Part shown: positions 1-64,000 of the stretch, piece after piece
Position numbering within the stretch: the first letter of the stretch is position 1
How the letters are laid out: each line of letters opens with the position of its first letter
From: Emticicia sp. 21SJ11W-3
GTDB taxonomy: Bacteria > Bacteroidota > Bacteroidia > Cytophagales > Spirosomataceae
Direction of reading: 5' to 3'
NCBI RefSeq assembly: GCF_024138715.1
Contig: NZ_CP092074.1
Coordinates: forward strand, 1,612,001-1,676,000
Length of the DNA stretch: 64,000 bases
Program-made: the position numbers and the translations under genes
The notes under the pieces: generated by a model
The model's database searches: none
Told to the model about the DNA's origin: nothing
The model's input: the letters and a program-made list of their open reading frames with translations, nothing else

Positions 1-296
1 ACGGCTGTCTGATTATTGTTATATACTCTGATAGAGATGTTCTCAATATCTATTTTAGAGTAAACGCTACCACCATTAAGAACCGAGGCAATATAGGCTT
101 CTTTGTTATCCATCTTGCCGTTCGAATGCACGTAGATCAAATCATCGGCAAAAACTTTGTTGAGAAAACCTGCATCTTTTGAAACCTGTGCGGCAAAGCG
201 CTTTTTCTCAAGGTCTTCGATAATTGATTTAACGTCTTGCCCGATAGATAAATGGCTGATAATCAGAAAAATGCTAAATGCAATTAATTTTTTCAT
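1..296 (-). CDS. Secreted NTF2-like (SnoaL/DUF4440-type) protein, C-terminus cut off
   Basis: The reading frame starts at an ATG at 296 and runs off the left edge, leaving about 98 residues. The N-terminus is a signal peptide (MKKLIAFSIFLIISHLSIGQ), followed by a helical stretch and a segment with VFADDLIYVHSNGKMDNK. That pattern is typical of small NTF2-fold proteins of the DUF4440 type, which form a cone-shaped pocket and often have no assigned reaction. It lies 25 bp downstream of the ExuT-like transporter on the same strand, so it is probably the distal gene of the uronate operon. Family assignment rests on pattern recognition of a fragment. Confidence 0.6.
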   Translation of the reverse strand, partial: MKKLIAFSIFLIISHLSIGQDVKSIIEDLEKKRFAAQVSKDAGFLNKVFADDLIYVHSNGKMDNKEAYIASVLNGGSVYSKIDIENISIRVYNNNQTA

Positions 297-321
297 GGTA
301 AAGTGTATATCGGTTGAATGT

Positions 322-1617
322 TTATAGTTCTACCTTTTTCATTTTGGGTACCAGTACATGCATAATTAACCACGCCAACAGATAGGCTGCGCCGCAAATA
401 CAAAACATTATAAAATATCCGGTTTGTATCTGTCCTATTTTAGTGTAGTACACAAACATGTTTTTCTGTACCAACCATGTAAGTAATATACCTCCCAAGC
501 CACCAAACATACCGCCAATGCCGGTAACCGAGCCGGTAGCTTTTTTAGGGAACATATCTGAAACGGTTGTAAAGATATTGGCGCTCCAGGCCTGGTGTGC
601 AGATGCCGCAATACCAATGACCAATACCGCCAGCCACATATTAATGGCACCTAAATACTGGGCAAATAGCACTGGCAATACTGCAAAGGCATATATTAAC
701 ATACTGGTTTTACGTGCCTTAAAGGCAGGCCAGTTTCTGTTTATAAGGTTCATAGGTAACCAACCGCCAAAGATACTGCCAATACTGCCAATGACATAAA
801 CCAATGCTGACGGCCAGACGATTTCAGTTGATGTAAGGTTATATTGTTTCATCAGGAAATCAGGTAGCCAGAAAAGATAAAACCACCACACGGGGTCAGT
901 GAGAAACTTGCCAATGGCAAAAGCCCAGGTTTGTGGAAATTTTAGCAGAGTAGACCAGGGTACTCGTTCTTCAGACACAGGTTCTGATTTATCTGAATTG
1001 ATATATTCAAATTCCGCTGCTGATAAACGCTTCTGTCTTTGGGGTACCTCGTAGTAGATAAACCATAAAATAAGCCAGATGAAGCCTATAAGGCCCGTAA
1101 GAATAAACGCCCATTGCCAGCCCCAGTTTTGGGCAATTAAAGGTACCGAAAGCGGCACAATAATAGCCCCGATGTTAGTGCCTGAGTTAAAAAAACCTGT
1201 GGCCAAAGCTCTTTCTTTTTGAGGAAACCACTCAGCAACCGATTTAATAGCAGCCGGGAAGTTGCCAGCCTCTGTAACGCCAAGAAAAACACGGGCGATA
1301 ATAAAGCCCATTGTGCCGGTACAAAAAGCATGCGCTACCGCTGCCACGCTCCATAAACCTGTGGCAATGGCATAGCCGATTTTTGTGCCGAATTTATCAA
1401 TGAAGCCTCCGGCAAAGAACATCCCGAAAGCATAGGCTAATTTGAAAGCGATTTCAATATTAGAATAGTCAATTACTTCTTGTTCGGGCGTCCAGTTAAA
1501 AGCATCTGCCAGATAGGGCTTCAGGTAGCTGATAACGTTCCGGTCGAGATAATTAATTGTCGTGGCAAGAAAAAGAAGACTACAGATAGTCCAACGATAC
1601 TTTCCGATTTTTTCCAT
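322..1617 (-). CDS. MFS transporter, hexuronate (ExuT-like) family
   Basis: This 431-residue protein has the layout of a 12-helix major facilitator of the anion:cation symporter family, to which the hexuronate transporter ExuT belongs. The N-terminus reads TINYLDRNVISYLKP, the signature first-helix segment of this family, and a FIARVFLGVTEAGNFPAAIK segment matches its fourth helix and following loop. In context (uxaC and a GH106-like enzyme directly upstream, kdgF further up) it most likely brings monomeric or small oligomeric uronates across the inner membrane. It is separated from the GH106-like gene by 59 bp that contain a short hairpin. Substrate is inferred from neighbours; other ACS-family substrates such as galactonate are possible. 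Confidence 0.85.
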   Translation of the reverse strand: MEKIGKYRWTICSLLFLATTINYLDRNVISYLKPYLADAFNWTPEQEVIDYSNIEIAFKLAYAFGMFFAGGFIDKFGTKIGYAIATGLWSVAAVAHAFCTGTMGFIIARVFLGVTEAGNFPAAIKSVAEWFPQKERALATGFFNSGTNIGAIIVPLSVPLIAQNWGWQWAFILTGLIGFIWLILWFIYYEVPQRQKRLSAAEFEYINSDKSEPVSEERVPWSTLLKFPQTWAFAIGKFLTDPVWWFYLFWLPDFLMKQYNLTSTEIVWPSALVYVIGSIGSIFGGWLPMNLINRNWPAFKARKTSMLIYAFAVLPVLFAQYLGAINMWLAVLVIGIAASAHQAWSANIFTTVSDMFPKKATGSVTGIGGMFGGLGGILLTWLVQKNMFVYYTKIGQIQTGYFIMFCICGAAYLLAWLIMHVLVPKMKKVEL

Positions 1618-1647
1618 AGATAAAGGGTTGAATTTTTTTAGGTTAAC

Positions 1648-1666
1648 GAAAGAGGTACTCTCTTTC
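1648..1666 (-). repeat. Intercistronic hairpin
   Basis: GAAAGAG and CTCTTTC form a perfect 7-bp inverted repeat around a 5-nt loop, in the 59-bp gap between the GH106-like gene and the ExuT-like transporter. No T-run follows on the minus strand, so it does not look like a full intrinsic terminator. It could be an mRNA-stabilising or processing hairpin. Confidence 0.4.
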
Positions 1667-1676
1667 TGTGATGGAT

Positions 1677-4208
1677 TTATTGTTCAGAAATAAGCCTTAT
1701 GGGGCCAAGTAATCCTGAGGCAACAGGCTTCCATTCGGCAGCGTTAAAGGGTTGATATTTAATGTCTACCATATTGGTATCATAAAATTTCTTCCAATTT
1801 ACTCCTGTTTTATCTAAATACCTAATCCGGTTGGCTGATAAATTGGTAACTTCTATTTCCAGTTTATTGGTTGTACTCAGATTATCGGCCGCAACCGGAA
1901 TCCTGAATGGTAATGACCAGTATTTGCCCAGGTCTTTACCATTGAGTTTTACGGAGGCCATTTCGCGTACGTCGCCTAAATCGAGCCAGCTGTTTTTAAT
2001 TTCTGATTTGTCGAGGCTGAAAGTTAACTGGTAACGTGCGGTTCCGCTGAAGTACTGAGCGGTTGAGTCGCTCAGATTTACCCACGACTGCAAAGTGTCT
2101 GTCTGAAATGAATTAGGAATAAACGGCTGCCCTTTTATAAAATCTACTTTCCACCTGCCTTTTAAGAGTATCGTTTTTCCTGGCTTTTTCATCTCAAAGG
2201 CTTTTTCATTGGCAGGTTTGTGGTTCAATACCTCAATGAATATACTTTGGCCGCCATAAAGCGTAATTGGTATTTCTAAAAGATCAGAAGCAATTCTTTT
2301 AAAACTAACCAGCCCGCTTTTCTGATGTAGCGCATCGTAGATTCTTACAGCCCTGCCGGAAGCGGCTAACTGAATCATTCCTTGCCTGAATTGATTGCCC
2401 AGATTACTTACAAAGTACAAGGTTCCGTAGGCGTTTTTCTTGCGGATAAATGATAGCCCTGCTTCTGAAAGATTTTCTTTTCTGATTTTAGCCGTTTGCA
2501 GGCTTGAAACAATATCTAAACTAACTGAATGGCTGAATGAAGGTAACAGTTGCTCAAATAGCTTCTGGTGCTTATCCCAATTTTTAAAACCTGTAGCCGT
2601 GGTTGGCAAATGGTCAATGAAAAACACTGGTATGCCCGCCTTTTTGCATTTTTCAAGATAGGCCAGCGTTGCCACAGGTATATACTGCACCGGTGGCACA
2701 ACAATAGCTTTATAAGCGTGCTTGCCTTGCGTAACTAATTGCTTGTTGTTTATCTGAGAGCTTTTCAGTTGTAAATCAGAGATGAAATCAAAGCTGTAAC
2801 CATTAGCCATAAGTGTTTTGCAGGCATCGCCAAAAGCAGATTTAAGCATACCGTCTTTCATAATGGCGTGTACATCAATGGCATGGGTTTTGGCTTTGTT
2901 ACCTACCGACTGCCACAGGTCATAAATCGGAAAGTACATCAGAATATCATTGTCGGGCTTGCTGTTTTGCAATTTTTCCTGGCAGCGGGCAATGTAATTA
3001 TTCAACTCGGGGAGGTAATCCCAGAAATGACTTTGCTGATTGAAATTGGTAGAAGCATAAAATAACCAGCCCGGGAAGGGCGCGTTGGGTGGTGAGTAAG
3101 GTACACCATGATAAAATATGTGATTAACCCCACCAATGAACGACTCATCTATGATGGGTTTTACTTGCGATAAAGATACCTTGAAATGGTTACCCAGCCA
3201 TGTTGCGGTCTCTGAACTCACCAGTTTTTTGCCCGTTACATGCGCCACAGAAGATGCCAGTTTCAGCACCAGTGCATCTGGTACACCAAAACGTTTTTCT
3301 TCGTAGTCGGGGTCTATTCTTGAAAGTGGAATATCATAAGGTTTACTGCCGAAGAATTCTGATTCAGGAATATCAGCAAGGGCATAGAGGTCAAGAATAT
3401 TGGCGGGCGAGCCATGGGCTTCATTACGGGTTAGTTTCCCTTGTTTTTTCGACCAGCTTGTCCAGGTTTTGGTGAAATCGTCACGCAGAATATCCGAAAG
3501 GGTTTCGTTGTAGTCGCCCCATATCAGTTTTTCGCGTGGGCTCTCTGCTTTTTCTTTAGCCAATACGTCCAGGTGTTGTTGCAAATCATAGCCTCTCAAC
3601 TCCTTGAATCGCTGAAAGAAATTGGCAGTCCAGTTAGCGCCGTAAACCTCGTAAGAATCGTTATAAAACGCACGGACAGGATACTTCTTTTGTCTGAAAG
3701 CATCCTGAAATGTTTGCAGATAACGCTCTAAGGCTGCTTTATTGAATGGGTCAAGTACCAGCCCTTCTCCACCCGGGGCAGCTCGCTTTACTTTCTGATT
3801 AGTAGGAGCAAAGGTAAGCATATATTGGCCGTTGTGCTCTGTTACCCTGAACGCCTGAGCGGCATCTGCCGTAGAAACGCTTTTGCCACCAAACGGCCAG
3901 CCTGTACCAAGTGTAAGGTCAATACCCAGATTATTTTTTTTAGCTTCCTTTAGCGTGAAATCAAGCATTTCCAGCCATTCTTCTGATAAAAACGGCAGAA
4001 ATTTGTTTTCTTCGCCCTTTACGCCATAAATGGGTATGATGTGCATACCGCCGAAACCCGCCCGGGCATATTCTTTCAGATTCTGACTGATGCCGTCTTT
4101 GGTAACGGCGCTGCCCATCCACCACCAGTAAGCCCAGGGCTTGGTGGTAGATACCTGCGCCGATACCTGAGAGATTATCAGTAGTAAAAGAATAACAAAG
4201 CGTTTCAT
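1677..4208 (-). CDS. GH106-like glycoside hydrolase (putative alpha-L-rhamnosidase)
   Basis: The 843-residue protein has a signal peptide ending near VSAQ (residues 15-18). Immediately after it comes KPWAYWWWMGSAVTKDGI and then GFGGMHIIPIYG, which fit the start of the GH106 catalytic domain (P-x-WW-x-M, then G-x-GG). The last 180 residues form a GH2-like beta-sandwich (VKLNGKDLGKYWSLPFRIPV), common at the end of such enzymes. GH106 enzymes remove terminal alpha-L-rhamnose, for example from rhamnogalacturonan or rhamnose-capped glucuronate side chains. The gene follows uxaC by 11 bp and is therefore in the same operon. The family is fairly secure, but the exact linkage cannot be read from sequence. 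Confidence 0.75.
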   Translation of the reverse strand: MKRFVILLLLIISQVSAQVSTTKPWAYWWWMGSAVTKDGISQNLKEYARAGFGGMHIIPIYGVKGEENKFLPFLSEEWLEMLDFTLKEAKKNNLGIDLTLGTGWPFGGKSVSTADAAQAFRVTEHNGQYMLTFAPTNQKVKRAAPGGEGLVLDPFNKAALERYLQTFQDAFRQKKYPVRAFYNDSYEVYGANWTANFFQRFKELRGYDLQQHLDVLAKEKAESPREKLIWGDYNETLSDILRDDFTKTWTSWSKKQGKLTRNEAHGSPANILDLYALADIPESEFFGSKPYDIPLSRIDPDYEEKRFGVPDALVLKLASSVAHVTGKKLVSSETATWLGNHFKVSLSQVKPIIDESFIGGVNHIFYHGVPYSPPNAPFPGWLFYASTNFNQQSHFWDYLPELNNYIARCQEKLQNSKPDNDILMYFPIYDLWQSVGNKAKTHAIDVHAIMKDGMLKSAFGDACKTLMANGYSFDFISDLQLKSSQINNKQLVTQGKHAYKAIVVPPVQYIPVATLAYLEKCKKAGIPVFFIDHLPTTATGFKNWDKHQKLFEQLLPSFSHSVSLDIVSSLQTAKIRKENLSEAGLSFIRKKNAYGTLYFVSNLGNQFRQGMIQLAASGRAVRIYDALHQKSGLVSFKRIASDLLEIPITLYGGQSIFIEVLNHKPANEKAFEMKKPGKTILLKGRWKVDFIKGQPFIPNSFQTDTLQSWVNLSDSTAQYFSGTARYQLTFSLDKSEIKNSWLDLGDVREMASVKLNGKDLGKYWSLPFRIPVAADNLSTTNKLEIEVTNLSANRIRYLDKTGVNWKKFYDTNMVDIKYQPFNAAEWKPVASGLLGPIRLISEQ

Positions 4209-4219
4209 GCGGGCTCTTT

Positions 4220-5620
4220 TTACCAGCCAAAATAGTTTTTGGCGTTATTGTAGCAAATGTTTTGCACAGTTTCACCAACCCAGGCTATGTCGTTTGGTAA
4301 TTCGCCGTTTTCGATATCATTGCCATAAATATTGCATAGAATACGACGGAAATACTCATGGCGGGGGAATGAAAGGAAACTGCGTGAGTCTGTCAGCATA
4401 CCTACAAAGCGGCTCAATAAGCCCATATTCGACAGTGCATTGATTTGTTTTTCCATGCCGTCTTTCTGGTCTAGAAACCACCAGCCTGAACCAAACTGCA
4501 CTTTACCTGCCATTGAGCCATCATTAAAATTGCCCACCATTGTGGCTATCAGTTCATTATCAGCAGGGTTGAGGTTATAGATTATGGTTTTGGCCAGTTG
4601 ATCGTATTCATCCAGCTTGCCCAAAAACTTAGACAAAGCTGCCGCCTGCGACCAGTCTCCGATAGAATCCCAACCAGTATCTGGGCCCAGTACACGCATA
4701 GCACGTTTGTTGTTGTTACGCAAAGCGCCCAGGTGGAACTGCTGTGTCCAGCCCAATTCGGCATACATTTTACCTAATTCGTGCAGAATAGCCGATTTGA
4801 ATACAACTGCTTCGGTTTCTGAAAGTGTTTTGCCTGCTATGGCATTTTTAAAGGCGCTGTCTGCGGTTTCAGGGGTGAAGTCGGCGGCATAAATTTGTTC
4901 CAGGCCGTGGTCTGAAATTTGCCCGCCCTGCAACGCAAAGAAATCGGCACGCTGGCGAAGCGCCTTTAGTAAATCTTCAAATGACAGTATGTCAAAATTG
5001 ACAATAGCACCCAGTTTCTGAATATAGGTCGCGAAATTCGGGTTATCAATCAAAATAAATTTATCCGGTCTGAAGGCCGGAAGCATTTTAACTTCAAAAT
5101 CACCGGCATCTCTTAATTGCTTATGGTATTCTAATGTATCAAGTGGGTCGTCGGTTGTACAAACCACTTTTACATTCATTTTACGTAGCAGATTTCTCAC
5201 CGAAAACTCTGGCGAACTGATTTTCTCAGAAGCAATATCATAAATCTTCTTTGCTGTCTGAGGATTTAATACATCCTGAATACCAAAGTACCGCTGAAGC
5301 TCAAGGTGTGTCCAGTGATACAGCGGATTACGCATGGTATAAGGCACGGTTTCTGCCCATTTTTCAAACTTTTCGTAGTCAGACGCATCCCCGGTACAAT
5401 ATTTTTCATTAATACCATTGGTGCGCATGGCGCGCCACTTATAGTGGTCGCCATAAAGCCATATTTCGGTTATGTTGTTAAACACTTTATCGGCCACAAT
5501 CTGGTCTGGTGGTAAGTGATTGTGGTAATCAATGATGGGCATATTTTTCGCAAACTCGTGGTAAAGCGTGCGGGCGGTTTTGGTTTGCAACAAAAAATCT
5601 TCGTCTAAAAACGGTTTCAT
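4220..5620 (-). CDS. uxaC: Glucuronate/galacturonate isomerase
   Basis: UxaC interconverts D-glucuronate with fructuronate and D-galacturonate with tagaturonate, the first cytoplasmic step for saturated uronates. The 466-residue length is that of the family, and the N-terminal metal-site segment IIDYHNHLPP is present near residue 30. Other family blocks are visible, such as QFHLGALRNNN and the C-terminal SFLSFPRHEYFRRILC. The ATG at 5620 was chosen because the protein then begins MKPFLDEDFLLQ, typical for UxaC; a further 12 in-frame codons upstream look untranslated. No uxaB, uxuA or uxuB lies in the window, so the reductase and dehydratase steps must be encoded elsewhere. Confidence 0.95.
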   Translation of the reverse strand: MKPFLDEDFLLQTKTARTLYHEFAKNMPIIDYHNHLPPDQIVADKVFNNITEIWLYGDHYKWRAMRTNGINEKYCTGDASDYEKFEKWAETVPYTMRNPLYHWTHLELQRYFGIQDVLNPQTAKKIYDIASEKISSPEFSVRNLLRKMNVKVVCTTDDPLDTLEYHKQLRDAGDFEVKMLPAFRPDKFILIDNPNFATYIQKLGAIVNFDILSFEDLLKALRQRADFFALQGGQISDHGLEQIYAADFTPETADSAFKNAIAGKTLSETEAVVFKSAILHELGKMYAELGWTQQFHLGALRNNNKRAMRVLGPDTGWDSIGDWSQAAALSKFLGKLDEYDQLAKTIIYNLNPADNELIATMVGNFNDGSMAGKVQFGSGWWFLDQKDGMEKQINALSNMGLLSRFVGMLTDSRSFLSFPRHEYFRRILCNIYGNDIENGELPNDIAWVGETVQNICYNNAKNYFGW

Positions 5621-5708
5621 GCTTCTCAAAGTCTTAAGATTTAGAAATTGACACAAGGATACTCAGCCTGGAGGTTGTGTCGCTATAAGTTTTTCAATTA
5701 TGATGCAG

Positions 5709-5716
5709 CAAAACTA
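5709..5716 (-). promoter_or_regulatory. Candidate -7 element upstream of uxaC
   Basis: The minus strand reads TAGTTTTG, an exact match to the Bacteroidota -7 consensus TAnnTTTG, about 90 bp upstream of the uxaC ATG in a 287-bp gap. No convincing -33 TTG was found at the usual spacing, so this is only a candidate. It would let uxaC, the GH106-like gene and the transporter be transcribed separately from the kdgF-GH105 block. The rest of the gap (5717-5907) is AT-rich and shows no copy of the LacI-type operator. Confidence 0.35.
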
Positions 5717-5907
5717 TTTAGTTTTAACTAATTTATTCTGCCCTAATTTTTCTTTTTTTAATACTATTTTGACAAGTGACTAATGCCCGTGTGTCAATAT
5801 TGTTCGATATTAGTTAACTTACCAACTAAAGTAGGCCTCTATTCAAACATCGGTCTGAATTAGTTTTATATACCCGATAGGGGGGGTGTAATAGAATATA
5901 CGAATCA

Positions 5908-7824
5908 TTATTGCTTTTTTATTGTTTGCTGCAACAACCATATGGCTAAATCTTTGGCAGCGTTAAAATTCTGATAAACAAGCGGTATCCGGCGGCCATC
6001 AGTGTATTCGTTGTACAGCCAGGGGTCGCCCACTGCAAAAACGGTTCCTTTACCTACTTTGGCTGTTGCAATGATTACTTCACCTTTATCTGTCAGTACA
6101 GATCTGGCAGGGGTACTCAAAGCCAATGGCGATAATTCTTTAATATAAACCGCCTGAGTGCTTTTAAAAACCGGATTCCCCGCTGGTATGTCTAAACGGC
6201 CTTGTTCCCATTGCGTCCCTTGCACCATGTTGATGTTTTTGGTTAAAAACTGAATGCCAAATTCTTTGGCCAGGAGGTTGAAGTTTTTATGCTCGCAATT
6301 AGATGTATCATTAGCCATCATTACCAAAACACCGCCATTTTTAACCCAGTTACTTATCTGTTTAATATCATCTGCCTGAATAAAAGCAGGCTTTGCTGTT
6401 TCCTTTTTTGTGTCTGGGTCAACTATAATGTAAACACTTACGTCTTTCAGGTTTGCAGCCGTAGGCGCTTGTTTAATTGTGGTTGTTCTGGCTCCTAATT
6501 CGTTAAAGATATTACCCCAGAGCCAGAAGCCAGAGTGCATGCGGTCGTCCCAGGTGTAATGAAAATTCTCCTGATTACCATTCAGGTCTTTTCTGAATTC
6601 ATTATTGAAATGCCCGTCTACAGCCACTACTTTGCCTTTGCCCAAAGTGTTTTCGTTGGCAATTTCCATTTCAACGCTGGCAAAGATAAACGGGCCGACG
6701 CCTTTCAAATCGTTCTTGCGGATAGGTTCGCTCAGATAGTATTCGTACGAACCATCACGATACGGGTTGCCACCCAGGCCACCTACACTTACGGTTTTGT
6801 TCAGACTGATTGTCCCGTCTTTTTCTTTCTCAACAAATTCTTTCAGTATACCGGCGTAGCCTTTTCTGGCGGCTGACAGATACCGGGCATCCAGATACCC
6901 CTGACGAACCCCTTTTGCCAAAGCATACACAAACATACAAGATGCAGATGCTTCAAAGTAATTACCTTTACGATTGCCCTGAGTGGTCATCTGATACCAG
7001 ACACCGGACTGAGCATTTTGATATTTTACCAGGGCAGGCGCCAGGCGTTGCAGGTATTTGATAAGATTCGCTTTTTCAGGGTGATTTTCCGGGAAGTAAT
7101 CCAGAACATCAACCAATGCCATTGCATACCAGCCAATGGCACGGCTCCAGAAATGCGGCGAAAGCCCTGTTTTTTTATCTGCCCATTTCTGCTCACGGCT
7201 TTCGTCGTAGCCATGATACACCAGGCCGGTCTGTTCATCTACTGCATATTTTTCAATCAGGGCAAACTGTCTGGCAATGTCATCAAAATGCTCAGGCTTG
7301 TTGAATAGCCTGCTGTATTCGGCCGCAAAAGGCTCGCACATAAAAAGGCCGTCAAGCCACATCTGGTAGGGGTACCTTTGCTTGTGCCAGTAGCCACCCT
7401 CTTTGGTTTTGGGCTGGTTCTCTATCTGCATCCAAAGTAAATGGGCGGCTTTGATGTATTTCTCTTTATCAGGCTGTGTTTGTTGCGCCAGCATCAACAG
7501 CGCTCTTCCGGTAGGAATATTGTCCAGATTAAAATCATTATAAGCGTAAGTTCTGATGCTGCCGTCTTTCTGCACGTAGCGGTCAATATCTTTTCTGATG
7601 TACTCAAAATATTTTCCGTCTCCTGTTCTGTACCAGACCTTTTCCAATGCCTTTAGTACAAGTCCCTGCTCGTAATCCCATGCGGCCGGTTTATTAGGTT
7701 TTACGGTAATTGAGTCTTTGTGCCAGGTCATGAACGACTCAGCCATTTGAACCGAATAGGGTTTTTGTGCGAAACTGCCAATGCAGCCGAACAGAAAAAT
7801 AACAATCAGTTTTTTAGCAATCAT
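5908..7824 (-). CDS. GH105 unsaturated rhamnogalacturonyl/glucuronyl hydrolase fused to a DUF4350-like domain
   Basis: A signal peptide (residues 1-20, ending FAQ) is followed by an alpha/alpha-barrel hydrolase of the YteR/YesR type to about residue 395. The two acidic positions expected in this family are visible: D101 in NLDNIPTGRALL and D158 in YPYQMWLDGLFM. GH105 enzymes hydrate the 4,5-double bond of unsaturated uronic acids at the non-reducing end of lyase products, releasing them. From about residue 405 a second domain (YIIVDP, GGVLVMMANDTSN, GTVFAVGDPWLYNEY) resembles the DUF4350 / amidotransferase-like fold and probably has no catalytic role in uronate removal. Total length 638 versus about 370-400 for single-domain GH105. 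It sits 26 bp after GH95. Confidence 0.88.
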   Translation of the reverse strand: MIAKKLIVIFLFGCIGSFAQKPYSVQMAESFMTWHKDSITVKPNKPAAWDYEQGLVLKALEKVWYRTGDGKYFEYIRKDIDRYVQKDGSIRTYAYNDFNLDNIPTGRALLMLAQQTQPDKEKYIKAAHLLWMQIENQPKTKEGGYWHKQRYPYQMWLDGLFMCEPFAAEYSRLFNKPEHFDDIARQFALIEKYAVDEQTGLVYHGYDESREQKWADKKTGLSPHFWSRAIGWYAMALVDVLDYFPENHPEKANLIKYLQRLAPALVKYQNAQSGVWYQMTTQGNRKGNYFEASASCMFVYALAKGVRQGYLDARYLSAARKGYAGILKEFVEKEKDGTISLNKTVSVGGLGGNPYRDGSYEYYLSEPIRKNDLKGVGPFIFASVEMEIANENTLGKGKVVAVDGHFNNEFRKDLNGNQENFHYTWDDRMHSGFWLWGNIFNELGARTTTIKQAPTAANLKDVSVYIIVDPDTKKETAKPAFIQADDIKQISNWVKNGGVLVMMANDTSNCEHKNFNLLAKEFGIQFLTKNINMVQGTQWEQGRLDIPAGNPVFKSTQAVYIKELSPLALSTPARSVLTDKGEVIIATAKVGKGTVFAVGDPWLYNEYTDGRRIPLVYQNFNAAKDLAIWLLQQTIKKQ

Positions 7825-7850
7825 AATGAAATATTTAATAAGGATAAATA

Positions 7851-10241
7851 TTACAACACCACATTCAGTTTTTGTCCTGCTTTCAGGTTGATTTTTTTAG
7901 ATTTGCTACCACTTACCAGAGTGGTTTGCCCGCCTTTTTTAGAATAAACCGTGATAGACTTTACGGTTTTATTTGCCCAGGTCATGGTTATTTCAAAACC
8001 GCCTCTGGCGCATAAACCCTTAACAGAACCATTGCTCCAATCGTCTGGCAGGGCAGGTAGCAAGCGAATCAGGTTTTCATCAGACTGCACCAGCATTTCT
8101 GCAACGGCCGCTGCCCCGCCAAAGTTGCCATCAATCTGGAATGGCGGGTGGGCGTCAAACAGGTTAGGGTAAGTACCGCCACCACGTGCATATTTGGTCT
8201 TTACACCGTCGGGTTCCACATAATGCAATAACTCACGATACATTTTGTAGGCGTGGTTTCCGTCCCATAGCCTTGCCCAAAGGTTTATTCTCCAGCCTTT
8301 TGACCAACCCGTTGTTTCATCGCCTTTTATTTCCAGCGTTTTACGACAGGCTTCAGCCAGAGAAGGTGTTTTTTCAGGTGTGATATGATTACCCGGGAAC
8401 AAGCCAAAAAGATGCGATTGATGGCGGTGTTTAGGGTCTTCGTCTTCCCAGTCATAATACCACTCCTGCAAATTACCTTTTTTGCCTATCTGATACGGGT
8501 ATAGTTTGGCCAGTGCCTGTTCCAGCCTGGTTCTGAACTCAACATCGGTGTTCAATATTTTTGATGCCTTGATGGTTTGCTCAAAGCACTCGCGAATCAT
8601 GGCCAGGTCGGCTGTGGCGCCATAAAGGGTAGCGCCATGATAACCAGTTGATGTAATATATTTGTTTTCGGGCGATGTAGACGGTGAGGTAACCAGATTC
8701 CCGTTTTTATCCGGCACCAGCCATTCCTGACAAAACTGCGCTGCGCCACGCATAATGCCGTAGGCCTCGTTTTTCAGGAAACTGATGTCTTTCGTAAAAA
8801 TGTAGTGTTCCCAAAGGTGGGTACTCAGCCAGGTACCACCCATGGTCCAGTTAGCCCATACGGGGTCGCCATTACCAAAATCACCTACGGGGTTACTCAT
8901 AGCCCAGATATCGGAGTTGTGGGCTACTGTCCAGCCATTCACGCCATAAAAAGTTCTGGCCGTAATTTTTCCGGTTTCTGAGGCGTTTCTGATAAACCCG
9001 AGTAAGGGCTTGTGCATTTCTGAAAGGTTGGTGTTTTCTGCCAGCCAGTAGTTTTCTTCGGCATTGATATTGGTCGTATAGTTACTGCTCCAGGGTGGTC
9101 TCATATAGGGGTTCCAGATACCTTGCAGGTTGGCAGGAACACCATTGGTACGCGAGCTGCTGATAAGCAGGTATCGGCCATATTGAAAATACAGTACTTC
9201 CAGCACTTTATCTTCTTTACCTTCGGCGTAACGTCTGAGCCTTTCGTCAGTTGGTAAAACCGGAGCCTGACTAGCGCCGATGTTCAGGCTTACTCTATTA
9301 AAAAATGTTTGGTAATCTTTAATATGCGCCTGCTTTAGCTGTAAAAAGGGTTTGGCAAATGCTTTGTTCAGATTAGCTGCCGCAATGGCTTTGTTATCAA
9401 GACCCTCGGTTGCAGGGTTTTTGTCGAACCCATTAAAACTGGTGGCTATTGATACAAATATCAAGGCCTCTGTTCCATTCTTAATGCCGATAGTGCTGTC
9501 GGTGGCCAATACACTGCCACCTGTATTTTTGATTTTAGCAAGGGTTGTAAATCTGGTGCCTTTTGATTCATCAAATACAACTGCATTCGGCGAATTGACA
9601 TAGTTAGGCAAGGCCTTTACCGGGGCGTAGCCATTAACTGATAACAGATTACCATTGGCCGTAACTTTGTTTTTAAGCAGGCTGTTAAACTTTACATCAA
9701 AACTCAATGCCCCTGCCTTGCTGCTGGTCAGCTTAATAATCATAATCTGGTCGGGGTGCGACACAAAGTATTCACGGGTGTATTTGACCCCATCAATTTC
9801 GTAAGTAGTTTTTGAAACCGCCTCGCCTATATTCAGTTCGCGATAGTAGTTCTGCGCTTTATCTTCATTGGCAAAGTTGATATACAGCGTGCCCAGCGGC
9901 GCAAATGACTCGGAGTATTTTCCCTGAATTTTGCGATACAACTGGTCGGCTAGTTTATAGTCTTCTTTTTGGAGAGCCTCTCTTATAGCCGGAATATGCT
10001 TGTAAGCCTCCGGATTCATGTTAGGATTTACAGGCTCACCAGACCACAATGTGGCATCGTTCAGATAGATTTTGTCTGATTGAACGCCACCGAAAACAGT
10101 AGCGCCTAATTTGCCATTACCCAGTACCAGGCTTTCTTCAAAGTATTGCGCCGGCTTTTTATACCAGAGCGTTTTATCTGGTTGTGCGTAACCGGCAAGC
10201 GAGATAGTAAAAAGCAGAAGTAATAATTTGGTTTTTTTCAT
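7851..10241 (-). CDS. GH95 alpha-L-fucosidase / alpha-L-galactosidase
   Basis: The 796-residue length, a signal peptide ending YAQ, and an N-terminal beta-sandwich domain ([21 protein letters not shown]) define GH95. Catalytic-region signatures are present: [10 protein letters not shown] near residue 390, [14 protein letters not shown] near residue 607 and [14 protein letters not shown] near residue 703. GH95 enzymes are inverting and cleave alpha-1,2-L-fucose or alpha-L-galactose, both found on plant pectin side chains and xyloglucan and on some algal and bacterial glycans. The gene lies between the lipoprotein (18 bp) and GH105 (26 bp), clearly within the operon. Which of the two sugars is removed cannot be told here. 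Confidence 0.9.
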
Positions 10242-10259
10242 GAGTGGATAATTATAGAT

Positions 10260-11465
10260 TCAAAGTTTTGGTACTTCAGATAAATGTATGCCTAACAGCT
10301 TCTTGCTGATAGCATCCAGGGCGTTCTCGGCCCCTTCAAAATGAAAAGTACGCTGTACATGGGTTAATGTTTCATTGCGTTTAAGCGCAATGGCAGGCGA
10401 CGAGGTCTCTAATTCATAAAATTGCCCCATCTGACTACCCGTATCATTTTTACCGTCATTATAAGCGTTAATGGCATCGCCGTTGTATGGGTTTTTCTGA
10501 ATCTCCCACATCGAGTTCACGTAGTCGGTTTCGCCTTTGTAATCAAACTGCACAATGGTCAGTATTTTGTTTTCGGCATCGTAGCTTCCGGCAACCGGTT
10601 TTAATGCCTGCGGAGGTATACCTATTTTACCACGGGCCTGCGCGTCAGCCTTGAAGAACAGAATGTCTTCTTTTTTTACCAGTCTTCCGGCAGGAATTTT
10701 ACCAAAGTAGCTATCGTTAATCAATTCTGCTTTGCCTGATTGGTAAGGGATAATGATGGTGTTTTGTGGTGAGGCTTTCATCATACCCAGAAGCCAGATA
10801 GAAAGTACCCCTTTCGATTTATCCCAGTCTTCAGCTCCGGTATTGGTCAGGGCATTGGTGGTTTGATACCCCACCCAGGCAATGTCTTTAAGCGCAAAAC
10901 CTAATAATTTCCCGGCATCAGATTGGTTCAGTAAACTGATTTCACGATTCAGCTTTACCCTGAATTGCGTACCTGAGTAGTTTTCTAACGTCATATCCTT
11001 TGTGAAAACTGCTCTGTTGGCTTGTTTCTCAACCAAATCATAAGAAACCGTGTCTATTTCTGCCGGGGTTTGCCAATTTTCAAAGTCAAATGTGCTGCCT
11101 TTCTTAAAGAAAACGGAATACTGCCCGCCTTCAGGGCCAAACCAGAAGCGTTCTTCTCCGCCAAAGGCATTCATGTGCGGTGTGTATTTGCCCGACGCAA
11201 TGGCTTCGTGGTTGATCCAACCATAGCTGAAACCACCGTTTCCTTGGGCAGTGCTGGTCATTACTCTTGCCTGATAATCGCCTACAATGGCAACTTTCAT
11301 GCTGTCTTGCTCCAGTAATACTACTTCTTTGTGTTTCTTTAAAAATTCGTAGTCGAATCCAAATGTGTCTTCCTGTTTCATAGTGGTTTGTGTATGGTTT
11401 CCCTCATGTGCCGTGTTACAAGCCATACAGTAAAAAGCCAGCGTAGAAATAATGGCCTTTTTCAT
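10260..11465 (-). CDS. Lipoprotein of a DUF6786-like, mutarotase-fold-like family
   Basis: The 401-residue protein has a lipoprotein signal with the lipobox cysteine at C16 (FYCMAC). The mature part begins with a run of T, Q, K and E residues, then FGFDYEFLKKHKEVVLL and a beta-rich region with NAFGGEERFWFGPEGGQYS. The ERFW-GPEGG pattern recalls galactose-mutarotase-like sandwich proteins found in polysaccharide loci, and the protein resembles the family I know as DUF6786; that name is given from memory. The gene is tightly packed (5 bp after the esterase), so it is co-expressed with the PUL enzymes. A carbohydrate-binding or epimerase role is only a guess. Confidence 0.55.
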   Translation of the reverse strand: MKKAIISTLAFYCMACNTAHEGNHTQTTMKQEDTFGFDYEFLKKHKEVVLLEQDSMKVAIVGDYQARVMTSTAQGNGGFSYGWINHEAIASGKYTPHMNAFGGEERFWFGPEGGQYSVFFKKGSTFDFENWQTPAEIDTVSYDLVEKQANRAVFTKDMTLENYSGTQFRVKLNREISLLNQSDAGKLLGFALKDIAWVGYQTTNALTNTGAEDWDKSKGVLSIWLLGMMKASPQNTIIIPYQSGKAELINDSYFGKIPAGRLVKKEDILFFKADAQARGKIGIPPQALKPVAGSYDAENKILTIVQFDYKGETDYVNSMWEIQKNPYNGDAINAYNDGKNDTGSQMGQFYELETSSPAIALKRNETLTHVQRTFHFEGAENALDAISKKLLGIHLSEVPKL

Positions 11466-11470
11466 AGGGT

Positions 11471-12631
11471 TTAGTTTAATAGTTTAATTACGGCTTCGTC
11501 TCCTTTCAGCGCATCAGCAGGTAGTGGATGGCTGGCATCAAACACCTGCAATTGGGCTGGTGAAAGCACAGCATTGATGCTTTCATCTATTTTTCCGTTA
11601 ACTTTTACCTTGTTGATATCCAGTTTCAGATGTCTGGCCAGAAATTCATAAGCGGCCAATCTTTTAGAAATGCCGTAATCATGCTTTTCATCGGGCAGAT
11701 GTACGTTCTCCAGTTTGTCTTCAGCCCCATAAAAAGAATAAATGCGCTTAATGTAGGGGTATTCTAAATTTGGGGTGTTTTTGGTCCAGTCGCCACCGTC
11801 TGATACCAACAGCATAGGTCTTGGCGCAGCCAGTGCAGCTATTTCAACATTGGTTGTTTCATGCGTGGGGCGTTTGTGAATGGGCATGCCGCTTTCGCAG
11901 ATACAGCCACCAAAAAAATACGCAGATACCATCACTACCGGAACAGATACCTTAATGCGTTTATCAATGGCTGCCAGTAAAAAAGTCTGGGTGCCACCGC
12001 CAGACTCACCCGTCATACCTATGCGTTCTTTATCAATGTTTGGCTGGCTCAATAAAAAATTGAGGGCGGCGGTGCTGTTTGCCAATTGCAGTTTTACGGC
12101 CTTTGGTATTTTATGGTCGCACTGTTTCATATCGCCCATGCCTATCATGTCATAAGCAAAAACCACTGCCCCCATACGCGCCAATGTGGCGCAACGCTGC
12201 TGGGTATATTCTTTCAGGCGTGGGTCTTGCCCATGGCCATGCGGACAAAGGACGCCTGCCATTTTTTTGCCTGTCTGCATTGGCCGGTACAGGTTGCCGG
12301 TAACATAGATACCGTTAAGGCTCTGGAAAGATACGTTTTCTACACTGTAGCCGTTAAACTCTTTTTTGCTGTGTATAGTAATATTAGATGCTTTGGGAAC
12401 CTTGAGCAGATTGAACTCTGAACCCTCAAGAATGCCTTGCCTGATAAGCGCAGCGCGTTTTTCCCAGCTTTTTTTGTCGCTGTAGTTTTGGGCAAGGTCT
12501 TGGTGTACTTTTGCTGCCTGTTCTTCAGTATAAAAACGGCCTTGCCTGAGGTCGGGCTTTTCGGGGTTGTACTGGGCTAAAGCCACATTACCTGCCAGAA
12601 TAAAACTTAAAACAAGAAATGACGATTTCAT
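11471..12631 (-). CDS. Secreted alpha/beta-hydrolase, acetylxylan-esterase-like
   Basis: The 386-residue protein carries a signal peptide (cleavage after about residue 19, ALAQ). An alpha/beta-hydrolase core follows, with VLCPHGHGQ, the nucleophile elbow GMTGESGGGTQ, an acidic candidate in LLVSDGGDWT and the histidine in EKHDYG. This is the arrangement of the acetylxylan-esterase / Abhydrolase_7-type proteins of Bacteroidota PULs, which remove acetyl or other ester groups so that glycosidases can act. An unusual CIC pair occurs in FFGGCICESGMP beyond the nucleophile. It lies 10 bp downstream of kdgF and 5 bp upstream of the lipoprotein gene. Confidence 0.8.
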   Translation of the reverse strand: MKSSFLVLSFILAGNVALAQYNPEKPDLRQGRFYTEEQAAKVHQDLAQNYSDKKSWEKRAALIRQGILEGSEFNLLKVPKASNITIHSKKEFNGYSVENVSFQSLNGIYVTGNLYRPMQTGKKMAGVLCPHGHGQDPRLKEYTQQRCATLARMGAVVFAYDMIGMGDMKQCDHKIPKAVKLQLANSTAALNFLLSQPNIDKERIGMTGESGGGTQTFLLAAIDKRIKVSVPVVMVSAYFFGGCICESGMPIHKRPTHETTNVEIAALAAPRPMLLVSDGGDWTKNTPNLEYPYIKRIYSFYGAEDKLENVHLPDEKHDYGISKRLAAYEFLARHLKLDINKVKVNGKIDESINAVLSPAQLQVFDASHPLPADALKGDEAVIKLLN

Positions 12632-12641
12632 GATTTAGCGA

Positions 12642-13001
12642 TTAAGTATGAATAAAATCTTCACGCATTGGGTTAAATACATCAACCAGTATACCGTCTT
12701 CCAGACAAATGGCGCCATGCAAAACCTCTGATGGAACGAAGTAGACATCGCCTTCTTTTAGGATTTTACTTTCGCCATTAATGGTTATTTCAAAAACACC
12801 ACCGGCAATGTAGCTCATTTGCAGGTGTGGGTGCTTGTGCGTTGCGCCAACGCCTCCTTTTTCAAAAGCTACCTTTACGAGCATAAGGTCTTTTGAATAA
12901 GACATGATTTTGCGTCTGATTTTGGCATCAACAATTTCCCAGGGTAGGTCGTTGTCTTCTACCAGCGTTTTTTCAAAGGCTGCATTCACGAGAGAGGTCA
13001 C
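12642..13001 (-). CDS. kdgF: KdgF-type cupin (unsaturated uronate linearisation)
   Basis: The 119-residue single-domain cupin has the metal-ligand segment HKHPHLQMSYI, the second cupin motif GDVYFVPSEVLHG, and the KdgF-typical ending VDVFNPMREDFI. KdgF proteins speed the conversion of 4,5-unsaturated uronates (from lyase plus GH88/GH105 action) to the linear ketone that KduI uses. The only upstream start is a GTG at 13001; a second GTG four codons later is possible, and no ATG exists near the N-terminus. It is the first gene of its operon, and a LacI-type site lies 100 bp upstream. It is physically separated from kduI/kduD by about 29 kb. Confidence 0.85.
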   Translation of the reverse strand: MTSLVNAAFEKTLVEDNDLPWEIVDAKIRRKIMSYSKDLMLVKVAFEKGGVGATHKHPHLQMSYIAGGVFEITINGESKILKEGDVYFVPSEVLHGAICLEDGILVDVFNPMREDFIHT

Positions 13002-13035
13002 GGTTTGAGTTTAACAGATAAACGTAAATATATCA

Positions 13036-13059
13036 TACTTTTATGCGAAGGTAAAAGTA
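13036..13059. promoter_or_regulatory. Inverted repeat in the kdgF leader
   Basis: TACTTTTA, an 8-nt spacer and TAAAAGTA form a perfect 8-bp inverted repeat 35 bp upstream of the kdgF start. It may be a second operator or a leader hairpin. No copy was found upstream of kduD, so it is not part of the shared element. Confidence 0.4.
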
Positions 13060-13100
13060 CCTATTATTTTTAAAGAAAATATTTCCAGTCAGGCGATATT

Positions 13101-13133
13101 TTTATGCAAACGTTATCGGGAACGTTGCCAAAA
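13101..13133. promoter_or_regulatory. Predicted LacI-family operator upstream of kdgF
   Basis: This 33-bp segment matches 43351-43383 at 31 of 33 positions, in the same orientation relative to its target gene. Its core is GCAAACGTT, a 6-nt spacer and AACGTTGCC, an inverted pair in which each half contains AACGTT with the central CG usual for LacI-family sites. It starts 100 bp upstream of the kdgF GTG. The regulator is probably the LacI-type protein at 43500-44507, since the twin site lies in that gene's own divergent promoter region. Confidence 0.75.
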
Positions 13134-13217
13134 TTGTACTTAGGTGTTAGTGGAATTGTAAATATCTAAGATTTGTCGTCGAAATCAGCACATGGGTAAG
13201 GTTATCTTGATTAAACG

Positions 13218-13251
13218 AAAATCCCACTGGTTTTTAAGCCAATGGGATTTT
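13218..13251 (-). terminator. Intrinsic terminator after the susCD-lipoprotein operon
   Basis: AAAATCCCATTGG and CCAGTGGGATTTT (minus strand) pair over 13 positions with one T-G wobble around an 8-nt loop, ending in a T-run. It lies 31 bp after the stop of the lipoprotein gene at 13283. It separates the SusCD operon from the kdgF operon. Confidence 0.85.
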
Positions 13252-13282
13252 ATCGCTAGTATGATTTACAATCAACTGTGGT

Positions 13283-13759
13283 TTAATTGGTTGTCAGAGT
13301 AGCCGATTTCTGTGCAGAAAGCAGACCGTTATCGGTTACTATTTCGGCAAAGAAAACCCTTGACGTTTTTGCAGTAGTCTGCGCCGTAATAGGTACAGCC
13401 AGCACATAGCTGCGAAGTGTGGCGTCATACTTTTGCGAACCGGCAGGAATAGTAGTAAGCAAAGTTTGTGTACCTGTTGCTGTAGCAGCCCAATATACCC
13501 TGAACTCCTTAACCGGAACCTGCGTGGTGTACTCAATATTGAAATTTGTATTGGCACCCGGTGTAGTTGTCTGGTTGGCAACTACCGACGTATTGGCAGT
13601 TGTTGTGCGGGTAGTACCCAGCCACACAACAGAAATCTGCGCTACTTTACCCTTGCTGGTGGTTATGTCACCTATTAAGTCTGGCTCTTCATAACAACCG
13701 GTCATAAAAACTGCCGTGGCTGCCAGCATCGTGAAAACTAATACTTTTATGTTTTTCAT
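13283..13759 (-). CDS. PUL-associated surface lipoprotein of unknown function
   Basis: The 158-residue protein has a lipoprotein signal with lipobox cysteine C22 (AVFMTGC). The mature part is rich in threonine and short beta-strands (QISVVWLGTTRTTT, VKEFRVYWAATATG), suggesting a single immunoglobulin- or fibronectin-like sandwich. It follows susD by 28 bp and ends the operon, the place where SusE/SusF-type or other surface glycan-binding lipoproteins usually stand. It is much shorter than SusE (about 380 residues), so it is not a direct equivalent. I do not recognise the family; glycan binding is inferred from position only. Confidence 0.7.
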   Translation of the reverse strand: MKNIKVLVFTMLAATAVFMTGCYEEPDLIGDITTSKGKVAQISVVWLGTTRTTTANTSVVANQTTTPGANTNFNIEYTTQVPVKEFRVYWAATATGTQTLLTTIPAGSQKYDATLRSYVLAVPITAQTTAKTSRVFFAEIVTDNGLLSAQKSATLTTN

Positions 13760-13787
13760 ATCTCTTTCAATTTTAAATTTAGATACC

Positions 13788-15221
13788 TTACTTGTTGAAT
13801 AACCACATTTTTACACCCGGTTGTTTCAGATTAGCCTCTGCGTTTTTCGCATTTCTTGTCAGCTCTGATGAAGGGTACTTCATGCGTTGAATGCGTTGTC
13901 CGTTCAAATCCGGATTAAGGTTAAGTGGCATCGGGAAATCAAGATAATTGTATTTTCTTACGTCTGTCCAGATATCACCAATCAAAAACATCGCCTTGTA
14001 TTTCTCACGTATAATGTGTGTTAAAGTCAGGTTGGCAGCGCCTACATTTACCACAGGGGCACTCAGGTAAGTATCTATATTGGCGCTGCTTACGCCCAGT
14101 TTCTGCATATTGGCGCGGGCAATGGCCAGGTAAGCATTATAGGCGTCGGTGGTTGTGCCGGTTGAGCTAATGCTGCCGCCATTGGCCAAAAACCTTGCTT
14201 CGGCCTCAATGGCTTTTACTTCGGCGTAAGTCATCATTACAATTGGCGAATTGATGTTAGAGTGCCAGGCAGTAATGTTAAAGTCAACGGTTGAGCCGGC
14301 ACCTGAACCCGGCACAACGCCAGAATAAGCGGTTTGTCCGTTTTTGCGGGTAACAACTATTGGCAGGCGGGGGTCAACAATACCCTGTACAGCGCCGTTC
14401 ATGAGGTTAACAAAAGTGCTGCCGTAAGTAACAGATAAGTTACCGGTGCTGTTGGCCAAAGCCACACGGCTATACCAGGGGCTTAGGTTTTTAGAGTTGT
14501 ATTGCAACTGAAAATCATCGGCATTGCTGGTCATGGCGTTCTGCAAGGCAGCCAAAGCGGTCTGTGAGGCAGTTTGCGGATTAATAGCCGACTGATGCAT
14601 GGCATAGCGGGCTTTTAATGAATAAGCCAGGCGGCTCCATTTTCCCATGTCTCCTTTATAAATCATGTCATCACTGCCTGGTTTGGTGCCCGCATCTTTA
14701 ACCAGCTCTGCAATGGCTTCATCAAGTAATTTTTGAATAGTGGCATATAAACTCTGCTGGGTATCGTAGGCCGGGCTGAAATTTTTCTGGTCTGCCTGTG
14801 TGTATGGTATGTTTTCCCAGTTGCTGGTAGCTAAACCCAGATTATAGGCTAACATAGTTTTAGCTATACCCACATAGGCAGGGCTGTTTTGCTCCTGACC
14901 TTTTTTGATTATCAGATTCAGTTGAGGTATAACATACAAATAAAGGTTTGACCACCCTGAGGCATTTTCTGCCTCGTAGTAGGCATCGGTACCATTAGTA
15001 CCCAGGTTGCTGCCCAGTTGTTGTGCATATTGCGCGGCCACGTAAGCCTGTTGGTAACTGGCCTCGCTGGTGTATAATTGTGCGGTAGACAGGAGCTCCT
15101 GTACGGTTGCATCTGATTTCAGGGTTGGGTCGACATTCACATCGAGGAAGCTCTGACAACCCGAGAGGATAGTCATAAACCCAGCCGCTAAAAGGGAATA
15201 TATATAATGTGCTTTTTTCAT
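13788..15221 (-). CDS. SusD/RagB-family nutrient-binding outer-membrane lipoprotein
   Basis: The 477-residue lipoprotein begins MKKAHYIYSLLAAGFMTILSG with the lipidated cysteine immediately after, then the SusD start FLDVNVDPT. Helical repeats and the conserved C-terminal region (IIREKYKAMFLIGDIWTDVRKYNY) place it in the SusD-like family. Such proteins form the lid over a SusC channel and bind the oligosaccharide at the cell surface. The reading frame extends 27 bases further to a TTG, but the ATG at 15221 directly precedes a proper lipoprotein signal and was preferred. The gene follows susC closely and precedes a small lipoprotein. Confidence 0.93.
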   Translation of the reverse strand: MKKAHYIYSLLAAGFMTILSGCQSFLDVNVDPTLKSDATVQELLSTAQLYTSEASYQQAYVAAQYAQQLGSNLGTNGTDAYYEAENASGWSNLYLYVIPQLNLIIKKGQEQNSPAYVGIAKTMLAYNLGLATSNWENIPYTQADQKNFSPAYDTQQSLYATIQKLLDEAIAELVKDAGTKPGSDDMIYKGDMGKWSRLAYSLKARYAMHQSAINPQTASQTALAALQNAMTSNADDFQLQYNSKNLSPWYSRVALANSTGNLSVTYGSTFVNLMNGAVQGIVDPRLPIVVTRKNGQTAYSGVVPGSGAGSTVDFNITAWHSNINSPIVMMTYAEVKAIEAEARFLANGGSISSTGTTTDAYNAYLAIARANMQKLGVSSANIDTYLSAPVVNVGAANLTLTHIIREKYKAMFLIGDIWTDVRKYNYLDFPMPLNLNPDLNGQRIQRMKYPSSELTRNAKNAEANLKQPGVKMWLFNK

Positions 15222-15260
15222 TGCAATAATGGTAATAATGTTTTTCAAATCTGTACAATG

Positions 15261-18200
15261 TTAGAAATTAGCCGACACACCAAACATAAAGCTTTTGGTT
15301 GCCGGGTTGTTTCGACCCACAAAGCCAATAATATTGGTACCCGAACCAAAAGAAAGCGCTTCCGGGTCATATCCGCGGAAAGGCGTGTTCAGGAACAGGT
15401 TGGTACCTGTAAAGCTGAATCTGACACCGTTTTTAAATACGGTTTTGCCAATCAGGCTTTGCGGCAGTGCGTAGTTTAGGCTAACTGTACGAAGGCGAAT
15501 CCACGACGCATCCTGAATATTCAGTTTCGACCAGGCATTAAATCGCGTAGAAGTTGATGGATTGTACAGTAAGTCATCTAAATATACCTCTTTTGTGTTA
15601 GGGGTGTAGGTAGATTTACCATCAGAACCTTTTTGCTCAACCACACCGTTGAAAACCACTTTTTCGTAGCGTCTTTCGGTAAGTTTGATTGACCCACTGC
15701 GAAGGGCGTTTCTTTCGCCCAGATCTATGGCATCGCCACCGTGGCGCCATTCCAATAATGCAGACAGACTTAAACCTTTATAATTAAAGGTATTGGTCAA
15801 ACCACCAATCCAGTCGGGCAATGCATTTCCATATTGGGTCAGGGTGGTGCTTGTTACCGGAAAACCCGTAGATGCATTTATCAGCAACTGGCCGTCTGGC
15901 GCTCTCTGATAATCGTACCCCCACAAATCGCCAATTTTACTGCCTTCTCTTATTCTTAAACTTCCAACTACGTTGTCATAATAAGCTATTTCTTTTAATT
16001 CAGCTGGCATTTCAATTACTTTACCCGACATCTTCGACCAGTTCAGTGAGGCATCCCATGAAAAATCCTTGCTCTGGATAATTTTTGCAGTAGCCAGCAA
16101 CTCTACACCTTTGTTGCGTATCAGACCAATGTTGGTATAATAGAATGAATAACCCGACACGTTAGACACAGGGGCGCGCACTATCTGGTCGCGGCTATCC
16201 ATAGTAAAGTAGGTGGCGTCGAGCATGAACCGGTTTTTGAAGAAGCGTAGTTCGGTACCAACTTCTATTGAGGTGGTACGCTCCGGTTTCAGGTTAGGGT
16301 CGGCAGTAGTAGTTCTTCTGAAGTAACCCGGCACGGTGTTACCAAACGGAAAATTATCGGTTATTTCATAATAACTGCCAGATACGTAAGGGTCGGTACC
16401 TTTACCTACCTGTGCCCACGAGGCACGTAACTTACCATAAGACAAAACATTATTGGCCGGCAGATGCTCGGTAAATATATACCCAAGGTTAAACGACGGA
16501 TAGAAGAAAGAGTTATTGGCCTGAGGCAGCGTTGAAACAATGTCGTTTCTGCCTGTAATATTCAAATATAAAAGGTCCTTATAACTCAGTTTGGCATCGC
16601 CAAAGAAACTGGCTATTCTGTAATGCGCAGGCGAGTAAAACCGTGTTTGCTGGTTACGGTAGCTGCTCATATGGTTAGTAAATGGCGTCTTCCATCCTTC
16701 ACCGCGAATGTAGTAGCTGTCCGGGCGTTCGCTGTTTACTAAAGAGTTGCCAAGCATCAATGAACCGCTCCAGTTATTTCCGAAATCTTTTTTAGCTGTT
16801 ACGTAAAAGTTTGAGTTGAGCTCGCGGTAGTTCAGAAACTCGTTCACAAGAAAACCTTTTACCTGGATACCGACGTCAAAAGTACTATCAACCTGGCGGC
16901 TGCGGGTTTCGTGGTAGGTATCGTAGGTTAGCTGATATTTTGCAGACAACCAATCGGTAATGTTGTAGTTTAAGGTTACGTCAGCAATGTAGCGGTTCAC
17001 CTTATCTACACGCGGGCTTCTTTCAACCAGGTATCGAGGGTTGTCGGTAAAGCCCGGCAGAATATTTTTTTGCGTTCCGTCTGTATTCAGGTAATCGTTT
17101 ACATCATAAGTGTTAGGCCAGTAAGCCAAAGCACTAAAGATTGATTTATCGCCGGCAGGTGGGCGTTTACCACCAGAATTAATATAATTGAAAGAGGCCG
17201 AAACAGAAAAATCTTTGGTGATATTATATAAACCGGCCACTTTAGCAGAAGTACGGCCGAAATCAGTATTCGGTACTATACCAGACTGGTAACTACGGCC
17301 CAGCGATACATAAACATTGCCTTTCTCTCCACCTTTGGTAAGGGTAATATTATTATTGTTGGTCATACCCGTTCTGTAAAAACCGCGGAAGTTGTCGTAA
17401 ATCCTGTCGGTAGTGTTTTGAGGGTCAAAAACAGGCCCGAACGACTGGTATGGGGTTCTACCTGTAGTAGTAAGCGGAATAAACTCGCCTAAACGACCTT
17501 GCAAGAACGAAGTTTGAATAGAGGGTGATTTGCCCAGCACATCGGCACTTACAGAAGACGAAACCGAGATGTTCAGCTTACCGGATTTGCCTCTTTTGGT
17601 TGTAATAATGATAGCCCCGTTTGAAGCCCGCAAACCATAAAGCGCCGTAGCTGCAGGGCCTTTTAGTACAGATATACTTTCAACGTCGTCAGGGTTAATG
17701 TCGGCAGCCCGGTTAGTGTTGGCAAATTGTTCGCCTGCACCCGGTGAGTTACTACCTGCACTGGGTAATGGGTTACCTGTGCTGGTTGAGTTAGAGATAA
17801 TGATACCATCAACAACAAAGAGTGGCTGGTTGTCGGCATTTCCACTCAGGGATGTAACACCTCTGAGAATAATATTGATACCCGCACCTGGCGCGCCTCC
17901 TGAACCGGTTATAACGGCTCCGGCAATTTTACCCTGTAATGCACCCACAAGGTTCTGATTCCCTGAGTTCTTTATTTCTTCAGCTTTAAGCGATTGTATT
18001 GAATAACCAATGGCGCGTTTCTCTTGTGTTTGCCCCAGAGCAGTTACTACCACTTCGCCAAGTGTAGAACTACCGGCACTTAAAACCACATTAATAGTAG
18101 ATTGGTTAATGACCAGTACGGTCTGGGTTTCCATACCCACAAAGCTGAAAACCAGTTCGGTGCCGCTTCTGGCAGCAATAGAATACATACCGTTTCCATC

Positions 18201-18365
18201 GGTGGTAGTACCAATACTGGTTCCTTTTACAGTTACGTTTACACCCGGAATCGGGGCTCCGTCATCGGCAGAAGTTACTTTCCCTTTTATGGTATTCTGT
18301 GCAGATACTTTTAAAGAAAGCAAAAGGCAGAGTAAAAAACTCCAAGCAAGTAGCTTTTTTTTCAT
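15261..18365 (-). CDS. SusC/RagA-family TonB-linked outer-membrane transporter
   Basis: The 1034-residue protein starts with a signal peptide (ending VSAQ near residue 23). A carboxypeptidase-like domain follows (IKGKVTSADDGAPIPGVNV, residues 25-100), then the plug (LQGKIAGAVITGSGGAPGAG, with GLRASNGAIIITTKRG near residue 245) and a beta-barrel ending in FGVSANF. This is the classical SusC architecture without an STN signalling domain, so it should not work through an anti-sigma factor. With the SusD partner it imports oligosaccharides using TonB energy. It is the first gene of its operon; the 600-bp upstream gap is shared with the divergent histidine kinase gene. Confidence 0.95.
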   Translation of the reverse strand: MKKKLLAWSFLLCLLLSLKVSAQNTIKGKVTSADDGAPIPGVNVTVKGTSIGTTTDGNGMYSIAARSGTELVFSFVGMETQTVLVINQSTINVVLSAGSSTLGEVVVTALGQTQEKRAIGYSIQSLKAEEIKNSGNQNLVGALQGKIAGAVITGSGGAPGAGINIILRGVTSLSGNADNQPLFVVDGIIISNSTSTGNPLPSAGSNSPGAGEQFANTNRAADINPDDVESISVLKGPAATALYGLRASNGAIIITTKRGKSGKLNISVSSSVSADVLGKSPSIQTSFLQGRLGEFIPLTTTGRTPYQSFGPVFDPQNTTDRIYDNFRGFYRTGMTNNNNITLTKGGEKGNVYVSLGRSYQSGIVPNTDFGRTSAKVAGLYNITKDFSVSASFNYINSGGKRPPAGDKSIFSALAYWPNTYDVNDYLNTDGTQKNILPGFTDNPRYLVERSPRVDKVNRYIADVTLNYNITDWLSAKYQLTYDTYHETRSRQVDSTFDVGIQVKGFLVNEFLNYRELNSNFYVTAKKDFGNNWSGSLMLGNSLVNSERPDSYYIRGEGWKTPFTNHMSSYRNQQTRFYSPAHYRIASFFGDAKLSYKDLLYLNITGRNDIVSTLPQANNSFFYPSFNLGYIFTEHLPANNVLSYGKLRASWAQVGKGTDPYVSGSYYEITDNFPFGNTVPGYFRRTTTADPNLKPERTTSIEVGTELRFFKNRFMLDATYFTMDSRDQIVRAPVSNVSGYSFYYTNIGLIRNKGVELLATAKIIQSKDFSWDASLNWSKMSGKVIEMPAELKEIAYYDNVVGSLRIREGSKIGDLWGYDYQRAPDGQLLINASTGFPVTSTTLTQYGNALPDWIGGLTNTFNYKGLSLSALLEWRHGGDAIDLGERNALRSGSIKLTERRYEKVVFNGVVEQKGSDGKSTYTPNTKEVYLDDLLYNPSTSTRFNAWSKLNIQDASWIRLRTVSLNYALPQSLIGKTVFKNGVRFSFTGTNLFLNTPFRGYDPEALSFGSGTNIIGFVGRNNPATKSFMFGVSANF

Positions 18366-18971
18366 GATAATATAAATATATTTGGTTTTTGTATTGTAAA
18401 TGTATGAAATAACTACAGAATATTGAAGTTATAAAAGTAGGTGTCTGATGGATATTTAGGTCATATTTGGTTTGTAACTGGTTATTTATAAGTAGGTTTC
18501 GAAAAATATTTTTACAAAAAAGGTGCTTTTAAACTTTTTGAGAAAGGTCAGAAGTTTTTTAAAAGCTGTGTATTTAAACATTAAAATTAGCGTCTGTTGT
18601 GGTTCCTGATTGGAAAGTTAAAAGATTTTTAATTTTTTTTTGATGCCATAAAGACAAATATTTTTTTTAATTTACAAATGGGCATGTTTATTGTGGTTTT
18701 CAAGCCAAATTACAAGCCTGTGTCGTTCCTGAAACAATGAAATGTAGTTGATGGGATGTTGTATCTGAGTGTTGCTATTGAAAATGAATTGAAATGCTTT
18801 TGAGTAAGTTGAACAAAATTCAAACTGATGTTTTCTGTATTGCTCTAGATATTATTTCCAGAAACTGCTATCCATTAAAATATTTAGCCTAGGCTATTGT
18901 ATTGTATGCCCTGAATGGCTTACAATGCGTATTTATTATTACAGTTTATCAGATTATATCAGGCAGCAATT
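18366..18971. other. Divergent intergenic region, susC / hybrid kinase
   Basis: About 600 bp of very AT-rich DNA between the susC start and the chosen kinase start. It should hold promoters in both directions. I found no ORF above 20 codons, no terminator, no copy of the LacI-type operator and no clear TAnnTTTG facing susC. One TATATTTG (18377-18384) faces the kinase but is nearly 600 bp away from it. Confidence 0.6.
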
Positions 18972-21812
18972 ATGGAGGAATTAGAACTTCTCAAACAACA
19001 GCTTGAGCAGGAGAGAAAAGCCAGGTTAGAAACCGAAGCTTTGCTACAGGAAAAAAAACAGCAACTAGTTGAGCTGAATGAAAAGCTTTACAGTTTTAAT
19101 GCTGATTTTGAAAGACAAAGGCTTGAAGGCAATGAAGCAGTTCAGAAAATTGAGAACAGGTATCAGATACTCATTGAGTCGTTAAAAGATATTGTTTATA
19201 AAATTACACCCGAAGGCTTTTTTACGTTTGTAAACCCGGTAGTTAGAGAGGCATTGGGTTATGAACCCGAAGAGATAATAGGAAAACACTTTACTGAGCT
19301 GGTAATACCCGAATACAGAGAGCAACTGGTAGGTTTTTACCTGAACATGATGAAAGAAAAGAAGGAAAGCACCTATGTGGAGTTTCCTGCTTTTACCAAA
19401 GATAACCAGGTGGTGTGGATAGGCCAGAGTGTTCATTTACTTAAAGAAAATAACCGGATTGTTGAGTTATCGGCGGTGGCCAGGAATATTACTGAAAGAA
19501 AAAACAGCAGTGATGAACTCCGGACTACCCAACGACGCCTGACTGCCCTGATTGCTAATCTTCAGAAAGGCGTTCTGGTAGAAGACGAAAACAGAAAAGT
19601 AATATTGGTGAATCAGCAATTTTGTGATTTTTTTAAAATCTCTGATGCCCCGGAGCAGCTGATTGGTGCCAATTATCTGGATTTGCTTGAACACGTTAAA
19701 TTGTGTTTTGATGAAACCGACCTGTTTCTTTCAAACATGGCCTGCCTGCTTGGCAAAAAAGAAACGGTGGTTGAAGAAAAACTCACAACCGCCGACGGAA
19801 GAATACTGGAACGTGATTACATACCTATTTTTCTAGACGGCGCGTATCGCGGCAGTCTTTGGGAATATGCCGATATTACTCAGAGATTCCTGACAGCCGA
19901 AAACATCAGAAAAAGCGAGGAGAAGTACAGGAAAATAATGGATAACATGACTTTGGGCCTGTTGGAAGTTGATAATGACCAAAGGATTATCCGTGCCTAT
20001 GGCAGTTTCTGTAAAATGGTGGGCTATACCGAAGAAGAACTGGTAGGAAAAATAGCTGCCGATTTACTGATAGGTAAAGGCTATGAAGACGTGCTTATCC
20101 ATGAACAGGCTAAGAGGAAACACGGAATAGGCAGCTCTTATGAAATGAAAATGTTAAAAAAAGATGGGAGCGACCTTTGGGCCATTATCAGTGGCTCGCC
20201 TGTTATGGATGAAAACGGTAATCTGGTGGGTTCAATAGGTGTGCATTATGATATTACCAGTCGGAAATTGCTTGAACAGGAGCTCGCCAAGGCAAAACAG
20301 GTAGCCGAAGAAGCAAGGCAGGCAGAAAAGCAGTTTCTGGCAAATATGAGCCACGAGATAAGAACACCGCTGAACGCCATTATTGGCATGACACACCTTT
20401 TGTTTGACACCCGGCCGAGCCAGCAGCAGAAGGAGTTTCTGGAAGCGCTGAAAACCACGGCAGACTTTTTATACGGTTTGATTTCGAACCTGCTGGATAT
20501 GGCAAAAATTGAAGACGGCAAAATTGAGGTCAAGAAAAAACCGTTTGATCTTGTAGGTCTGCTGCGTGCCACCCAGCAGGTGTTTAAAATAAAACTGGGT
20601 AACCGGCCCATCAATCTTGATTTAATGATTGATGCCCGCATAACCGGAAATTACATAGGAGACGACCTGCTCCTTAACCAGATATTACTTAACCTGATTG
20701 GTAATGCAGAGAAGTTTACACTTGAGGGTTCAATAGATGTTTCGGTAAAGGTAAAAAAAGAAGATGGAGAAAGGGTATGGCTTGAATTTAAGGTTTCTGA
20801 CACCGGCATTGGTATTCCGGAAGAAAAGCTAGACCTTGTTTTTCAGAAATTTGAGCAGATTACACTGCACGGAAACAAGCATAAAGGCACTGGTCTTGGG
20901 CTTACCATTACCAAGCAATTGGTAGAGTTGCAGGGGGGTAATATATCAGTTAAAAGTCAGGAAGGTGCCGGGTCTGTGTTTACATTTGTCCTGCCTTACC
21001 GGAAAGTTGCCGAGGTAAGCGTTGCCAAAAGAACCCCATTGCCTACTGCATTAAAGGCCGGAAAAGTACTGATTGCTGAAGATAATGCCATGAATCAGAA
21101 GTATATCAGTAACCTGCTCGATAAATGGAGTATATCGTATATTATTGCCGCAGACGGCAAAAAAGCTGTTGAGCTGGCAAGCCAGGAGAAGTTTGATATC
21201 ATCTTAATGGATATTCAGATGCCGAATATGGATGGCTATGAGGCCGCCATAAATATCAGAAATACCACTAATTTAAACAGAAAAACCCCTATATTGGCCC
21301 TCACTGCCTCAGCAATGATTGACCAGAAGAACAGAGCTCTGGCAGTTGGTATGAATGGTTTTATATCTAAACCTTTTACGCCCAACCATTTGCTGGGTAC
21401 TATACAGGAGTATCTCAATGGCCATGAAGATGAAAGCACTGGCCAGCAGAATGCCACCGATGGCATAGAGCTGAACCGGGCCTGTTTAAATGAGCTATAC
21501 GGAGACGATAAAGATTATGCCGCTGATATGTTCCGCACTTTTCTGAGCGAAGTAGTGCCAGACTTTAATTCTCTAGCCGGGTTAATTCAAACCAACGAGA
21601 GAGAAAGCCTGGCCAAAGTAGTGCATAAACTAAAACCAACTTTAGGTATGGTTGGCCTTACAGAACTGGAAAAAAGAATGTTTGATTTTGAAGACAGAAT
21701 AAGGCAACCATCTGAAACGCAGGAACTGCTGGAAACATGGAAAAATATATTTGAAGATATTAATCAAAGCCTTCCTATTATAAGGAATGAACTAGCCAAA
21801 TTACAAGCATGA
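18972..21812 (+). CDS. Hybrid PAS sensor histidine kinase with receiver and HPt domains
   Basis: The predicted protein has 946 residues: an N-terminal coiled coil (1-60), three PAS-like domains (about 65-180, 190-300, 310-425) and a HisKA domain with H461 in FLANMSHEIRTPLNAIIGM. An HATPase domain (about 560-680; SDTGIGIP, GTGLGLTI), a receiver with D747 in IILMDIQMPNMDG and a C-terminal HPt domain with H885 in VVHKLKPTLGMVG complete it. No transmembrane segment is evident, so it probably senses a cytoplasmic signal. It contains a full phosphorelay in one chain. The start at 18972 is preferred over one 57 bp upstream because it begins directly with the coiled coil. The stop overlaps the LytTR regulator's start by 4 bp, so the two are coupled. 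Confidence 0.93.
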   Translation: MEELELLKQQLEQERKARLETEALLQEKKQQLVELNEKLYSFNADFERQRLEGNEAVQKIENRYQILIESLKDIVYKITPEGFFTFVNPVVREALGYEPEEIIGKHFTELVIPEYREQLVGFYLNMMKEKKESTYVEFPAFTKDNQVVWIGQSVHLLKENNRIVELSAVARNITERKNSSDELRTTQRRLTALIANLQKGVLVEDENRKVILVNQQFCDFFKISDAPEQLIGANYLDLLEHVKLCFDETDLFLSNMACLLGKKETVVEEKLTTADGRILERDYIPIFLDGAYRGSLWEYADITQRFLTAENIRKSEEKYRKIMDNMTLGLLEVDNDQRIIRAYGSFCKMVGYTEEELVGKIAADLLIGKGYEDVLIHEQAKRKHGIGSSYEMKMLKKDGSDLWAIISGSPVMDENGNLVGSIGVHYDITSRKLLEQELAKAKQVAEEARQAEKQFLANMSHEIRTPLNAIIGMTHLLFDTRPSQQQKEFLEALKTTADFLYGLISNLLDMAKIEDGKIEVKKKPFDLVGLLRATQQVFKIKLGNRPINLDLMIDARITGNYIGDDLLLNQILLNLIGNAEKFTLEGSIDVSVKVKKEDGERVWLEFKVSDTGIGIPEEKLDLVFQKFEQITLHGNKHKGTGLGLTITKQLVELQGGNISVKSQEGAGSVFTFVLPYRKVAEVSVAKRTPLPTALKAGKVLIAEDNAMNQKYISNLLDKWSISYIIAADGKKAVELASQEKFDIILMDIQMPNMDGYEAAINIRNTTNLNRKTPILALTASAMIDQKNRALAVGMNGFISKPFTPNHLLGTIQEYLNGHEDESTGQQNATDGIELNRACLNELYGDDKDYAADMFRTFLSEVVPDFNSLAGLIQTNERESLAKVVHKLKPTLGMVGLTELEKRMFDFEDRIRQPSETQELLETWKNIFEDINQSLPIIRNELAKLQA

Positions 21813-22498
21813 AATTGAAATGTATCATCGTTGAAGATGAAGTAATGGCGCGTAAATCATTGCAGCGGCTTTGTGAGCAACATGAGTCGCTTGAACTGGC
21901 TGCAGTTTTTGAAAATGCCGAAGATGCCCTGGTTTACCTCTCATCTGAAAAGACGGATCTTATTTGGCTTGATGTAGAGATGCCGGGTCTTTCTGGGTTC
22001 GATTTATTGGAGAACCTCACATCAATACCTCAGATAATCATGACAACCACCAAAACTGAATATGCTTTTGATGCCTATCAGTATCAGGTAACCGATTATC
22101 TTAAGAAACCAATTATGCTGCCGCGCTTCAGAATGGCGGTAGATAAGGCACTGGAACTACATTCTAAAAAAACAACGGTTTCGCCCCAAAGACAGGAAAT
22201 TTACGTAAAAACAGATGGAAGATACGTAAGGCTTCCGTATGCGGATATATTGTATATCGAAAATATTGGCGATTACGTGAAGATTTTCACGCAGGATAAT
22301 TCCTACATTATCCATACCACCATGAAGTATCTGGAAGAAAAGCTGGGAGAGCAGTTTTTACGCGTTCATCGCTCTTATATAGTTCACCTCGATAAAATCG
22401 TAGACATTGAAGAAAACAACCTGGTAATAGCCAAAAAGGTTATTCCTATCAGCCGGGCCAACAAGCCTGAGCTCATGAACAGGTTAAATATGCTCTAG
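21809..22498 (+). CDS. LytTR-family response regulator
   Basis: The 229-residue protein has an N-terminal receiver (1-120) with the acidic pocket at E9/D10, phospho-acceptor D55 in LIWLDVEMPG and the lysine in YLKKP. A LytTR DNA-binding domain follows from about 130 to 229 (DILYIENIGDYVKIFT, FLRVHRSYIVHLDKI). LytTR regulators bind paired direct repeats upstream of targets such as polysaccharide or surface genes. Translation is coupled to the hybrid kinase. The likely target set includes the exopolysaccharide genes that follow, but no paired repeat site could be identified by eye. Confidence 0.93.
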   Translation: MKLKCIIVEDEVMARKSLQRLCEQHESLELAAVFENAEDALVYLSSEKTDLIWLDVEMPGLSGFDLLENLTSIPQIIMTTTKTEYAFDAYQYQVTDYLKKPIMLPRFRMAVDKALELHSKKTTVSPQRQEIYVKTDGRYVRLPYADILYIENIGDYVKIFTQDNSYIIHTTMKYLEEKLGEQFLRVHRSYIVHLDKIVDIEENNLVIAKKVIPISRANKPELMNRLNML

Positions 22499-22608
22499 AA
22501 AATTTATCTGTATGGTTTTTGATTGACTTTTGTTGCTAAAAAAGAAATATAAAAAAGATTAACTATGGTATTAATTTTACTTTCATAACGTATTAAAACC
22601 GTTTTATT

Positions 22609-22977
22609 ATGTTTGAGTTTAATGCGCATCTTGATGCCGATTATATAAACGAGATTTACGGTGGAGACCTCTCTATCGTGCAAATAATGTTTAATTCTTT
22701 TCTGGAAGAAAGTATCCCTGTCTGGAACGAAATACAGGAACAAATCAACCAGAAAAACTTTAATGAAGTTGGCCGCCTGGCTCATCAGATAAAACCATCT
22801 TTTTCAATGGTGGGGCTTACTTTTCTACACCCTAAAATGCAGGCATTTGAATCCTACGCAAAGGCAAATCCGGAAGCAGGCGAACTCAATAATCTATACC
22901 AGCAAATTGCGGTTGACGTAAACCACGCCAAACTTGTTATAGAAGAAGACCTTAAACGGATGGAAGACTACCTGTGA
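22609..22977 (+). CDS. Stand-alone HPt phosphotransfer protein
   Basis: The 122-residue protein is a single HPt four-helix domain with phospho-acceptor H59 in RLAHQIKPSFSMVGLT. The HPt domain at the end of the hybrid kinase has the very similar VVHKLKPTLGMVGLT followed by an equivalent helix (LEKRMFDFE versus LHPKMQAFE), so the two probably share a recent common origin. It may pass phosphate from the kinase's receiver to the LytTR regulator or to the single-domain regulator at 39226-39627. It is 110 bp after the LytTR gene and may have its own promoter. Confidence 0.88.
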   Translation: MFEFNAHLDADYINEIYGGDLSIVQIMFNSFLEESIPVWNEIQEQINQKNFNEVGRLAHQIKPSFSMVGLTFLHPKMQAFESYAKANPEAGELNNLYQQIAVDVNHAKLVIEEDLKRMEDYL

Positions 22978-23074
22978 GTCTCCGGTTTTCAAACTGCATT
23001 ACCTGTCAGCCTTTCCCTGATTAAACCTTTGTAACTACCTTACTTAAAACGCAAACACGTTATTGCCCCCACAG

Positions 23075-24283
23075 ATGAAAACTATTTTAGAAGTTCTTTT
23101 TTGGGTTTGTACCGGCCTGGTTTTTTACACGTACTTAGGCTACGGATTGTTAGCATGGTTGCTTGTTAAAATCAGAAAAATGATGGGTATTTCATTTAAA
23201 ACCTTTAATAACCCGTCATTCCAACCAGAAATCACTTTGGTGGTTCCGGCCTATAACGAGATGACCTGCATTGCTGACAAGGTTAAAAATTCGTTCGGTC
23301 TTGAGTATCCGGCAGATAAGCTCGAAGTTCTTTTTGTAACCGAAGGCTCAAACGATGGTACCACTGAGTACCTTGAGGGGCTAAAACCACTCTACCCCAG
23401 GCTGCGCATTATAGGTGGCAAAGAACGAAAGGGAAAAATTGAGGCCATGAATATGGCGATTAAAACCATAACCACCCCGATTGTTATTTTTACCGACGCC
23501 AATACAACCCTGAACAACGATGTACTTAAAAACATTGTGAGACATTTTGAGGACGAAAACGTTGGCGCAGTAGCAGGTGAGAAGCGGATTCAGACCGATA
23601 ACAGTGAGGCCGCCGCAGGGGCAGGCGAGGGCTTATACTGGAAGTATGAATCTTTTCTGAAGAAACTGGATACCCGGCTCTACTCAGTTGTAGGAGCAGC
23701 CGGAGAACTTTTTGCCGTAAGAACGCACCTTTACGGAAACGTTGAAAAAGATACGCTGCTTGATGACTTCATGGTTTCGCTGCGGGTAGCCGCTGCCGGA
23801 TACAGAGTAATTTATGAACCTGATGCCTACGCCATAGAACGCCCCTCATTTTCAATCGATGACGAAATGAAACGGAAAGTACGAATTGCAACAGGTGGGT
23901 TTCAGTCAATAGAACGACTTGCATTTTTATGGAACGTTTTCAGATACGGATGGCTTTCGTTTCAGTATGTTTCTCACAGGGCAATGCGGTGGGCAGTGGC
24001 CCCGTTTTGTCTGCCACTTATTTTTTTGTGTAACCTGCTAATAGTACTGCTGGAAGACCCGGATAATCTCTTTAGTTTTTACAAAATAATAATGGCCGCG
24101 CAGGTTTTATTTTATTTATTAGCTATATTAGGGTATTGGTTCGAAAACCGGAAGATGAGAATCAAACTTTTGTTCGTTCCGTTCTATTTTTCATTTATGA
24201 ACTACTGCGCTATATTGGGCTTTAACCGTTATAGAAAGGGGGTAAGTTCAGGAATATGGGAAAAAGCCAGGCGCGCAACGTAA
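23075..24283 (+). CDS. Membrane-bound GT2 glycosyltransferase
   Basis: The 402-residue protein has an N-terminal membrane helix (about 7-27), a GT-A domain beginning EITLVVPAYNE with a FTDANTTLN metal/nucleotide motif, and three C-terminal membrane helices. The segment KVRIATGGFQS after LLDDFMVSL corresponds to the region where processive GT2 enzymes carry Q-x-x-RW, here not conserved. It probably adds a sugar to the lipid-linked repeat unit. The start is the ATG at 23075; an in-frame TTG 12 bases earlier is less likely. It is the first biosynthetic gene after the signalling trio. Confidence 0.85.
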   Translation: MKTILEVLFWVCTGLVFYTYLGYGLLAWLLVKIRKMMGISFKTFNNPSFQPEITLVVPAYNEMTCIADKVKNSFGLEYPADKLEVLFVTEGSNDGTTEYLEGLKPLYPRLRIIGGKERKGKIEAMNMAIKTITTPIVIFTDANTTLNNDVLKNIVRHFEDENVGAVAGEKRIQTDNSEAAAGAGEGLYWKYESFLKKLDTRLYSVVGAAGELFAVRTHLYGNVEKDTLLDDFMVSLRVAAAGYRVIYEPDAYAIERPSFSIDDEMKRKVRIATGGFQSIERLAFLWNVFRYGWLSFQYVSHRAMRWAVAPFCLPLIFLCNLLIVLLEDPDNLFSFYKIIMAAQVLFYLLAILGYWFENRKMRIKLLFVPFYFSFMNYCAILGFNRYRKGVSSGIWEKARRAT

Positions 24284-24453
24284 ATGTTCCGATATTTTTG
24301 TGTTATTTTTACAACGTGTTACGGTACACGTCTATTTTTTGATTGTTTTTATTAAAAAGGCACAGTTTTTGACATACTGACTGATAATGGGTTTTGTAAG
24401 CCGGTGTAGCTCAGTTTATGTGTATTTATCATAACAATAACCAGTCTTTTTAA

Positions 24454-25218
24454 ATGGCATTGCGTAAAAATTCTCTAGTTGTATTCATCTTTTTAGTTTC
24501 CTACTTTTTTACCATTTCTGAGACAAGAGCTCAGGTAACTGCCGCAGATGATGCCCTGACAAGAGCATTGGCTACCGACGCCCTTTTGCCCCTTTTGATT
24601 GATGCAGCACTAAAAAACTCGCCGCAGATAAAAAAACTGAATAGTAACCTTAAGGCGGCTGAATCAACGCTGAAATATAATAAAAACCTCATTTACAGCG
24701 GAATTACTGTAGGGGGGAATTACCATTATGGAACCAATTATTCAGCCGTTACCGACCAGACCTCGTACGAAAACGTGCTTAACAGGCTCACAATGGTTCA
24801 GTCGGGGTTTTATAGTGTAGGTGGTGGTATTAGTTTCCCGCTTTCAGGATTACTTAACAGAAAACACCTAATAAATTCCGGAAAGGCTCAGATAGAATCA
24901 ATCGAGAACGATAAAGACGTTTCAGCATTGTCAATCAGACAAGATGTAATAGCCCTGTATCAGGAATTAAAACTTTCTCATAAACTGCTGGCTATCAGCA
25001 GTAGTAACAAACAGGCTTTTCAGGTTAATTACAATCTGGCAGAGAAAGAGTTTTTGCAGGGTCAGCTTAGTGTATCTGAAGTATCCCGAATGCTTGATTA
25101 CATCAACAAGGCAAAAATGGAATACGAAACTACTTTAAATAAATTTCAGACCAATCTTTTTCAGTTAGAATCATTTACGGGTGTTAGTCTGTCCTCATTA
25201 TTACAACAAGTGAAATGA
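24454..25218 (+). CDS. Short TolC-like outer-membrane efflux protein
   Basis: The 254-residue protein has a signal peptide (residues 1-27, ending TRAQ) and the TolC-family start LIDAALKNSPQIKKLNSNL. Beta-strand and long helical segments follow (residues 140-245, LKLSHKLLAISSSNKQAF, YETTLNKFQTNLFQ). Usual TolC proteins have about 420-480 residues made of two such repeats; this one has a single repeat. It would therefore need a hexamer of half-units to form a barrel, or work differently. Its end overlaps the start of the Wzc-like gene by 4 bp, so the pair is translationally coupled. It is the only outer-membrane export candidate in the exopolysaccharide locus. Confidence 0.75.
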   Translation: MALRKNSLVVFIFLVSYFFTISETRAQVTAADDALTRALATDALLPLLIDAALKNSPQIKKLNSNLKAAESTLKYNKNLIYSGITVGGNYHYGTNYSAVTDQTSYENVLNRLTMVQSGFYSVGGGISFPLSGLLNRKHLINSGKAQIESIENDKDVSALSIRQDVIALYQELKLSHKLLAISSSNKQAFQVNYNLAEKEFLQGQLSVSEVSRMLDYINKAKMEYETTLNKFQTNLFQLESFTGVSLSSLLQQVK

Positions 25219-27389
25219 CACTTCTTCATTTTTTAAATATCATTTATAAAAACCTGAAGGCACTCATTTTAGTGCCTCTGGTTCTGGCCGCAACCATTTT
25301 TTATTTTACCAGAAACGAGAAAAAAGTTTATACCTCCGAAACGACCATTTATACAGGTATTGCATCCGGGTATAGTCTGATTGGCAGTATAAAAGCCGAC
25401 TTTTTTACTGCCAATAATGCATTTGATAACCTGCTTTCTCTTATTCAGGCCAGAGAAACCAAAGAAGATGTGGCAGTAAGTTTGCTGGCCGAACACTTAT
25501 TTATGAAAAACCATGACCCCTCAAAAATGACCTGGGGGTCTTATACCGAGTTGAAGAAACTCGTGCCGCAGTCGACCATTGATAGTGTCGTAAAATCTAC
25601 GCTGCCTGAAACCCGCGCCGCAATTGCGAGCTACATGAAAAAGAATGACACCAATGTTATTTACCGGCTCATTAACTCAAAAGTGCCTAATTACTCAATT
25701 GATGCACTAAATAATATAAAATCGAACCGTGTTAGCAGCAGCGACTTCATCAAGATTTCTTATGAAGCCAATGACCCTTTTATTTGTAAACACACACTTG
25801 AGCTGTTGGAAGACATCTTCATGGATAAGTATCGTTTACTGAAAGGCGGGCAAACCGTTTCGGTTGTAGGCTATTTTGAAGAGCAAAGCAAAAAGTCTTT
25901 TGCCCGGCTCGATTCTGTTGAGCAGGTTTTTCTTGAGTTTAACAAGAAAAACGATATTATTAACTATTATGAGCAAAGTAAGGCAGTTGCTAATGAAAAA
26001 GAAGATTTGTATGCCCTGAACCATAATCTGGAAATGGACGAGCAGGCCTCAATCAGGTCTTTAGATAAAGTAAATGAAAATATCAAGAACAGAGTTTACC
26101 AGTCGCTCTACGGTAGTGAGATCATTAACGAGCGTGAAAAACTCTCGGATGTCTATAATAAAATTGCCTTTAGTGAGGCAATTAATAGGGGCAAAGGAAA
26201 CAAGAGAGAACTAGACAGCCTTAAATCTTATGCTAACGTTATTGAAAATAACCTGAGGGTATCATTAGATAAGCTGAATGCCAACACAAATACGCCAGAG
26301 GGAATACCCACTAAAAATGTGCTTGACGAATGGTTTAAAAATACCATTGCAGTAGAACAGGGTAAAGCCAAACTGGCAGTGATGGATAAACGCAAAAGAG
26401 AATTTACTGAAGAATACCGGAAATTTGCTCCGCTGGGCGCTTTCCTTAAAAAGATTGAAAGGCAGATATCTGTTTATGAGCAAGAGTATTTGCAGATGCT
26501 TCATGACCTTAACCTTGCTAAACTTTCGCAACAGAACTCTGAAATCACCTCAAAACTAAACGTGGTTGACCCGCCTTATCTGCCCCTTAAACCCAATGCT
26601 TCTAAAAGGATTATTCTGGTGGTTGTGGGTTTTCTGGGTGGTTTTATAATGGTGCTGTCAGTAGTTTTAGGCAATGCCTTTATTAATAAAACCATTCTTG
26701 AGCCTAGCAGAGCTAAAAAAATGATAGGTAAGCCATTTATGGGCTTATACCCGCTGTTGACCGAGAATCCCAAATTTCTTGAGTTGGCCAATGTTCGTTT
26801 GATGCAGCAAGTGCTATCAAGGGTTGACCCCCTCGACAAGCCGGTCTATATTGGTTTTGTGAGTGTGCAGAAAGGAGAGGGCAAAAGCACCATTATTGAT
26901 ATGCTGGAGCAGGAACTGACAAACCTGAGTTTCAGCGTTGAAAAACAATTGCTGCTGCCTACTATTGAATATAAACAACTTGGTATTTCTATGCCTATGA
27001 GCCTGGAAGCCCACCAATGGGATACCGAAGAAAACATGATTGCCAACTGGGAAGCTAAAAATAACCTGATTGTAAAGAAAGACGTAGATTTTGTGCTTAT
27101 TGAGTTTCCACCGCTTGAAAAAATGATAATCAAGCCTGGGTTGTTCCCTCATTTACATCAGACAATTCTGCTTTGCAGGGCTAATCGTATCTGGGATCAG
27201 CGAGACGACGAAATCCTTGACTTGTTTGCAAAAACAACTGGTACAACCCCTATGGTTTTGCTGAATGGTGTAGAGACAGATTTTGCCGAAGAGACATTGG
27301 GCGAAGTACCCAAGAAAAGAAACGCGTTGCGCTCTTTTATAAAAAGCCTGGTTAAACTTGAATTTGGAAATAAATCGAGGATTCGTTAA
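25215..27389 (+). CDS. Wzc-like polysaccharide co-polymerase with degenerate kinase domain
   Basis: This 724-residue inner-membrane protein has a helix near residues 12-32, a long periplasmic coiled-coil region and a second helix near residues 465-485 (preceded by the PCP-typical PPYLPLKPNASKR). A P-loop domain follows, with Walker A in VSVQKGEGKSTI. The position of Walker A' reads LLLPTIEYK, lacking the D-x-D-x-R of BY-kinases, and Walker B reads VLIEFPPL with E for D. The C-terminus (FGNKSRIR) has no tyrosine cluster. It probably regulates chain length or export without autophosphorylating on tyrosines. Translation is coupled to the TolC-like protein. Confidence 0.82.
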   Translation: MTLLHFLNIIYKNLKALILVPLVLAATIFYFTRNEKKVYTSETTIYTGIASGYSLIGSIKADFFTANNAFDNLLSLIQARETKEDVAVSLLAEHLFMKNHDPSKMTWGSYTELKKLVPQSTIDSVVKSTLPETRAAIASYMKKNDTNVIYRLINSKVPNYSIDALNNIKSNRVSSSDFIKISYEANDPFICKHTLELLEDIFMDKYRLLKGGQTVSVVGYFEEQSKKSFARLDSVEQVFLEFNKKNDIINYYEQSKAVANEKEDLYALNHNLEMDEQASIRSLDKVNENIKNRVYQSLYGSEIINEREKLSDVYNKIAFSEAINRGKGNKRELDSLKSYANVIENNLRVSLDKLNANTNTPEGIPTKNVLDEWFKNTIAVEQGKAKLAVMDKRKREFTEEYRKFAPLGAFLKKIERQISVYEQEYLQMLHDLNLAKLSQQNSEITSKLNVVDPPYLPLKPNASKRIILVVVGFLGGFIMVLSVVLGNAFINKTILEPSRAKKMIGKPFMGLYPLLTENPKFLELANVRLMQQVLSRVDPLDKPVYIGFVSVQKGEGKSTIIDMLEQELTNLSFSVEKQLLLPTIEYKQLGISMPMSLEAHQWDTEENMIANWEAKNNLIVKKDVDFVLIEFPPLEKMIIKPGLFPHLHQTILLCRANRIWDQRDDEILDLFAKTTGTTPMVLLNGVETDFAEETLGEVPKKRNALRSFIKSLVKLEFGNKSRIR

Positions 27390-27445
27390 CCTGATTCCTT
27401 GAAAACCCTTCCGGTTCTGATTGATTTAATTGCTTCTGCTACTGC

Positions 27446-28894
27446 ATGGAAAATGATGTTTTATATACATCTAACAGAAATAAACTTAAGAGTATATGGC
27501 TAATACCATTTACTCTTATTGCTGTTATTTTAGGATGGGCCATTGCTAATATAGGAATAACCATCGGAATGATGGTTATTGTTTTGCCGTTTGTAATTGC
27601 CTTCGTAATTGTTCTTTTCTACAAGCCCCGGTTTGGCATCTATTTCTTTTTAGTCTATTGCTTTTTAATGCCTACATTGGGCAAACACATAGTCGGTATT
27701 CAGTTTGGTTTGGGAATGGATGCCATTCTTGTGCTGATTGTCTTAAGCCTTTTATTTAATACCACAAACAGATATAGAATCAGGCATCTCAATAACGATT
27801 TGTTTTGGATTGCTTTTGTTTGGTTTGTAATTACGGTTCTGCAAATCGGAAACCCTGAAAGACCCAGCTTTGAAGGATGGTTTTATGAAATGAGGTCAAC
27901 CACCTTATATTGGATACTGACAGTATCAACTGGCTATTTATTGCTCAATAAAAAGAAAGATGTAAATATCTTTCTCAATATCATCATTATTTTGTCGCTG
28001 CTAGGTGCACTTTATGGGGTAAAGCAAAATATACTCGGGCCCGATGCTGCAGAAATGAGATGGCTGGAGGCAGGAGCAAAAGTTACACACATTTTGTTTG
28101 GCAAGCTACGGATATTCTCTTACTATCCGGAGGCTGCCCAGTTTGGGGCATCGCAGGCGCAGTTATCTATTATGTGTTTTATACTGGCCGTTGGGCCATA
28201 TAGTAAGGCAAAGAAACTCGGGTATTTGATAGCCGCCGTTATTATTTTTTATGGAATGCTGCTTTCTGGAACGCGCGGAGCCATGGCAGCACTGGTTGGT
28301 GGCGGTTTTACTTTTCTGGTTTTAAGCAAGCAGATAAAGATGCTGATTTTAGGGTCAGTAATTGGTCTTGGTTTTCTAGGCATGTTGAAGTACACCACCA
28401 TTGGCAACGGCAATGCCCAGATTGTTAGATTCAGAACATCACTTGACCCTGAAGACCCATCATTGCAGGCAAGGTTACGGAATCAGAAAAAACTAAGTGA
28501 ATTTATAAAAAACAAGCCTTTTGGTGCCGGTGTGGGTACAATGGGTAACTGGGGTACTAAATACAACGCAGATAAGTTTATTTCAACCATACCGCCAGAC
28601 AGCATGTATGTAAAAATATGGGGCATGTACGGCATAGTCGGGTTTATTATCTGGTTTGGAAGCATGATGTACATAACCGGTAAATGCTCTGGCATAATCT
28701 GGAAAACCCGTGACCCTGTTCTCAAAAATCAGCTTACATCTATATGTGCCGGGGCAACGGGTATTCTGCTGTGTAGTTATGGAAACGAAGTAATGAATGC
28801 CATGCCGTCGTCGGCAGTTATCTATTTCAGTTGGGTTATAATATGGCTAAGCCCAAGATGGGACACACCATTGCCTGTCGGTAACAGTAAATAA
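27446..28894 (+). CDS. O-antigen ligase / Wzy-type polymerase family membrane protein
   Basis: The 482-residue protein has about ten to twelve predicted membrane helices and the Wzy_C-type features: GTRGAMAALVGG in the middle and a large loop (FGAGVGTMGNWGTKYNADK, then PDSMYVKIWGMYGIVGFI). Proteins of this family join repeat units on a lipid carrier (polymerase) or transfer chains to a lipid or protein (ligase). In a locus with a flippase and a Wzc-like protein, polymerase is the more likely role. It is flanked by the Wzc-like gene and a GT2 gene on the same strand. Confidence 0.85.
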   Translation: MENDVLYTSNRNKLKSIWLIPFTLIAVILGWAIANIGITIGMMVIVLPFVIAFVIVLFYKPRFGIYFFLVYCFLMPTLGKHIVGIQFGLGMDAILVLIVLSLLFNTTNRYRIRHLNNDLFWIAFVWFVITVLQIGNPERPSFEGWFYEMRSTTLYWILTVSTGYLLLNKKKDVNIFLNIIIILSLLGALYGVKQNILGPDAAEMRWLEAGAKVTHILFGKLRIFSYYPEAAQFGASQAQLSIMCFILAVGPYSKAKKLGYLIAAVIIFYGMLLSGTRGAMAALVGGGFTFLVLSKQIKMLILGSVIGLGFLGMLKYTTIGNGNAQIVRFRTSLDPEDPSLQARLRNQKKLSEFIKNKPFGAGVGTMGNWGTKYNADKFISTIPPDSMYVKIWGMYGIVGFIIWFGSMMYITGKCSGIIWKTRDPVLKNQLTSICAGATGILLCSYGNEVMNAMPSSAVIYFSWVIIWLSPRWDTPLPVGNSK

Positions 28895-28917
28895 AAAACA
28901 ACCTAAAACTATTTGCG

Positions 28918-30090
28918 ATGCACTACGTGGGTCTTATTCTGCAATATGCTATTCTGATTTACCTTACCATACAGGTGGTGTATCTGCTGTTTTTTTCGGT
29001 TGCGGGTAAAGTGGGTAAAAAAACAGCCTTTGCCAAAGCTGCAAAAAACAGAAAGATACGCATTTTTATACCGGGGTATAAAGAAGACTCGGTTATTATT
29101 GCTACCGCAAAAGACGCCATCAGGCAGGATTACCCCGCTGAATTGTTTGAAGTAGTTATTATTGCTGATTCTTTCACCGAAAAAACGCTTATTGCTCTAA
29201 GGACTCTTCCAATTAAAATAGTTGAAGTGAGCTTCGAGAAAAGCACTAAGGGTAAAGCGCTGCAAAAAGCCATTGATGCCACCATTACTGACCCAGTTGA
29301 TATAGTGGTTATTCTTGATGCCGACAACCACATGGCCCCCGGTTTTTTGAATGCCGTAAACAACGCTTTTGAGGCTGGCTATGAGGCCGTGCAAGGCCAT
29401 CGCACAGCCAAGAATTTTCAGACCCCCTTTGCATTGCTGGACGCCTGCACAGAAGAAATTAATAACCATATTTTCAGAAGAGGCCATGTAGCAGTTGGTT
29501 TGCCCTCAGCTCTGATAGGCAGCGGTATGGCATTTAACTGGTCATTATTTGTAAACCTGCTGGCTGATATCGGCGATACCTCAGGTGAAGACAAAGAACT
29601 GGAGTTCAGGTTGATGAAGCTGCGCAAGAAAATTGCTTTTCTGGACGGCCATTATGTGTATGACGAAAAAGTGGCAAAAACGGAGGTGTTCAGCAAACAG
29701 AGAAGCCGCTGGCTGGCCATGCAAATAGAATTTCTTGAAAAGTATTTTGTTGAAGGCTGGGTAATGCTGTTTAAAGGCAATGTTTCTTTTTTCAATAAGG
29801 TGTTTCAGACCTACCTGCTGCCCAGAGTAATGTTGGTGGCAGTTCTGGTTTTGTGGGTAGCATTTACCTTTTTCCTCGTGCCGTCTTTGTTATATTACAG
29901 CCTGGGTTTATTTGTTGCCCTTGCTATTGCCTTGCTGATGGGGATTCCGGCAAAATGGTATAACAGACAACTGTTGGCTGCCTTTTTGCAGATACCGGTT
30001 GCTATTTTTTCTATTCTTATAGCAGCTTTAAATATAGGTAAAGCACGCAAAAAGTTTATACACACACCACACGGAGAAACAGAACATTAA
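28918..30090 (+). CDS. Processive-type GT2 glycosyltransferase with membrane helices
   Basis: The 390-residue protein begins with a membrane helix, followed by a GT-A domain (RIFIPGYKED, VILDADNHMAPGFL) and the acceptor/processivity motif QRSRWLAMQ. Two or three C-terminal membrane helices complete the chain. The D-x-D and Q-x-x-RW motifs place it with cellulose-synthase-like GT2 enzymes, but a non-processive role in repeat-unit assembly is equally possible. It is 23 bp after the polymerase gene and is followed by a very small ORF and a further glycosyltransferase. Confidence 0.87.
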   Translation: MHYVGLILQYAILIYLTIQVVYLLFFSVAGKVGKKTAFAKAAKNRKIRIFIPGYKEDSVIIATAKDAIRQDYPAELFEVVIIADSFTEKTLIALRTLPIKIVEVSFEKSTKGKALQKAIDATITDPVDIVVILDADNHMAPGFLNAVNNAFEAGYEAVQGHRTAKNFQTPFALLDACTEEINNHIFRRGHVAVGLPSALIGSGMAFNWSLFVNLLADIGDTSGEDKELEFRLMKLRKKIAFLDGHYVYDEKVAKTEVFSKQRSRWLAMQIEFLEKYFVEGWVMLFKGNVSFFNKVFQTYLLPRVMLVAVLVLWVAFTFFLVPSLLYYSLGLFVALAIALLMGIPAKWYNRQLLAAFLQIPVAIFSILIAALNIGKARKKFIHTPHGETEH

Positions 30091-30094
30091 AAAG

Positions 30095-30196
30095 ATGCCT
30101 TGGGAAATTATTGCCATACCCGCTATTGTATGTTTAATCTGGGGTTTTAAACAGGGGCTTAAAGCTAAAGAAAAAAAACATGTTAAAAGAGATTGA
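30095..30196 (+). CDS. Possible 33-residue membrane microprotein
   Basis: A 33-codon frame starts 4 bp after the stop of the GT2 gene, behind a purine-rich AAAAAG. It encodes MPWEIIAIPAIVCLIWGFKQ followed by a lysine-rich tail. One hydrophobic helix plus a basic tail is the usual layout of small membrane proteins. It overlaps the start of the next glycosyltransferase (30180) by 17 bases in another frame, so it could also be a leader peptide that couples translation. No homologue can be checked here. Confidence 0.42.
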   Translation: MPWEIIAIPAIVCLIWGFKQGLKAKEKKHVKRD

Positions 30197-31388
30197 CGCA
30201 TACATAGTTATTGCCCAGCAGGAATGGGAGCTGAACCTGGGCAGTAATGCCCGTAACCTGGCTGTTGAATTCAGCAAGAACAAACCGGTTATGTATGTTA
30301 ATCCTGCTATTGATATAAAATCTGTTTATAAACAGGCCAACACTGAGGCCGGTAAAAAACGTTTGAAACTGTCTTTAGGCTTTGGAGAAAATACCGTTAA
30401 AGCAGCAGACAACCTTTGGGTACATACCCCGGCTACTGTATCTTATTCTATAAACTGGCTGCGGAATATTTCATTATACAATTTTCTGAACAGAAGAAAC
30501 GGAAAAGGCTTTTTTGACAGCCTAAAAAAAGCCATTAAACAATTGGGCTGGAAAGCAGAAAGATGCGTGGTTTTAAACGACAGCCAGATGTTTACAGGCT
30601 TGTATACCAAAGCATATCTAAAGCCTTTGCTTAGCTTTTATTATATAAGAGATAATCTGGTGGAGCACCCTTATTTTAAGTTTCATGGAACAAGAATAGA
30701 GCCAGATACCATAAAAGTTGCCGATGCTGTTTTTGCAAATTCGGCCTATCTGGCGCAGTACGCACGGCAGTTTCATCAGTTAAGTCTGGATATTGGCCAG
30801 GGTTGTGAAACCGATATGTATGACCCCGACCAAAGCTATCAGGAGCCAGCTGACCTGAAAGATATACCAAAGCCCAGAATTGGTTATACCGGGTTTCTTA
30901 CCGGCAAAAGGCTCGACATAAAGTTATTGGAAGAGCTGGCCACCACAAGAAAAGAATGGCAATTTGTTTTGATTGGGCCGGAAGAAGCCATGTTTCAGGC
31001 CAGCCAGTTGCACGGCATGAGCAATGTGCATTTTCTGGGTTCTAAAAAACCAGCTCAATTGCCGGCCTATATCCGGTTTATGGATGTTTGCATGAATCCC
31101 CAACTCGTTAATGAACTGACCATAGGTAACTACCCGCGCAAAATTGATGAATATCTGGCTATGGGTAAGCCAACCGTGGCCACCGATACCATTGCCATGC
31201 AGATGTTTTTGCCACATGTTGAATTGGCCGTGGGTACACTGGCATACATAAAGGCTATTGAAAAGGCGCTTCAGCTACAAACAGAAGCAGAAAAAAAAGC
31301 AGCTATTGCCTGTGGTAAAAGCCATACCTGGGAGGCCTGCGTTGAGAAAATATTTGAGGTTCAGAATCAATTACTGGCTGGCAAATAG
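30180..31388 (+). CDS. Glycosyltransferase, TuaH/GT4-like
   Basis: The 402-residue soluble protein has a two-domain GT-B layout. The N-terminal half has AYIVIAQQEWELNLGSNARN and FYYIRDNLVEHPYFK. The C-terminal half carries RIGYTGFLTGKRLDIKLL, FVLIGPEE, VHFLGSKKPAQLPAYI and NYPRKIDEYLAMGKPTVATD, the nucleotide-sugar binding region. The pattern is that of TuaH-like transferases of Bacteroidota exopolysaccharide loci. Donor sugar is unknown. The ATG at 30180 overlaps the small upstream ORF. Confidence 0.82.
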   Translation: MLKEIDAYIVIAQQEWELNLGSNARNLAVEFSKNKPVMYVNPAIDIKSVYKQANTEAGKKRLKLSLGFGENTVKAADNLWVHTPATVSYSINWLRNISLYNFLNRRNGKGFFDSLKKAIKQLGWKAERCVVLNDSQMFTGLYTKAYLKPLLSFYYIRDNLVEHPYFKFHGTRIEPDTIKVADAVFANSAYLAQYARQFHQLSLDIGQGCETDMYDPDQSYQEPADLKDIPKPRIGYTGFLTGKRLDIKLLEELATTRKEWQFVLIGPEEAMFQASQLHGMSNVHFLGSKKPAQLPAYIRFMDVCMNPQLVNELTIGNYPRKIDEYLAMGKPTVATDTIAMQMFLPHVELAVGTLAYIKAIEKALQLQTEAEKKAAIACGKSHTWEACVEKIFEVQNQLLAGK

Positions 31389-31432
31389 TACCTACCCTCT
31401 TAAAAAACATTTTACCAAGCACTAATTAACCT

Positions 31433-32800
31433 ATGATTCATACCCTTAAAAAAGGAATAGCTAAACTGCAAAACAGACATTTCTTATCCTTGTTTGCCAA
31501 CGGGAGCATGGCTGTTTTATCAATGGTTACTATCGGTATTCTGTTTCGATACTTACCTGCTACCGAAATCGGTTACTGGTTTTTCTTTCAGACTGTTTTT
31601 GTTTTGCTCGATACTTTCAGAACCGGTTTTCTTCAGGTGGGCTTAATCAAGTTTTTTTCAGGTACAGAAAAAGAACGGGGTGATGCCGTTCTGGGCTCGG
31701 TATGGTTTTTGGGTCTGGCAATTACAGCCATTATGATTGTGGCCAACATACTGTTTTATGTTGGTGCGCATTTGTTAAACTTTACCGGCAATGAGGGTAT
31801 CATGAATACCATCCGCTGGTTCGGAATCACCTTTTTATGCACGCTTCCTTCTGCCATCTCGTCGTGGATACTGCAAGCCAGCCAAAGATTTGACAAGCTA
31901 CTGATACTACGTATACTCAATCAGGGCTTTTTTATTGTGATGATTCTGCTCACTATCATCTTTGGTAAACTGCACAGTGATTTACTGTTTATGATAAACG
32001 CCGGAAGCGCCTTTGTGGTAAGCAGCTATTGTATTATTAAAGGCTGGACACACATACGGACGTTCCCGAACCGAACCAGGGAAATCATACTTGATTTGTT
32101 CAATTTCGGTAAATATAGCGTTGGTACATCCATCAGTACCAACTTGCTGCGTAGTTCGGATACGTTCATCATTATGTTTCTGTTGGGTACGGCGGGGCCT
32201 GCTGCCATTGCCATGTATGCTATTCCGATGCGCCTGATGGAAATCATTGAAATTCCGCTGCGTAGTTTTCTGGCTACCGGTATGCCATCTATGTCGGCTG
32301 CTTTTAACAGAGGCAATAAAAAAGAAGTAACCGAAATTATGCAGAAGTATGCGGGCACCATCTCAATCGGTTTAATACCGGTATCTATTCTGATAATTTT
32401 ATTGGCAGATTTTGCAGTTGAGTTGTTAGGCGGTAGTAAGTATGTGGGCACAGATGCAACTTCGGCCTATCGGATTCTGATGAGTTTTGCCATGGTGCTA
32501 CCCATTGACCGATTCCTAGGTATCACGCTAGACATCATACATAAACCTAAAATAAATTTTTATAAAGTACTTATCATGCTTGCTACCAATGTGGTGTTCG
32601 ATTTTATCGCGCTTACGGTTTTTAAAACCATCAATGGTGTGGCATTAGCTACTTTCTTCACGCTTATATCCGGTACATTCTTTGGTTATTATTGGTTAAG
32701 AAAATACCTCGACTTTACCTTGCTGAGTTTCTATACGGTAGGGTTTTCGCAGATAAGCGCTTTCGCCAAACAGTATTTTAGCAAGCATAAAAAGGTCTGA
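31433..32800 (+). CDS. Wzx-type polysaccharide flippase
   Basis: The 455-residue protein has about twelve to fourteen predicted membrane helices and lies in the MATE/MOP superfamily. Typical segments are FRYLPATEIGYWFFFQTVF near the N-terminus and YAIPMRLMEIIEIPLRSFLA in the middle. Such proteins move lipid-linked repeat units across the inner membrane before Wzy polymerises them. With the polymerase, co-polymerase and priming transferase it makes a nearly complete Wzx/Wzy pathway. Confidence 0.87.
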   Translation: MIHTLKKGIAKLQNRHFLSLFANGSMAVLSMVTIGILFRYLPATEIGYWFFFQTVFVLLDTFRTGFLQVGLIKFFSGTEKERGDAVLGSVWFLGLAITAIMIVANILFYVGAHLLNFTGNEGIMNTIRWFGITFLCTLPSAISSWILQASQRFDKLLILRILNQGFFIVMILLTIIFGKLHSDLLFMINAGSAFVVSSYCIIKGWTHIRTFPNRTREIILDLFNFGKYSVGTSISTNLLRSSDTFIIMFLLGTAGPAAIAMYAIPMRLMEIIEIPLRSFLATGMPSMSAAFNRGNKKEVTEIMQKYAGTISIGLIPVSILIILLADFAVELLGGSKYVGTDATSAYRILMSFAMVLPIDRFLGITLDIIHKPKINFYKVLIMLATNVVFDFIALTVFKTINGVALATFFTLISGTFFGYYWLRKYLDFTLLSFYTVGFSQISAFAKQYFSKHKKV

Positions 32801-33013
32801 AGGACGTTTTGTACTTTTCTGAAAATACACTTTAGTTGCATTGTTAATTAGCAGGGGCTATTGGTTCTTTGTAAAAGCAGTAGATGGTTATATACCTCAT
32901 AACTGCCTGTGGATTATTTTGATTACTTGCGTTTTTTATCGGAGGCAAAGTAAATTGTCTCAATAATTATTCTTTACGTATCTGGTATTGTTTACGCTTA
33001 CTATTTAAAAAAG

Positions 33014-34093
33014 ATGAATCGAATTAAGTTTCTGGATGGTTTCAGGGGGCTGGCAATCCTGATGGTTATACTGTATCATGCCTACACAAGATGGCCCGCC
33101 ATGGTGCCTTATGGCAGCCAGTATGCTGACTTCCCGCTTTTTGAAAAAGGCTGGTTAGGGGTACAGCTGTTTTTCCTGATTTCAGGCTTTGTAATTTTAA
33201 TGACGCTCGAAAAATGCTATTCATTTAAAGAATTTATTATTAAAAGATGGCTAAGGTTATTTCCGGCAATGCTTATAGCCACTGTGTTAATTTATGCCAC
33301 AGCCAGATTTTTACCTGAAAGACCCGGCGGCATACCACCATTGAAAGATGTGATACCGGGTTTGCTTTTTATGGAACCAGCCTGGATTAACAAAATATTC
33401 CACAATAATCAGGGGTATCTGGAGGGCGTATTCTGGTCGTTGTATGTTGAAGTTAAATATTACTTTATATTTGGCCTGCTTTATTTTTTCTGGGGTAGAA
33501 TAAAAGCAATTGTTTCTATTTTCTTGATTTTTATAGGTGGAATGATTATCAAAATTCTGGTTGAAGAAATGGGATTCAAAGCACTGGTACCGGTTAATGT
33601 TTTAACACACCAGATTAGTTTTATTTATTTTGGCTGGTTTGCCTGCGGTTCTCTTATGTATATTTATTATAAAGAGCATCAAAAGTCATTTTTAGGCTAC
33701 GCTTTGGCAACTGGAGTTATTTCATCGGTATCGTCGCTCTTTCTTACTTTTGGAAGAACCCCTGCCGTATTTCTATGGGCAATAATGATTCTGGCTATTT
33801 TTATGGCCACCATTTACTCAGATAAATTGAAGGCCTTATTTGATAACAAGGTGTTGGTTTATATGGGTTTTGTTAGTTATCCTCTCTACCTGATTCACGA
33901 AAGCGCTATGATAGCGATGATAATAAAACTGAATAGGTACTTTCCGTCTATTCCGGGTTTATTGCTACCTGTACTACCCATTGCATTTCTCATTGGTGTT
34001 TCGCATCTGATAGCCAAATATGGCGAACCGCCGATTCATAATTTTTTGAAGAAAGTAGTTAAACTGCCCGCTCATAAACCTGCTGCCAACTGA
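33014..34093 (+). CDS. Acyltransferase family 3 (O-acetyltransferase-like) membrane protein
   Basis: The 359-residue protein starts MNRIKFLDGFRGLAILMVIL followed by the conserved histidine-containing YHAYTR, the signature of acyltransferase family 3, and has about ten membrane helices. These enzymes acetylate or succinylate polysaccharides using a cytoplasmic acyl donor. It is 213 bp after the flippase gene; the gap holds no ORF or terminator that I could see. It is the last plus-strand gene before a bidirectional-looking terminator. Confidence 0.9.
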   Translation: MNRIKFLDGFRGLAILMVILYHAYTRWPAMVPYGSQYADFPLFEKGWLGVQLFFLISGFVILMTLEKCYSFKEFIIKRWLRLFPAMLIATVLIYATARFLPERPGGIPPLKDVIPGLLFMEPAWINKIFHNNQGYLEGVFWSLYVEVKYYFIFGLLYFFWGRIKAIVSIFLIFIGGMIIKILVEEMGFKALVPVNVLTHQISFIYFGWFACGSLMYIYYKEHQKSFLGYALATGVISSVSSLFLTFGRTPAVFLWAIMILAIFMATIYSDKLKALFDNKVLVYMGFVSYPLYLIHESAMIAMIIKLNRYFPSIPGLLLPVLPIAFLIGVSHLIAKYGEPPIHNFLKKVVKLPAHKPAAN

Positions 34094-34197
34094 GCAGCAC
34101 AAAAAAATCTCTGCCTAAAAAGACTCCTTCAATAGGCATAGTATTTTGTATTTGAAGTGAAAACGGTTCAGAATGTTTAAGGATACGTATATGGTTG

Positions 34198-34228
34198 AAA
34201 AATCCGGTTCGCGAAGGACCGGATTTTT
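34198..34228 (+). terminator. Intrinsic terminator at the end of the plus-strand exopolysaccharide genes
   Basis: AAAAATCCGGT and ACCGGATTTTT form a perfect 11-bp stem with a 9-nt loop, about 105 bp after the acyltransferase stop and 78 bp before the convergent glycosyltransferase stop. The A/T ends on both sides allow it to work in both directions. Confidence 0.85.
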
Positions 34229-34305
34229 CATTATCGGGGTGACAGGATTTTTATACAGACATGTGCCAGAGGCTTGCATATACTAAAGAAAGCCAAAGCT
34301 ATTGA

Positions 34306-35436
34306 CTAAGCCAGCACTTCATTATAGATGTTCACTACTTCCTGAGCAGTTTTTTGCCACGAAAACATGGCAGCTCTTTTAATTCCGTAGTCAATTGATG
34401 TCTTACGTATCTCGTTATCAGTAAGAACTTTTATTATTTTTTCTGCAATCTGCTCCGGTTGTGTCGGATCTATTAATAGGGCTCCGTTTCCGGCCACCTC
34501 CGGCATGGCAGAGGTGTTGCTGGTAATAACCGGCGTACCGCAACTCATAGCTTCCAGAATAGGAATACCGAAACTCTCACGCAGGGAAGGGTACAAAAAC
34601 AATTGCGCCAGCCGGTATAGATTCGGCAACTCCTTGTTTGGGATATAACCGGTAAGCATAATATGGTTCAGTAGGTATTCGCTGTTCTGCGATTTCAGCA
34701 AGGCGTGCAAATGCTCTTTACCGAAATCAGGCATAACCATCTTGAAATCAAGCTGGCCTCTTTGATGAAGTATATCCAGGGCCTTCATAACATTGGGCAG
34801 ATTCTTCTTTGGGTCGGTGTTACCCAAAAAAAGAATAAATTTATCAGGCAAGCCCATTTTCTTTTGAAAAGCTAGTAATTCGGCCTCATTTCGCTCTGGT
34901 GTAAAATGCTTGCCGCAGGCATTGTAAACCGTTCTTACTTTATCAGGCGAAATGTTAAGACCTTCAATAATGCGTTCACGTTCGTAATCGCTTACGGTTA
35001 TGATTATTTCTGCTTTTGAGGCTATTCTGGGCACGTTCCAGCGCCGGTACAGATTACCAAAACGCTGGTAATAGGTGCCTTCTCGAATCATCCATTTTTC
35101 AAGATAAATAATATCATGAATTGTAACCACTAATGGAACAGAAGAGCCGATAGGAGCGGTGTTACTGGTACAATGCAGTAAATCTATGTTATCCTGCCTG
35201 CCGGCTTTAGGTAGAAGGCTTTGTTCCCAAACAGGATACAAGGCAGGTTTGGTTATATGCAGATGCGTATTGGCGCTGTTTGAAAGCGCTTGCATGTCTT
35301 CGTCGGGCTGGGCATAGACAAAATACTCATGAGGAGTATTTAATTGCTGCAACTCACGGAGTACCTCCAGGATAACAATATCCATTCCGTGTTTCTTTTT
35401 TCTGAAAATCCGTTGAGCTTCTATACCTATACGCAT
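34306..35436 (-). CDS. GT4 glycosyltransferase
   Basis: The 376-residue GT-B enzyme shows the group-1 features FILFLGNTDPKKNLPNVMKA and FLYPSLRESFGIPILEAMSC with the E-x7-E motif, followed by GTPVITSNTSAMPEVAGNGA. The N-terminus MRIGIEAQRIFRKKKHGMD is typical of mannosyl- or rhamnosyl-transferases in such clusters, but the sugar is not determined. It is the last gene of the minus-strand operon that begins with the response regulator at 39627. Confidence 0.9.
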   Translation of the reverse strand: MRIGIEAQRIFRKKKHGMDIVILEVLRELQQLNTPHEYFVYAQPDEDMQALSNSANTHLHITKPALYPVWEQSLLPKAGRQDNIDLLHCTSNTAPIGSSVPLVVTIHDIIYLEKWMIREGTYYQRFGNLYRRWNVPRIASKAEIIITVSDYERERIIEGLNISPDKVRTVYNACGKHFTPERNEAELLAFQKKMGLPDKFILFLGNTDPKKNLPNVMKALDILHQRGQLDFKMVMPDFGKEHLHALLKSQNSEYLLNHIMLTGYIPNKELPNLYRLAQLFLYPSLRESFGIPILEAMSCGTPVITSNTSAMPEVAGNGALLIDPTQPEQIAEKIIKVLTDNEIRKTSIDYGIKRAAMFSWQKTAQEVVNIYNEVLA

Positions 35437-35467
35437 TGCGAAGTTTGTTTATATGCTGCTGTACTGA

Positions 35468-36376
35468 TTATTTTTTATCGTGAATATCGGCTGAACCATT
35501 GCTGAAGTTCCAGGCTAAACCCTGCCAGAAGGCCTTTAGATGTGCGGTGTCTCCTTTTATCAGGTACCCGAGTAAATTTTTTGGTATGGCAATGATGAAA
35601 TAATAGAGATACATTAAAACCCGCTGGAACCCGAAGGTATTACGGCGTAAATACAATAAACGATTCCGGCCGTAATAATAAGTTTTAAGCGTAGAGCCTT
35701 TTCCGGTACTGATAGATTCTTTATGCCATATTTTGCTTTTGGGTTCATACCAGATGGTGTATCCCGCCCGTTTGAAACGTTCGCAATAATCCATTTCTTC
35801 ATAGTATAGAAAGAAAAGTTCGGCCATTAGGCCTACTTTTTCCATGGCAGTTCTGGAAAACATCATGGCTGCTCCATGTGCCCTCGAGGTTGGTCTGGCT
35901 TCATTATACTGGCCTTTGTCTTTTTCAAGATAGCCAATTGAAAACCCTCTGCCGGTGATAGGATTTATGGGCAGAAAACCCGCAAACTGAATGGTATCCG
36001 GCTCATCAAAGTAGAGGATTTTCGGGCATACTACCCCAATGGTTGTATCGCTTTGCATACGTGCCACCAATGGTTCAAGAAAATCCGGCGCTACTTCGGT
36101 GTCATTATTCAGTAAAAAGATGTAATCGCCGGTGGCTAGTTCTATTCCCTGATTGTTACCACCTGCAAAACCCCTGTTTTCTCCTGTTTCCAGATATTTA
36201 ATCCACGGAAATCTGATGGGTAATTCATGCCCGGGCGTTTTTGTGCTGTTATCTACCACAACCACTTCAACATTAGGGTAAGTGATTTTTTCGAGCGATT
36301 GCAATAGCTCGGCCGTAACAGCTGTGCCGTTAAAATTAATGGTGATAATTGAAACCTTGGGGAAATCGGCGGGCAT
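35468..36376 (-). CDS. GT2 glycosyltransferase (rhamnosyltransferase-like)
   Basis: The 302-residue protein starts MPADFPKVSIITINFNGTAV and shows GENRGFAGGNNQGIELATGD, YIFLLNNDTEVAPDFL and FLYYEEMDYCERFKRAGY. This is the layout of GT2 enzymes of the WcaA/rhamnosyltransferase group, usually soluble or peripheral. The ATG at 36376 was chosen because the longer frame would overlap the upstream acetyltransferase by about 100 bp and adds residues without family character. The gap to the acetyltransferase is then 25 bp. Confidence 0.88.
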   Translation of the reverse strand: MPADFPKVSIITINFNGTAVTAELLQSLEKITYPNVEVVVVDNSTKTPGHELPIRFPWIKYLETGENRGFAGGNNQGIELATGDYIFLLNNDTEVAPDFLEPLVARMQSDTTIGVVCPKILYFDEPDTIQFAGFLPINPITGRGFSIGYLEKDKGQYNEARPTSRAHGAAMMFSRTAMEKVGLMAELFFLYYEEMDYCERFKRAGYTIWYEPKSKIWHKESISTGKGSTLKTYYYGRNRLLYLRRNTFGFQRVLMYLYYFIIAIPKNLLGYLIKGDTAHLKAFWQGLAWNFSNGSADIHDKK

Positions 36377-36401
36377 AGGTAAATGGGGCTTAAGAAAACA
36401 A

Positions 36402-37046
36402 TTATCCGTTAGCCGGAGATGATTCTTTTTTAATGGTGCTTTCCCACCTTTGCGAGGCAGGATTGTACTGTTTAATAACTCTGGCTGGATTGCCGACTGC
36501 CACACTAAACGGCGGGATGCTTTTGGTAACTACGGCTCCGGCAGCTACCACGCTATGTTTACCAATGGTAACACCTGCAGTTAGCACGGCATTGGCTCCT
36601 ACCCAGCAATCATCTTCAATAACAATAGGAGAGGTCGTAACCGGTTGCAGCGAAATGGGCGTTTCAACATCAGTGTAAGTATGGTTTAGCCCGCTCATTA
36701 CAATATTTTGTGCCAGTATTACATTATTACCAATGCTTACCGGGCCTATTACCACATTGCCAATACCTATTCTTGAATTATTGCCAATACTTACCGGGCC
36801 AACACCGTTATTGACGGTAGCAAAGTCTTCAATAGTGCTGTAATTGCCAATACTGAAAGGTTGAAACGGCAGAACGTCCATCCGGGTTCTGTGGCAAATA
36901 GTTACTCCTTTGCCTTTTTTATGAAAAAACGGATTAACAAACCACGCAACCCATAGCCGGGGTCTTGCCTGATGTTTAGGTATTAAACACCAGTGCACAA
37001 ATTGCTTCAGGCTCTGGTTGGTTTTAATTATTTGTATAATTGACAT
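36402..37046 (-). CDS. Hexapeptide-repeat acyltransferase (left-handed beta-helix)
   Basis: The 214-residue protein (start ATG 37046, MSIIQIIKTNQS) has many isoleucine-x4 hexapeptide turns: VSIGNNSRIGIGNVVIGPVS and IVIEDDCWVGANAVLTAGVT, ending VAVGNPARVIK. The HTYTDVETPI segment supplies the family histidine (H in GLNHTY). Such trimeric enzymes transfer acetyl from acetyl-CoA to a sugar hydroxyl or amine. It lies between two GT2 genes and probably modifies one sugar of the exopolysaccharide. The longer in-frame start adds 43 cysteine- and arginine-rich residues and was rejected. Confidence 0.88.
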   Translation of the reverse strand: MSIIQIIKTNQSLKQFVHWCLIPKHQARPRLWVAWFVNPFFHKKGKGVTICHRTRMDVLPFQPFSIGNYSTIEDFATVNNGVGPVSIGNNSRIGIGNVVIGPVSIGNNVILAQNIVMSGLNHTYTDVETPISLQPVTTSPIVIEDDCWVGANAVLTAGVTIGKHSVVAAGAVVTKSIPPFSVAVGNPARVIKQYNPASQRWESTIKKESSPANG

Positions 37047-37056
37047 GGCCGTGTAT

Positions 37057-37917
37057 TTACTTTTTGAAAAGATGTTTCTGCACACGGAACACCAGCGCTT
37101 TCCAGATACCACCGTCAATCTGGATACGTCTGTCGTTTGTCCAGACTTTGGCGTCATAATCAGAAACCACCGCAATTTTACCTCCGGCTTCCATCAGCCT
37201 GTAACCCATCATGCCATCTACTGCGGCATAGCCGCCTTTATTACGCGCAATGCCTCTGAAGGTACGTTGCACAGGTATATCATAGCCGTTTACTTCAATA
37301 CCTTTTTGGGTTATAAATGCACTGTTGTAACCCAAAACGTTCAGATATGGCGTGTTTTTCTCGTTTTTACGAATCACAAAGCCACTCAGAAACTCGTAAA
37401 TTCCATATTGCCAGCGAGGGGTTTTATCGCTCGGTAAAAAGGCATAGGTTCCATGCACGCAATACACATTGTCTTTTTCACCTTGTTTCAAAGCATTTAT
37501 CATTGCATTAATCCAACCGGGCGGATACAAGGTGTCACTGTCGGCAGACAGCAGATATTTTCCTTTGGCCTTATTCAAGCCCTGTATGCGGGCATGCCCA
37601 ACGCCTTGTTTTTCTTCAAAAAGTACATTTATACCCAGTCTTTTCAGCAAGGCATTGGTGCCATCGGTAGAGTTATTATCAACTATAATAAGTTCTGTCG
37701 GGTATTCAGTATTGGTGTTGGCGAGAGAAATTAAAGTATGCAGAATACCTTCTTCTTCGTTCCAGGCCGGTATTAAAATACTGGCAACCGGATTTTCAAC
37801 ATTGAATCTGGCTAATTTATTCTTTAGCTCGTCAATTTCGCTTTCAGTATATTGATTAATCAGTAAAGGCTTGCTAAGAATCTGCTTTACCCAACCAGGT
37901 AAGGAAATTGCATCCAT
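37057..37917 (-). CDS. GT2 glycosyltransferase
   Basis: The 286-residue GT-A enzyme has VASILIPAWNEEEGILHTLI, LIIVDNNSTDGTNALLKRLG and LLSADSDTLYPPGWINAMI with the D-x-D-like SADSD. It has no obvious transmembrane helix at either end, so it is probably peripheral. It stands 93 bp downstream of the priming sugar transferase and 10 bp upstream of the acetyltransferase start. Confidence 0.88.
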   Translation of the reverse strand: MDAISLPGWVKQILSKPLLINQYTESEIDELKNKLARFNVENPVASILIPAWNEEEGILHTLISLANTNTEYPTELIIVDNNSTDGTNALLKRLGINVLFEEKQGVGHARIQGLNKAKGKYLLSADSDTLYPPGWINAMINALKQGEKDNVYCVHGTYAFLPSDKTPRWQYGIYEFLSGFVIRKNEKNTPYLNVLGYNSAFITQKGIEVNGYDIPVQRTFRGIARNKGGYAAVDGMMGYRLMEAGGKIAVVSDYDAKVWTNDRRIQIDGGIWKALVFRVQKHLFKK

Positions 37918-38010
37918 TTCTATAAAGTTTGATGTTAAAAACCAGACAGCTAACCGGTTGGCTGCTGCAATATGTGTTTTAATATAAATAGGTTCGGTTC
38001 AAAGAGATTC

Positions 38011-39207
38011 TTATACGTTTTCTGACTGCAAAAGTGCAGGGAAGGTCATAAAGAATATCTTCATGTCATACTTGAAAGAGAAATTCCGGGCATATTCAAT
38101 ATCCAGCTGAATACGCTCTTCTTCTGTCATTTCTTTTTTGCCTTTACCACGTTTGGTAACCTGCCAAAGCCCGGTAAGGCCGCCGGGGCCGGCAAAGCGT
38201 TCTATGTATTCGTCGGTAGTTAGTTTTTCGGCTTCATAAAGCGGCAAAGGCCTGTTACCTACAAGCGACATATCGCCGAGGAATATATTAAATAACTGTG
38301 GGAGCTCATCAATACTGGTGTTGCGTAGAAAACGACCCAGTTTGGTAATGCGCGGGTCATTCTGAAACTTCATAAAGGCTGCTTTCTCTTTTTTCTCAGA
38401 CAGATACATTTTCTCACAAATCATTTCTCCGTCCATATATAATTGCTGCTGGCATGAGCCAATGGCCTGGCAGGTATCGCATAACCCGGCAATCTGTTTT
38501 TGTTCGGTTTGCTTGGTGTACATATTCAGCGACCCCATGTTTTTTATCAGCTGGTCGGCATCTGTACGCATGGTTCTGAATTTGTAAATACTGAATATCT
38601 TGTAACCGGCCCCTACACGCTTTGAAAGATATATGACAGGCCCTTTGGAGTCAAGCTTTATCAGAATAGCAACAATTATTAACAACGGCGAGAGTAGTAA
38701 TAACGCAAGGCCTGTGGTGGTAACATCGATGAATCTTTTCCAGAAAGGTATTTTTACATCAAGTATACTGGCTTTGGTTTGCTGCATGGCCTTGTAATGC
38801 CGACGCTTGATAAAGTATTCAAGGCGGACTATTAAATCGCCTGAACTAAAATCGATAGGATATATATCATCACCGCCTTTTTCCTGTACTTCTTTAATTA
38901 ATCCTGCTGTAATATTTTCGCTGGTAACTATCACCGGTAGAGAGCGAGTCCATGCTTGTCCGCGAATCGTTTCAAGGAATTTAAGACCGTCGTTACCTTT
39001 ATTGATAACAATGGCATCTGGAGGGTAGGTGTTTTTAAGATAATTAAGACAATCTTCCGGAGTACCCATAATTTTAATATGGATTTTTTTTCCGAACTTC
39101 TTTAGGAAATCAACCACTACTTTGTCGTCTCTTTCAATAAAAATAATCTTAATCGGGAGCTTTTCCTCCTCCGGTACAATAGCAGTATTAGGTAAAGGAT
39201 TATTCAT
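38011..39207 (-). CDS. Priming sugar transferase with N-terminal pseudo-receiver domain and Cys4 insertion
   Basis: The C-terminal part of this 398-residue protein is a bacterial sugar transferase (PF02397 type). A membrane helix (about 165-185) precedes KFRTMRTDAD, DPRITKLGRFLRNTSIDELP and GDMSLVGNRPLP, the motifs that move a sugar-phosphate to undecaprenyl phosphate. Residues 18-135 look like a receiver domain, but the phospho-acceptor position is N69 (AIVINKGNDG) and the lysine position reads YPIDF, so it should not be phosphorylated. Between the two catalytic halves is an insertion with C243, C246, C252 and C264. Membrane-anchored, cytoplasmic face. It follows a true receiver protein by 18 bp. 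Confidence 0.88.
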   Translation of the reverse strand: MNNPLPNTAIVPEEEKLPIKIIFIERDDKVVVDFLKKFGKKIHIKIMGTPEDCLNYLKNTYPPDAIVINKGNDGLKFLETIRGQAWTRSLPVIVTSENITAGLIKEVQEKGGDDIYPIDFSSGDLIVRLEYFIKRRHYKAMQQTKASILDVKIPFWKRFIDVTTTGLALLLLSPLLIIVAILIKLDSKGPVIYLSKRVGAGYKIFSIYKFRTMRTDADQLIKNMGSLNMYTKQTEQKQIAGLCDTCQAIGSCQQQLYMDGEMICEKMYLSEKKEKAAFMKFQNDPRITKLGRFLRNTSIDELPQLFNIFLGDMSLVGNRPLPLYEAEKLTTDEYIERFAGPGGLTGLWQVTKRGKGKKEMTEEERIQLDIEYARNFSFKYDMKIFFMTFPALLQSENV

Positions 39208-39225
39208 ATTATACAGATGAGTTTT

Positions 39226-39627
39226 CTACGAATCAATGATGGATTTTGGCTTAACCCTGCGCAAAATAGCTTTAATTTTGGCATGTACCTCCATAGGGTT
39301 AAAAGGCTTGAGCATAAAGTCGTCGGCACCCAGATTCAGGCATTCTATTCGTTCTTTGCTTTCGTCGGTTCCTGAAAGTATAATAATTGGCAGGTCTGAA
39401 TACAAATTGCTTGACCTGATTACTTTGGTAAACTCTTTTCCGTTTAGATTCGGCATATTCAAATCAGCAATTATGAAGTCGGTATCATTACCTGCTTCCA
39501 GCCAGTTCATGCCTTCCATGCCATCATTTTTTACAGTAACTTCAAATTCTTTGTTAAGGAAATGCTCTAAAACCTTTCTGATACTAGCCTCATCATCAAT
39601 TATCAGAAGTTTTAACTTTTTGCTCAT
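39226..39627 (-). CDS. Single-domain response regulator
   Basis: The 133-residue protein is one receiver domain: acidic pocket D11/D12 (LLIIDDEAS), phospho-acceptor D55 (FIIADLNMPNLNG) and the lysine in DFMLKPF. There is no output domain. It heads the operon of the priming transferase. Such stand-alone receivers either pass phosphate in a relay or act by binding a partner. The adjacent gene encodes a pseudo-receiver of similar length, so receiver-receiver contact is a reasonable, untested idea. Confidence 0.92.
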   Translation of the reverse strand: MSKKLKLLIIDDEASIRKVLEHFLNKEFEVTVKNDGMEGMNWLEAGNDTDFIIADLNMPNLNGKEFTKVIRSSNLYSDLPIIILSGTDESKERIECLNLGADDFMLKPFNPMEVHAKIKAILRRVKPKSIIDS

Positions 39628-40320
39628 GGTTTTTTAATTTATTGAGAAATAGTAGAAACATCGCTTTTCCTGCTAATAAGCCTGCAAGTCCTGAAACCTT
39701 GAAGCAATTATTTTGCCAAAGTATTCATTATCTGATTATTAGTATTCACGTGTGATTCCTGTGCTGCTACTGCTGTTGAAAAATACTAAAATAGGCAGGG
39801 TACAAAATTCAAGCGATTTAAGCCCGTAATTATAAACATGACGCGAAAAATGAACTATTTCGAGCCTTTTTACTGGCTTTAAGGTCACTTTTAATAGCTG
39901 ACCACTGATTTTTTGAAAATTAGTAAAAAATCTTATTGGTTGGTAAAAAAAAATAGAATTTGATTGTTAATAATATTCTTTCAGCGGTGTATGTTTGATT
40001 GAAAGTGTTGTTAATTAGTTCATTATTAGTTGTTTAAGGGTTTATTTTCGTGCTTGCTTTACCTGTTTTTTTTTCAGCTTGCCCACAATTGCTTTGTTAA
40101 ATGGCTTAATGACTGGTCTTTGTTTAATGATTCTAATGTTATGACGAGTAAATGTTAAACGTTTTTCCGGGGTTTATTCTATAAGTTAATGTAGAAATTG
40201 GTCACTTTTTGTGGTATTGAAGTATTAATATCAAACATGAAAATCATAGGCTGGGCAAATAGCTCATCTGTACGAATAAATGTTTTAGTTAGAAGTAAAA
40301 TAAATTGTAATTAAAGCAAA
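39628..40320. other. Gene-free AT-rich region
   Basis: About 690 bp between the start of the response-regulator gene and the terminator of the kduD-kduI-GH88 operon. It contains long T and A runs and no reading frame above about 25 codons. It should carry the promoter of the minus-strand exopolysaccharide operon, but I could not place it. No RNA gene or repeat was recognised. Confidence 0.6.
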
Positions 40321-40342
40321 AAGCCCCTTGTTTTAGGGGCTT
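40321..40342 (-). terminator. Intrinsic terminator of the kduD-kduI-GH88 operon
   Basis: On the minus strand AAGCCCC, an 8-nt loop and GGGGCTT are followed by TTTGC. The stem lies about 31 bp after the GH88 stop. Confidence 0.8.
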
Positions 40343-40373
40343 CTTTGTTGGCGATAACAGAGGCGCACAGCCA

Positions 40374-41546
40374 TTACTTTTTCAACTTTTTATATCTTAA
40401 CAATCCTTCTAAGAAATAGTAGTCAGCATACACTAGTGGTACATCAATTTCTGATTTCAGAGGCTTGGCGCCTACTGAGTGCTTTAAAATGAAATGGTTG
40501 TTTTCGCCTAAGTTCGCTTTATAAGCAGGGCTTGACAGGCTGGCCAGCATGGTTTCGGCTGAGTTGAAGTACACCTTACTTTTGGCTTTGCTTACATAAG
40601 TGCTTAGCTCTAACAAAGCAGATGCCGTAATGGCGCCAGCCGATGCATCCCGTTCCTCGTTCGGGATATTGGGTGCATTAAAATCCCAATAAGGAATTTT
40701 ATCTGCCGGAAGGTTCGGGTGATTCAGATAGTAATCGGCAATCTTCTCTGCCTGGGCCAGATACTTTTTGTCTTTGGTTTCGCGGTACATATCTGTGTAC
40801 CCATATAAAGCCCAGGCTTGTCCACGTGCCCAAGCCGACTCATCAGCATAACCCTGGTGGGTGCCTTTTTTCAGCACTTCGCCGTTTTCGCCATAAGCTA
40901 TTACATGGTAGCTGCTTCCATCAGGTCTGAAATGGTTTTTAAGCGTGTTATCGGCATGGGTAACACTCAGATTATAAAAATCCTTGTTGCCCGATTCTCT
41001 TGCTGCCCAGAACAAAAACTCCAGGTTCATCATGTTATCTACAATTACCGGATACTTATAACCTTTCCAGTTATTCCACGATTTGATAACGCCAACTTTC
41101 GGGTCGAAGCGGGTAGCTAAAGACTTGGCGCCGGTTAGCATGATTTCTTTGTACTGCTCATTTCCGGTTAGTCTGTATCCGTTTCCGAACGGGCAATACA
41201 ACATAAAGCCCAGGTCATGTGTGCCGGTATTGAATTTCTCTTTTTCTACGGCCATTGTCCATTTGTGGGCTGCATCTTTCCATTTAGGGTCTTGTGTCTG
41301 CTCAAAAATATACCAGAGTGAACCTCCGAAAAAGCCGCTGCACCACCAGCTGGTAGGCATATCTCTGGCCGAACCGTCAGGGTTGGTTGATTGCGGCGTT
41401 TTGGTAATATCAGGGTGGCTTTTCAGCATGCCTTCATATTGCTGTGCGGCAAAGGCAAATTCTTTGGCCACATCTATCTTCTTTTGTCCGAAAACAAATG
41501 TCGATAAGCCAAATAATATCGCCGTAAGTTTTGTGGTGAGTTTCAT
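40374..41546 (-). CDS. GH88 unsaturated glucuronyl hydrolase
   Basis: The 390-residue protein has a signal peptide (ending VFGQ near residue 21) and an alpha/alpha-barrel. The two catalytic aspartates are recognisable: D111 in GTHDLGFMLYCPF and D170 in VIVDNMMNLEFL, a spacing of 59, close to that of the Bacillus enzyme as I recall it. GH88 hydrates unsaturated uronates at the non-reducing end of lyase products and releases them. The gene is third in the kduD-kduI-GH88 operon, 52 bp after kduI. It differs from the GH105 gene of the first locus, so the organism has two families for the same chemical step. Confidence 0.93.
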   Translation of the reverse strand: MKLTTKLTAILFGLSTFVFGQKKIDVAKEFAFAAQQYEGMLKSHPDITKTPQSTNPDGSARDMPTSWWCSGFFGGSLWYIFEQTQDPKWKDAAHKWTMAVEKEKFNTGTHDLGFMLYCPFGNGYRLTGNEQYKEIMLTGAKSLATRFDPKVGVIKSWNNWKGYKYPVIVDNMMNLEFLFWAARESGNKDFYNLSVTHADNTLKNHFRPDGSSYHVIAYGENGEVLKKGTHQGYADESAWARGQAWALYGYTDMYRETKDKKYLAQAEKIADYYLNHPNLPADKIPYWDFNAPNIPNEERDASAGAITASALLELSTYVSKAKSKVYFNSAETMLASLSSPAYKANLGENNHFILKHSVGAKPLKSEIDVPLVYADYYFLEGLLRYKKLKK

Positions 41547-41598
41547 AGTTTATATCAGGTTGAATTTAATAATTAATGTATGCGTAAACCGGGTAAGA

Positions 41599-42429
41599 TT
41601 ACCGTAACTCAGGAATAGTGATAAAGTCCATATCTGTAAAAGATTGGTTTTCTCCGGCCATTCCCCAGATGAACGAGTAGTTTGAAGTACCACAACCTGA
41701 ATGAACCGACCACGGCGGTGAGATAATGGCCTGGTGGTTGCCTACCCATAAATGACGGGTTTGCTGAGGCTGACCCATCAGATGCAACACTGCGTGGCTT
41801 TGAGGTACATCAAAATAGCAGTACACTTCCATCCGGCGGTCATGAGTGTGCGATGGCATGGTGTTCCATGCACTGCCCGTTTGCAAAACCGTAAGACCCA
41901 TCACCAACTGGCAACTTCTGATTCCATCGAGATGAATATACTTATAAATAATACGTTGATTGGCTGTTTCAACAGAACCCATACTTGCCGGTGATGCCTC
42001 TTCTTTGGTCATCAGGCGGGTAGGGTAGGCCGAATGTGCAGGTGCCGAAAGAACGAAGTACTTGGCAGGATTTGCAAGATCTATACTTTCAAAAATTACA
42101 TCTTGTGAGCCTTTGCCTATATAAAGGCAGTCCAGTTTATCGATAAGGAAACTTTCACCATTTACGGTTATTTTACCGTTGCCCGCTACATTGATAATCC
42201 CTATCTCTCTTCTTTCAAGAAAATATTCAGCCTTCAGGTCTTCATAATTACCAAGAGACACCGGTTCTCCTACGGGCATTACGCCACCAAGTATCATGCG
42301 GTCGTAATGAGAATAAACCAGATGTATCTGATTGGGTGTAAACAGGGTTTCTACCAGAAAATTGTCTCTTAACTGGCTGGTATTCATTCCTGCTGTTTCG
42401 GCAGGGCTACTTTCATATCTTGATTGCAT
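41599..42429 (-). CDS. kduI: 5-dehydro-4-deoxy-D-glucuronate isomerase
   Basis: The 276-residue cupin-type isomerase has the metal site H194, H196, E201 (PSHTHDRRMEVYCYFD) and H243 (WSVHSGCGT), each two residues earlier than the E. coli ligands as I recall them. KduI converts the linear ketouronate (DKI) to 3-deoxy-D-glycero-2,5-hexodiulosonate, which KduD reduces. Other family blocks are visible (LGGVMPVGEPVSLGNY, HLMGQPQQTRHLWV). It follows kduD by 46 bp. Confidence 0.97.
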   Translation of the reverse strand: MQSRYESSPAETAGMNTSQLRDNFLVETLFTPNQIHLVYSHYDRMILGGVMPVGEPVSLGNYEDLKAEYFLERREIGIINVAGNGKITVNGESFLIDKLDCLYIGKGSQDVIFESIDLANPAKYFVLSAPAHSAYPTRLMTKEEASPASMGSVETANQRIIYKYIHLDGIRSCQLVMGLTVLQTGSAWNTMPSHTHDRRMEVYCYFDVPQSHAVLHLMGQPQQTRHLWVGNHQAIISPPWSVHSGCGTSNYSFIWGMAGENQSFTDMDFITIPELR

Positions 42430-42475
42430 GTTGCTATTGTTATAGTTTAATAATTATCTGATTTATGAATGCGTC

Positions 42476-43231
42476 TCATCTGCCCATCCATCCTCCATCA
42501 ACTGTTAGTATGGTGCCGTGTACATAATCTGAGGCCTTAGAAGCCAGAAATACAGCCGGGCCTTTAAAGTCTTGTGTTTCGCCCCATCTGCCAGCCGGAA
42601 TACGTGCCAGAATAGACGTGCTTCTCTCAGGGTCGTTTCTGAGTGCCTCTGTGTTATCTGTGGCAATATAGCCCGGGGCTATGGCATTTACGTTTACACC
42701 TTTGCTGGCCCATTCGTTTGCCAGCGCTTTTACAAGGCTGCCAATAGCACCTTTGCTGGCAGCATAACCGGGTACATTAATACCGCCCTGAAACGTAAGC
42801 AATGAGGCAGTAAAAATAATCTTACCCGATTGTTGTGCAACCATACGTGCGCCAATCTCACGTGCCAAAATGAATTGGGAGTCCAGATTGATGGTCATCA
42901 CTGTGTCCCAGTATTCGTCCGGGTGTTCGGCGGCTGGTTTACGAAGTATCGTGCCTGCGTTATTTACGAGAATATCAATTATCGGAAAATCGGCCTTTAC
43001 CTGTTCAATAAACCGATACAGGCTGTCACGGTTACTGAAATCGGCCTGATAGGCTTTAAAGTTTTTGCCTAATGCCTTAACGGCCACTTCAACTTCGCTG
43101 CCTTGTAAGGCTATACTGGTTGATACGCCAATGATATCTGCCCCGGCTTCTGCCAGGCCAATGGCAATGGCTTTACCTATACCTTTGTTGCAACCTGTAA
43201 CAAGTGCAACTTTGCCTGAAATATTAAACAT
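42476..43231 (-). CDS. kduD: 2-dehydro-3-deoxy-D-gluconate 5-dehydrogenase (SDR)
   Basis: The 251-residue short-chain dehydrogenase has the nucleotide motif VTGCNKGIGK (12-20), LVNNAGT (88-94), the catalytic pair Y156/K160 in GYAASKGAI and a preceding S143. Together with its kduI neighbour and the ending TILTVDGGWMGR this fits KduD, which reduces the diketone to 2-keto-3-deoxygluconate. The ATG at 43231 was chosen (MFNISGKVALVTG); the frame extends to a TTG 24 bases upstream without an obvious reason. The predicted LacI operator lies 120 bp upstream. Confidence 0.93.
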   Translation of the reverse strand: MFNISGKVALVTGCNKGIGKAIAIGLAEAGADIIGVSTSIALQGSEVEVAVKALGKNFKAYQADFSNRDSLYRFIEQVKADFPIIDILVNNAGTILRKPAAEHPDEYWDTVMTINLDSQFILAREIGARMVAQQSGKIIFTASLLTFQGGINVPGYAASKGAIGSLVKALANEWASKGVNVNAIAPGYIATDNTEALRNDPERSTSILARIPAGRWGETQDFKGPAVFLASKASDYVHGTILTVDGGWMGR

Positions 43232-43350
43232 TTGGATGTCGATTGAATTTTTCAAAGATAATACTACTTATGCAAGCTGTTGTGCCGAACCAAATTATAT
43301 GCTAAGATGCAAACGGAATACAGGCCGATACAAATATGTTTATGACTTTA

Positions 43351-43383
43351 TTTATGCAAACGTTGTCGGGAACGTTACCAAAA
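43351..43383. promoter_or_regulatory. Predicted LacI-family operator between kduD and lacI
   Basis: The sequence equals 13101-13133 at 31 of 33 positions. The core is GCAAACGTT, 6 nt, AACGTTACC. It stands midway between kduD (120 bp) and the lacI-type gene (117 bp), so it can control both and allow autoregulation. Confidence 0.8.
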
Positions 43384-43435
43384 AGGCATTTGCCGCGCTA
43401 GGTTTTGATAATTTTAATATCTTTGATTGTCGATT

Positions 43436-43455
43436 CCCGCCCCTTTATCGGCGGG
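43436..43455 (+). promoter_or_regulatory. GC hairpin in the leader of the lacI-type gene
   Basis: CCCGCC and GGCGGG form a 6-bp GC stem with an 8-nt loop, 45 bp upstream of the TTG start. It is GC-rich against an AT-rich surrounding. It may lower translation of the repressor; no T-run follows. Confidence 0.4.
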
Positions 43456-43499
43456 TGAGAAGTGTTGTACTTTAATAATTTGTATTTTTTCGTTATCCA

Positions 43500-44507
43500 T
43501 TGGAAGCCATCACCATTAAAGATATTGCCAGGGCACTTAATTTGTCTACTTCTACGGTGTCAAGAGCGCTAAGGGGAAGCTATGAAATTAACCCTGATAC
43601 CAAAAAGCTGGTATTAGAGTATGCCGAAAAGGTGAATTATCACCCCAACCCGATTGCCCTTAGTTTAAAAGAAAACAAGAGCCGGGCAATAGGGGTAATA
43701 GTGCCTGAAATAGCCAACCACTTCTTTTCTCAGGCAATCAATGGGATAGAGGCAGAGGCCTATGAGCGGGGCTACCATGTGGTGATATTTCAAAGCCATG
43801 AGTCGTATGAGCGAGAGTGTAGCAATATTCAGCATCTGGTTGGGCGAAAGGTAGACGGTGTGCTGATATCGCTGTCCGGGCAAACCACCAATACCGGTCA
43901 TTTGCTTGAAATACAAAAGAGGGGCGTACCTCTGGTGGTTTTTGACCGCATTACCAACGACATTGAAACCAACAAAGTAATAGCAGATAATTTTCAGGGG
44001 GCCTTTCAGGCTACCGAACATCTGATTCTGAACGGCCGTAAACGCATTGCCCATATTACCAGCCCGTCATTGTTATATACAACCCATGAGCGGCTGGAAG
44101 GCTACAAAGCTGCGCTGGCAAAATACGGTATTGCCTTTGATGAGAACCTGGTAAGGTATTGCGGATTTGCACCCGAAGAAGCCCGGCAGGTGATTTTTGA
44201 ACTGCTGGACACCCAAAAACCTGATGCCATTTTTACCGCCAGCGACCGCCTGGCGCTGGATAGCTTTGCTGCTGTAAAAGCCAAAGGCATACAGATACCA
44301 GACGAGGTAGCCTTTATCGGCTTTACTAATCTGGGAGTAGCCCACCTGCTTGACCCGCCTCTAAGTACTGTTGTGCAACCTGCCTTTGCCATTGGTAAAA
44401 CCGCGGCTGAAATCTTACTGAATACGATTGAGAAAAAGCAAAACGCCTGTGAAATAAGAACCATCAGGATTGCCACCGAACTTAATCTCCGGCAATCATC
44501 CAAATAA
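43500..44507 (+). CDS. LacI-family transcriptional regulator of uronate genes
   Basis: The 335-residue protein has an N-terminal helix-turn-helix (ITIKDIARALNLSTSTVSRA), a hinge around residues 50-60 (HPNPIALSLKENKSRAIGV) and a periplasmic-binding-type sensor domain (VIVPEIANHFFSQAINGIE, FTASDRLALDSFAAVKAKGI). It is divergent from kduD-kduI-GH88 and is probably a repressor that responds to a uronate intermediate such as KDG, but the ligand is not known. The family usually begins M-x-x-x-TIKDIA, which fixes the start at a TTG (43500); no ATG is available. A terminator follows at once. Confidence 0.9.
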   Translation: MEAITIKDIARALNLSTSTVSRALRGSYEINPDTKKLVLEYAEKVNYHPNPIALSLKENKSRAIGVIVPEIANHFFSQAINGIEAEAYERGYHVVIFQSHESYERECSNIQHLVGRKVDGVLISLSGQTTNTGHLLEIQKRGVPLVVFDRITNDIETNKVIADNFQGAFQATEHLILNGRKRIAHITSPSLLYTTHERLEGYKAALAKYGIAFDENLVRYCGFAPEEARQVIFELLDTQKPDAIFTASDRLALDSFAAVKAKGIQIPDEVAFIGFTNLGVAHLLDPPLSTVVQPAFAIGKTAAEILLNTIEKKQNACEIRTIRIATELNLRQSSK

Positions 44508-44536
44508 AAATCCGCAGGTCAGAAACATGCGGATTT
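44508..44536 (+). terminator. Intrinsic terminator after the lacI-type gene
   Basis: AAATCCGCA and TGCGGATTT form a perfect 9-bp stem with an 11-nt loop, starting directly after the stop codon. It also faces the convergent lipoprotein gene at 44582 and may serve both. Confidence 0.85.
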
Positions 44537-44581
44537 AGAGCCTAAACTATTTATAAACTAAATGATGAGTGTAAGTCAGAA

Positions 44582-45142
44582 TTATTGAATGGCAATGTTA
44601 AAATCAAGGTTTACGTCGTCACTACCAGGGGTAATGGTGCCATCTTTTACATCTTTTCCGTTTACTGGTGGTTGATGTCTCAATTGTACTTTTAGTTTAC
44701 CTGTACCGGCTGAACCAGTTTTTACAGTGCCTGTCAGGCCAATCGGGAAATTACGCACGTCTTTATCTCCATAAGTATAAGTTAATAAACCTGACGGCGA
44801 AGGCGTAAACACAAAAAGGTGTTCCTGACTTTCTTTCTGTACTTCATCTGTAATATTATCAGCAGGATTCTTCGATTCGTCCATCAACTCTACTGTTAAC
44901 GTATACGTAGTATTGGCTGCAAGAGCAATATTGTCAAATTTTAAGGGGGCATTTCCTCCATCACCGTCCGGGTCATTAAAAACAAAAGTTTTAGTAGTAC
45001 CACCCGACGTGAAATTCAATTTAACAGTTGTGATAATTTCATTCTCATCTTCTACATCTACCGATTCTTTTTTACAGGCTGCCACCGAAAGCAAGGCAGC
45101 TAACGCCATACTTTTGAAGAGAATTACGCGACTTCTTTGCAT
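44582..45142 (-). CDS. Small lipoprotein paired with a TonB receptor (periplasmic-binding-fold-named family)
   Basis: The 186-residue lipoprotein has its lipobox cysteine at about C23 (LLSVAAC) and then a charged KKES region. The body is beta-rich, with TVKLNFTSGGTTKTFVFNDP and an Asp/Gly-rich DPDGDGG segment that could bind divalent metal. Similar proteins, annotated in flavobacteria as 'type 1 periplasmic binding fold superfamily', stand next to metal-linked TonB receptors; I state this from memory. Its promoter carries two copies of a palindrome that also controls the receptor gene upstream. Role in metal capture is inferred. Confidence 0.7.
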   Translation of the reverse strand: MQRSRVILFKSMALAALLSVAACKKESVDVEDENEIITTVKLNFTSGGTTKTFVFNDPDGDGGNAPLKFDNIALAANTTYTLTVELMDESKNPADNITDEVQKESQEHLFVFTPSPSGLLTYTYGDKDVRNFPIGLTGTVKTGSAGTGKLKVQLRHQPPVNGKDVKDGTITPGSDDVNLDFNIAIQ

Positions 45143-45172
45143 GATATTGAGATTTAGTGTTTTATGTACAAA

Positions 45173-45187
45173 TGCAACAATGGTGCA
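45173..45187. promoter_or_regulatory. Palindromic operator, copy 1 (TGCAA-N5-TTGCA type)
   Basis: TGCAACAATGGTGCA has one mismatch to the palindrome TGCAA-N5-TTGCA. It ends two bases inside the -7 element of the lipoprotein promoter and covers the expected start point, a position suited to repression. Confidence 0.72.
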
Positions 45188-45193
45188 AATATA
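45186..45193 (-). promoter_or_regulatory. -7 element of the lipoprotein promoter
   Basis: The minus strand reads TATATTTG, a perfect TAnnTTTG. A TTG (minus strand) at 45214-45216, 20 bp upstream, fits the -33 element. The expected transcript start lies roughly 35-40 bp before the ATG at 45142. Confidence 0.65.
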
Positions 45194-45211
45194 ATTTTGA
45201 GAAACTTATAA

Positions 45212-45226
45212 TGCAACAATATTGCA
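45212..45226. promoter_or_regulatory. Palindromic operator, copy 2
   Basis: TGCAACAATATTGCA is a perfect TGCAA-N5-TTGCA palindrome. It covers the predicted -33 TTG of the lipoprotein promoter and lies 17 bp after the stop of the TonB receptor gene. With copy 1 it brackets the promoter. Confidence 0.75.
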
Positions 45227-45243
45227 AAAATTAATGTCTCGCT

Positions 45244-47640
45244 TTAGAATGTGTATTTAGCCCTAAGGGTTACGTTTCTGCCAATTTCATCAGCAAAATA
45301 TCTGAAACGGTTCAGGTAGTCACGGTATTGGGTGTTGAACAGGTTGCTAACGCTGGCCGATACCCCTAAATTATTATTGCGCCCCAAATTGATTTGCTGA
45401 CTGACAGTAGCTGACCAGAGCAAGTAAGCCGGGGGAGGAGGCGCAAAGTCGCCACCGTATTGGTTAAACACAATTTCGTCTGACGGGATATCGCTGAAAA
45501 TAACTTTGGTAGGTACCCGCGTTTGTTTAGCCACATAAAGATTAGTGAGCGACAAGCCGGTTTTCTTCCAGTCATAATGCAGGGTGTTTTCCCACCTGTT
45601 GGGTGGAATCATAATCAACGGCTGGTTGTGGCTGATATCCTGTGCCTGCAGGTAAGACAGCTTTGAATTAAGTGAAACACCCTTATACAATAAGAAATTG
45701 CCGCTCAGGTCGAAGCCCCTGAAACGGGCGTCTGTCTGGGCATATCTGAACTCCGGAAAGGCGCCCCTGATGGTTAAGGTTGGCCTGCCGGTTGGCGATA
45801 AAAAAATAAAGTCTCTTATATAGTTATTGTACAGGTGTAGTTCCAGCTGTACAAGTTTGGTAATGTAATTGGTTGTAAACGACAGATTGGTGGCTATTTC
45901 GGGCTGTAGGGTTTCATCACCTTTTTCATAGCTGGCAGCGCCGTGGTGTACACCGTCGCTGTAAAGTTCATTAACCGTTGGCGCTCGCCAGGCAGACGTC
46001 AGGTTCAGTATCAGATTCCACTGAGCGTCCGGTCTGTAGTTTACCCCAAAAGTGCCGGTAAAATTCTGGTTCTGCTGGTTATTATTAACCACAGCCTGCT
46101 GGCCTCTGGGTATTCTGTAAACATCCAGATTCCTGAAATCATACCGCATTCCGCCTTCCATTTCCCAACGGTTGCGCACCAGGCGTTCTATCAGAAATAT
46201 GCCACCTGTATAATTCTGAAAATTGGGTATCAACACCGTCGATGAGCTGGGTTTCTGAAGCGTGCCACTGGTAATATTCTGCTGAAAATTACCATTCAGG
46301 CCCACAGAGCCGGTAAACAAACGGGCAATGGGCTTATGCTCAAAAAGCAATTCGCCTGTATAACTGGTTAGCTGAAACAGCTGCACAAGGTTTTTGTCGC
46401 CTCTTAATACGTCAACCTCTTTGCGGTAATTGAACTGTCGGCCCAGTGTTAATGAAATTTTTCCACCTCTGGTTTGTGCAACGGTTTTTAATTTAAGCAG
46501 GTTATGCTGCACATCCTGATACGGCCTGCCAATGGCATAAGTAAAGGTTTCGGGGGTATAAATACTTAATGGTCTGCCTCGTTCTATGGCCTGCACCAGG
46601 TCTGTTACATTACCGATATGCGAACCGGCAAACACACCTATTTTGGTGTTAAACTGGCTAAAGAAAACCTCAGACACCGAGTTTCTTCGTCTGTAATTGG
46701 CATTAACTGAAAAGTTTACTTCAGATACCCCCGTGTTGGCCAGCCGGTAATCGGGTGTTGAAATGTCGCCCCCTCTTTTATATGTTCCCTGAACTCTTAC
46801 GCCGATTGATTGTGGTACATCTGCTTTTTTGGGGCGCAATCCTCCTTCCAGAATACCTGACGTTACCACCTGATGCCCGTTTGTAAAATAGACGGTGTTT
46901 ACTTCACCACCTATCTTCGTAGAATCAGGAAGTGCGTCAGGTTCTACCAAAATTACACCAGCAATGGCATCAGAGCCGTATCTTACGCCTGCAGCGCCTT
47001 TCAGCACCGTTATTTTTTTAGCCACAAAAGGATCAATTTCAGGGGCGTGTTCGCTGCCCCATTGCTGGCCTTCCTGTCTTACGCCGTTGTTCATTATCAG
47101 CACCCGGTTAGAGTGCATGCCATGTATAACAGGCTTGGCAATTGAGCTACCTGTTTGCAGGGTAGTTACGCCCGTTATCTGTTTCAGGGCTTCACCCAGC
47201 GACTGCCCCCGGGTCTGGTCCAGGGCTTCGTTATCCAGCACATTTCTGGTTTGTGTCAGATTATCAATTTTTTCGGCTTTAATATCTACATTGGCCAGGT
47301 GAAGTTCGTCTTCCGAAAGCTTTATTTCCTGTTCGGCTCCGTGTTCAAGTTTAATGGTGTAGGTTTTTTCCTGATACCCCACAATACGCCCTACTACCTT
47401 ATAAGTGCCCTGGCATAAGTTGGTAATGCGGTAGCGGCCGTCTATATCTGTTGTCGTTCCTTTGTTGAGTTCTTTTATAAGTACCACTGCACCCACAATG
47501 GGTTGTTTAGTGGCATTGTCGCGCACTACGCCCTGTATAAAGCAATCGCAATGGGCGTTGGCTGCAGGGGTTTCTTCTTTTGTTTGTGAAAACGAAAAAT
47601 GAGATATGAGGCAGAAAAGAATGAGTGCGACTTTCTTCAT
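45244..47640 (-). CDS. ZnuD-like TonB-dependent outer-membrane receptor
   Basis: The 798-residue protein begins MKKVALILFCLISHFSFSQ (signal peptide). A carboxypeptidase-like domain (CDCFIQGVV to about residue 115), a plug with VIHGMHSNRVLIMNNGVRQE and WGSEHAPEIDPF, and a beta-barrel ending LRAKYTF follow. The plug signature is that of the ZnuD-like group, whose known members import zinc or haem; histidines and acidic residues near the plug loop would suit metal binding. The start at 47640 was chosen over one 42 bases upstream because it gives a clean signal peptide. An operator of the same type as those of the downstream lipoprotein overlaps its -7 element. Confidence 0.87.
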   Translation of the reverse strand: MKKVALILFCLISHFSFSQTKEETPAANAHCDCFIQGVVRDNATKQPIVGAVVLIKELNKGTTTDIDGRYRITNLCQGTYKVVGRIVGYQEKTYTIKLEHGAEQEIKLSEDELHLANVDIKAEKIDNLTQTRNVLDNEALDQTRGQSLGEALKQITGVTTLQTGSSIAKPVIHGMHSNRVLIMNNGVRQEGQQWGSEHAPEIDPFVAKKITVLKGAAGVRYGSDAIAGVILVEPDALPDSTKIGGEVNTVYFTNGHQVVTSGILEGGLRPKKADVPQSIGVRVQGTYKRGGDISTPDYRLANTGVSEVNFSVNANYRRRNSVSEVFFSQFNTKIGVFAGSHIGNVTDLVQAIERGRPLSIYTPETFTYAIGRPYQDVQHNLLKLKTVAQTRGGKISLTLGRQFNYRKEVDVLRGDKNLVQLFQLTSYTGELLFEHKPIARLFTGSVGLNGNFQQNITSGTLQKPSSSTVLIPNFQNYTGGIFLIERLVRNRWEMEGGMRYDFRNLDVYRIPRGQQAVVNNNQQNQNFTGTFGVNYRPDAQWNLILNLTSAWRAPTVNELYSDGVHHGAASYEKGDETLQPEIATNLSFTTNYITKLVQLELHLYNNYIRDFIFLSPTGRPTLTIRGAFPEFRYAQTDARFRGFDLSGNFLLYKGVSLNSKLSYLQAQDISHNQPLIMIPPNRWENTLHYDWKKTGLSLTNLYVAKQTRVPTKVIFSDIPSDEIVFNQYGGDFAPPPPAYLLWSATVSQQINLGRNNNLGVSASVSNLFNTQYRDYLNRFRYFADEIGRNVTLRAKYTF

Positions 47641-47677
47641 AGAATAGTGTACGGGTCTGAAACCGTACTTTAACAAA

Positions 47678-47692
47678 TGCAATTATGTTGCA
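47678..47692. promoter_or_regulatory. Palindromic operator, copy 3 (TonB receptor promoter)
   Basis: TGCAATTATGTTGCA is a perfect TGCAA-N5-TTGCA palindrome, 38 bp upstream of the receptor ATG. It overlaps the -7 element by two bases, with exactly the geometry seen for copy 1 at the lipoprotein gene. Confidence 0.78.
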
Positions 47693-47698
47693 AAATTA
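47691..47698 (-). promoter_or_regulatory. -7 element of the TonB receptor promoter
   Basis: The minus strand reads TAATTTTG, a perfect TAnnTTTG, 51 bp upstream of the chosen start codon. No -33 TTG is present at the usual distance. Confidence 0.55.
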
Positions 47699-47749
47699 TA
47701 AAGAAAGATTGAAACTCTTAAAAAAGAGCATTAAAAGTAGATGAAAACT

Positions 47750-49462
47750 CTAAAATAATAGCTGTCTTTTGCCGATGTTCCACCTGATACCAGTTGAGAA
47801 AATATTGCTTTTGAGGTTTTCTGGCGTTTTGGAGTAGCTAACCTGCCTGTGCTGGAAACCCGCATCTATAAAGAAATTATGAAATAGCATATACGATACG
47901 CTAATGTCTGTAAACCTTATTTTTGCCTTGTTTCCCTGGCCTATATAATTATTATACTCACCCGGCCTCAGCAGGTTGTAATTCCGCAGTATGTCGCCTC
48001 CGTAATTAATATTGTTTATGTCTTCACCGTGCCCGGCTCGCATCAGGTTATAAGTAAAAGTAAGCCTTGGTGCAGGCTGGTAACGAATGTTAATTAAAAA
48101 TTCTCTGAAATTGGCGCCTAAGGGGTGAGCCATAGGCATATTATAATGTACAAAATTGCTGTAGCTTGAGTTATGGCTGTATGTATACGGCCTTGCCACA
48201 TTGTATTCAAGTTGCAGGTCAAGATTTTTTATATTGAGCGCGTCTATATAACGCATACCCAGCTGGGTAGCATATTTGGTGGCCCACCAGCCTTTTTTCT
48301 TAAAATGTTTGAAATTAAACTCATCAAGCACCAACTGGCCATAAAATGAAAACCTGCGCGCCAGGTTAAGTTTAAAGTCGGCACCCACAATAGAGTTATC
48401 AACGCTGCCCAGGTGGCCTTCCACAAATCGGTAAAAAATAATGGGGTTAATGTAGTTTACATCAAAACCAACTTTTCTTTGCCCGTATGAGATGGTTTCA
48501 AAAATGCCGAAATTCAGGTTTTTAGTTACGTTTAGGCTTAAATGATGAAACGTAAAAAATTTGGGTGGCCTCCGTTCGGTGCCATCTGCGGCTATGGCGG
48601 TCTGCTTATTAACGGTTTGTGCAAAAATAGTTACATACTGAAACCGGCCTACCTGTGTGGTGGTTTTAAGATGCAGGTAAGGCGCCGAGAAGTCTGAAAG
48701 AATCAGCGAGCGTATGCCAGAGCCGATAAAGTTTTTATCGTGCCCAAACTGCATAGTAATGTTCTTCAGTATTTTAAAGGTAATATAACCACGGGCTGAA
48801 AAGAAATCTGTAACGAAACGGGTGGAGTCGTCATCTATAATTTTGGTGAAACCTTCATAAGGGAAACCATCGTAGCGTTTGGCGTAATCTTTCACATATT
48901 GCGGGTAAACTATCTGATTTTCTGTCAGCATTGTATAGAAACCCAGCCTTTTGCTGAAATTGCCACGTATCTCAATGCCACGCGTATTGGTGTAAAGAGA
49001 GTTGACAGAACGGTTATCGGAACCGACAGAAAAGTTGACGATAGGGTTGAGGTGTATGTCAAAATCATCGTTATTGAACTGATAAAAGTCTGATTTTTTG
49101 ACAAATAACTGCTTAAAAACAGGTTTTCTGCTGTTAATCTGTTCAAGTTTTGCTGCCGGTATAGAGTCGGGGTAGCTATCTGCCAGCCATTCCCAGCTGT
49201 CGTTTTGAAGATAAGCAAGATTAAACAGGTCTGTTTTAGATAACCCGGCCAGTGAGTCTTTTTCAAGCCCGGTAGTTAATTGAACCAGGTCTTTACGAAA
49301 CCCCGGTTTAATATTGCTGAAGAGTTTATTGGATAATCGGTTGCCTTTTATTTCGTAGCGTTCCAGAAGATGCTGATAATCGTTGTTCAATGGTACATAG
49401 GTACTTTGAGCCAAAGAAGTGCAACACATTACTGCCAGAAAAAAAAATAAACTCAAACGCAT
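47750..49462 (-). CDS. Wzi-like outer-membrane beta-barrel protein
   Basis: The 570-residue protein (ATG 49462; the frame extends to a TTG 18 bases upstream) has a signal peptide ending SLAQ near residue 19. The long beta-barrel shows alternating aromatic strands, with FGHDKNFIGSGIRSLILSDF in the middle as in capsule-assembly Wzi-type proteins, and ends IGKRQLLF. Wzi helps anchor surface polysaccharide in enterobacteria; Bacteroidota members are poorly studied. It is not beside the exopolysaccharide locus but could act on its product. Its stop is about 50 bp from the operator of the TonB receptor gene. Confidence 0.75.
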   Translation of the reverse strand: MRLSLFFFLAVMCCTSLAQSTYVPLNNDYQHLLERYEIKGNRLSNKLFSNIKPGFRKDLVQLTTGLEKDSLAGLSKTDLFNLAYLQNDSWEWLADSYPDSIPAAKLEQINSRKPVFKQLFVKKSDFYQFNNDDFDIHLNPIVNFSVGSDNRSVNSLYTNTRGIEIRGNFSKRLGFYTMLTENQIVYPQYVKDYAKRYDGFPYEGFTKIIDDDSTRFVTDFFSARGYITFKILKNITMQFGHDKNFIGSGIRSLILSDFSAPYLHLKTTTQVGRFQYVTIFAQTVNKQTAIAADGTERRPPKFFTFHHLSLNVTKNLNFGIFETISYGQRKVGFDVNYINPIIFYRFVEGHLGSVDNSIVGADFKLNLARRFSFYGQLVLDEFNFKHFKKKGWWATKYATQLGMRYIDALNIKNLDLQLEYNVARPYTYSHNSSYSNFVHYNMPMAHPLGANFREFLINIRYQPAPRLTFTYNLMRAGHGEDINNINYGGDILRNYNLLRPGEYNNYIGQGNKAKIRFTDISVSYMLFHNFFIDAGFQHRQVSYSKTPENLKSNIFSTGIRWNIGKRQLLF

Positions 49463-49540
49463 TAAGATATGTTTTTGCAATCGTTAGGGCTTTTAGATGC
49501 GAAAATACAGATAATTCCTTATTTTGCACTATAGAAATCT

Positions 49541-49548
49541 TAATTTTG
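49541..49548 (+). promoter_or_regulatory. Candidate -7 element of ispH
   Basis: TAATTTTG is a perfect TAnnTTTG, 87 bp upstream of the ispH ATG. A TTG at 49524-49526 is closer than the usual -33 spacing. Confidence 0.45.
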
Positions 49549-49635
49549 TAGTATTAACAAATAAAAATTAAGATTGTTCTGAACAATTGTTTGTCGATTT
49601 TGATTATATAGTCGGGTTTTATTATTCATCACACC

Positions 49636-50862
49636 ATGAAGTCGTTCGTTATACCGGAAATTTATAAAAGTAATGTTATAGGAAGAATAAAAGAGATTCG
49701 GCGGTTAAAAGACAGGCTGAAGAAAGATTTTTCTCCTACCGAACTCGACTTTGGCGCTGTCAGGTTTCTGATTGCAAGGCACTTCGGCTTTTGCTATGGT
49801 GTTGAAAACGCAGTAGAAATTGCCTATAAGACGATTAACGAAAATCCGGATAAACGCATTTTTTTGTTAAGTGAAATGATTCATAATCCTGACGTAAACG
49901 CCGACCTGCTGTCGCAGGGTGTGCGTTTTCTGATGGATACCAAAGGTAACCAGTTGATTGACTGGAGCGACCTGCAGCCCGATGATGCCGTTATTGTACC
50001 GGCTTTTGGCACCACGCTTGAGATTCAGCAGCAGCTGGAACAATTGCAGATTGACCCTTACAGGTACGATACCACCTGCCCTTTTGTAGAAAAAGTCTGG
50101 AATCGCGCGCAGCAGATAGGCGAAAGAGGCTACTCTATTGTGGTGCATGGCAAACCCGGGCATGAAGAAACCCGTGCTACGTTTTCGCATAGTAAAGAAA
50201 ACGCCCCAACTGTGGTTGTAAACAACATGGCCGAGGCCTGCCAACTGGCTTTATACATTACTGGCGCTTTACCTAAAGACCAGTTTTATGTTGATTTCGC
50301 CGGGCAATACTCGCAAGGGTTTGACCCCGACAAAGACCTGGCGCGTATAGGGGTGGTAAACCAGACTACCATGCTGGCGTCTGACACCCAGGCCATTGCC
50401 GATTATCTGAAACAGGTGATGATAACCCATTACCAGTTGCAGGGCCCTGAAATTGAAAAGCATTTTGCCAATACCCGAGACACCCTCTGCTATGCTACCA
50501 ACGATAACCAGGAGGCTACCTACGCTTTATTGCAGCATGAAGCCGACTTTGCCGTAGTGGTTGGGGGCTATAACAGTTCTAATACCTCGCATCTGGTTGA
50601 GCTTTGTGAGGAGAAACTCCCTACGTTTTTTATTCAGTCGCAGGATAAAATTCTGGATAAAAACCTTATCCGTCATTATAACCTTCATACCAGAACGGAG
50701 GTAACAAGCCCGTTTATTGAGGAGAAGGAAAAGACCACCATCATGCTTACCTGCGGAGCTTCGTGTCCTGATGCCGTAATGGAATCGGTGATGCTTAAAA
50801 TTTTATCTTTTTTTAATATTTCAAAAGAAATAACACAAGCGGTTGAGGCGTTAAATCAGTAG
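49636..50862 (+). CDS. ispH: 4-hydroxy-3-methylbut-2-enyl diphosphate reductase
   Basis: IspH performs the last step of the MEP isoprenoid pathway with a [4Fe-4S] cluster. The three cluster cysteines are visible: C53 (HFGFCYGVENA), C148 (TTCPFVEKVW) and C285 (DTLCYATNDNQ). The active-site region EMIHNPDVN and LTCGASCPDAVME are also present. At 408 residues it is the long form, with an N-terminal extension of about 40 residues and an insertion, compared with about 316 in E. coli. It is a single-gene unit here. Confidence 0.96.
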   Translation: MKSFVIPEIYKSNVIGRIKEIRRLKDRLKKDFSPTELDFGAVRFLIARHFGFCYGVENAVEIAYKTINENPDKRIFLLSEMIHNPDVNADLLSQGVRFLMDTKGNQLIDWSDLQPDDAVIVPAFGTTLEIQQQLEQLQIDPYRYDTTCPFVEKVWNRAQQIGERGYSIVVHGKPGHEETRATFSHSKENAPTVVVNNMAEACQLALYITGALPKDQFYVDFAGQYSQGFDPDKDLARIGVVNQTTMLASDTQAIADYLKQVMITHYQLQGPEIEKHFANTRDTLCYATNDNQEATYALLQHEADFAVVVGGYNSSNTSHLVELCEEKLPTFFIQSQDKILDKNLIRHYNLHTRTEVTSPFIEEKEKTTIMLTCGASCPDAVMESVMLKILSFFNISKEITQAVEALNQ

Positions 50863-50882
50863 ACGTGTAAATGGATACACAT

Positions 50883-50890
50883 TAATTTTG
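50883..50890 (+). promoter_or_regulatory. Candidate -7 element upstream of the 67-residue protein gene
   Basis: TAATTTTG is a perfect TAnnTTTG, 21 bp after the ispH stop and 110 bp before the ATG at 51001. It is the same octamer as at ispH. Confidence 0.4.
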
Positions 50891-51000
50891 TGATATTTTT
50901 TTAATGAAAAATTAAACTTTTTTGTTTCTGGTATTGAAGAATTATTTAGTAAATTTACACCTACTAGTCGCTAATAACCATTCTAATCAACTGATGACTT

Positions 51001-51204
51001 ATGAAAATGTTAGACTATGTAAAAGTGATCCTGGAGAAAGTGAGTTTTGAAAGTAGTTTGTTTGAAAAAGAATTAAAGAAATCCCTTAAATTATTGTCAT
51101 TCCGAGAGATACGTGAGCTAAGAAAGTGGTGTTATCTGAAATTCGGAAATATATACCGGGGAATTCTGAACAAAACTTTCCGTCGGTCACAGTTAAGTGT
51201 TTAG
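51001..51204 (+). CDS. Small conserved-looking basic protein, function unknown
   Basis: The 67-residue protein is helical and basic: MLDYVKVILEKVSFESSLFE, then ELKKSLKLLSFREIRELRKW and CYLKFGNIY. It has no signal peptide or membrane helix. The layout (long amphipathic helix, RELRKWCYLKFG) resembles small uncharacterised proteins widespread in Cytophagales, which I recall but cannot verify. A strong terminator follows the stop after 3 bp, supporting a real one-gene transcript. No function can be given. Confidence 0.7.
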   Translation: MKMLDYVKVILEKVSFESSLFEKELKKSLKLLSFREIRELRKWCYLKFGNIYRGILNKTFRRSQLSV

Positions 51205-51207
51205 ATG

Positions 51208-51237
51208 AACAGCCTCTCAGCCTGCTGAGAGGCTGTT
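51208..51237. terminator. Bidirectional terminator between small gene and RDD gene
   Basis: AACAGCCTCTCAG and CTGAGAGGCTGTT form a perfect 13-bp stem with a 4-nt loop, directly between the convergent stops at 51204 and 51238. T-runs occur on the plus side (TTTTATTTTT). Confidence 0.92.
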
Positions 51238-52011
51238 TTATTTTTCATCGTTAATGGCATAATAATTATAATCGTTCAATAGCTGTTTCAGAAACTCAAA
51301 ATTGTCTTCATTGCTCTCAATTTTAAGCAGATTTTTAATGTGCTGTGCCAGCTTGGCTGCAATTGCCGGGTTCATCAATCTGTCTCCTTTCTCCATAAGC
51401 AGCTTTATGCTGTTAATGTCTTTGTCTGACAAACGCATAATTTCCGGATACTTCGGCTTATAGCCGCTGGCCTTGGTTGCGTAGGCATAAATGGTGTCTT
51501 CTATGAAAATAATCTTTTCTTTGGTTTTTACCACCACCGTGTTGGCTGCCATATCGCCCAGGCGTTGTTGCTTGTCTGACAGCAAAATGAGTAGTCCGCC
51601 AACCAGCGGGCTGAATATCGCCAAAGCCGAAAAAGCCTGATGAATAGCCATAAACAAAGAAAATATCCAGGTATCGGCCCCTAGAAACAACCAACGCGTA
51701 GCGCATTGGTAAACCGACGGATAATTGCCTTCAACACCTACCACCCTGATTTTCAAAAGATATTTACCCGGCGACTGGCCTTTATTAAGCCACTCGAACA
51801 AGAATGAGTAAAATATAAATGGCGTGTAGATAATAAATGAAAGCACTAAATTATTGATAGACAGGGTATCAATGCTAATAAACGACACCGCAATTATGTA
51901 TACCCATTTAATTGCCCAGTCTATCAGGTAAGCGCCAAAACGTGCGCCGGCACTGGCCAGCTCAAATCTTAAATCGATATTCAGATAGGTGGGAATAGAT
52001 AGAAATTTCAT
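51238..52011 (-). CDS. RDD-family membrane protein
   Basis: The 257-residue protein has RDD features: FGAYLIDWAIKW at the first helix (R replaced by G-A, D kept), three or four membrane helices, KGQSPGKYLLKIRVV and QRLGDMAANTVVV. The function of RDD proteins is uncertain; transport roles have been suggested for some. It is divergent from the SpoIIM-like gene of a six-gene membrane cluster (94 bp between starts), in which RDD genes are usual companions. Confidence 0.85.
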   Translation of the reverse strand: MKFLSIPTYLNIDLRFELASAGARFGAYLIDWAIKWVYIIAVSFISIDTLSINNLVLSFIIYTPFIFYSFLFEWLNKGQSPGKYLLKIRVVGVEGNYPSVYQCATRWLFLGADTWIFSLFMAIHQAFSALAIFSPLVGGLLILLSDKQQRLGDMAANTVVVKTKEKIIFIEDTIYAYATKASGYKPKYPEIMRLSDKDINSIKLLMEKGDRLMNPAIAAKLAQHIKNLLKIESNEDNFEFLKQLLNDYNYYAINDEK

Positions 52012-52105
52012 TTTTCAGAATCTTTGCTTCAGTATTTTATTAATATCAGAATGTAAATTTCAAATATAATCTAAAATTTGCTATCTTGGGATTTTAAACC
52101 AAAAT

Positions 52106-53107
52106 ATGAGGGAAAGTACTTTTATTGACAGAAACTTTAAGCGGTGGGAAGAAATTGAAAATGACTTAAAAACAGATCCTGATGAAATATCTTCTGATTT
52201 CATCGACTTAATGAACGATTTGTCTTATGCTCAGACGCATTATCCACACAGTAAAATAAGCCAATACGTAAACTCGCTTTCTTCAAGGGTTTACAAAAAA
52301 ATATTTCTGCATCAGAAACAAAACAAAAATCCTTTTTACCATTTCTGGGTAAAAGATTTTCCGGCAATACTGGGGCATCATTCACGCATACTCTGGTTAT
52401 CTGCTGCCATTTTTTTTACCTTTTGTTTGCTGGGCTATGTATGCTCTTTTATTGACACCGGTTTTATTGAAGGTATTCTAGGTTCAGATTACGTCAGGAT
52501 GACAGAAGCCAACATCAAAAAAGGCGAGCCCTTCGGTGTGTACAATTCTGCACAGCCCTTGAATATGTTCATGAGCATTTTTGCCAATAATCTGAGGGTA
52601 GGGCTGATGGTTTTTATTACCGGTATTTTATTAGGAACAGGAAGTTTTTATCTCACTTTTACCAATGGCATAATGATAGGCGCATTTTTCTCGCTCTTCA
52701 TTCAGAATAATCTCGGAACAGATGCTATATTTGTGATTATGCTGCACGGCACTTTTGAACTCATGGGCCTGGTGCTGGAGTGTATGGCAGGCCTTATTCT
52801 TGGTTTAAGTTTTCTGTTTCCGGGCACACTTACCAGAAAACAGGCGTTCAGAAAGGGGCTGTCGGAAAGCGTAAAAATATATATCGGAACCATACCTTTT
52901 ACTACCATTGCTGCGCTGATTGAGAGCTACGTTACCTATCTGGGTAAGCAGGGTTTTGAGACCACCAATATATTTGTTTTGCTGTTTTTATCTCTTGTCT
53001 TTATAGGTAGTTGGCTTTTTGTTATCTGGTACTTTTTTATTTATTCTAAAAAGCTGACTGAAAAATATCCGTATGAACAATACCTTGAAGCTATTATTCA
53101 TAAATAA
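52106..53107 (+). CDS. SpoIIM-like (DUF95) membrane protein
   Basis: The 333-residue protein has an N-terminal soluble helical part with RESTFIDRNFKRWEEIENDL and then about six membrane helices, including FANNLRVGLMVFITGILLG and the H-G-x-x-E motif in MLHGTFELMGLVLE. These are the marks of the stage II sporulation protein M / DUF95 family, here in a non-sporulating bacterium. It is the first gene of the cluster; its 3' end overlaps the next gene by 35 bp. Confidence 0.88.
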   Translation: MRESTFIDRNFKRWEEIENDLKTDPDEISSDFIDLMNDLSYAQTHYPHSKISQYVNSLSSRVYKKIFLHQKQNKNPFYHFWVKDFPAILGHHSRILWLSAAIFFTFCLLGYVCSFIDTGFIEGILGSDYVRMTEANIKKGEPFGVYNSAQPLNMFMSIFANNLRVGLMVFITGILLGTGSFYLTFTNGIMIGAFFSLFIQNNLGTDAIFVIMLHGTFELMGLVLECMAGLILGLSFLFPGTLTRKQAFRKGLSESVKIYIGTIPFTTIAALIESYVTYLGKQGFETTNIFVLLFLSLVFIGSWLFVIWYFFIYSKKLTEKYPYEQYLEAIIHK

Positions 53108-53816
53108 GCTCTTTATACCAGTATTGATTCTCTTTTTTGCAGCAACACCATCTTTTGCGCAGGACGACAAGCCCCTGGCAAAAGCACATGTGGATTCGCT
53201 GAAAAAAAGTGAAGAAAAACTATGGTATGTTGATAATTTTAAAGGAGAACAAAAACAAAAAGCCCGTACACCCAAGGCTCTTAAAAAGAGCAATACCGAT
53301 AACCGGGCGCTGGCATACCTGCTGGCCACAATTGGTGCCATATTTAAAGTATTGGTGTGGGTGGTTATTGCCCTGGCGCTGGCTGGTGCCGGTTATTTGA
53401 TTATTAAAAACCTGAAAGATTTTGAATTCAGAAATAATCCGGCAGTACCTGTAGATACCTCGGTATTAGAAACCGGAAATCTGGACCTGAAAGTGGTGAA
53501 CACCCTTGACCTGAACGCCCAGATTGAAAAATGTATACAGGATAAAAATTACCGGCTCGCTGTGCGGTATTACTACCTGTGGGTAATGAAAATGCTGAAC
53601 GAAGCACAGCTGATAGAATTTAATATTGATAAAACCAATCAGGATTATACCCGTGAACTAAGCCGTAAAACTGCTTTTTCAAAAGAAAGGCTCGGGCTGT
53701 TTATGCAGTGTACCCATTATTACGAATACCTGTGGTTTGGCAATTTTACCGTCTCTGATGCCGCCTTCCTGAACATTGAAAAAACTTTTAAGGGTTTCCT
53801 TAACCATAAGGCATGA
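53073..53816 (+). CDS. DUF4129-type membrane protein
   Basis: The 247-residue protein has a signal peptide (ending SFAQ near residue 29), a membrane helix near residues 90-115 (LVWVVIALALAGAGYLIIKN) and a C-terminal cytoplasmic helical domain. RLAVRYYYLWVMKMLNEAQL and YTRELSRKTAF match the DUF4129 domain. The start lies inside the preceding gene (35-bp overlap), so translation is coupled. It ends in a 4-bp overlap with the next gene. Confidence 0.82.
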   Translation: MNNTLKLLFINKLFIPVLILFFAATPSFAQDDKPLAKAHVDSLKKSEEKLWYVDNFKGEQKQKARTPKALKKSNTDNRALAYLLATIGAIFKVLVWVVIALALAGAGYLIIKNLKDFEFRNNPAVPVDTSVLETGNLDLKVVNTLDLNAQIEKCIQDKNYRLAVRYYYLWVMKMLNEAQLIEFNIDKTNQDYTRELSRKTAFSKERLGLFMQCTHYYEYLWFGNFTVSDAAFLNIEKTFKGFLNHKA

Positions 53817-55054
53817 CTAAAAAACTATTCATTACAGGTGCAATTCTGATTGTAGGGGCCATCTTGATTATTTTCGGCATTAGCAGGTTATCTGCCCGTA
53901 GTAAAAAGTTTGATAAGTTTTTTACCGTAAGCCCGCATTCTTACAGGCCTTATGATTGTAAATTTTTTTATGATGAACTGGTGCGTAACTCCGGTGGCCG
54001 GTTCACTGAAAATGACCTGAGCTTTGAGAACAGCAACTACGGCATATTAGGCACTGCCAGAAATAGTTATGTGGTGGTTTCGCCATATTTTTATCCGTCC
54101 GGAAAAGACATCCACCAGCTTAAAAACTTTGCCGGTAGAGGGAATACGGTTTTTATAGCGGCATATAGCCTGTCAACCGAGCTTATCGATTCACTGTATT
54201 ATTCGCCCCACAGCGATATGGTGGGTTTGCTTTTTCCGCCTGCGCTAAAAGAGAGCCGCTGGTATATAAACTGGCACGAACAGAACAATACCACCACGCC
54301 TTACTATTTATGGGGGCATAAGCCAGCCACGGCTGTGCTAGACTCTGTATTTCTGCTCGGTGAAAACAGCGTTACTGCTATTGATACCCTGATAACCGAC
54401 GAAACCGGCCAGATACAAATGCTCGAGCTGACCTGTGGCGAAGGCCGCATTTTTCTGAGCAGCAACCCTATTCTTTTAAGCAACTATTTTTTGCTTTATA
54501 AAAATAACTATACGCTTTTCAATAAAATAGCAGAAAAGATAAATCTGAAAGAAAACAACATCATCTGGGACAATTATTACAACAGCAAGCCCGATGAAAA
54601 ACTAAATATAGGTAAAAGTAAAGTGTTGGAGGTAATCTTTAAAAATACGCCGTTGGTGTGGGCGTTTTATACCTTTCTGGCAGCTATTTTATTGTTTATA
54701 CTTATTTATTATCGTCGCATACAAAAACCGGTTCCGGTATATGTAATGCCCCGCAATACCAGCGAAACCTACATACAAACGGTAAGTGGTTTATACTGGC
54801 AGCAGCAAAATCATAAATCAATTGCCGATAAGGTTATTGCGCAGTTCTTCGAATACCTGCTGCAAAATTACCAGTTGCATCAGAAAGATTTTCAGGAAGC
54901 AACATTAGAGAAAATAAGCCGTAAAACCGGCCGTAGCCAGCAGGTAATCAACGAAGTTTACGAGGCAGTCGGTTCGGTCAGGTCTCAGGATGTAATCAGC
55001 AAAGAAAGCCTGATTAACCTTTACCAGAAAATTAACTCATTTTACCAGCAATAA
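53813..55054 (+). CDS. DUF4350-type membrane protein
   Basis: The 413-residue protein has a membrane helix at about 5-25, an extracytoplasmic DUF4350-like domain (45-240, with NTVFIAAYSLSTELIDSLYY and GEGRIFLSSNPILLSNYFLL), a second helix (about 278-300) and a cytoplasmic helical tail. DUF4350 proteins regularly accompany MoxR and DUF58 proteins. A related domain forms the second half of the GH105 protein at 5908-7824. The next gene begins 10 bp after the stop. Confidence 0.82.
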   Translation: MTKKLFITGAILIVGAILIIFGISRLSARSKKFDKFFTVSPHSYRPYDCKFFYDELVRNSGGRFTENDLSFENSNYGILGTARNSYVVVSPYFYPSGKDIHQLKNFAGRGNTVFIAAYSLSTELIDSLYYSPHSDMVGLLFPPALKESRWYINWHEQNNTTTPYYLWGHKPATAVLDSVFLLGENSVTAIDTLITDETGQIQMLELTCGEGRIFLSSNPILLSNYFLLYKNNYTLFNKIAEKINLKENNIIWDNYYNSKPDEKLNIGKSKVLEVIFKNTPLVWAFYTFLAAILLFILIYYRRIQKPVPVYVMPRNTSETYIQTVSGLYWQQQNHKSIADKVIAQFFEYLLQNYQLHQKDFQEATLEKISRKTGRSQQVINEVYEAVGSVRSQDVISKESLINLYQKINSFYQQ

Positions 55055-55064
55055 AGCATTAGTA

Positions 55065-56048
55065 ATGGAAAACGAAGAAGAAATCTTTAAAAATAGAATT
55101 GACCTGGCTGCGGTTACCAAAGCCGTTGACGACATCAAGCAAACGCTTAATCAGATTGTTTTCGGGCAGGAAGAAGTAATAGACCTGGTACTGATTGGCA
55201 TGCTGAGCGATGGCCACCTGCTGATAGAAGGGGTGCCGGGTGTAGCCAAAACCATGATGAGCAAGCTGCTGGGTAAAGTGCTGGATGTGTCGTTCAAGCG
55301 GATTCAGTTTACGCCAGACCTGATGCCGTCTGATGTGCTGGGAACCTCCGTTTTTAATCCTAAAACTCTCGATTTTGAATACAGACCAGGGCCGGTATTT
55401 GGTAATATCGTGCTGATTGATGAAATAAACCGGGCTCCGGCCAAAACGCAGGCAGCCCTGTTTGAACTGATGGAAGAACGCCAGATAACCATTGACGGCC
55501 ATACGTACCTGATGGACTCGCCGTTTGTGGTACTGGCAACCCAGAACCCGATAGAGCAGGAGGGAACCTACCGCCTGCCTGAGGCACAGCTTGACCGTTT
55601 CCTGTTTAAAATCAATATCGGGTACCCATCGCCTGAGCATGAAGTGCAAATGCTGAAACGCTTCAATTATAACACCTATCATGACCTGCTCAATGGCCTT
55701 CAACCGGTTTTAAATAAAGCGGTATTAACCGAATTGCGTCAGCTGGTAAGGCAGGTAATAATTGAAGACAACCTTCTGAAATACATAACGTTGCTTATTC
55801 AGGCAACCAGAAACAATAAATTGCTTGAGCTGGGCGCTTCTCCTCGTGCTTCTGTGGCCTTAATGCTGGCCTCAAAAGCCAGGGCGGCCTTGTCTGGCAG
55901 AGATTTTGTAATACCCGAAGACGTAAAAAGCATGGCAAAACCTACGCTGCGCCACCGGGTTATACTAACACCCGATGCCGAAATGGAGGGTGTTAATGAA
56001 GATGAAGTATTAGACAACCTGTTCTCTAAAGTTGAGATTCCGCGCTGA
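55065..56048 (+). CDS. MoxR-family AAA ATPase
   Basis: The 327-residue AAA+ protein has Walker A GVPGVAKTMM (an alanine where many ATPases have glycine, usual in MoxR), Walker B VLIDEINRAPAKTQ, sensor 1 VLATQNPIEQEGTYRLPEAQ and the lid region ELGASPRASVALM. MoxR proteins act as chaperone-like assembly or activation factors for partners with VWA domains. The DUF58 gene begins in a 1-base overlap with its stop. Confidence 0.96.
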   Translation: MENEEEIFKNRIDLAAVTKAVDDIKQTLNQIVFGQEEVIDLVLIGMLSDGHLLIEGVPGVAKTMMSKLLGKVLDVSFKRIQFTPDLMPSDVLGTSVFNPKTLDFEYRPGPVFGNIVLIDEINRAPAKTQAALFELMEERQITIDGHTYLMDSPFVVLATQNPIEQEGTYRLPEAQLDRFLFKINIGYPSPEHEVQMLKRFNYNTYHDLLNGLQPVLNKAVLTELRQLVRQVIIEDNLLKYITLLIQATRNNKLLELGASPRASVALMLASKARAALSGRDFVIPEDVKSMAKPTLRHRVILTPDAEMEGVNEDEVLDNLFSKVEIPR

Positions 56049-57382
56049 TGAACTTCTTTCAATCGTTTTATCTTACGTCACGAACATTCATGGTTCTGGG
56101 TATCTGCATCGCTCTTTTTTCAGTAGGGCTGGTGTTTACGCCTGCCTTTGTGCTGGGGCAGCTACTGTTGTGGCTGCTCATGATAGCAGTGCTGGCCGAA
56201 ACCATCATGCTTTACAGTAAGCAGCAGTTAATTACCAGCACCAGAATTTTACCAAACAGATTGAGCAACGGCGACGAGAACCAGATTGAGCTTCAGTTAA
56301 AAAACTATGTCAATTCGCCTTTAAACCTGACCATCTACGAAGATTTACCAGACCTGCTGCAACTAAGAACCTGGAATCTGAAGCTGTCTTTAAATAAACT
56401 GGCACAGCACAAAGCTATTTATAAAGTAAGACCCACACAAAGGGGCATTTACACCTGGGAACACACCCATGTTTTGTGTAGCGTATCTTTTCTGGCTTTT
56501 ACTGCCCGCAAAATGAAGTTCGAGGGGCTGTCGTCTGTCAGCTGTTATCCGTCTTTTGAGCAGTTCAAGAAATTGCCTATTCATGCGCTTACCAGCAGCT
56601 ACGCTGAAACCAATACCACCCATATTCGTAAAATAGGGCAGAGCCTTGAGTTTGAGCAGATAAAAGACTATATAAGCGGCGACAACTACCGGCACATTAA
56701 CTGGAAAGCCAGCGCCAAGCAGGGGCGGCTGATGCTGAACCAGTATCAGGCAGAACGCAGCCAGGATATTTATATAGTAATAGACATGGGCCGCAGCATG
56801 AAAATGCCATTTAAACAGCAAACCCTGCTCGACTACGCCATTAACGGCACCATTGCCCTTACGAAGTCAATATTAGATGTAAAAGATAAGGCAGGGCTGA
56901 TAACTTTCTCGTCAAAGAACTGTTCATACCTGCCTGCCAGAAGCGAGTACAAGCAGTTTGGGATAGTTAATGACCAACTGTATAATCTGACGACGGATTT
57001 CCTGGAGTCAGACTTTGAGCGGCTTTATAAATTCGTTCGGGTAAAGGTAAGGCAAAGGAGCCTGCTGATAATTTTCACCAACTTTGACTCCATCAATAGT
57101 CTGAAGCGAAACCTCCAGTACCTGAAAGCCATTGCCAAGTACCACCTGGTGCTGGTGGTGTTTTTTGAAAATACCGAGATTGTAGAACTGGTAAGCGAAC
57201 CAGCCGGTAACCTACGCGATATTTATACCAAAACCATTGGCAAGCATTTCCTGAGCCAGAACCACCTGATTTTAAAAGAACTGGTAAAAGCCGGTATTCA
57301 GGGTTTAATTACCCAGCCGCATTTGTTGAGCATTTCAGCCATCAACAAGTATATCCAGATTAAAAAGAAACAAATGATTTAA
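56048..57382 (+). CDS. DUF58 protein with VWA-like domain
   Basis: The 444-residue protein has two N-terminal membrane helices (about 14-34 and 36-56), the DUF58 motif EFEQIKDYISGDNYRHINWK (about residues 195-220) and a von Willebrand A-like domain from about residue 240 with the altered MIDAS VIDMGRSM. It is the usual partner of MoxR. The cluster may maintain the cell envelope, as MoxR/DUF58 loci in other bacteria, but its role is not established. Confidence 0.92.
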   Translation: MNFFQSFYLTSRTFMVLGICIALFSVGLVFTPAFVLGQLLLWLLMIAVLAETIMLYSKQQLITSTRILPNRLSNGDENQIELQLKNYVNSPLNLTIYEDLPDLLQLRTWNLKLSLNKLAQHKAIYKVRPTQRGIYTWEHTHVLCSVSFLAFTARKMKFEGLSSVSCYPSFEQFKKLPIHALTSSYAETNTTHIRKIGQSLEFEQIKDYISGDNYRHINWKASAKQGRLMLNQYQAERSQDIYIVIDMGRSMKMPFKQQTLLDYAINGTIALTKSILDVKDKAGLITFSSKNCSYLPARSEYKQFGIVNDQLYNLTTDFLESDFERLYKFVRVKVRQRSLLIIFTNFDSINSLKRNLQYLKAIAKYHLVLVVFFENTEIVELVSEPAGNLRDIYTKTIGKHFLSQNHLILKELVKAGIQGLITQPHLLSISAINKYIQIKKKQMI

Positions 57383-57416
57383 TAACCGATTTAATAACCC
57401 TAAATTCTATTTCAAA

Positions 57417-57797
57417 ATGTTTAAAGCCCCTTTTTCGTTTGAAGGCCGCATCCGTAGAACAGAGTACGGTCTAAGTATTATTATCTCTACTTTTGCTCTT
57501 ATGATTGTTGGTACCATCGCTTCAATGCTGCTTACAGCCATACCTGCCATGGGCTTTTTAATGTGGATTCTGGCATTGATACCTCTTACATGGTTTGGCT
57601 GGGCTCAGAACGCCAAGCGTTGCCACGACCTGGGTAATAGCGGCTGGTTTCAGTTGATTCCGTTGTATGGGTTATGGTTGTTATTTCAGGATAGCGATTA
57701 CGGCGTAAACCAGTATGGCTTAAACCCGAAAGGGCTTGGCAATGACGAGGGCTATGACGAGCAGATTAATGAAATAGGCAAATCGTTAGAGCAATAG
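57417..57797 (+). CDS. DUF805 membrane protein
   Basis: The 126-residue protein starts FSFEGRIRRTEYGLSIIIST, has three hydrophobic helices and the family motif NAKRCHDLGNSGWFQLIPLY. DUF805 proteins are small inner-membrane proteins of unknown role. It is 34 bp after the DUF58 gene and is closed by a terminator, so it may be the last gene of the cluster. Confidence 0.92.
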   Translation: MFKAPFSFEGRIRRTEYGLSIIISTFALMIVGTIASMLLTAIPAMGFLMWILALIPLTWFGWAQNAKRCHDLGNSGWFQLIPLYGLWLLFQDSDYGVNQYGLNPKGLGNDEGYDEQINEIGKSLEQ

Positions 57798-57800
57798 AAT

Positions 57801-57836
57801 AAAAATGGAGCTACCGCAATGGTGGCTCCATTTTTT
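57801..57836. terminator. Terminator after DUF805 gene
   Basis: A 15-bp stem (AAAAATGGAGCTACC with GGTGGCTCCATTTTT, one wobble) and a 5-nt loop end in six T residues. It begins 3 bp after the DUF805 stop and lies 20 bp from the convergent ROK gene stop. Confidence 0.92.
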
Positions 57837-57855
57837 CTGGCAGTTCATCTAAATC

Positions 57856-58770
57856 TCAATACCCTCTCACCAACTCAGCTGCGCCAAATACCCCTGCGCT
57901 GTCGCCCAGTTTGGGTTTCAGGAAAGGTGTTTCAACTACCCGGCTGTTGAAAATCCAGTTTTTCAGTTCTTCGGGGCCTTCGGTATAAATCTCGTCAATG
58001 TTACCTACACCGCCACCAATTACAATGGCATCGGGGTCAATTACATTGATAATATAAGAAATGGCTTTCCCGAACGATTTCACCAGATACTGCAAAGTTT
58101 GCGTAGCATGTGGGTCTGTACCGGCCAGATGCAACTGGTAAATCTCTTTCATGGTTAGTGTTTTGCCACTTATTTTGGTATAATACCGCTGCAACGACGG
58201 CCCGCTGAAAACGGTTTCATTACAACCCTTTTTGCCACAGTAGCAATCGTAGCCGTCTTCTTCCAACACATTATGGCCCCATTCGCCGCCAATGCCGTGT
58301 CTGCCGTTCAGCACCTGGCCGTTTATTACTACTCCACCGCCTACACCTGTACCCATAATAATACCAAACACCACTTTGGCATCTGGCACTACGTCTTTCA
58401 CAATACCCATAGTGGCTTCGGCCAGTGCAAAGCAGTTGGCATCGTTGGCAATTTCAATAGGTACACCAATGGCTTTTTCTATGTCTTTCTTCATAAATTG
58501 CCCGTTCATGCAGGTGGTGTTGCAGTTTTTCATGGTTTGTGTACTCGGGTCTAAAGCCCCCGGAGTACTGAAACCCACCGCTACCGGTGCCAGGCCTGTT
58601 TCTTCCTTCAGTAAATTAATCAGCCGGGCAATCTGGCTGATGATATGCGCATAGCCCTCATGCGCCTCTGTCGGAATCCTCTTTCTTAATAAAACTTCGT
58701 TGGTATCGGCGTTCATTACTACGCCTTCAATTTTGGTACCGCCCAGGTCTACGCCCCAAAGTGTTTTCAT
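57856..58770 (-). CDS. ROK-family sugar kinase
   Basis: The 304-residue protein begins MKTLWGVDLGGTKIEGVVM (phosphate-binding motif), has VGGGVVINGQVLNGRHGIGG, the zinc motif CYCGKKGCNE and AIVIGGGVGNIDEIY. These mark a ROK glucokinase or related hexokinase. The ATG at 58770 was chosen because it starts directly before the motif; 17 further codons upstream look unused. The 147-bp upstream gap includes ATTAACAT twice, 11 bp apart. Sugar specificity is not certain. Confidence 0.92.
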   Translation of the reverse strand: MKTLWGVDLGGTKIEGVVMNADTNEVLLRKRIPTEAHEGYAHIISQIARLINLLKEETGLAPVAVGFSTPGALDPSTQTMKNCNTTCMNGQFMKKDIEKAIGVPIEIANDANCFALAEATMGIVKDVVPDAKVVFGIIMGTGVGGGVVINGQVLNGRHGIGGEWGHNVLEEDGYDCYCGKKGCNETVFSGPSLQRYYTKISGKTLTMKEIYQLHLAGTDPHATQTLQYLVKSFGKAISYIINVIDPDAIVIGGGVGNIDEIYTEGPEELKNWIFNSRVVETPFLKPKLGDSAGVFGAAELVRGY

Positions 58771-58917
58771 TTTTTTTGCTTCTGTTATAAGGGAAAAACG
58801 CCATTCAAATGTCATTAACATGTTATTAACATATTAGCAGACAACTATACGCAAACATATAGCATCTAAGAGTTAAAGACAAAAAAAACATAGAAAAAGC
58901 TAAAAATCGTATTACGT

Positions 58918-59637
58918 ATGAAACGCACCCTGATGTTTATCGGCATAATCCTTTTGGGAGTAACAGGATTATCTTCTTGCAATATTTATTATGACGACCC
59001 CGGCACCGGAATCATCGCAACCGAGTTCCGTCGGGCCGGATACTTCAACCGCATTGAACTCAATGTAGCCGCTGAGGTAATTCTGACCCAGGGCCCTGCC
59101 CGTGACATAAAAATTGAAGCAGAAAACAACATTATCCCCCGTATTGTTACCCGTATCAGCGGTAATACCCTTATTATAGACAGCAACGGGGGCTGGTATA
59201 GCAACAATAAGGTAAAAATCTGGATTCAGACACCCGACGTGTACGGCATCTATGTGTCAAGCAGTGGCCGGGTGGTGAGCGACAACAAGATTTTCGGCAA
59301 AAACATTGAGCTGCTGCTGTCGGGCAGCGGGCTGATTGACGTAGCCACCGACATGACCGGCGACGTAGATGCCGAAATTGGCGGCTCGGGGCTGATATAT
59401 CTGGAAGGTGATACCCGCAACGCCATTTATACCCTGACAGGCAGCGGAAAAATAGAAGCCTTTGGCCTGCGTGCCGACAACACCGATGTGCAGATTAATG
59501 GCTCGGGCCGTTGCGAAACCACCGCTTACAATTACCTGGATGTGTACATTGCAGGCAGCGGAATTGTGTGGTTCAGGGGTGCGCCCAGAATCAGCCACCG
59601 CATCAGCGGTTCGGGTAAAATAATAGATGCCAACTAA
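58918..59637 (+). CDS. DUF2807 (head GIN domain) lipoprotein
   Basis: The 239-residue protein has a lipoprotein signal with C21 (VTGLSSC). A right-handed beta-structure follows, with recurring G-S-G units (LLSGSGLIDV, GGSGLIYLEG, TGSGKIEAFG, NGSGRCETTA, AGSGIVWFRG, SGSGKIID). Such repeats define the DUF2807 / autotransporter-adhesin head domain. The protein is probably anchored to the outer membrane; its role is not known. It is alone on its transcript and followed by a terminator. Confidence 0.92.
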   Translation: MKRTLMFIGIILLGVTGLSSCNIYYDDPGTGIIATEFRRAGYFNRIELNVAAEVILTQGPARDIKIEAENNIIPRIVTRISGNTLIIDSNGGWYSNNKVKIWIQTPDVYGIYVSSSGRVVSDNKIFGKNIELLLSGSGLIDVATDMTGDVDAEIGGSGLIYLEGDTRNAIYTLTGSGKIEAFGLRADNTDVQINGSGRCETTAYNYLDVYIAGSGIVWFRGAPRISHRISGSGKIIDAN

Positions 59638-59670
59638 TTACCCTTTTGCCCTGTAACCTATCCTGAACAG

Positions 59671-59704
59671 CCTGCATTTCCCGAAAGAGAGTGCAGGTTT
59701 TTTT
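59671..59704 (+). terminator. Terminator after the DUF2807 gene
   Basis: CCTGCA and TGCAGG with a 15-nt loop are followed by seven T residues, 33 bp after the stop. Confidence 0.75.
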
Positions 59705-59851
59705 ATAGCCCGCCCAGGTGCAGATTCAGCAAAAAATCAGTAATTTTGCATTCTTTTTTATAATTGGAGAGATTACACGAAAGATTGCCGGATAACCGAT
59801 TGGAACCACCGGAGAAACATAAAAGATGTATTGACAGACCACCAGATAAGT

Positions 59852-62482
59852 ATGATAAGCAAAACCTACAATCCGACAGAAATAGAAGACAAGTGGTATC
59901 AGTACTGGACTGAGAACAAATTCTTTAGTTCAAAACCAAACCCCGACAAAGAGCCTTACTGTATCGTTATTCCTCCGCCAAACGTTACGGGCGTGTTGCA
60001 CATGGGCCACATGCTCAACAATACCATACAGGATGTGCTCACACGTAAGGCCAGAATGGAAGGCAAAGAAGCCTGCTGGGTGCCGGGTACCGACCACGCC
60101 TCTATTGCCACCGAAGCCAAGGTTGTAGCCATGCTGAAAGAAAAAGGCATCAACAAAAGTGATTTGTCTCGTGAAGAATTTCTGAAATACTGCTGGGAAT
60201 GGACAGAGAAATACGGCGGAATCATCTTGCAGCAATTACGTAAACTGGGGGCATCTTGCGACTGGGACCGTACCCGTTTTACCATGGAACCCAGCCTGTA
60301 TGATGCCGTAATTGAGGTTTTTGTTGACCTGTATAACAAAGGTGAGATTTACCGCGGATACAGAATGGTAAACTGGGACCCACAGGCCAAAACTACGGTG
60401 TCGGACGAAGAGGTTATCATGAAGGATATTCAGCAAAAGCTGGTGTATATCCGCTATGATGGCGATGCCGGAAGCATTACCATTGCCACCGTTCGCCCTG
60501 AAACCATCATGGCCGATGCCGCCATTTGTGTGAACCCCGAAGATGAGCGTTACCAACACCTCATAGGCACGAAAGTGAGAATACCGCTCATAAACCGCGA
60601 AATCAGCATTATTGCTGATGAATACGTAACCGTTGACTTCGGTACAGGAGCCTTGAAGGTAACCCCTGCACACGACCAGAACGACTACGCCCTTGGCCAG
60701 AAACATAATCTGGAAGTGATTGATATACTAACCGATGACGGTAAACTGAACGAACGGGCGAAGATTCTGGTAGGTGAAGACCGCTTTGTGGCGCGTAAGA
60801 AGATCATCAAATTGCTGGAAGAATCGGGCAATCTGGAGAAAGTGGAAGACTATAAATCAACCGTTGGTACTTCAGAACGCACCGGAGCCGTAATAGAGCC
60901 GAAGGTTTCGTTACAGTGGTTCCTGAAAATGAAAGATTTGTCGGAGCCTGCGCTGAAAAACGTAATGGACGATACGATTCAGTTTATACCTCCCAAATTC
61001 AAGAATACCTACAAGTATTGGATGGAGAACGTGCGCGACTGGTGTATCAGCCGTCAGCTTTGGTGGGGGCATCGGATTCCCGCCTATTATATGCCCGACG
61101 GCACCTGTATAGTGGCCGCCAGCAAGCAGGAAGCCCTGAAAATAGCCCGCAACAAATACCAGTTGTTTGCCCTGAGCGAGCAGGATTTAACCCAGGACGA
61201 AGACGTGCTGGATACCTGGTTCAGCTCGTGGTTATGGCCGATGTCGGTTTTTGATGCCTTCAAAAATCCTGATAATGAAGATATTAAATACTATTACCCA
61301 ACCAACGACCTGGTAACTGCCCCCGAGATTCTGTTCTTCTGGGTAGCGCGTATGATAATTGCCGGGTATGAGTACCGCGGTATCTATCCGTTTAAGAATG
61401 TGTACCTGACGGGTATCGTGCGCGATAATCAGGGGCGCAAGATGTCGAAATCATTAGGTAACTCGCCCGACCCACTCGATTTGATTGAAAAATACGGAGC
61501 CGACGGCGTTCGTACGGGTATGCTGTTCAGTTCACCGGCCGGTAATGACCTGCTGTATGATGAAAAACTGATTCAGCAGGGCCGTAATTTCAACAACAAG
61601 ATATGGAATGCGTTCAGGCTGATAGAAGGCTGGGAGGTAGCCGAAACCGCCGACCAGAACCCTGCTTCGGCCAAAGCTGTTGAATGGTTTAACTCGAGGC
61701 TGAATAAGGTAGTGGCCGAGGCGCTTGACCATTACAGCAAGTTCAGGATGTCTGATGCCCTGATGAGTACCTATAACGTTATCTGGGACGATTTCTGCGG
61801 GCAGTATCTGGAAATGATTAAGCCGGCCTACGTAGATGGCAAGAGCTTACCGATTGACCGCCAAACCTACAACGCCACGCTTGAGATATTTGATGCCCTG
61901 ATGCGCCTGGCGCATCCGTGGATGCCGTTTATTACCGAAGAAATCTGGCAGAACATTAAACCCAGAGCTGATAAAGACTCTATCTGTATCGCACCGTTCC
62001 CAACTGCCGGAGCAGTAGATGAAGAGATTCTGGCCGATTTTGATATCCTGACGGAAATCATCACCACAGTCCGTAACACCCGTAATGCCAAGCAGATATC
62101 GCCTAAAGAGGCATTGCCATTGGCTGTTAAAACGGGTAATCAGGCACGTTATGAAGCATTGGCAGGCTTGATACAAAAGCTGGGCAATATTTCAGAAATC
62201 CGTTATGTGAGCGATAAAACAGATGGTATCAGCTTTGTAATTAAAGGCGACGAATTTACGATTGACCTGGGCTCAAACATGGATGTAGAGGCCGAAAAAG
62301 CCAACCTGCAAAAAGAGCTGGAGTACACCCGGGGCTTTAAGAAATCAACCGAAGCCAAGTTGGCCAACGAGCGTTTCGTACAAAATGCCAAGCCTGAAAT
62401 TATAGAAAAAGAACGCCAGAAACTAGCCGATGCCGACGCCAAAATCAAGGCTTTGGAAGAGGCTTTGGTGAAGTTGGGGTAG
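59852..62482 (+). CDS. valS: Valyl-tRNA synthetase
   Basis: The 876-residue class I synthetase has HMGH (VTGVLHMGHMLNNT, near residue 53) in place of HIGH, the CP1 editing domain (ATVRPETIMADAAI, GTGALKVTPAHDQNDYALG), the KMSKS loop (GRKMSKSLGNSPDPL, near 530) and the C-terminal coiled coil (KANLQKELEYTRGFKKSTEA). It charges tRNA-Val. The ATG at 59852 was chosen (MISKTYNPTEIEDKW); the frame extends to a TTG 21 bases upstream. Its promoter should lie in the 150-bp gap after the DUF2807 terminator. Confidence 0.98.
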   Translation: MISKTYNPTEIEDKWYQYWTENKFFSSKPNPDKEPYCIVIPPPNVTGVLHMGHMLNNTIQDVLTRKARMEGKEACWVPGTDHASIATEAKVVAMLKEKGINKSDLSREEFLKYCWEWTEKYGGIILQQLRKLGASCDWDRTRFTMEPSLYDAVIEVFVDLYNKGEIYRGYRMVNWDPQAKTTVSDEEVIMKDIQQKLVYIRYDGDAGSITIATVRPETIMADAAICVNPEDERYQHLIGTKVRIPLINREISIIADEYVTVDFGTGALKVTPAHDQNDYALGQKHNLEVIDILTDDGKLNERAKILVGEDRFVARKKIIKLLEESGNLEKVEDYKSTVGTSERTGAVIEPKVSLQWFLKMKDLSEPALKNVMDDTIQFIPPKFKNTYKYWMENVRDWCISRQLWWGHRIPAYYMPDGTCIVAASKQEALKIARNKYQLFALSEQDLTQDEDVLDTWFSSWLWPMSVFDAFKNPDNEDIKYYYPTNDLVTAPEILFFWVARMIIAGYEYRGIYPFKNVYLTGIVRDNQGRKMSKSLGNSPDPLDLIEKYGADGVRTGMLFSSPAGNDLLYDEKLIQQGRNFNNKIWNAFRLIEGWEVAETADQNPASAKAVEWFNSRLNKVVAEALDHYSKFRMSDALMSTYNVIWDDFCGQYLEMIKPAYVDGKSLPIDRQTYNATLEIFDALMRLAHPWMPFITEEIWQNIKPRADKDSICIAPFPTAGAVDEEILADFDILTEIITTVRNTRNAKQISPKEALPLAVKTGNQARYEALAGLIQKLGNISEIRYVSDKTDGISFVIKGDEFTIDLGSNMDVEAEKANLQKELEYTRGFKKSTEAKLANERFVQNAKPEIIEKERQKLADADAKIKALEEALVKLG

Positions 62483-62512
62483 ATAAATTACAGCATAAAA
62501 AAGAGGTTTAGC

Positions 62513-62547
62513 AAGCGGTCGGGATTGATATTCCGGCCGCTTTTTTT
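62513..62547 (+). terminator. Terminator of valS
   Basis: AAGCGGTCGGGA and TTCCGGCCGCTT pair with one wobble around a 6-nt loop and are followed by T residues, 30 bp after the stop. Confidence 0.88.
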
Positions 62548-62553
62548 ATCAGT

Positions 62554-62576
62554 TTATCCACAAAAAATCTTTTGTG
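62554..62576. repeat. DnaA-box-like nonamer with overlapping inverted repeat
   Basis: TTATCCACA (62554-62562) equals the E. coli DnaA box consensus. CACAAAA and TTTTGTG (62559-62576) form an overlapping 7-bp inverted repeat. A single 9-mer is expected about once in two windows of this size by chance, so its meaning depends on the RepA-like gene 170 bp away. The rest of 62577-62747 is AT-rich and shows no other element. Confidence 0.35.
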
Positions 62577-62747
62577 TTTTGCAAAAATAAATCAGCAAAA
62601 AAGCATAAATTTATAGACAGCAACAAGTGCCAGATAATGGCTTTGTAGATGCTTTATTGGCTAGATAATAATCACTTACTGCTCATTCTGACCCTAAAAT
62701 GATACGACGGTGAGTTTATTTTTTGTTTTACTATATTTTTTTGTTTG

Positions 62748-63860
62748 ATGACTAAGAATTTAAAAAATCCACACAAAAGTGATGCTTTACAAGAACACAC
62801 GCCAACGAATGCTTTAACAGACCCTGATGCCACCCTGCAAAACATCAGGGCGCATTTTGATGAACTGCTGCAAGCGCCTGCATTTGAGGAACAGGAAGAC
62901 GAAAACACAGGGCTGTTGATTGTGAAATCGGCCAATAGCTGGCTTGAACTGGCTGCCAGCCAGCCAAAACCCGAAATGCTTTTTGATGAGTTCTGGTTTG
63001 AAGGCGAATTGTGCATTCTGTTTGCCGATACCAACCTCGGTAAATCTATTCTGGCCGTGCAGATTGGTAACAGCATCAGTAAAGGAGAGGCCGTGCGGGG
63101 GTTCAGGCTTGATGCCCAAAAACAAATGGTGTTGTATTTTGATTTTGAGCTGTCGGCCAAGCAGTTTCAGAACCGGTACTCGGTTGATTTTCAGAACCCT
63201 TATCGTTTCGATGAGAATTTTAAAAGAGTAGAGCTGAACCCCGATGCGGTGATACCCGACAAGCAGACTTTTGAGGAGTTTCTGAGTAACGCCCTTGAAA
63301 AAAGCCTGATTGAAACCGGAGCAAAGGTGCTGATTATTGACAACCTCACGTACCTGAAAACCGAGACCGAGAAAGCCGTAAATGCCATGCCGGTGATGAA
63401 GCACCTGAAAGCCCTAAAAAGTAAATTTAGCCTTTCGTTGCTGGCATTGGCACATACCCCCAAACGCGATTTAAGCAAGCCCATCAGCCAGAACGATTTG
63501 CAGGGCAGCAAGGCCTTGATGAGCTTTACCGATTCGTCTTTTGCCATTGGTGAAAGCCAGCGCGACAAGGGCATCCGCTACCTGAAACAGATAAAAGTAC
63601 GCCAAAGCGAATTTATGTATGACACCGACAACGTAGCCGTATGCCAGATAGCCAAAGCAGATAATTTTCTGCAATTTGAATTAACCGGCTTCGGCTACGA
63701 AAAAGAGCATCTGCGCGAGGTTTCTGTTAAGGAAAAGGATGAGCGGACGAGTGAGATTATATTGTTGAGGAAGCAGGGGTTTACTAACCTACAGATAGCC
63801 ATTAAATATGGTCTTTCTGAAAGCGGTGTAAGGAGAATAATTAAAAAGCAAGGGGATTAG
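62748..63860 (+). CDS. RepA-like AAA ATPase with C-terminal HTH
   Basis: The 370-residue protein has a RecA/DnaB-like ATPase core: Walker A variant FADTNLGKSI (93-101), YFDFELSAKQF, and Walker B KVLIIDNLTYL, then LLALAHTPKR and QGSKALMSFTDSSFAIG. This fits the hexameric RepA-like ATPases of plasmids and of integrated mobilisable elements of Bacteroidota. The last 45 residues form a helix-turn-helix (LRKQGFTNLQIAIKYGLSES). The ATG at 62748 was chosen; the frame extends one TTG codon upstream. Iteron-like repeats follow its stop. A role in replication or transfer of a mobile element is inferred. Confidence 0.72.
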   Translation: MTKNLKNPHKSDALQEHTPTNALTDPDATLQNIRAHFDELLQAPAFEEQEDENTGLLIVKSANSWLELAASQPKPEMLFDEFWFEGELCILFADTNLGKSILAVQIGNSISKGEAVRGFRLDAQKQMVLYFDFELSAKQFQNRYSVDFQNPYRFDENFKRVELNPDAVIPDKQTFEEFLSNALEKSLIETGAKVLIIDNLTYLKTETEKAVNAMPVMKHLKALKSKFSLSLLALAHTPKRDLSKPISQNDLQGSKALMSFTDSSFAIGESQRDKGIRYLKQIKVRQSEFMYDTDNVAVCQIAKADNFLQFELTGFGYEKEHLREVSVKEKDERTSEIILLRKQGFTNLQIAIKYGLSESGVRRIIKKQGD

Positions 63861-63926
63861 AATCGCACTCAATCGCACAAATCGCACTTTTCGTACTACT
63901 GTGCGATTAGTGCGAAAAGTGCGATT
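63861..63926. repeat. Iteron-like AATCGCAC repeat cluster
   Basis: Five copies of AATCGCAC occur in 66 bp: three direct (63861, 63871, 63880; 9-10 bp apart, close to one helix turn) and two inverted (63901, 63919). The outer pair belongs to a perfect 14-bp inverted repeat, AATCGCACTTTTCG at 63880-63893 with its complement at 63913-63926. The cluster starts at the end of the RepA-like gene, as replication or autoregulation sites do. Confidence 0.72.
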
Positions 63927-63929
63927 GGT

Positions 63930-64000
63930 ACCAATAATTTATTAATCATTTGTCAGATAATTAATTAATAGGTATAGTTATTAATACTTATTAATAATTA
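63930..64000. other. Very AT-rich stretch, possible unwinding region
   Basis: About 70 bp with almost no G or C, containing repeated TTATTAAT and ATTAAT units up to the window edge. Next to iteron-like repeats this is the composition of a DNA-unwinding element. It could also be ordinary AT-rich intergenic DNA. Confidence 0.4.

Follow-up and report, generated by a model that had tools for sequence, protein, structure and literature searches.

A LacI-family protein as the predicted regulator of two uronate loci in Emticicia, acting from double operators at a fixed distance from putative promoters

The closest described systems are those of KdgR, UxaR, UxuR and UxmR, regulators predicted in gut Bacteroides for the catabolism of glucuronate, galacturonate, mannuronate and KDG (PMC3878776, PMC4052901). 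The candidate regulon analysed here stems from a stretch of 64,000 nucleotides of Emticicia sp. 21SJ11W-3 (NZ_CP092074.1, positions 1,612,001 to 1,676,000), called the window hereafter, and it has the LacI family, the phylum Bacteroidota and these pathways in common with the Bacteroides systems. Judged from the available descriptions of the latter, it is set apart by its occurrence in Cytophagales, Chitinophagaceae and Mucilaginibacter, by the addition of GH28, SusC, ECF sigma factor and fructose-1,6-bisphosphatase (FBPase) genes, and by a double site in phase with the predicted promoter.

Three other systems described in the literature resemble it in part. The cre sites upstream of the -35 element at ackA, pta and ilvB accompany activation by CcpA, another LacI-family protein, in a helix-face-dependent manner; in that account they are single 14-bp boxes and activation represents a minority of cases (PMC3463425), whereas most sites of the present regulon share one phase. 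The LacI-type sites of AraQ and MalR1 in Bifidobacterium similarly lie upstream of the promoter and have been read as activator sites, at no particular promoter distance according to the portion of the source available (PMC6882875), whereas the distance is fixed here. Finally, the overlapping LacI-family sites of the GntR gntKU type, reported for 110 operons, also have two operators per element, ~13 bp apart, an arrangement deemed hard to explain and difficult to reconcile with structures (PMC4052901). In our case the dyads are 12 bp apart, the arrangement is part of the regulator's consensus itself, and similar ladders are found before genes of paralogs. A literature search, conducted mostly without subscription papers, yielded, for these orders, no pectin regulon with a LacI-type activator.

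The two 33-bp sites of the window, at positions 13101-13133 (site A) and 43351-43383 (site B), are identical at 31 of 33 positions and differ in columns 15 and 27. They constitute the top direct 33-mer pair of the window in a search with 11-base seeds, the runner-up reaching 26/33, and the top inverted match (28/33) is a self-overlapping palindrome at 51205-51208. A BLAST search of the complete 5.18-Mb genome with the 81 bp around site A returned the two sites only, with E values of 2.4e-36 and 1.1e-7. Likewise, the pattern TGCAAACGTTNNCGGGAACGTTNCCA with up to three mismatches has two matches in the complete genome and none in the reversed-pattern control. A looser consensus, again with up to three mismatches, gave three further places in this genome, one of them adjoining a LacI paralog gene, and two matches for the control. 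The two sites have the same orientation. Site A ends 100 bp upstream of the GTG of the kdgF open reading frame (13001), and site B ends ~120 bp upstream of the likely ATG of kduD (~43231) and is 116 bp away from the divergent lacI gene. Both contain two AACGTT units, 12 bp apart. A preliminary description of the window had reported the 31/33 agreement, the two upstream distances, the common orientation and the paired AACGTT units, and had proposed the whole-genome scan; our recount agrees with it on all these points.

The core of site A, GCAAACGTTATCGGGAACGTTGCC at 13106-13129 when read on the plus strand, would act on the minus-strand kdgF gene, and we infer from the polarity of sites across the family that its GCAAA arm is the gene-proximal one. 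Site B, with the core GCAAACGTTGTCGGGAACGTTACC at 43356-43379 on the plus strand, lies between kduD and the divergent lacI gene and is the putative control site of kduD, also on the minus strand. The product of kduD (42476-43255) matches TIGR01832 with an E value of 5.3e-98 and 327.4 bits, just under the curated cut-off of 338.85. Behind it on the same strand come kduI (41599-42429; NF002091 equivalog, 1.3e-129, above its cut-off) and, 52 bp further, a gene for a GH88-like hydrolase (40374-41546; Pfam GH88, 1.6e-9).

The first gene behind site A codes for a kdgF-like cupin (12642-13001, minus strand; Cupin_2, 2.5e-12). Its name comes from the preliminary description and from context, as no library profile gives it. 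It is followed on the same strand by genes for an esterase or alpha/beta-hydrolase (11471-12631; AXE1, 2.2e-7), a DUF6786 protein (10260-11465; Pfam, 1.9e-160), a GH95 protein (7851-10241; Pfam, 2.3e-179) and a GH88 protein (5908-7824; Pfam, 5.8e-108), and the five genes form one tight run with gaps of 5-26 bp. uxaC comes after a 251-bp gap that contains a TAGTTTTG of its own. The predicted regulon of the window consists of kduD, kduI and possibly the GH88-like gene, plus the run from kdgF to GH88; with these two sites, the Emticicia regulon appears to be small. A special separation of KdgF from KduI and KduD, as had been proposed, is a weak notion, since kdgF leads this tight run and since the second site precedes GH43 or GH44-family genes instead elsewhere in Emticicia. 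The genome pattern scan bore out that susC and uxaC are not preceded by copies of the site. The same had been said of GH88; no copy stands directly before that gene, but it sits behind the kdgF site in the same run. The region between the two uronate loci (23063-39207) harbours an exopolysaccharide-type cluster coding for glycosyltransferases, O-antigen ligase-like and flippase-like proteins and a sugar transferase.

The gene divergent from kduD (43500-44507, plus strand, TTG start) codes for a protein of 335 residues with a LacI helix-turn-helix (HTH) domain (PF00356, 1.3e-12) and a periplasmic-binding-like sensor domain (Peripla_BP_1, PF00532, 6.8e-33), and thus belongs to the LacI/GalR family. 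Its best matches among solved chains are CcpA and then PurR, both over nearly the full length, and its closest named relatives are Emticicia proteins (85% and 72%). We defined orthologs as best matches of at least 380 bits (at least 55% identity), which are present in 35 of 60 family genomes, including this one. With up to four mismatches allowed, the site lies upstream of the lacI ortholog in 28 of 30 fetched loci, this one included. Among 80 named loci, 64 have an above-threshold site before lacI, a few of them weak, including those of Hymenobacter, Chitinophaga, Flavisolibacter and Mucilaginibacter; the other 16 have no site there.

We tallied the co-occurrence of site (at most one mismatch) and ortholog by hand in the 60 family genomes. 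Both are found in 31 genomes, the ortholog only in 4, the site only in 3 and neither in 22 (Fisher 2.8e-9, related genomes not being independent). One of the four ortholog-only genomes (G024) has a site with two mismatches, and the other three (G032, G056 and G013) have kept the gene-proximal half-site alone, as has Lacihabitans (L071). The site-only genomes are G004 (81% complete), G014 and G044 (63% complete). Since lacI orthologs have retained the site as a neighbour and the two tend to occur in the same genomes, the divergent LacI-type protein is the likely regulator of both sites, and the comparison with related genomes supports the earlier proposal of a single regulon under its control.

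At the family level, the site is present with at most one mismatch in 118 of 222 genomes, all reversed-pattern controls giving 0; the sites adjoin orthologs of the window lacI gene and are found mostly before pectin and uronate genes. In Emticicia, GCAAWCGTTNNCGGNAACGWTNNC has two perfect matches in 9 of 11 genomes and one in the other 2. Each of the nine two-site genomes has one site at lacI/kduD, and the second one precedes kdgF in four, GH43 in three (G006, G007 and G009) and a GH44-family gene in two (G003 and G010). We rejected GH95 as a second target elsewhere in the genus, as it ends at the site and the GH43 or GH44-family gene leads away from it. In G004 the contig stops too early for a second target to be seen. 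When two mismatches were allowed, the scan of the genus gave extra matches, many adjoining LacI paralogs, with 0-2 reversed-control matches per genome.

To describe the targets, we collected 97 sites from 35 genomes, hand-picked among the matches listed (79 of the 80 stretches fetched contain these sites), and named the first genes after the Pfam assignments of representatives. They code for GntR-PBP regulators (16), GH28 (14), SusC (13), UxaB (10), ECF sigma factors (8), KduD (6), GH88 (4) and GH43 (3). Pectinesterase, FBPase, KdgF, FecR, GH44 and a LacI paralog occur twice each, KduI, GntP, an esterase, a pectic acid lyase and UxaA once each, and six others include two acyl-CoA dehydrogenases. 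A second set, of 93 sites with at most one mismatch at any place in the 64 named loci, comprises KduD (21), GH28 (20), SusC (17), UxaB (8), FBPase (3), others (9) and 15 sites without an assigned target. The predicted regulon is thus mainly one of pectin and galacturonate use. Comparative genomics lends good support to the regulon and to LacI as its regulator, and binding is predicted. The LacI protein would be the Emticicia version of a regulator of pectin and uronate use that occurs in Spirosomataceae and, paired with a related site, also in Hymenobacter, Chitinophagaceae and Mucilaginibacter. In a sample of the class, perfect matches were found in only 6 of 295 genomes (control, 1), and the element is therefore not class-wide; the LacI genes of eight distant members of the phylum have no such site in the fetched stretch. 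The two sites before LacI paralogs, which lack the phased promoter columns described below, may be those of another regulator.

The motif over the 64 scoring sites is TTTAYGCAAWCGTTNYCGGNAACGWTDYCAWTT, and the site is a 26-bp pseudo-palindrome with the halves YGCAAWCGTTNYC and GRNAACGWTTGCR. Its outer arm, YGCAAWC-G, equals the PurR half-site, and the whole may be read as a pair of overlapping PurR-like operators, in which the middle CpG belongs to both and the dyads are separated by 12 bp. There are three CpGs, 6 bp apart; the overall dyad is at the middle one, with C in 63/64 and G in 63/64 sites. The site thus has the even palindrome with a central CG of canonical LacI-family operators. Its information spans 26 bp, outside the range of LacI-family motifs, which are overwhelmingly even palindromes of 16, 18, 20 or 22 nt in the published survey (PMC4052901).

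CpG pairs at distances of 6, 12 and 18 bp are enriched relative to dinucleotide shuffles before lacI orthologs (z of 20.4, 12.1 and 6.6; 54 of the 80 named upstream regions, the other 26, mostly near relatives of retained ones, having been dropped by hand). They are similarly enriched before 40 other LacI paralogs taken from the matches of the family-wide ortholog search (z of 21.2, 15.7 and 9.3), 25 of which have three CpGs at 6-bp steps upstream. A single classical operator yields spacings of 6 and 12 bp, never of 18. The CpG ladder is found at only one of the other four LacI genes of this genome. A single wide dimer with separated headpieces is not favoured, as the region linking the HTH and sensor domains aligns to CcpA without gaps. 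One group of LacI paralogs (L286, L288-L292, L294 and L297; ~46-50% identity) has ladders of 4-5 CpGs, e.g. ACGCAACCGTTCCCGGAACCGTTCCCG.

The site is polar. Of the 97 sites, 95 have a gene leading away from the GCAAW arm, and 55 have one on the opposite side. Reading from the core towards the gene, conserved columns correspond to an A-tract at +2 to +8, a TTG at +22 and TAAnYTTR at +45 (T+22 in 83 sites, T+23 in 78, G+24 in 57, T+45 in 66, A+46 in 79, A+47 in 75 and T+50 in 86), and the columns between these phased positions mostly have <0.4 bit, with a maximum of 0.56. The 24 core columns were fixed by the search pattern, and those of the A-tract and promoter were free. TT at +22 is found in 73 of 97 sites, against a background of 0.136, and across most target classes. 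Among 52 non-redundant sites of 99, T+22 is present in 42 (z 19.8 against random shifts of 2-4 bp), T+50 in 42 (z 8.0) and A+46 in 35 (z 8.9), and G+24 is weak (27/52, z 1.3).

We assigned the named loci to orders by record names. Outside Cytophagales, TAnnTTTG with at most one mismatch is found at +45/46 in 15 of 18 non-redundant sites and at any other offset in at most two, and TTG at +22 in one. In the 30 non-redundant Cytophagales sites, TTG is present at +22 in 14, TAnnTTTG (at most one mismatch) at +45/46 in 4 and TAnnnTTG (at most one mismatch) in 14; the last also matches at +17 in 9, because the TTG at +22 falls there. On the lacI side, 76 non-redundant sites show no peak (highest count, 5), and the paralog operators as a set show none at +45. 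In the paralog group with ladders of 4-5 CpGs, a TTTG lies near +31 and is followed near +55 by TAATCT or TAAACT, a full turn beyond the phase of the regulon; we give this no weight, since the members of the group are orthologous to each other.

Promoters of the sigma-ABfr type are described as having the elements TAnnTTTG and TTTG (PMC7366714), and the phased elements fit such a promoter. If the TTG is taken as the -33 element, transcription would start near +56 and the dyads would lie near -62, -68 and -74. The gene-proximal TTTG of the site itself had been considered as overlapping the -33 element, an idea that we gave up once the phased TTG had emerged at +22. For kduD, the predicted -33 TTG is at 43331-43333 (minus strand, +22 to +24 from the core) and the predicted -7 element, CATCTTAG, at 43302-43309 (minus strand, +46) is weak, with two mismatches to TAnnTTTG. 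For kdgF, the predicted -7 element is TACTTTTA at 13052-13059 (minus strand, +46, one mismatch), and the promoter region in the window has no TTG at +22. All four Emticicia genomes with the second site before kdgF have GTACTTTTA at this -7 position. The loose match at -7 in Cytophagales, the weak G at +24 and the imperfect elements of kduD and kdgF count against the activation model set out below, as do the genomes with only the ortholog or only the site, the 16 named loci that lack a site before lacI, and targets unrelated to pectin.

We consider it about two-thirds probable (0.68) that the sites are bound by the LacI protein encoded beside kduD, and that it acts mainly as an activator from a promoter-phased double operator. 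The fixed position before the putative promoter suggests that LacI turns these genes on rather than off. The protein would bind both 26-bp sites, the gene-proximal dyad of which we place ~62 bp before the predicted start, and contact RNA polymerase; its partner may be the alpha C-terminal domain, seated on the conserved A-tract that separates the site from the promoter. Transcription would then start from a sigma-ABfr-type promoter at the fixed phase (TTG at +22, TAnnTTTG-like element at +45/46); our guess for the signal is a sugar acid of the pathway, KDG or DKI. We infer binding, activation, polymerase contact and effector from computed features, namely the sites, their polarity, their fixed phase and their co-occurrence with the ortholog. 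The phase persists once similar sequences are removed and is seen again in other orders; it points to the position of an activator rather than that of an occluding repressor, and activation is favoured because an upstream, helix-face-dependent site is where CcpA activates.

It is unlikely that LacI represses both operons in the ordinary way, binding without ligand and leaving when a uronate intermediate is present. Such a mode would be in keeping with the family, as LacI-type factors are described as typically repressing and only sometimes activating (PMC6882875), and the known repression by CcpA far exceeds activation in the account cited (PMC3463425). The site 116 bp before lacI also fits autoregulation. 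However, repressor operators of the canonical kind overlap the promoter or start, and here, on the predicted promoter, the core ends 22 bp before the -33 TTG and 45 bp before the -7 element. It lies upstream at a fixed helical phase to these predicted elements, like a class I-type activator site. In addition, occlusion requires no fixed phase, and yet the spacing is fixed across many unrelated genes, is seen again in other orders and has no counterpart on the lacI side. The ordinary LacI operator and implied repressor of the preliminary description give way to a double operator that stands upstream of the predicted promoter at a set distance and on one side only; both the mode of the regulator and the form of the operator probably differ from that picture.

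GalR near -60 of gal P1 represses via the same part of the polymerase, and a fixed phase is therefore no proof of activation. Repression from upstream, by polymerase contact or by blocking the A-tract as an UP element, with the phase serving repression, would be compatible with the position near -60 and with the A-tract; we regard it as improbable, more so than ordinary repression. Beyond Cytophagales, almost no site has the TTG at +22 (1/18), whereas the -7 element stays at +45/46 (15/18), as expected for an activator-dependent promoter and not for a strong promoter held down. That another protein binds the sites, for instance the GntR-PBP regulator whose gene follows 16 of the 97 sites, and that LacI is a passenger, is very improbable given the PurR-like half-sites YGCAAWC with a CpG centre, the CpG-ladder sites upstream of 25 of 40 LacI paralogs and the co-occurrence of site and ortholog in family genomes.

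With activation by LacI as the preferred reading, one may tentatively go further and envisage a Bacteroidota class of LacI activators defined by a 26-bp double operator whose CpGs form a ladder with 6-bp steps, by an A-tract and, in fixed phase, by a sigma-ABfr promoter, a generalization that we doubt somewhat more than we trust. If it holds, either two dimers bind 12 bp apart or one dimer switches registers, a mode that LacI and PurR structures do not explain. The group would then supply many natural test cases for double-operator binding. The analysis brings the puzzle of overlapping LacI-family sites within reach of tests. It also proposes how a large group of bacteria from soil and water may control the use of pectin, naming the regulator, its motif and the layout of the promoter, and predicts genes that belong together, including FBPase, ECF sigma factor and SusC genes. 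It further cautions that a LacI-type site need not imply repression.

Several sites stand before genes of other functions. Those before ECF sigma factor genes (L217, L220, L232, L244, L249, L264, L272 and L276) and before FecR genes (L274 and L277) suggest that LacI may steer a sigma/anti-sigma pair. Sites before FBPase genes (L229, L248, L050, L057 and L067) tie pectin use to gluconeogenesis. Two sites ~316 bp before an acyl-CoA dehydrogenase gene (L234 and L241) are a misfit with pectin use. Finally, in other Emticicia (L134, L139, L143 and L144), homologs of the GH88-like gene behind kduI are divergent from the gene of another LacI paralog, and GCAAACGTAACCGCAAACGTTTGC is found near these gene pairs.
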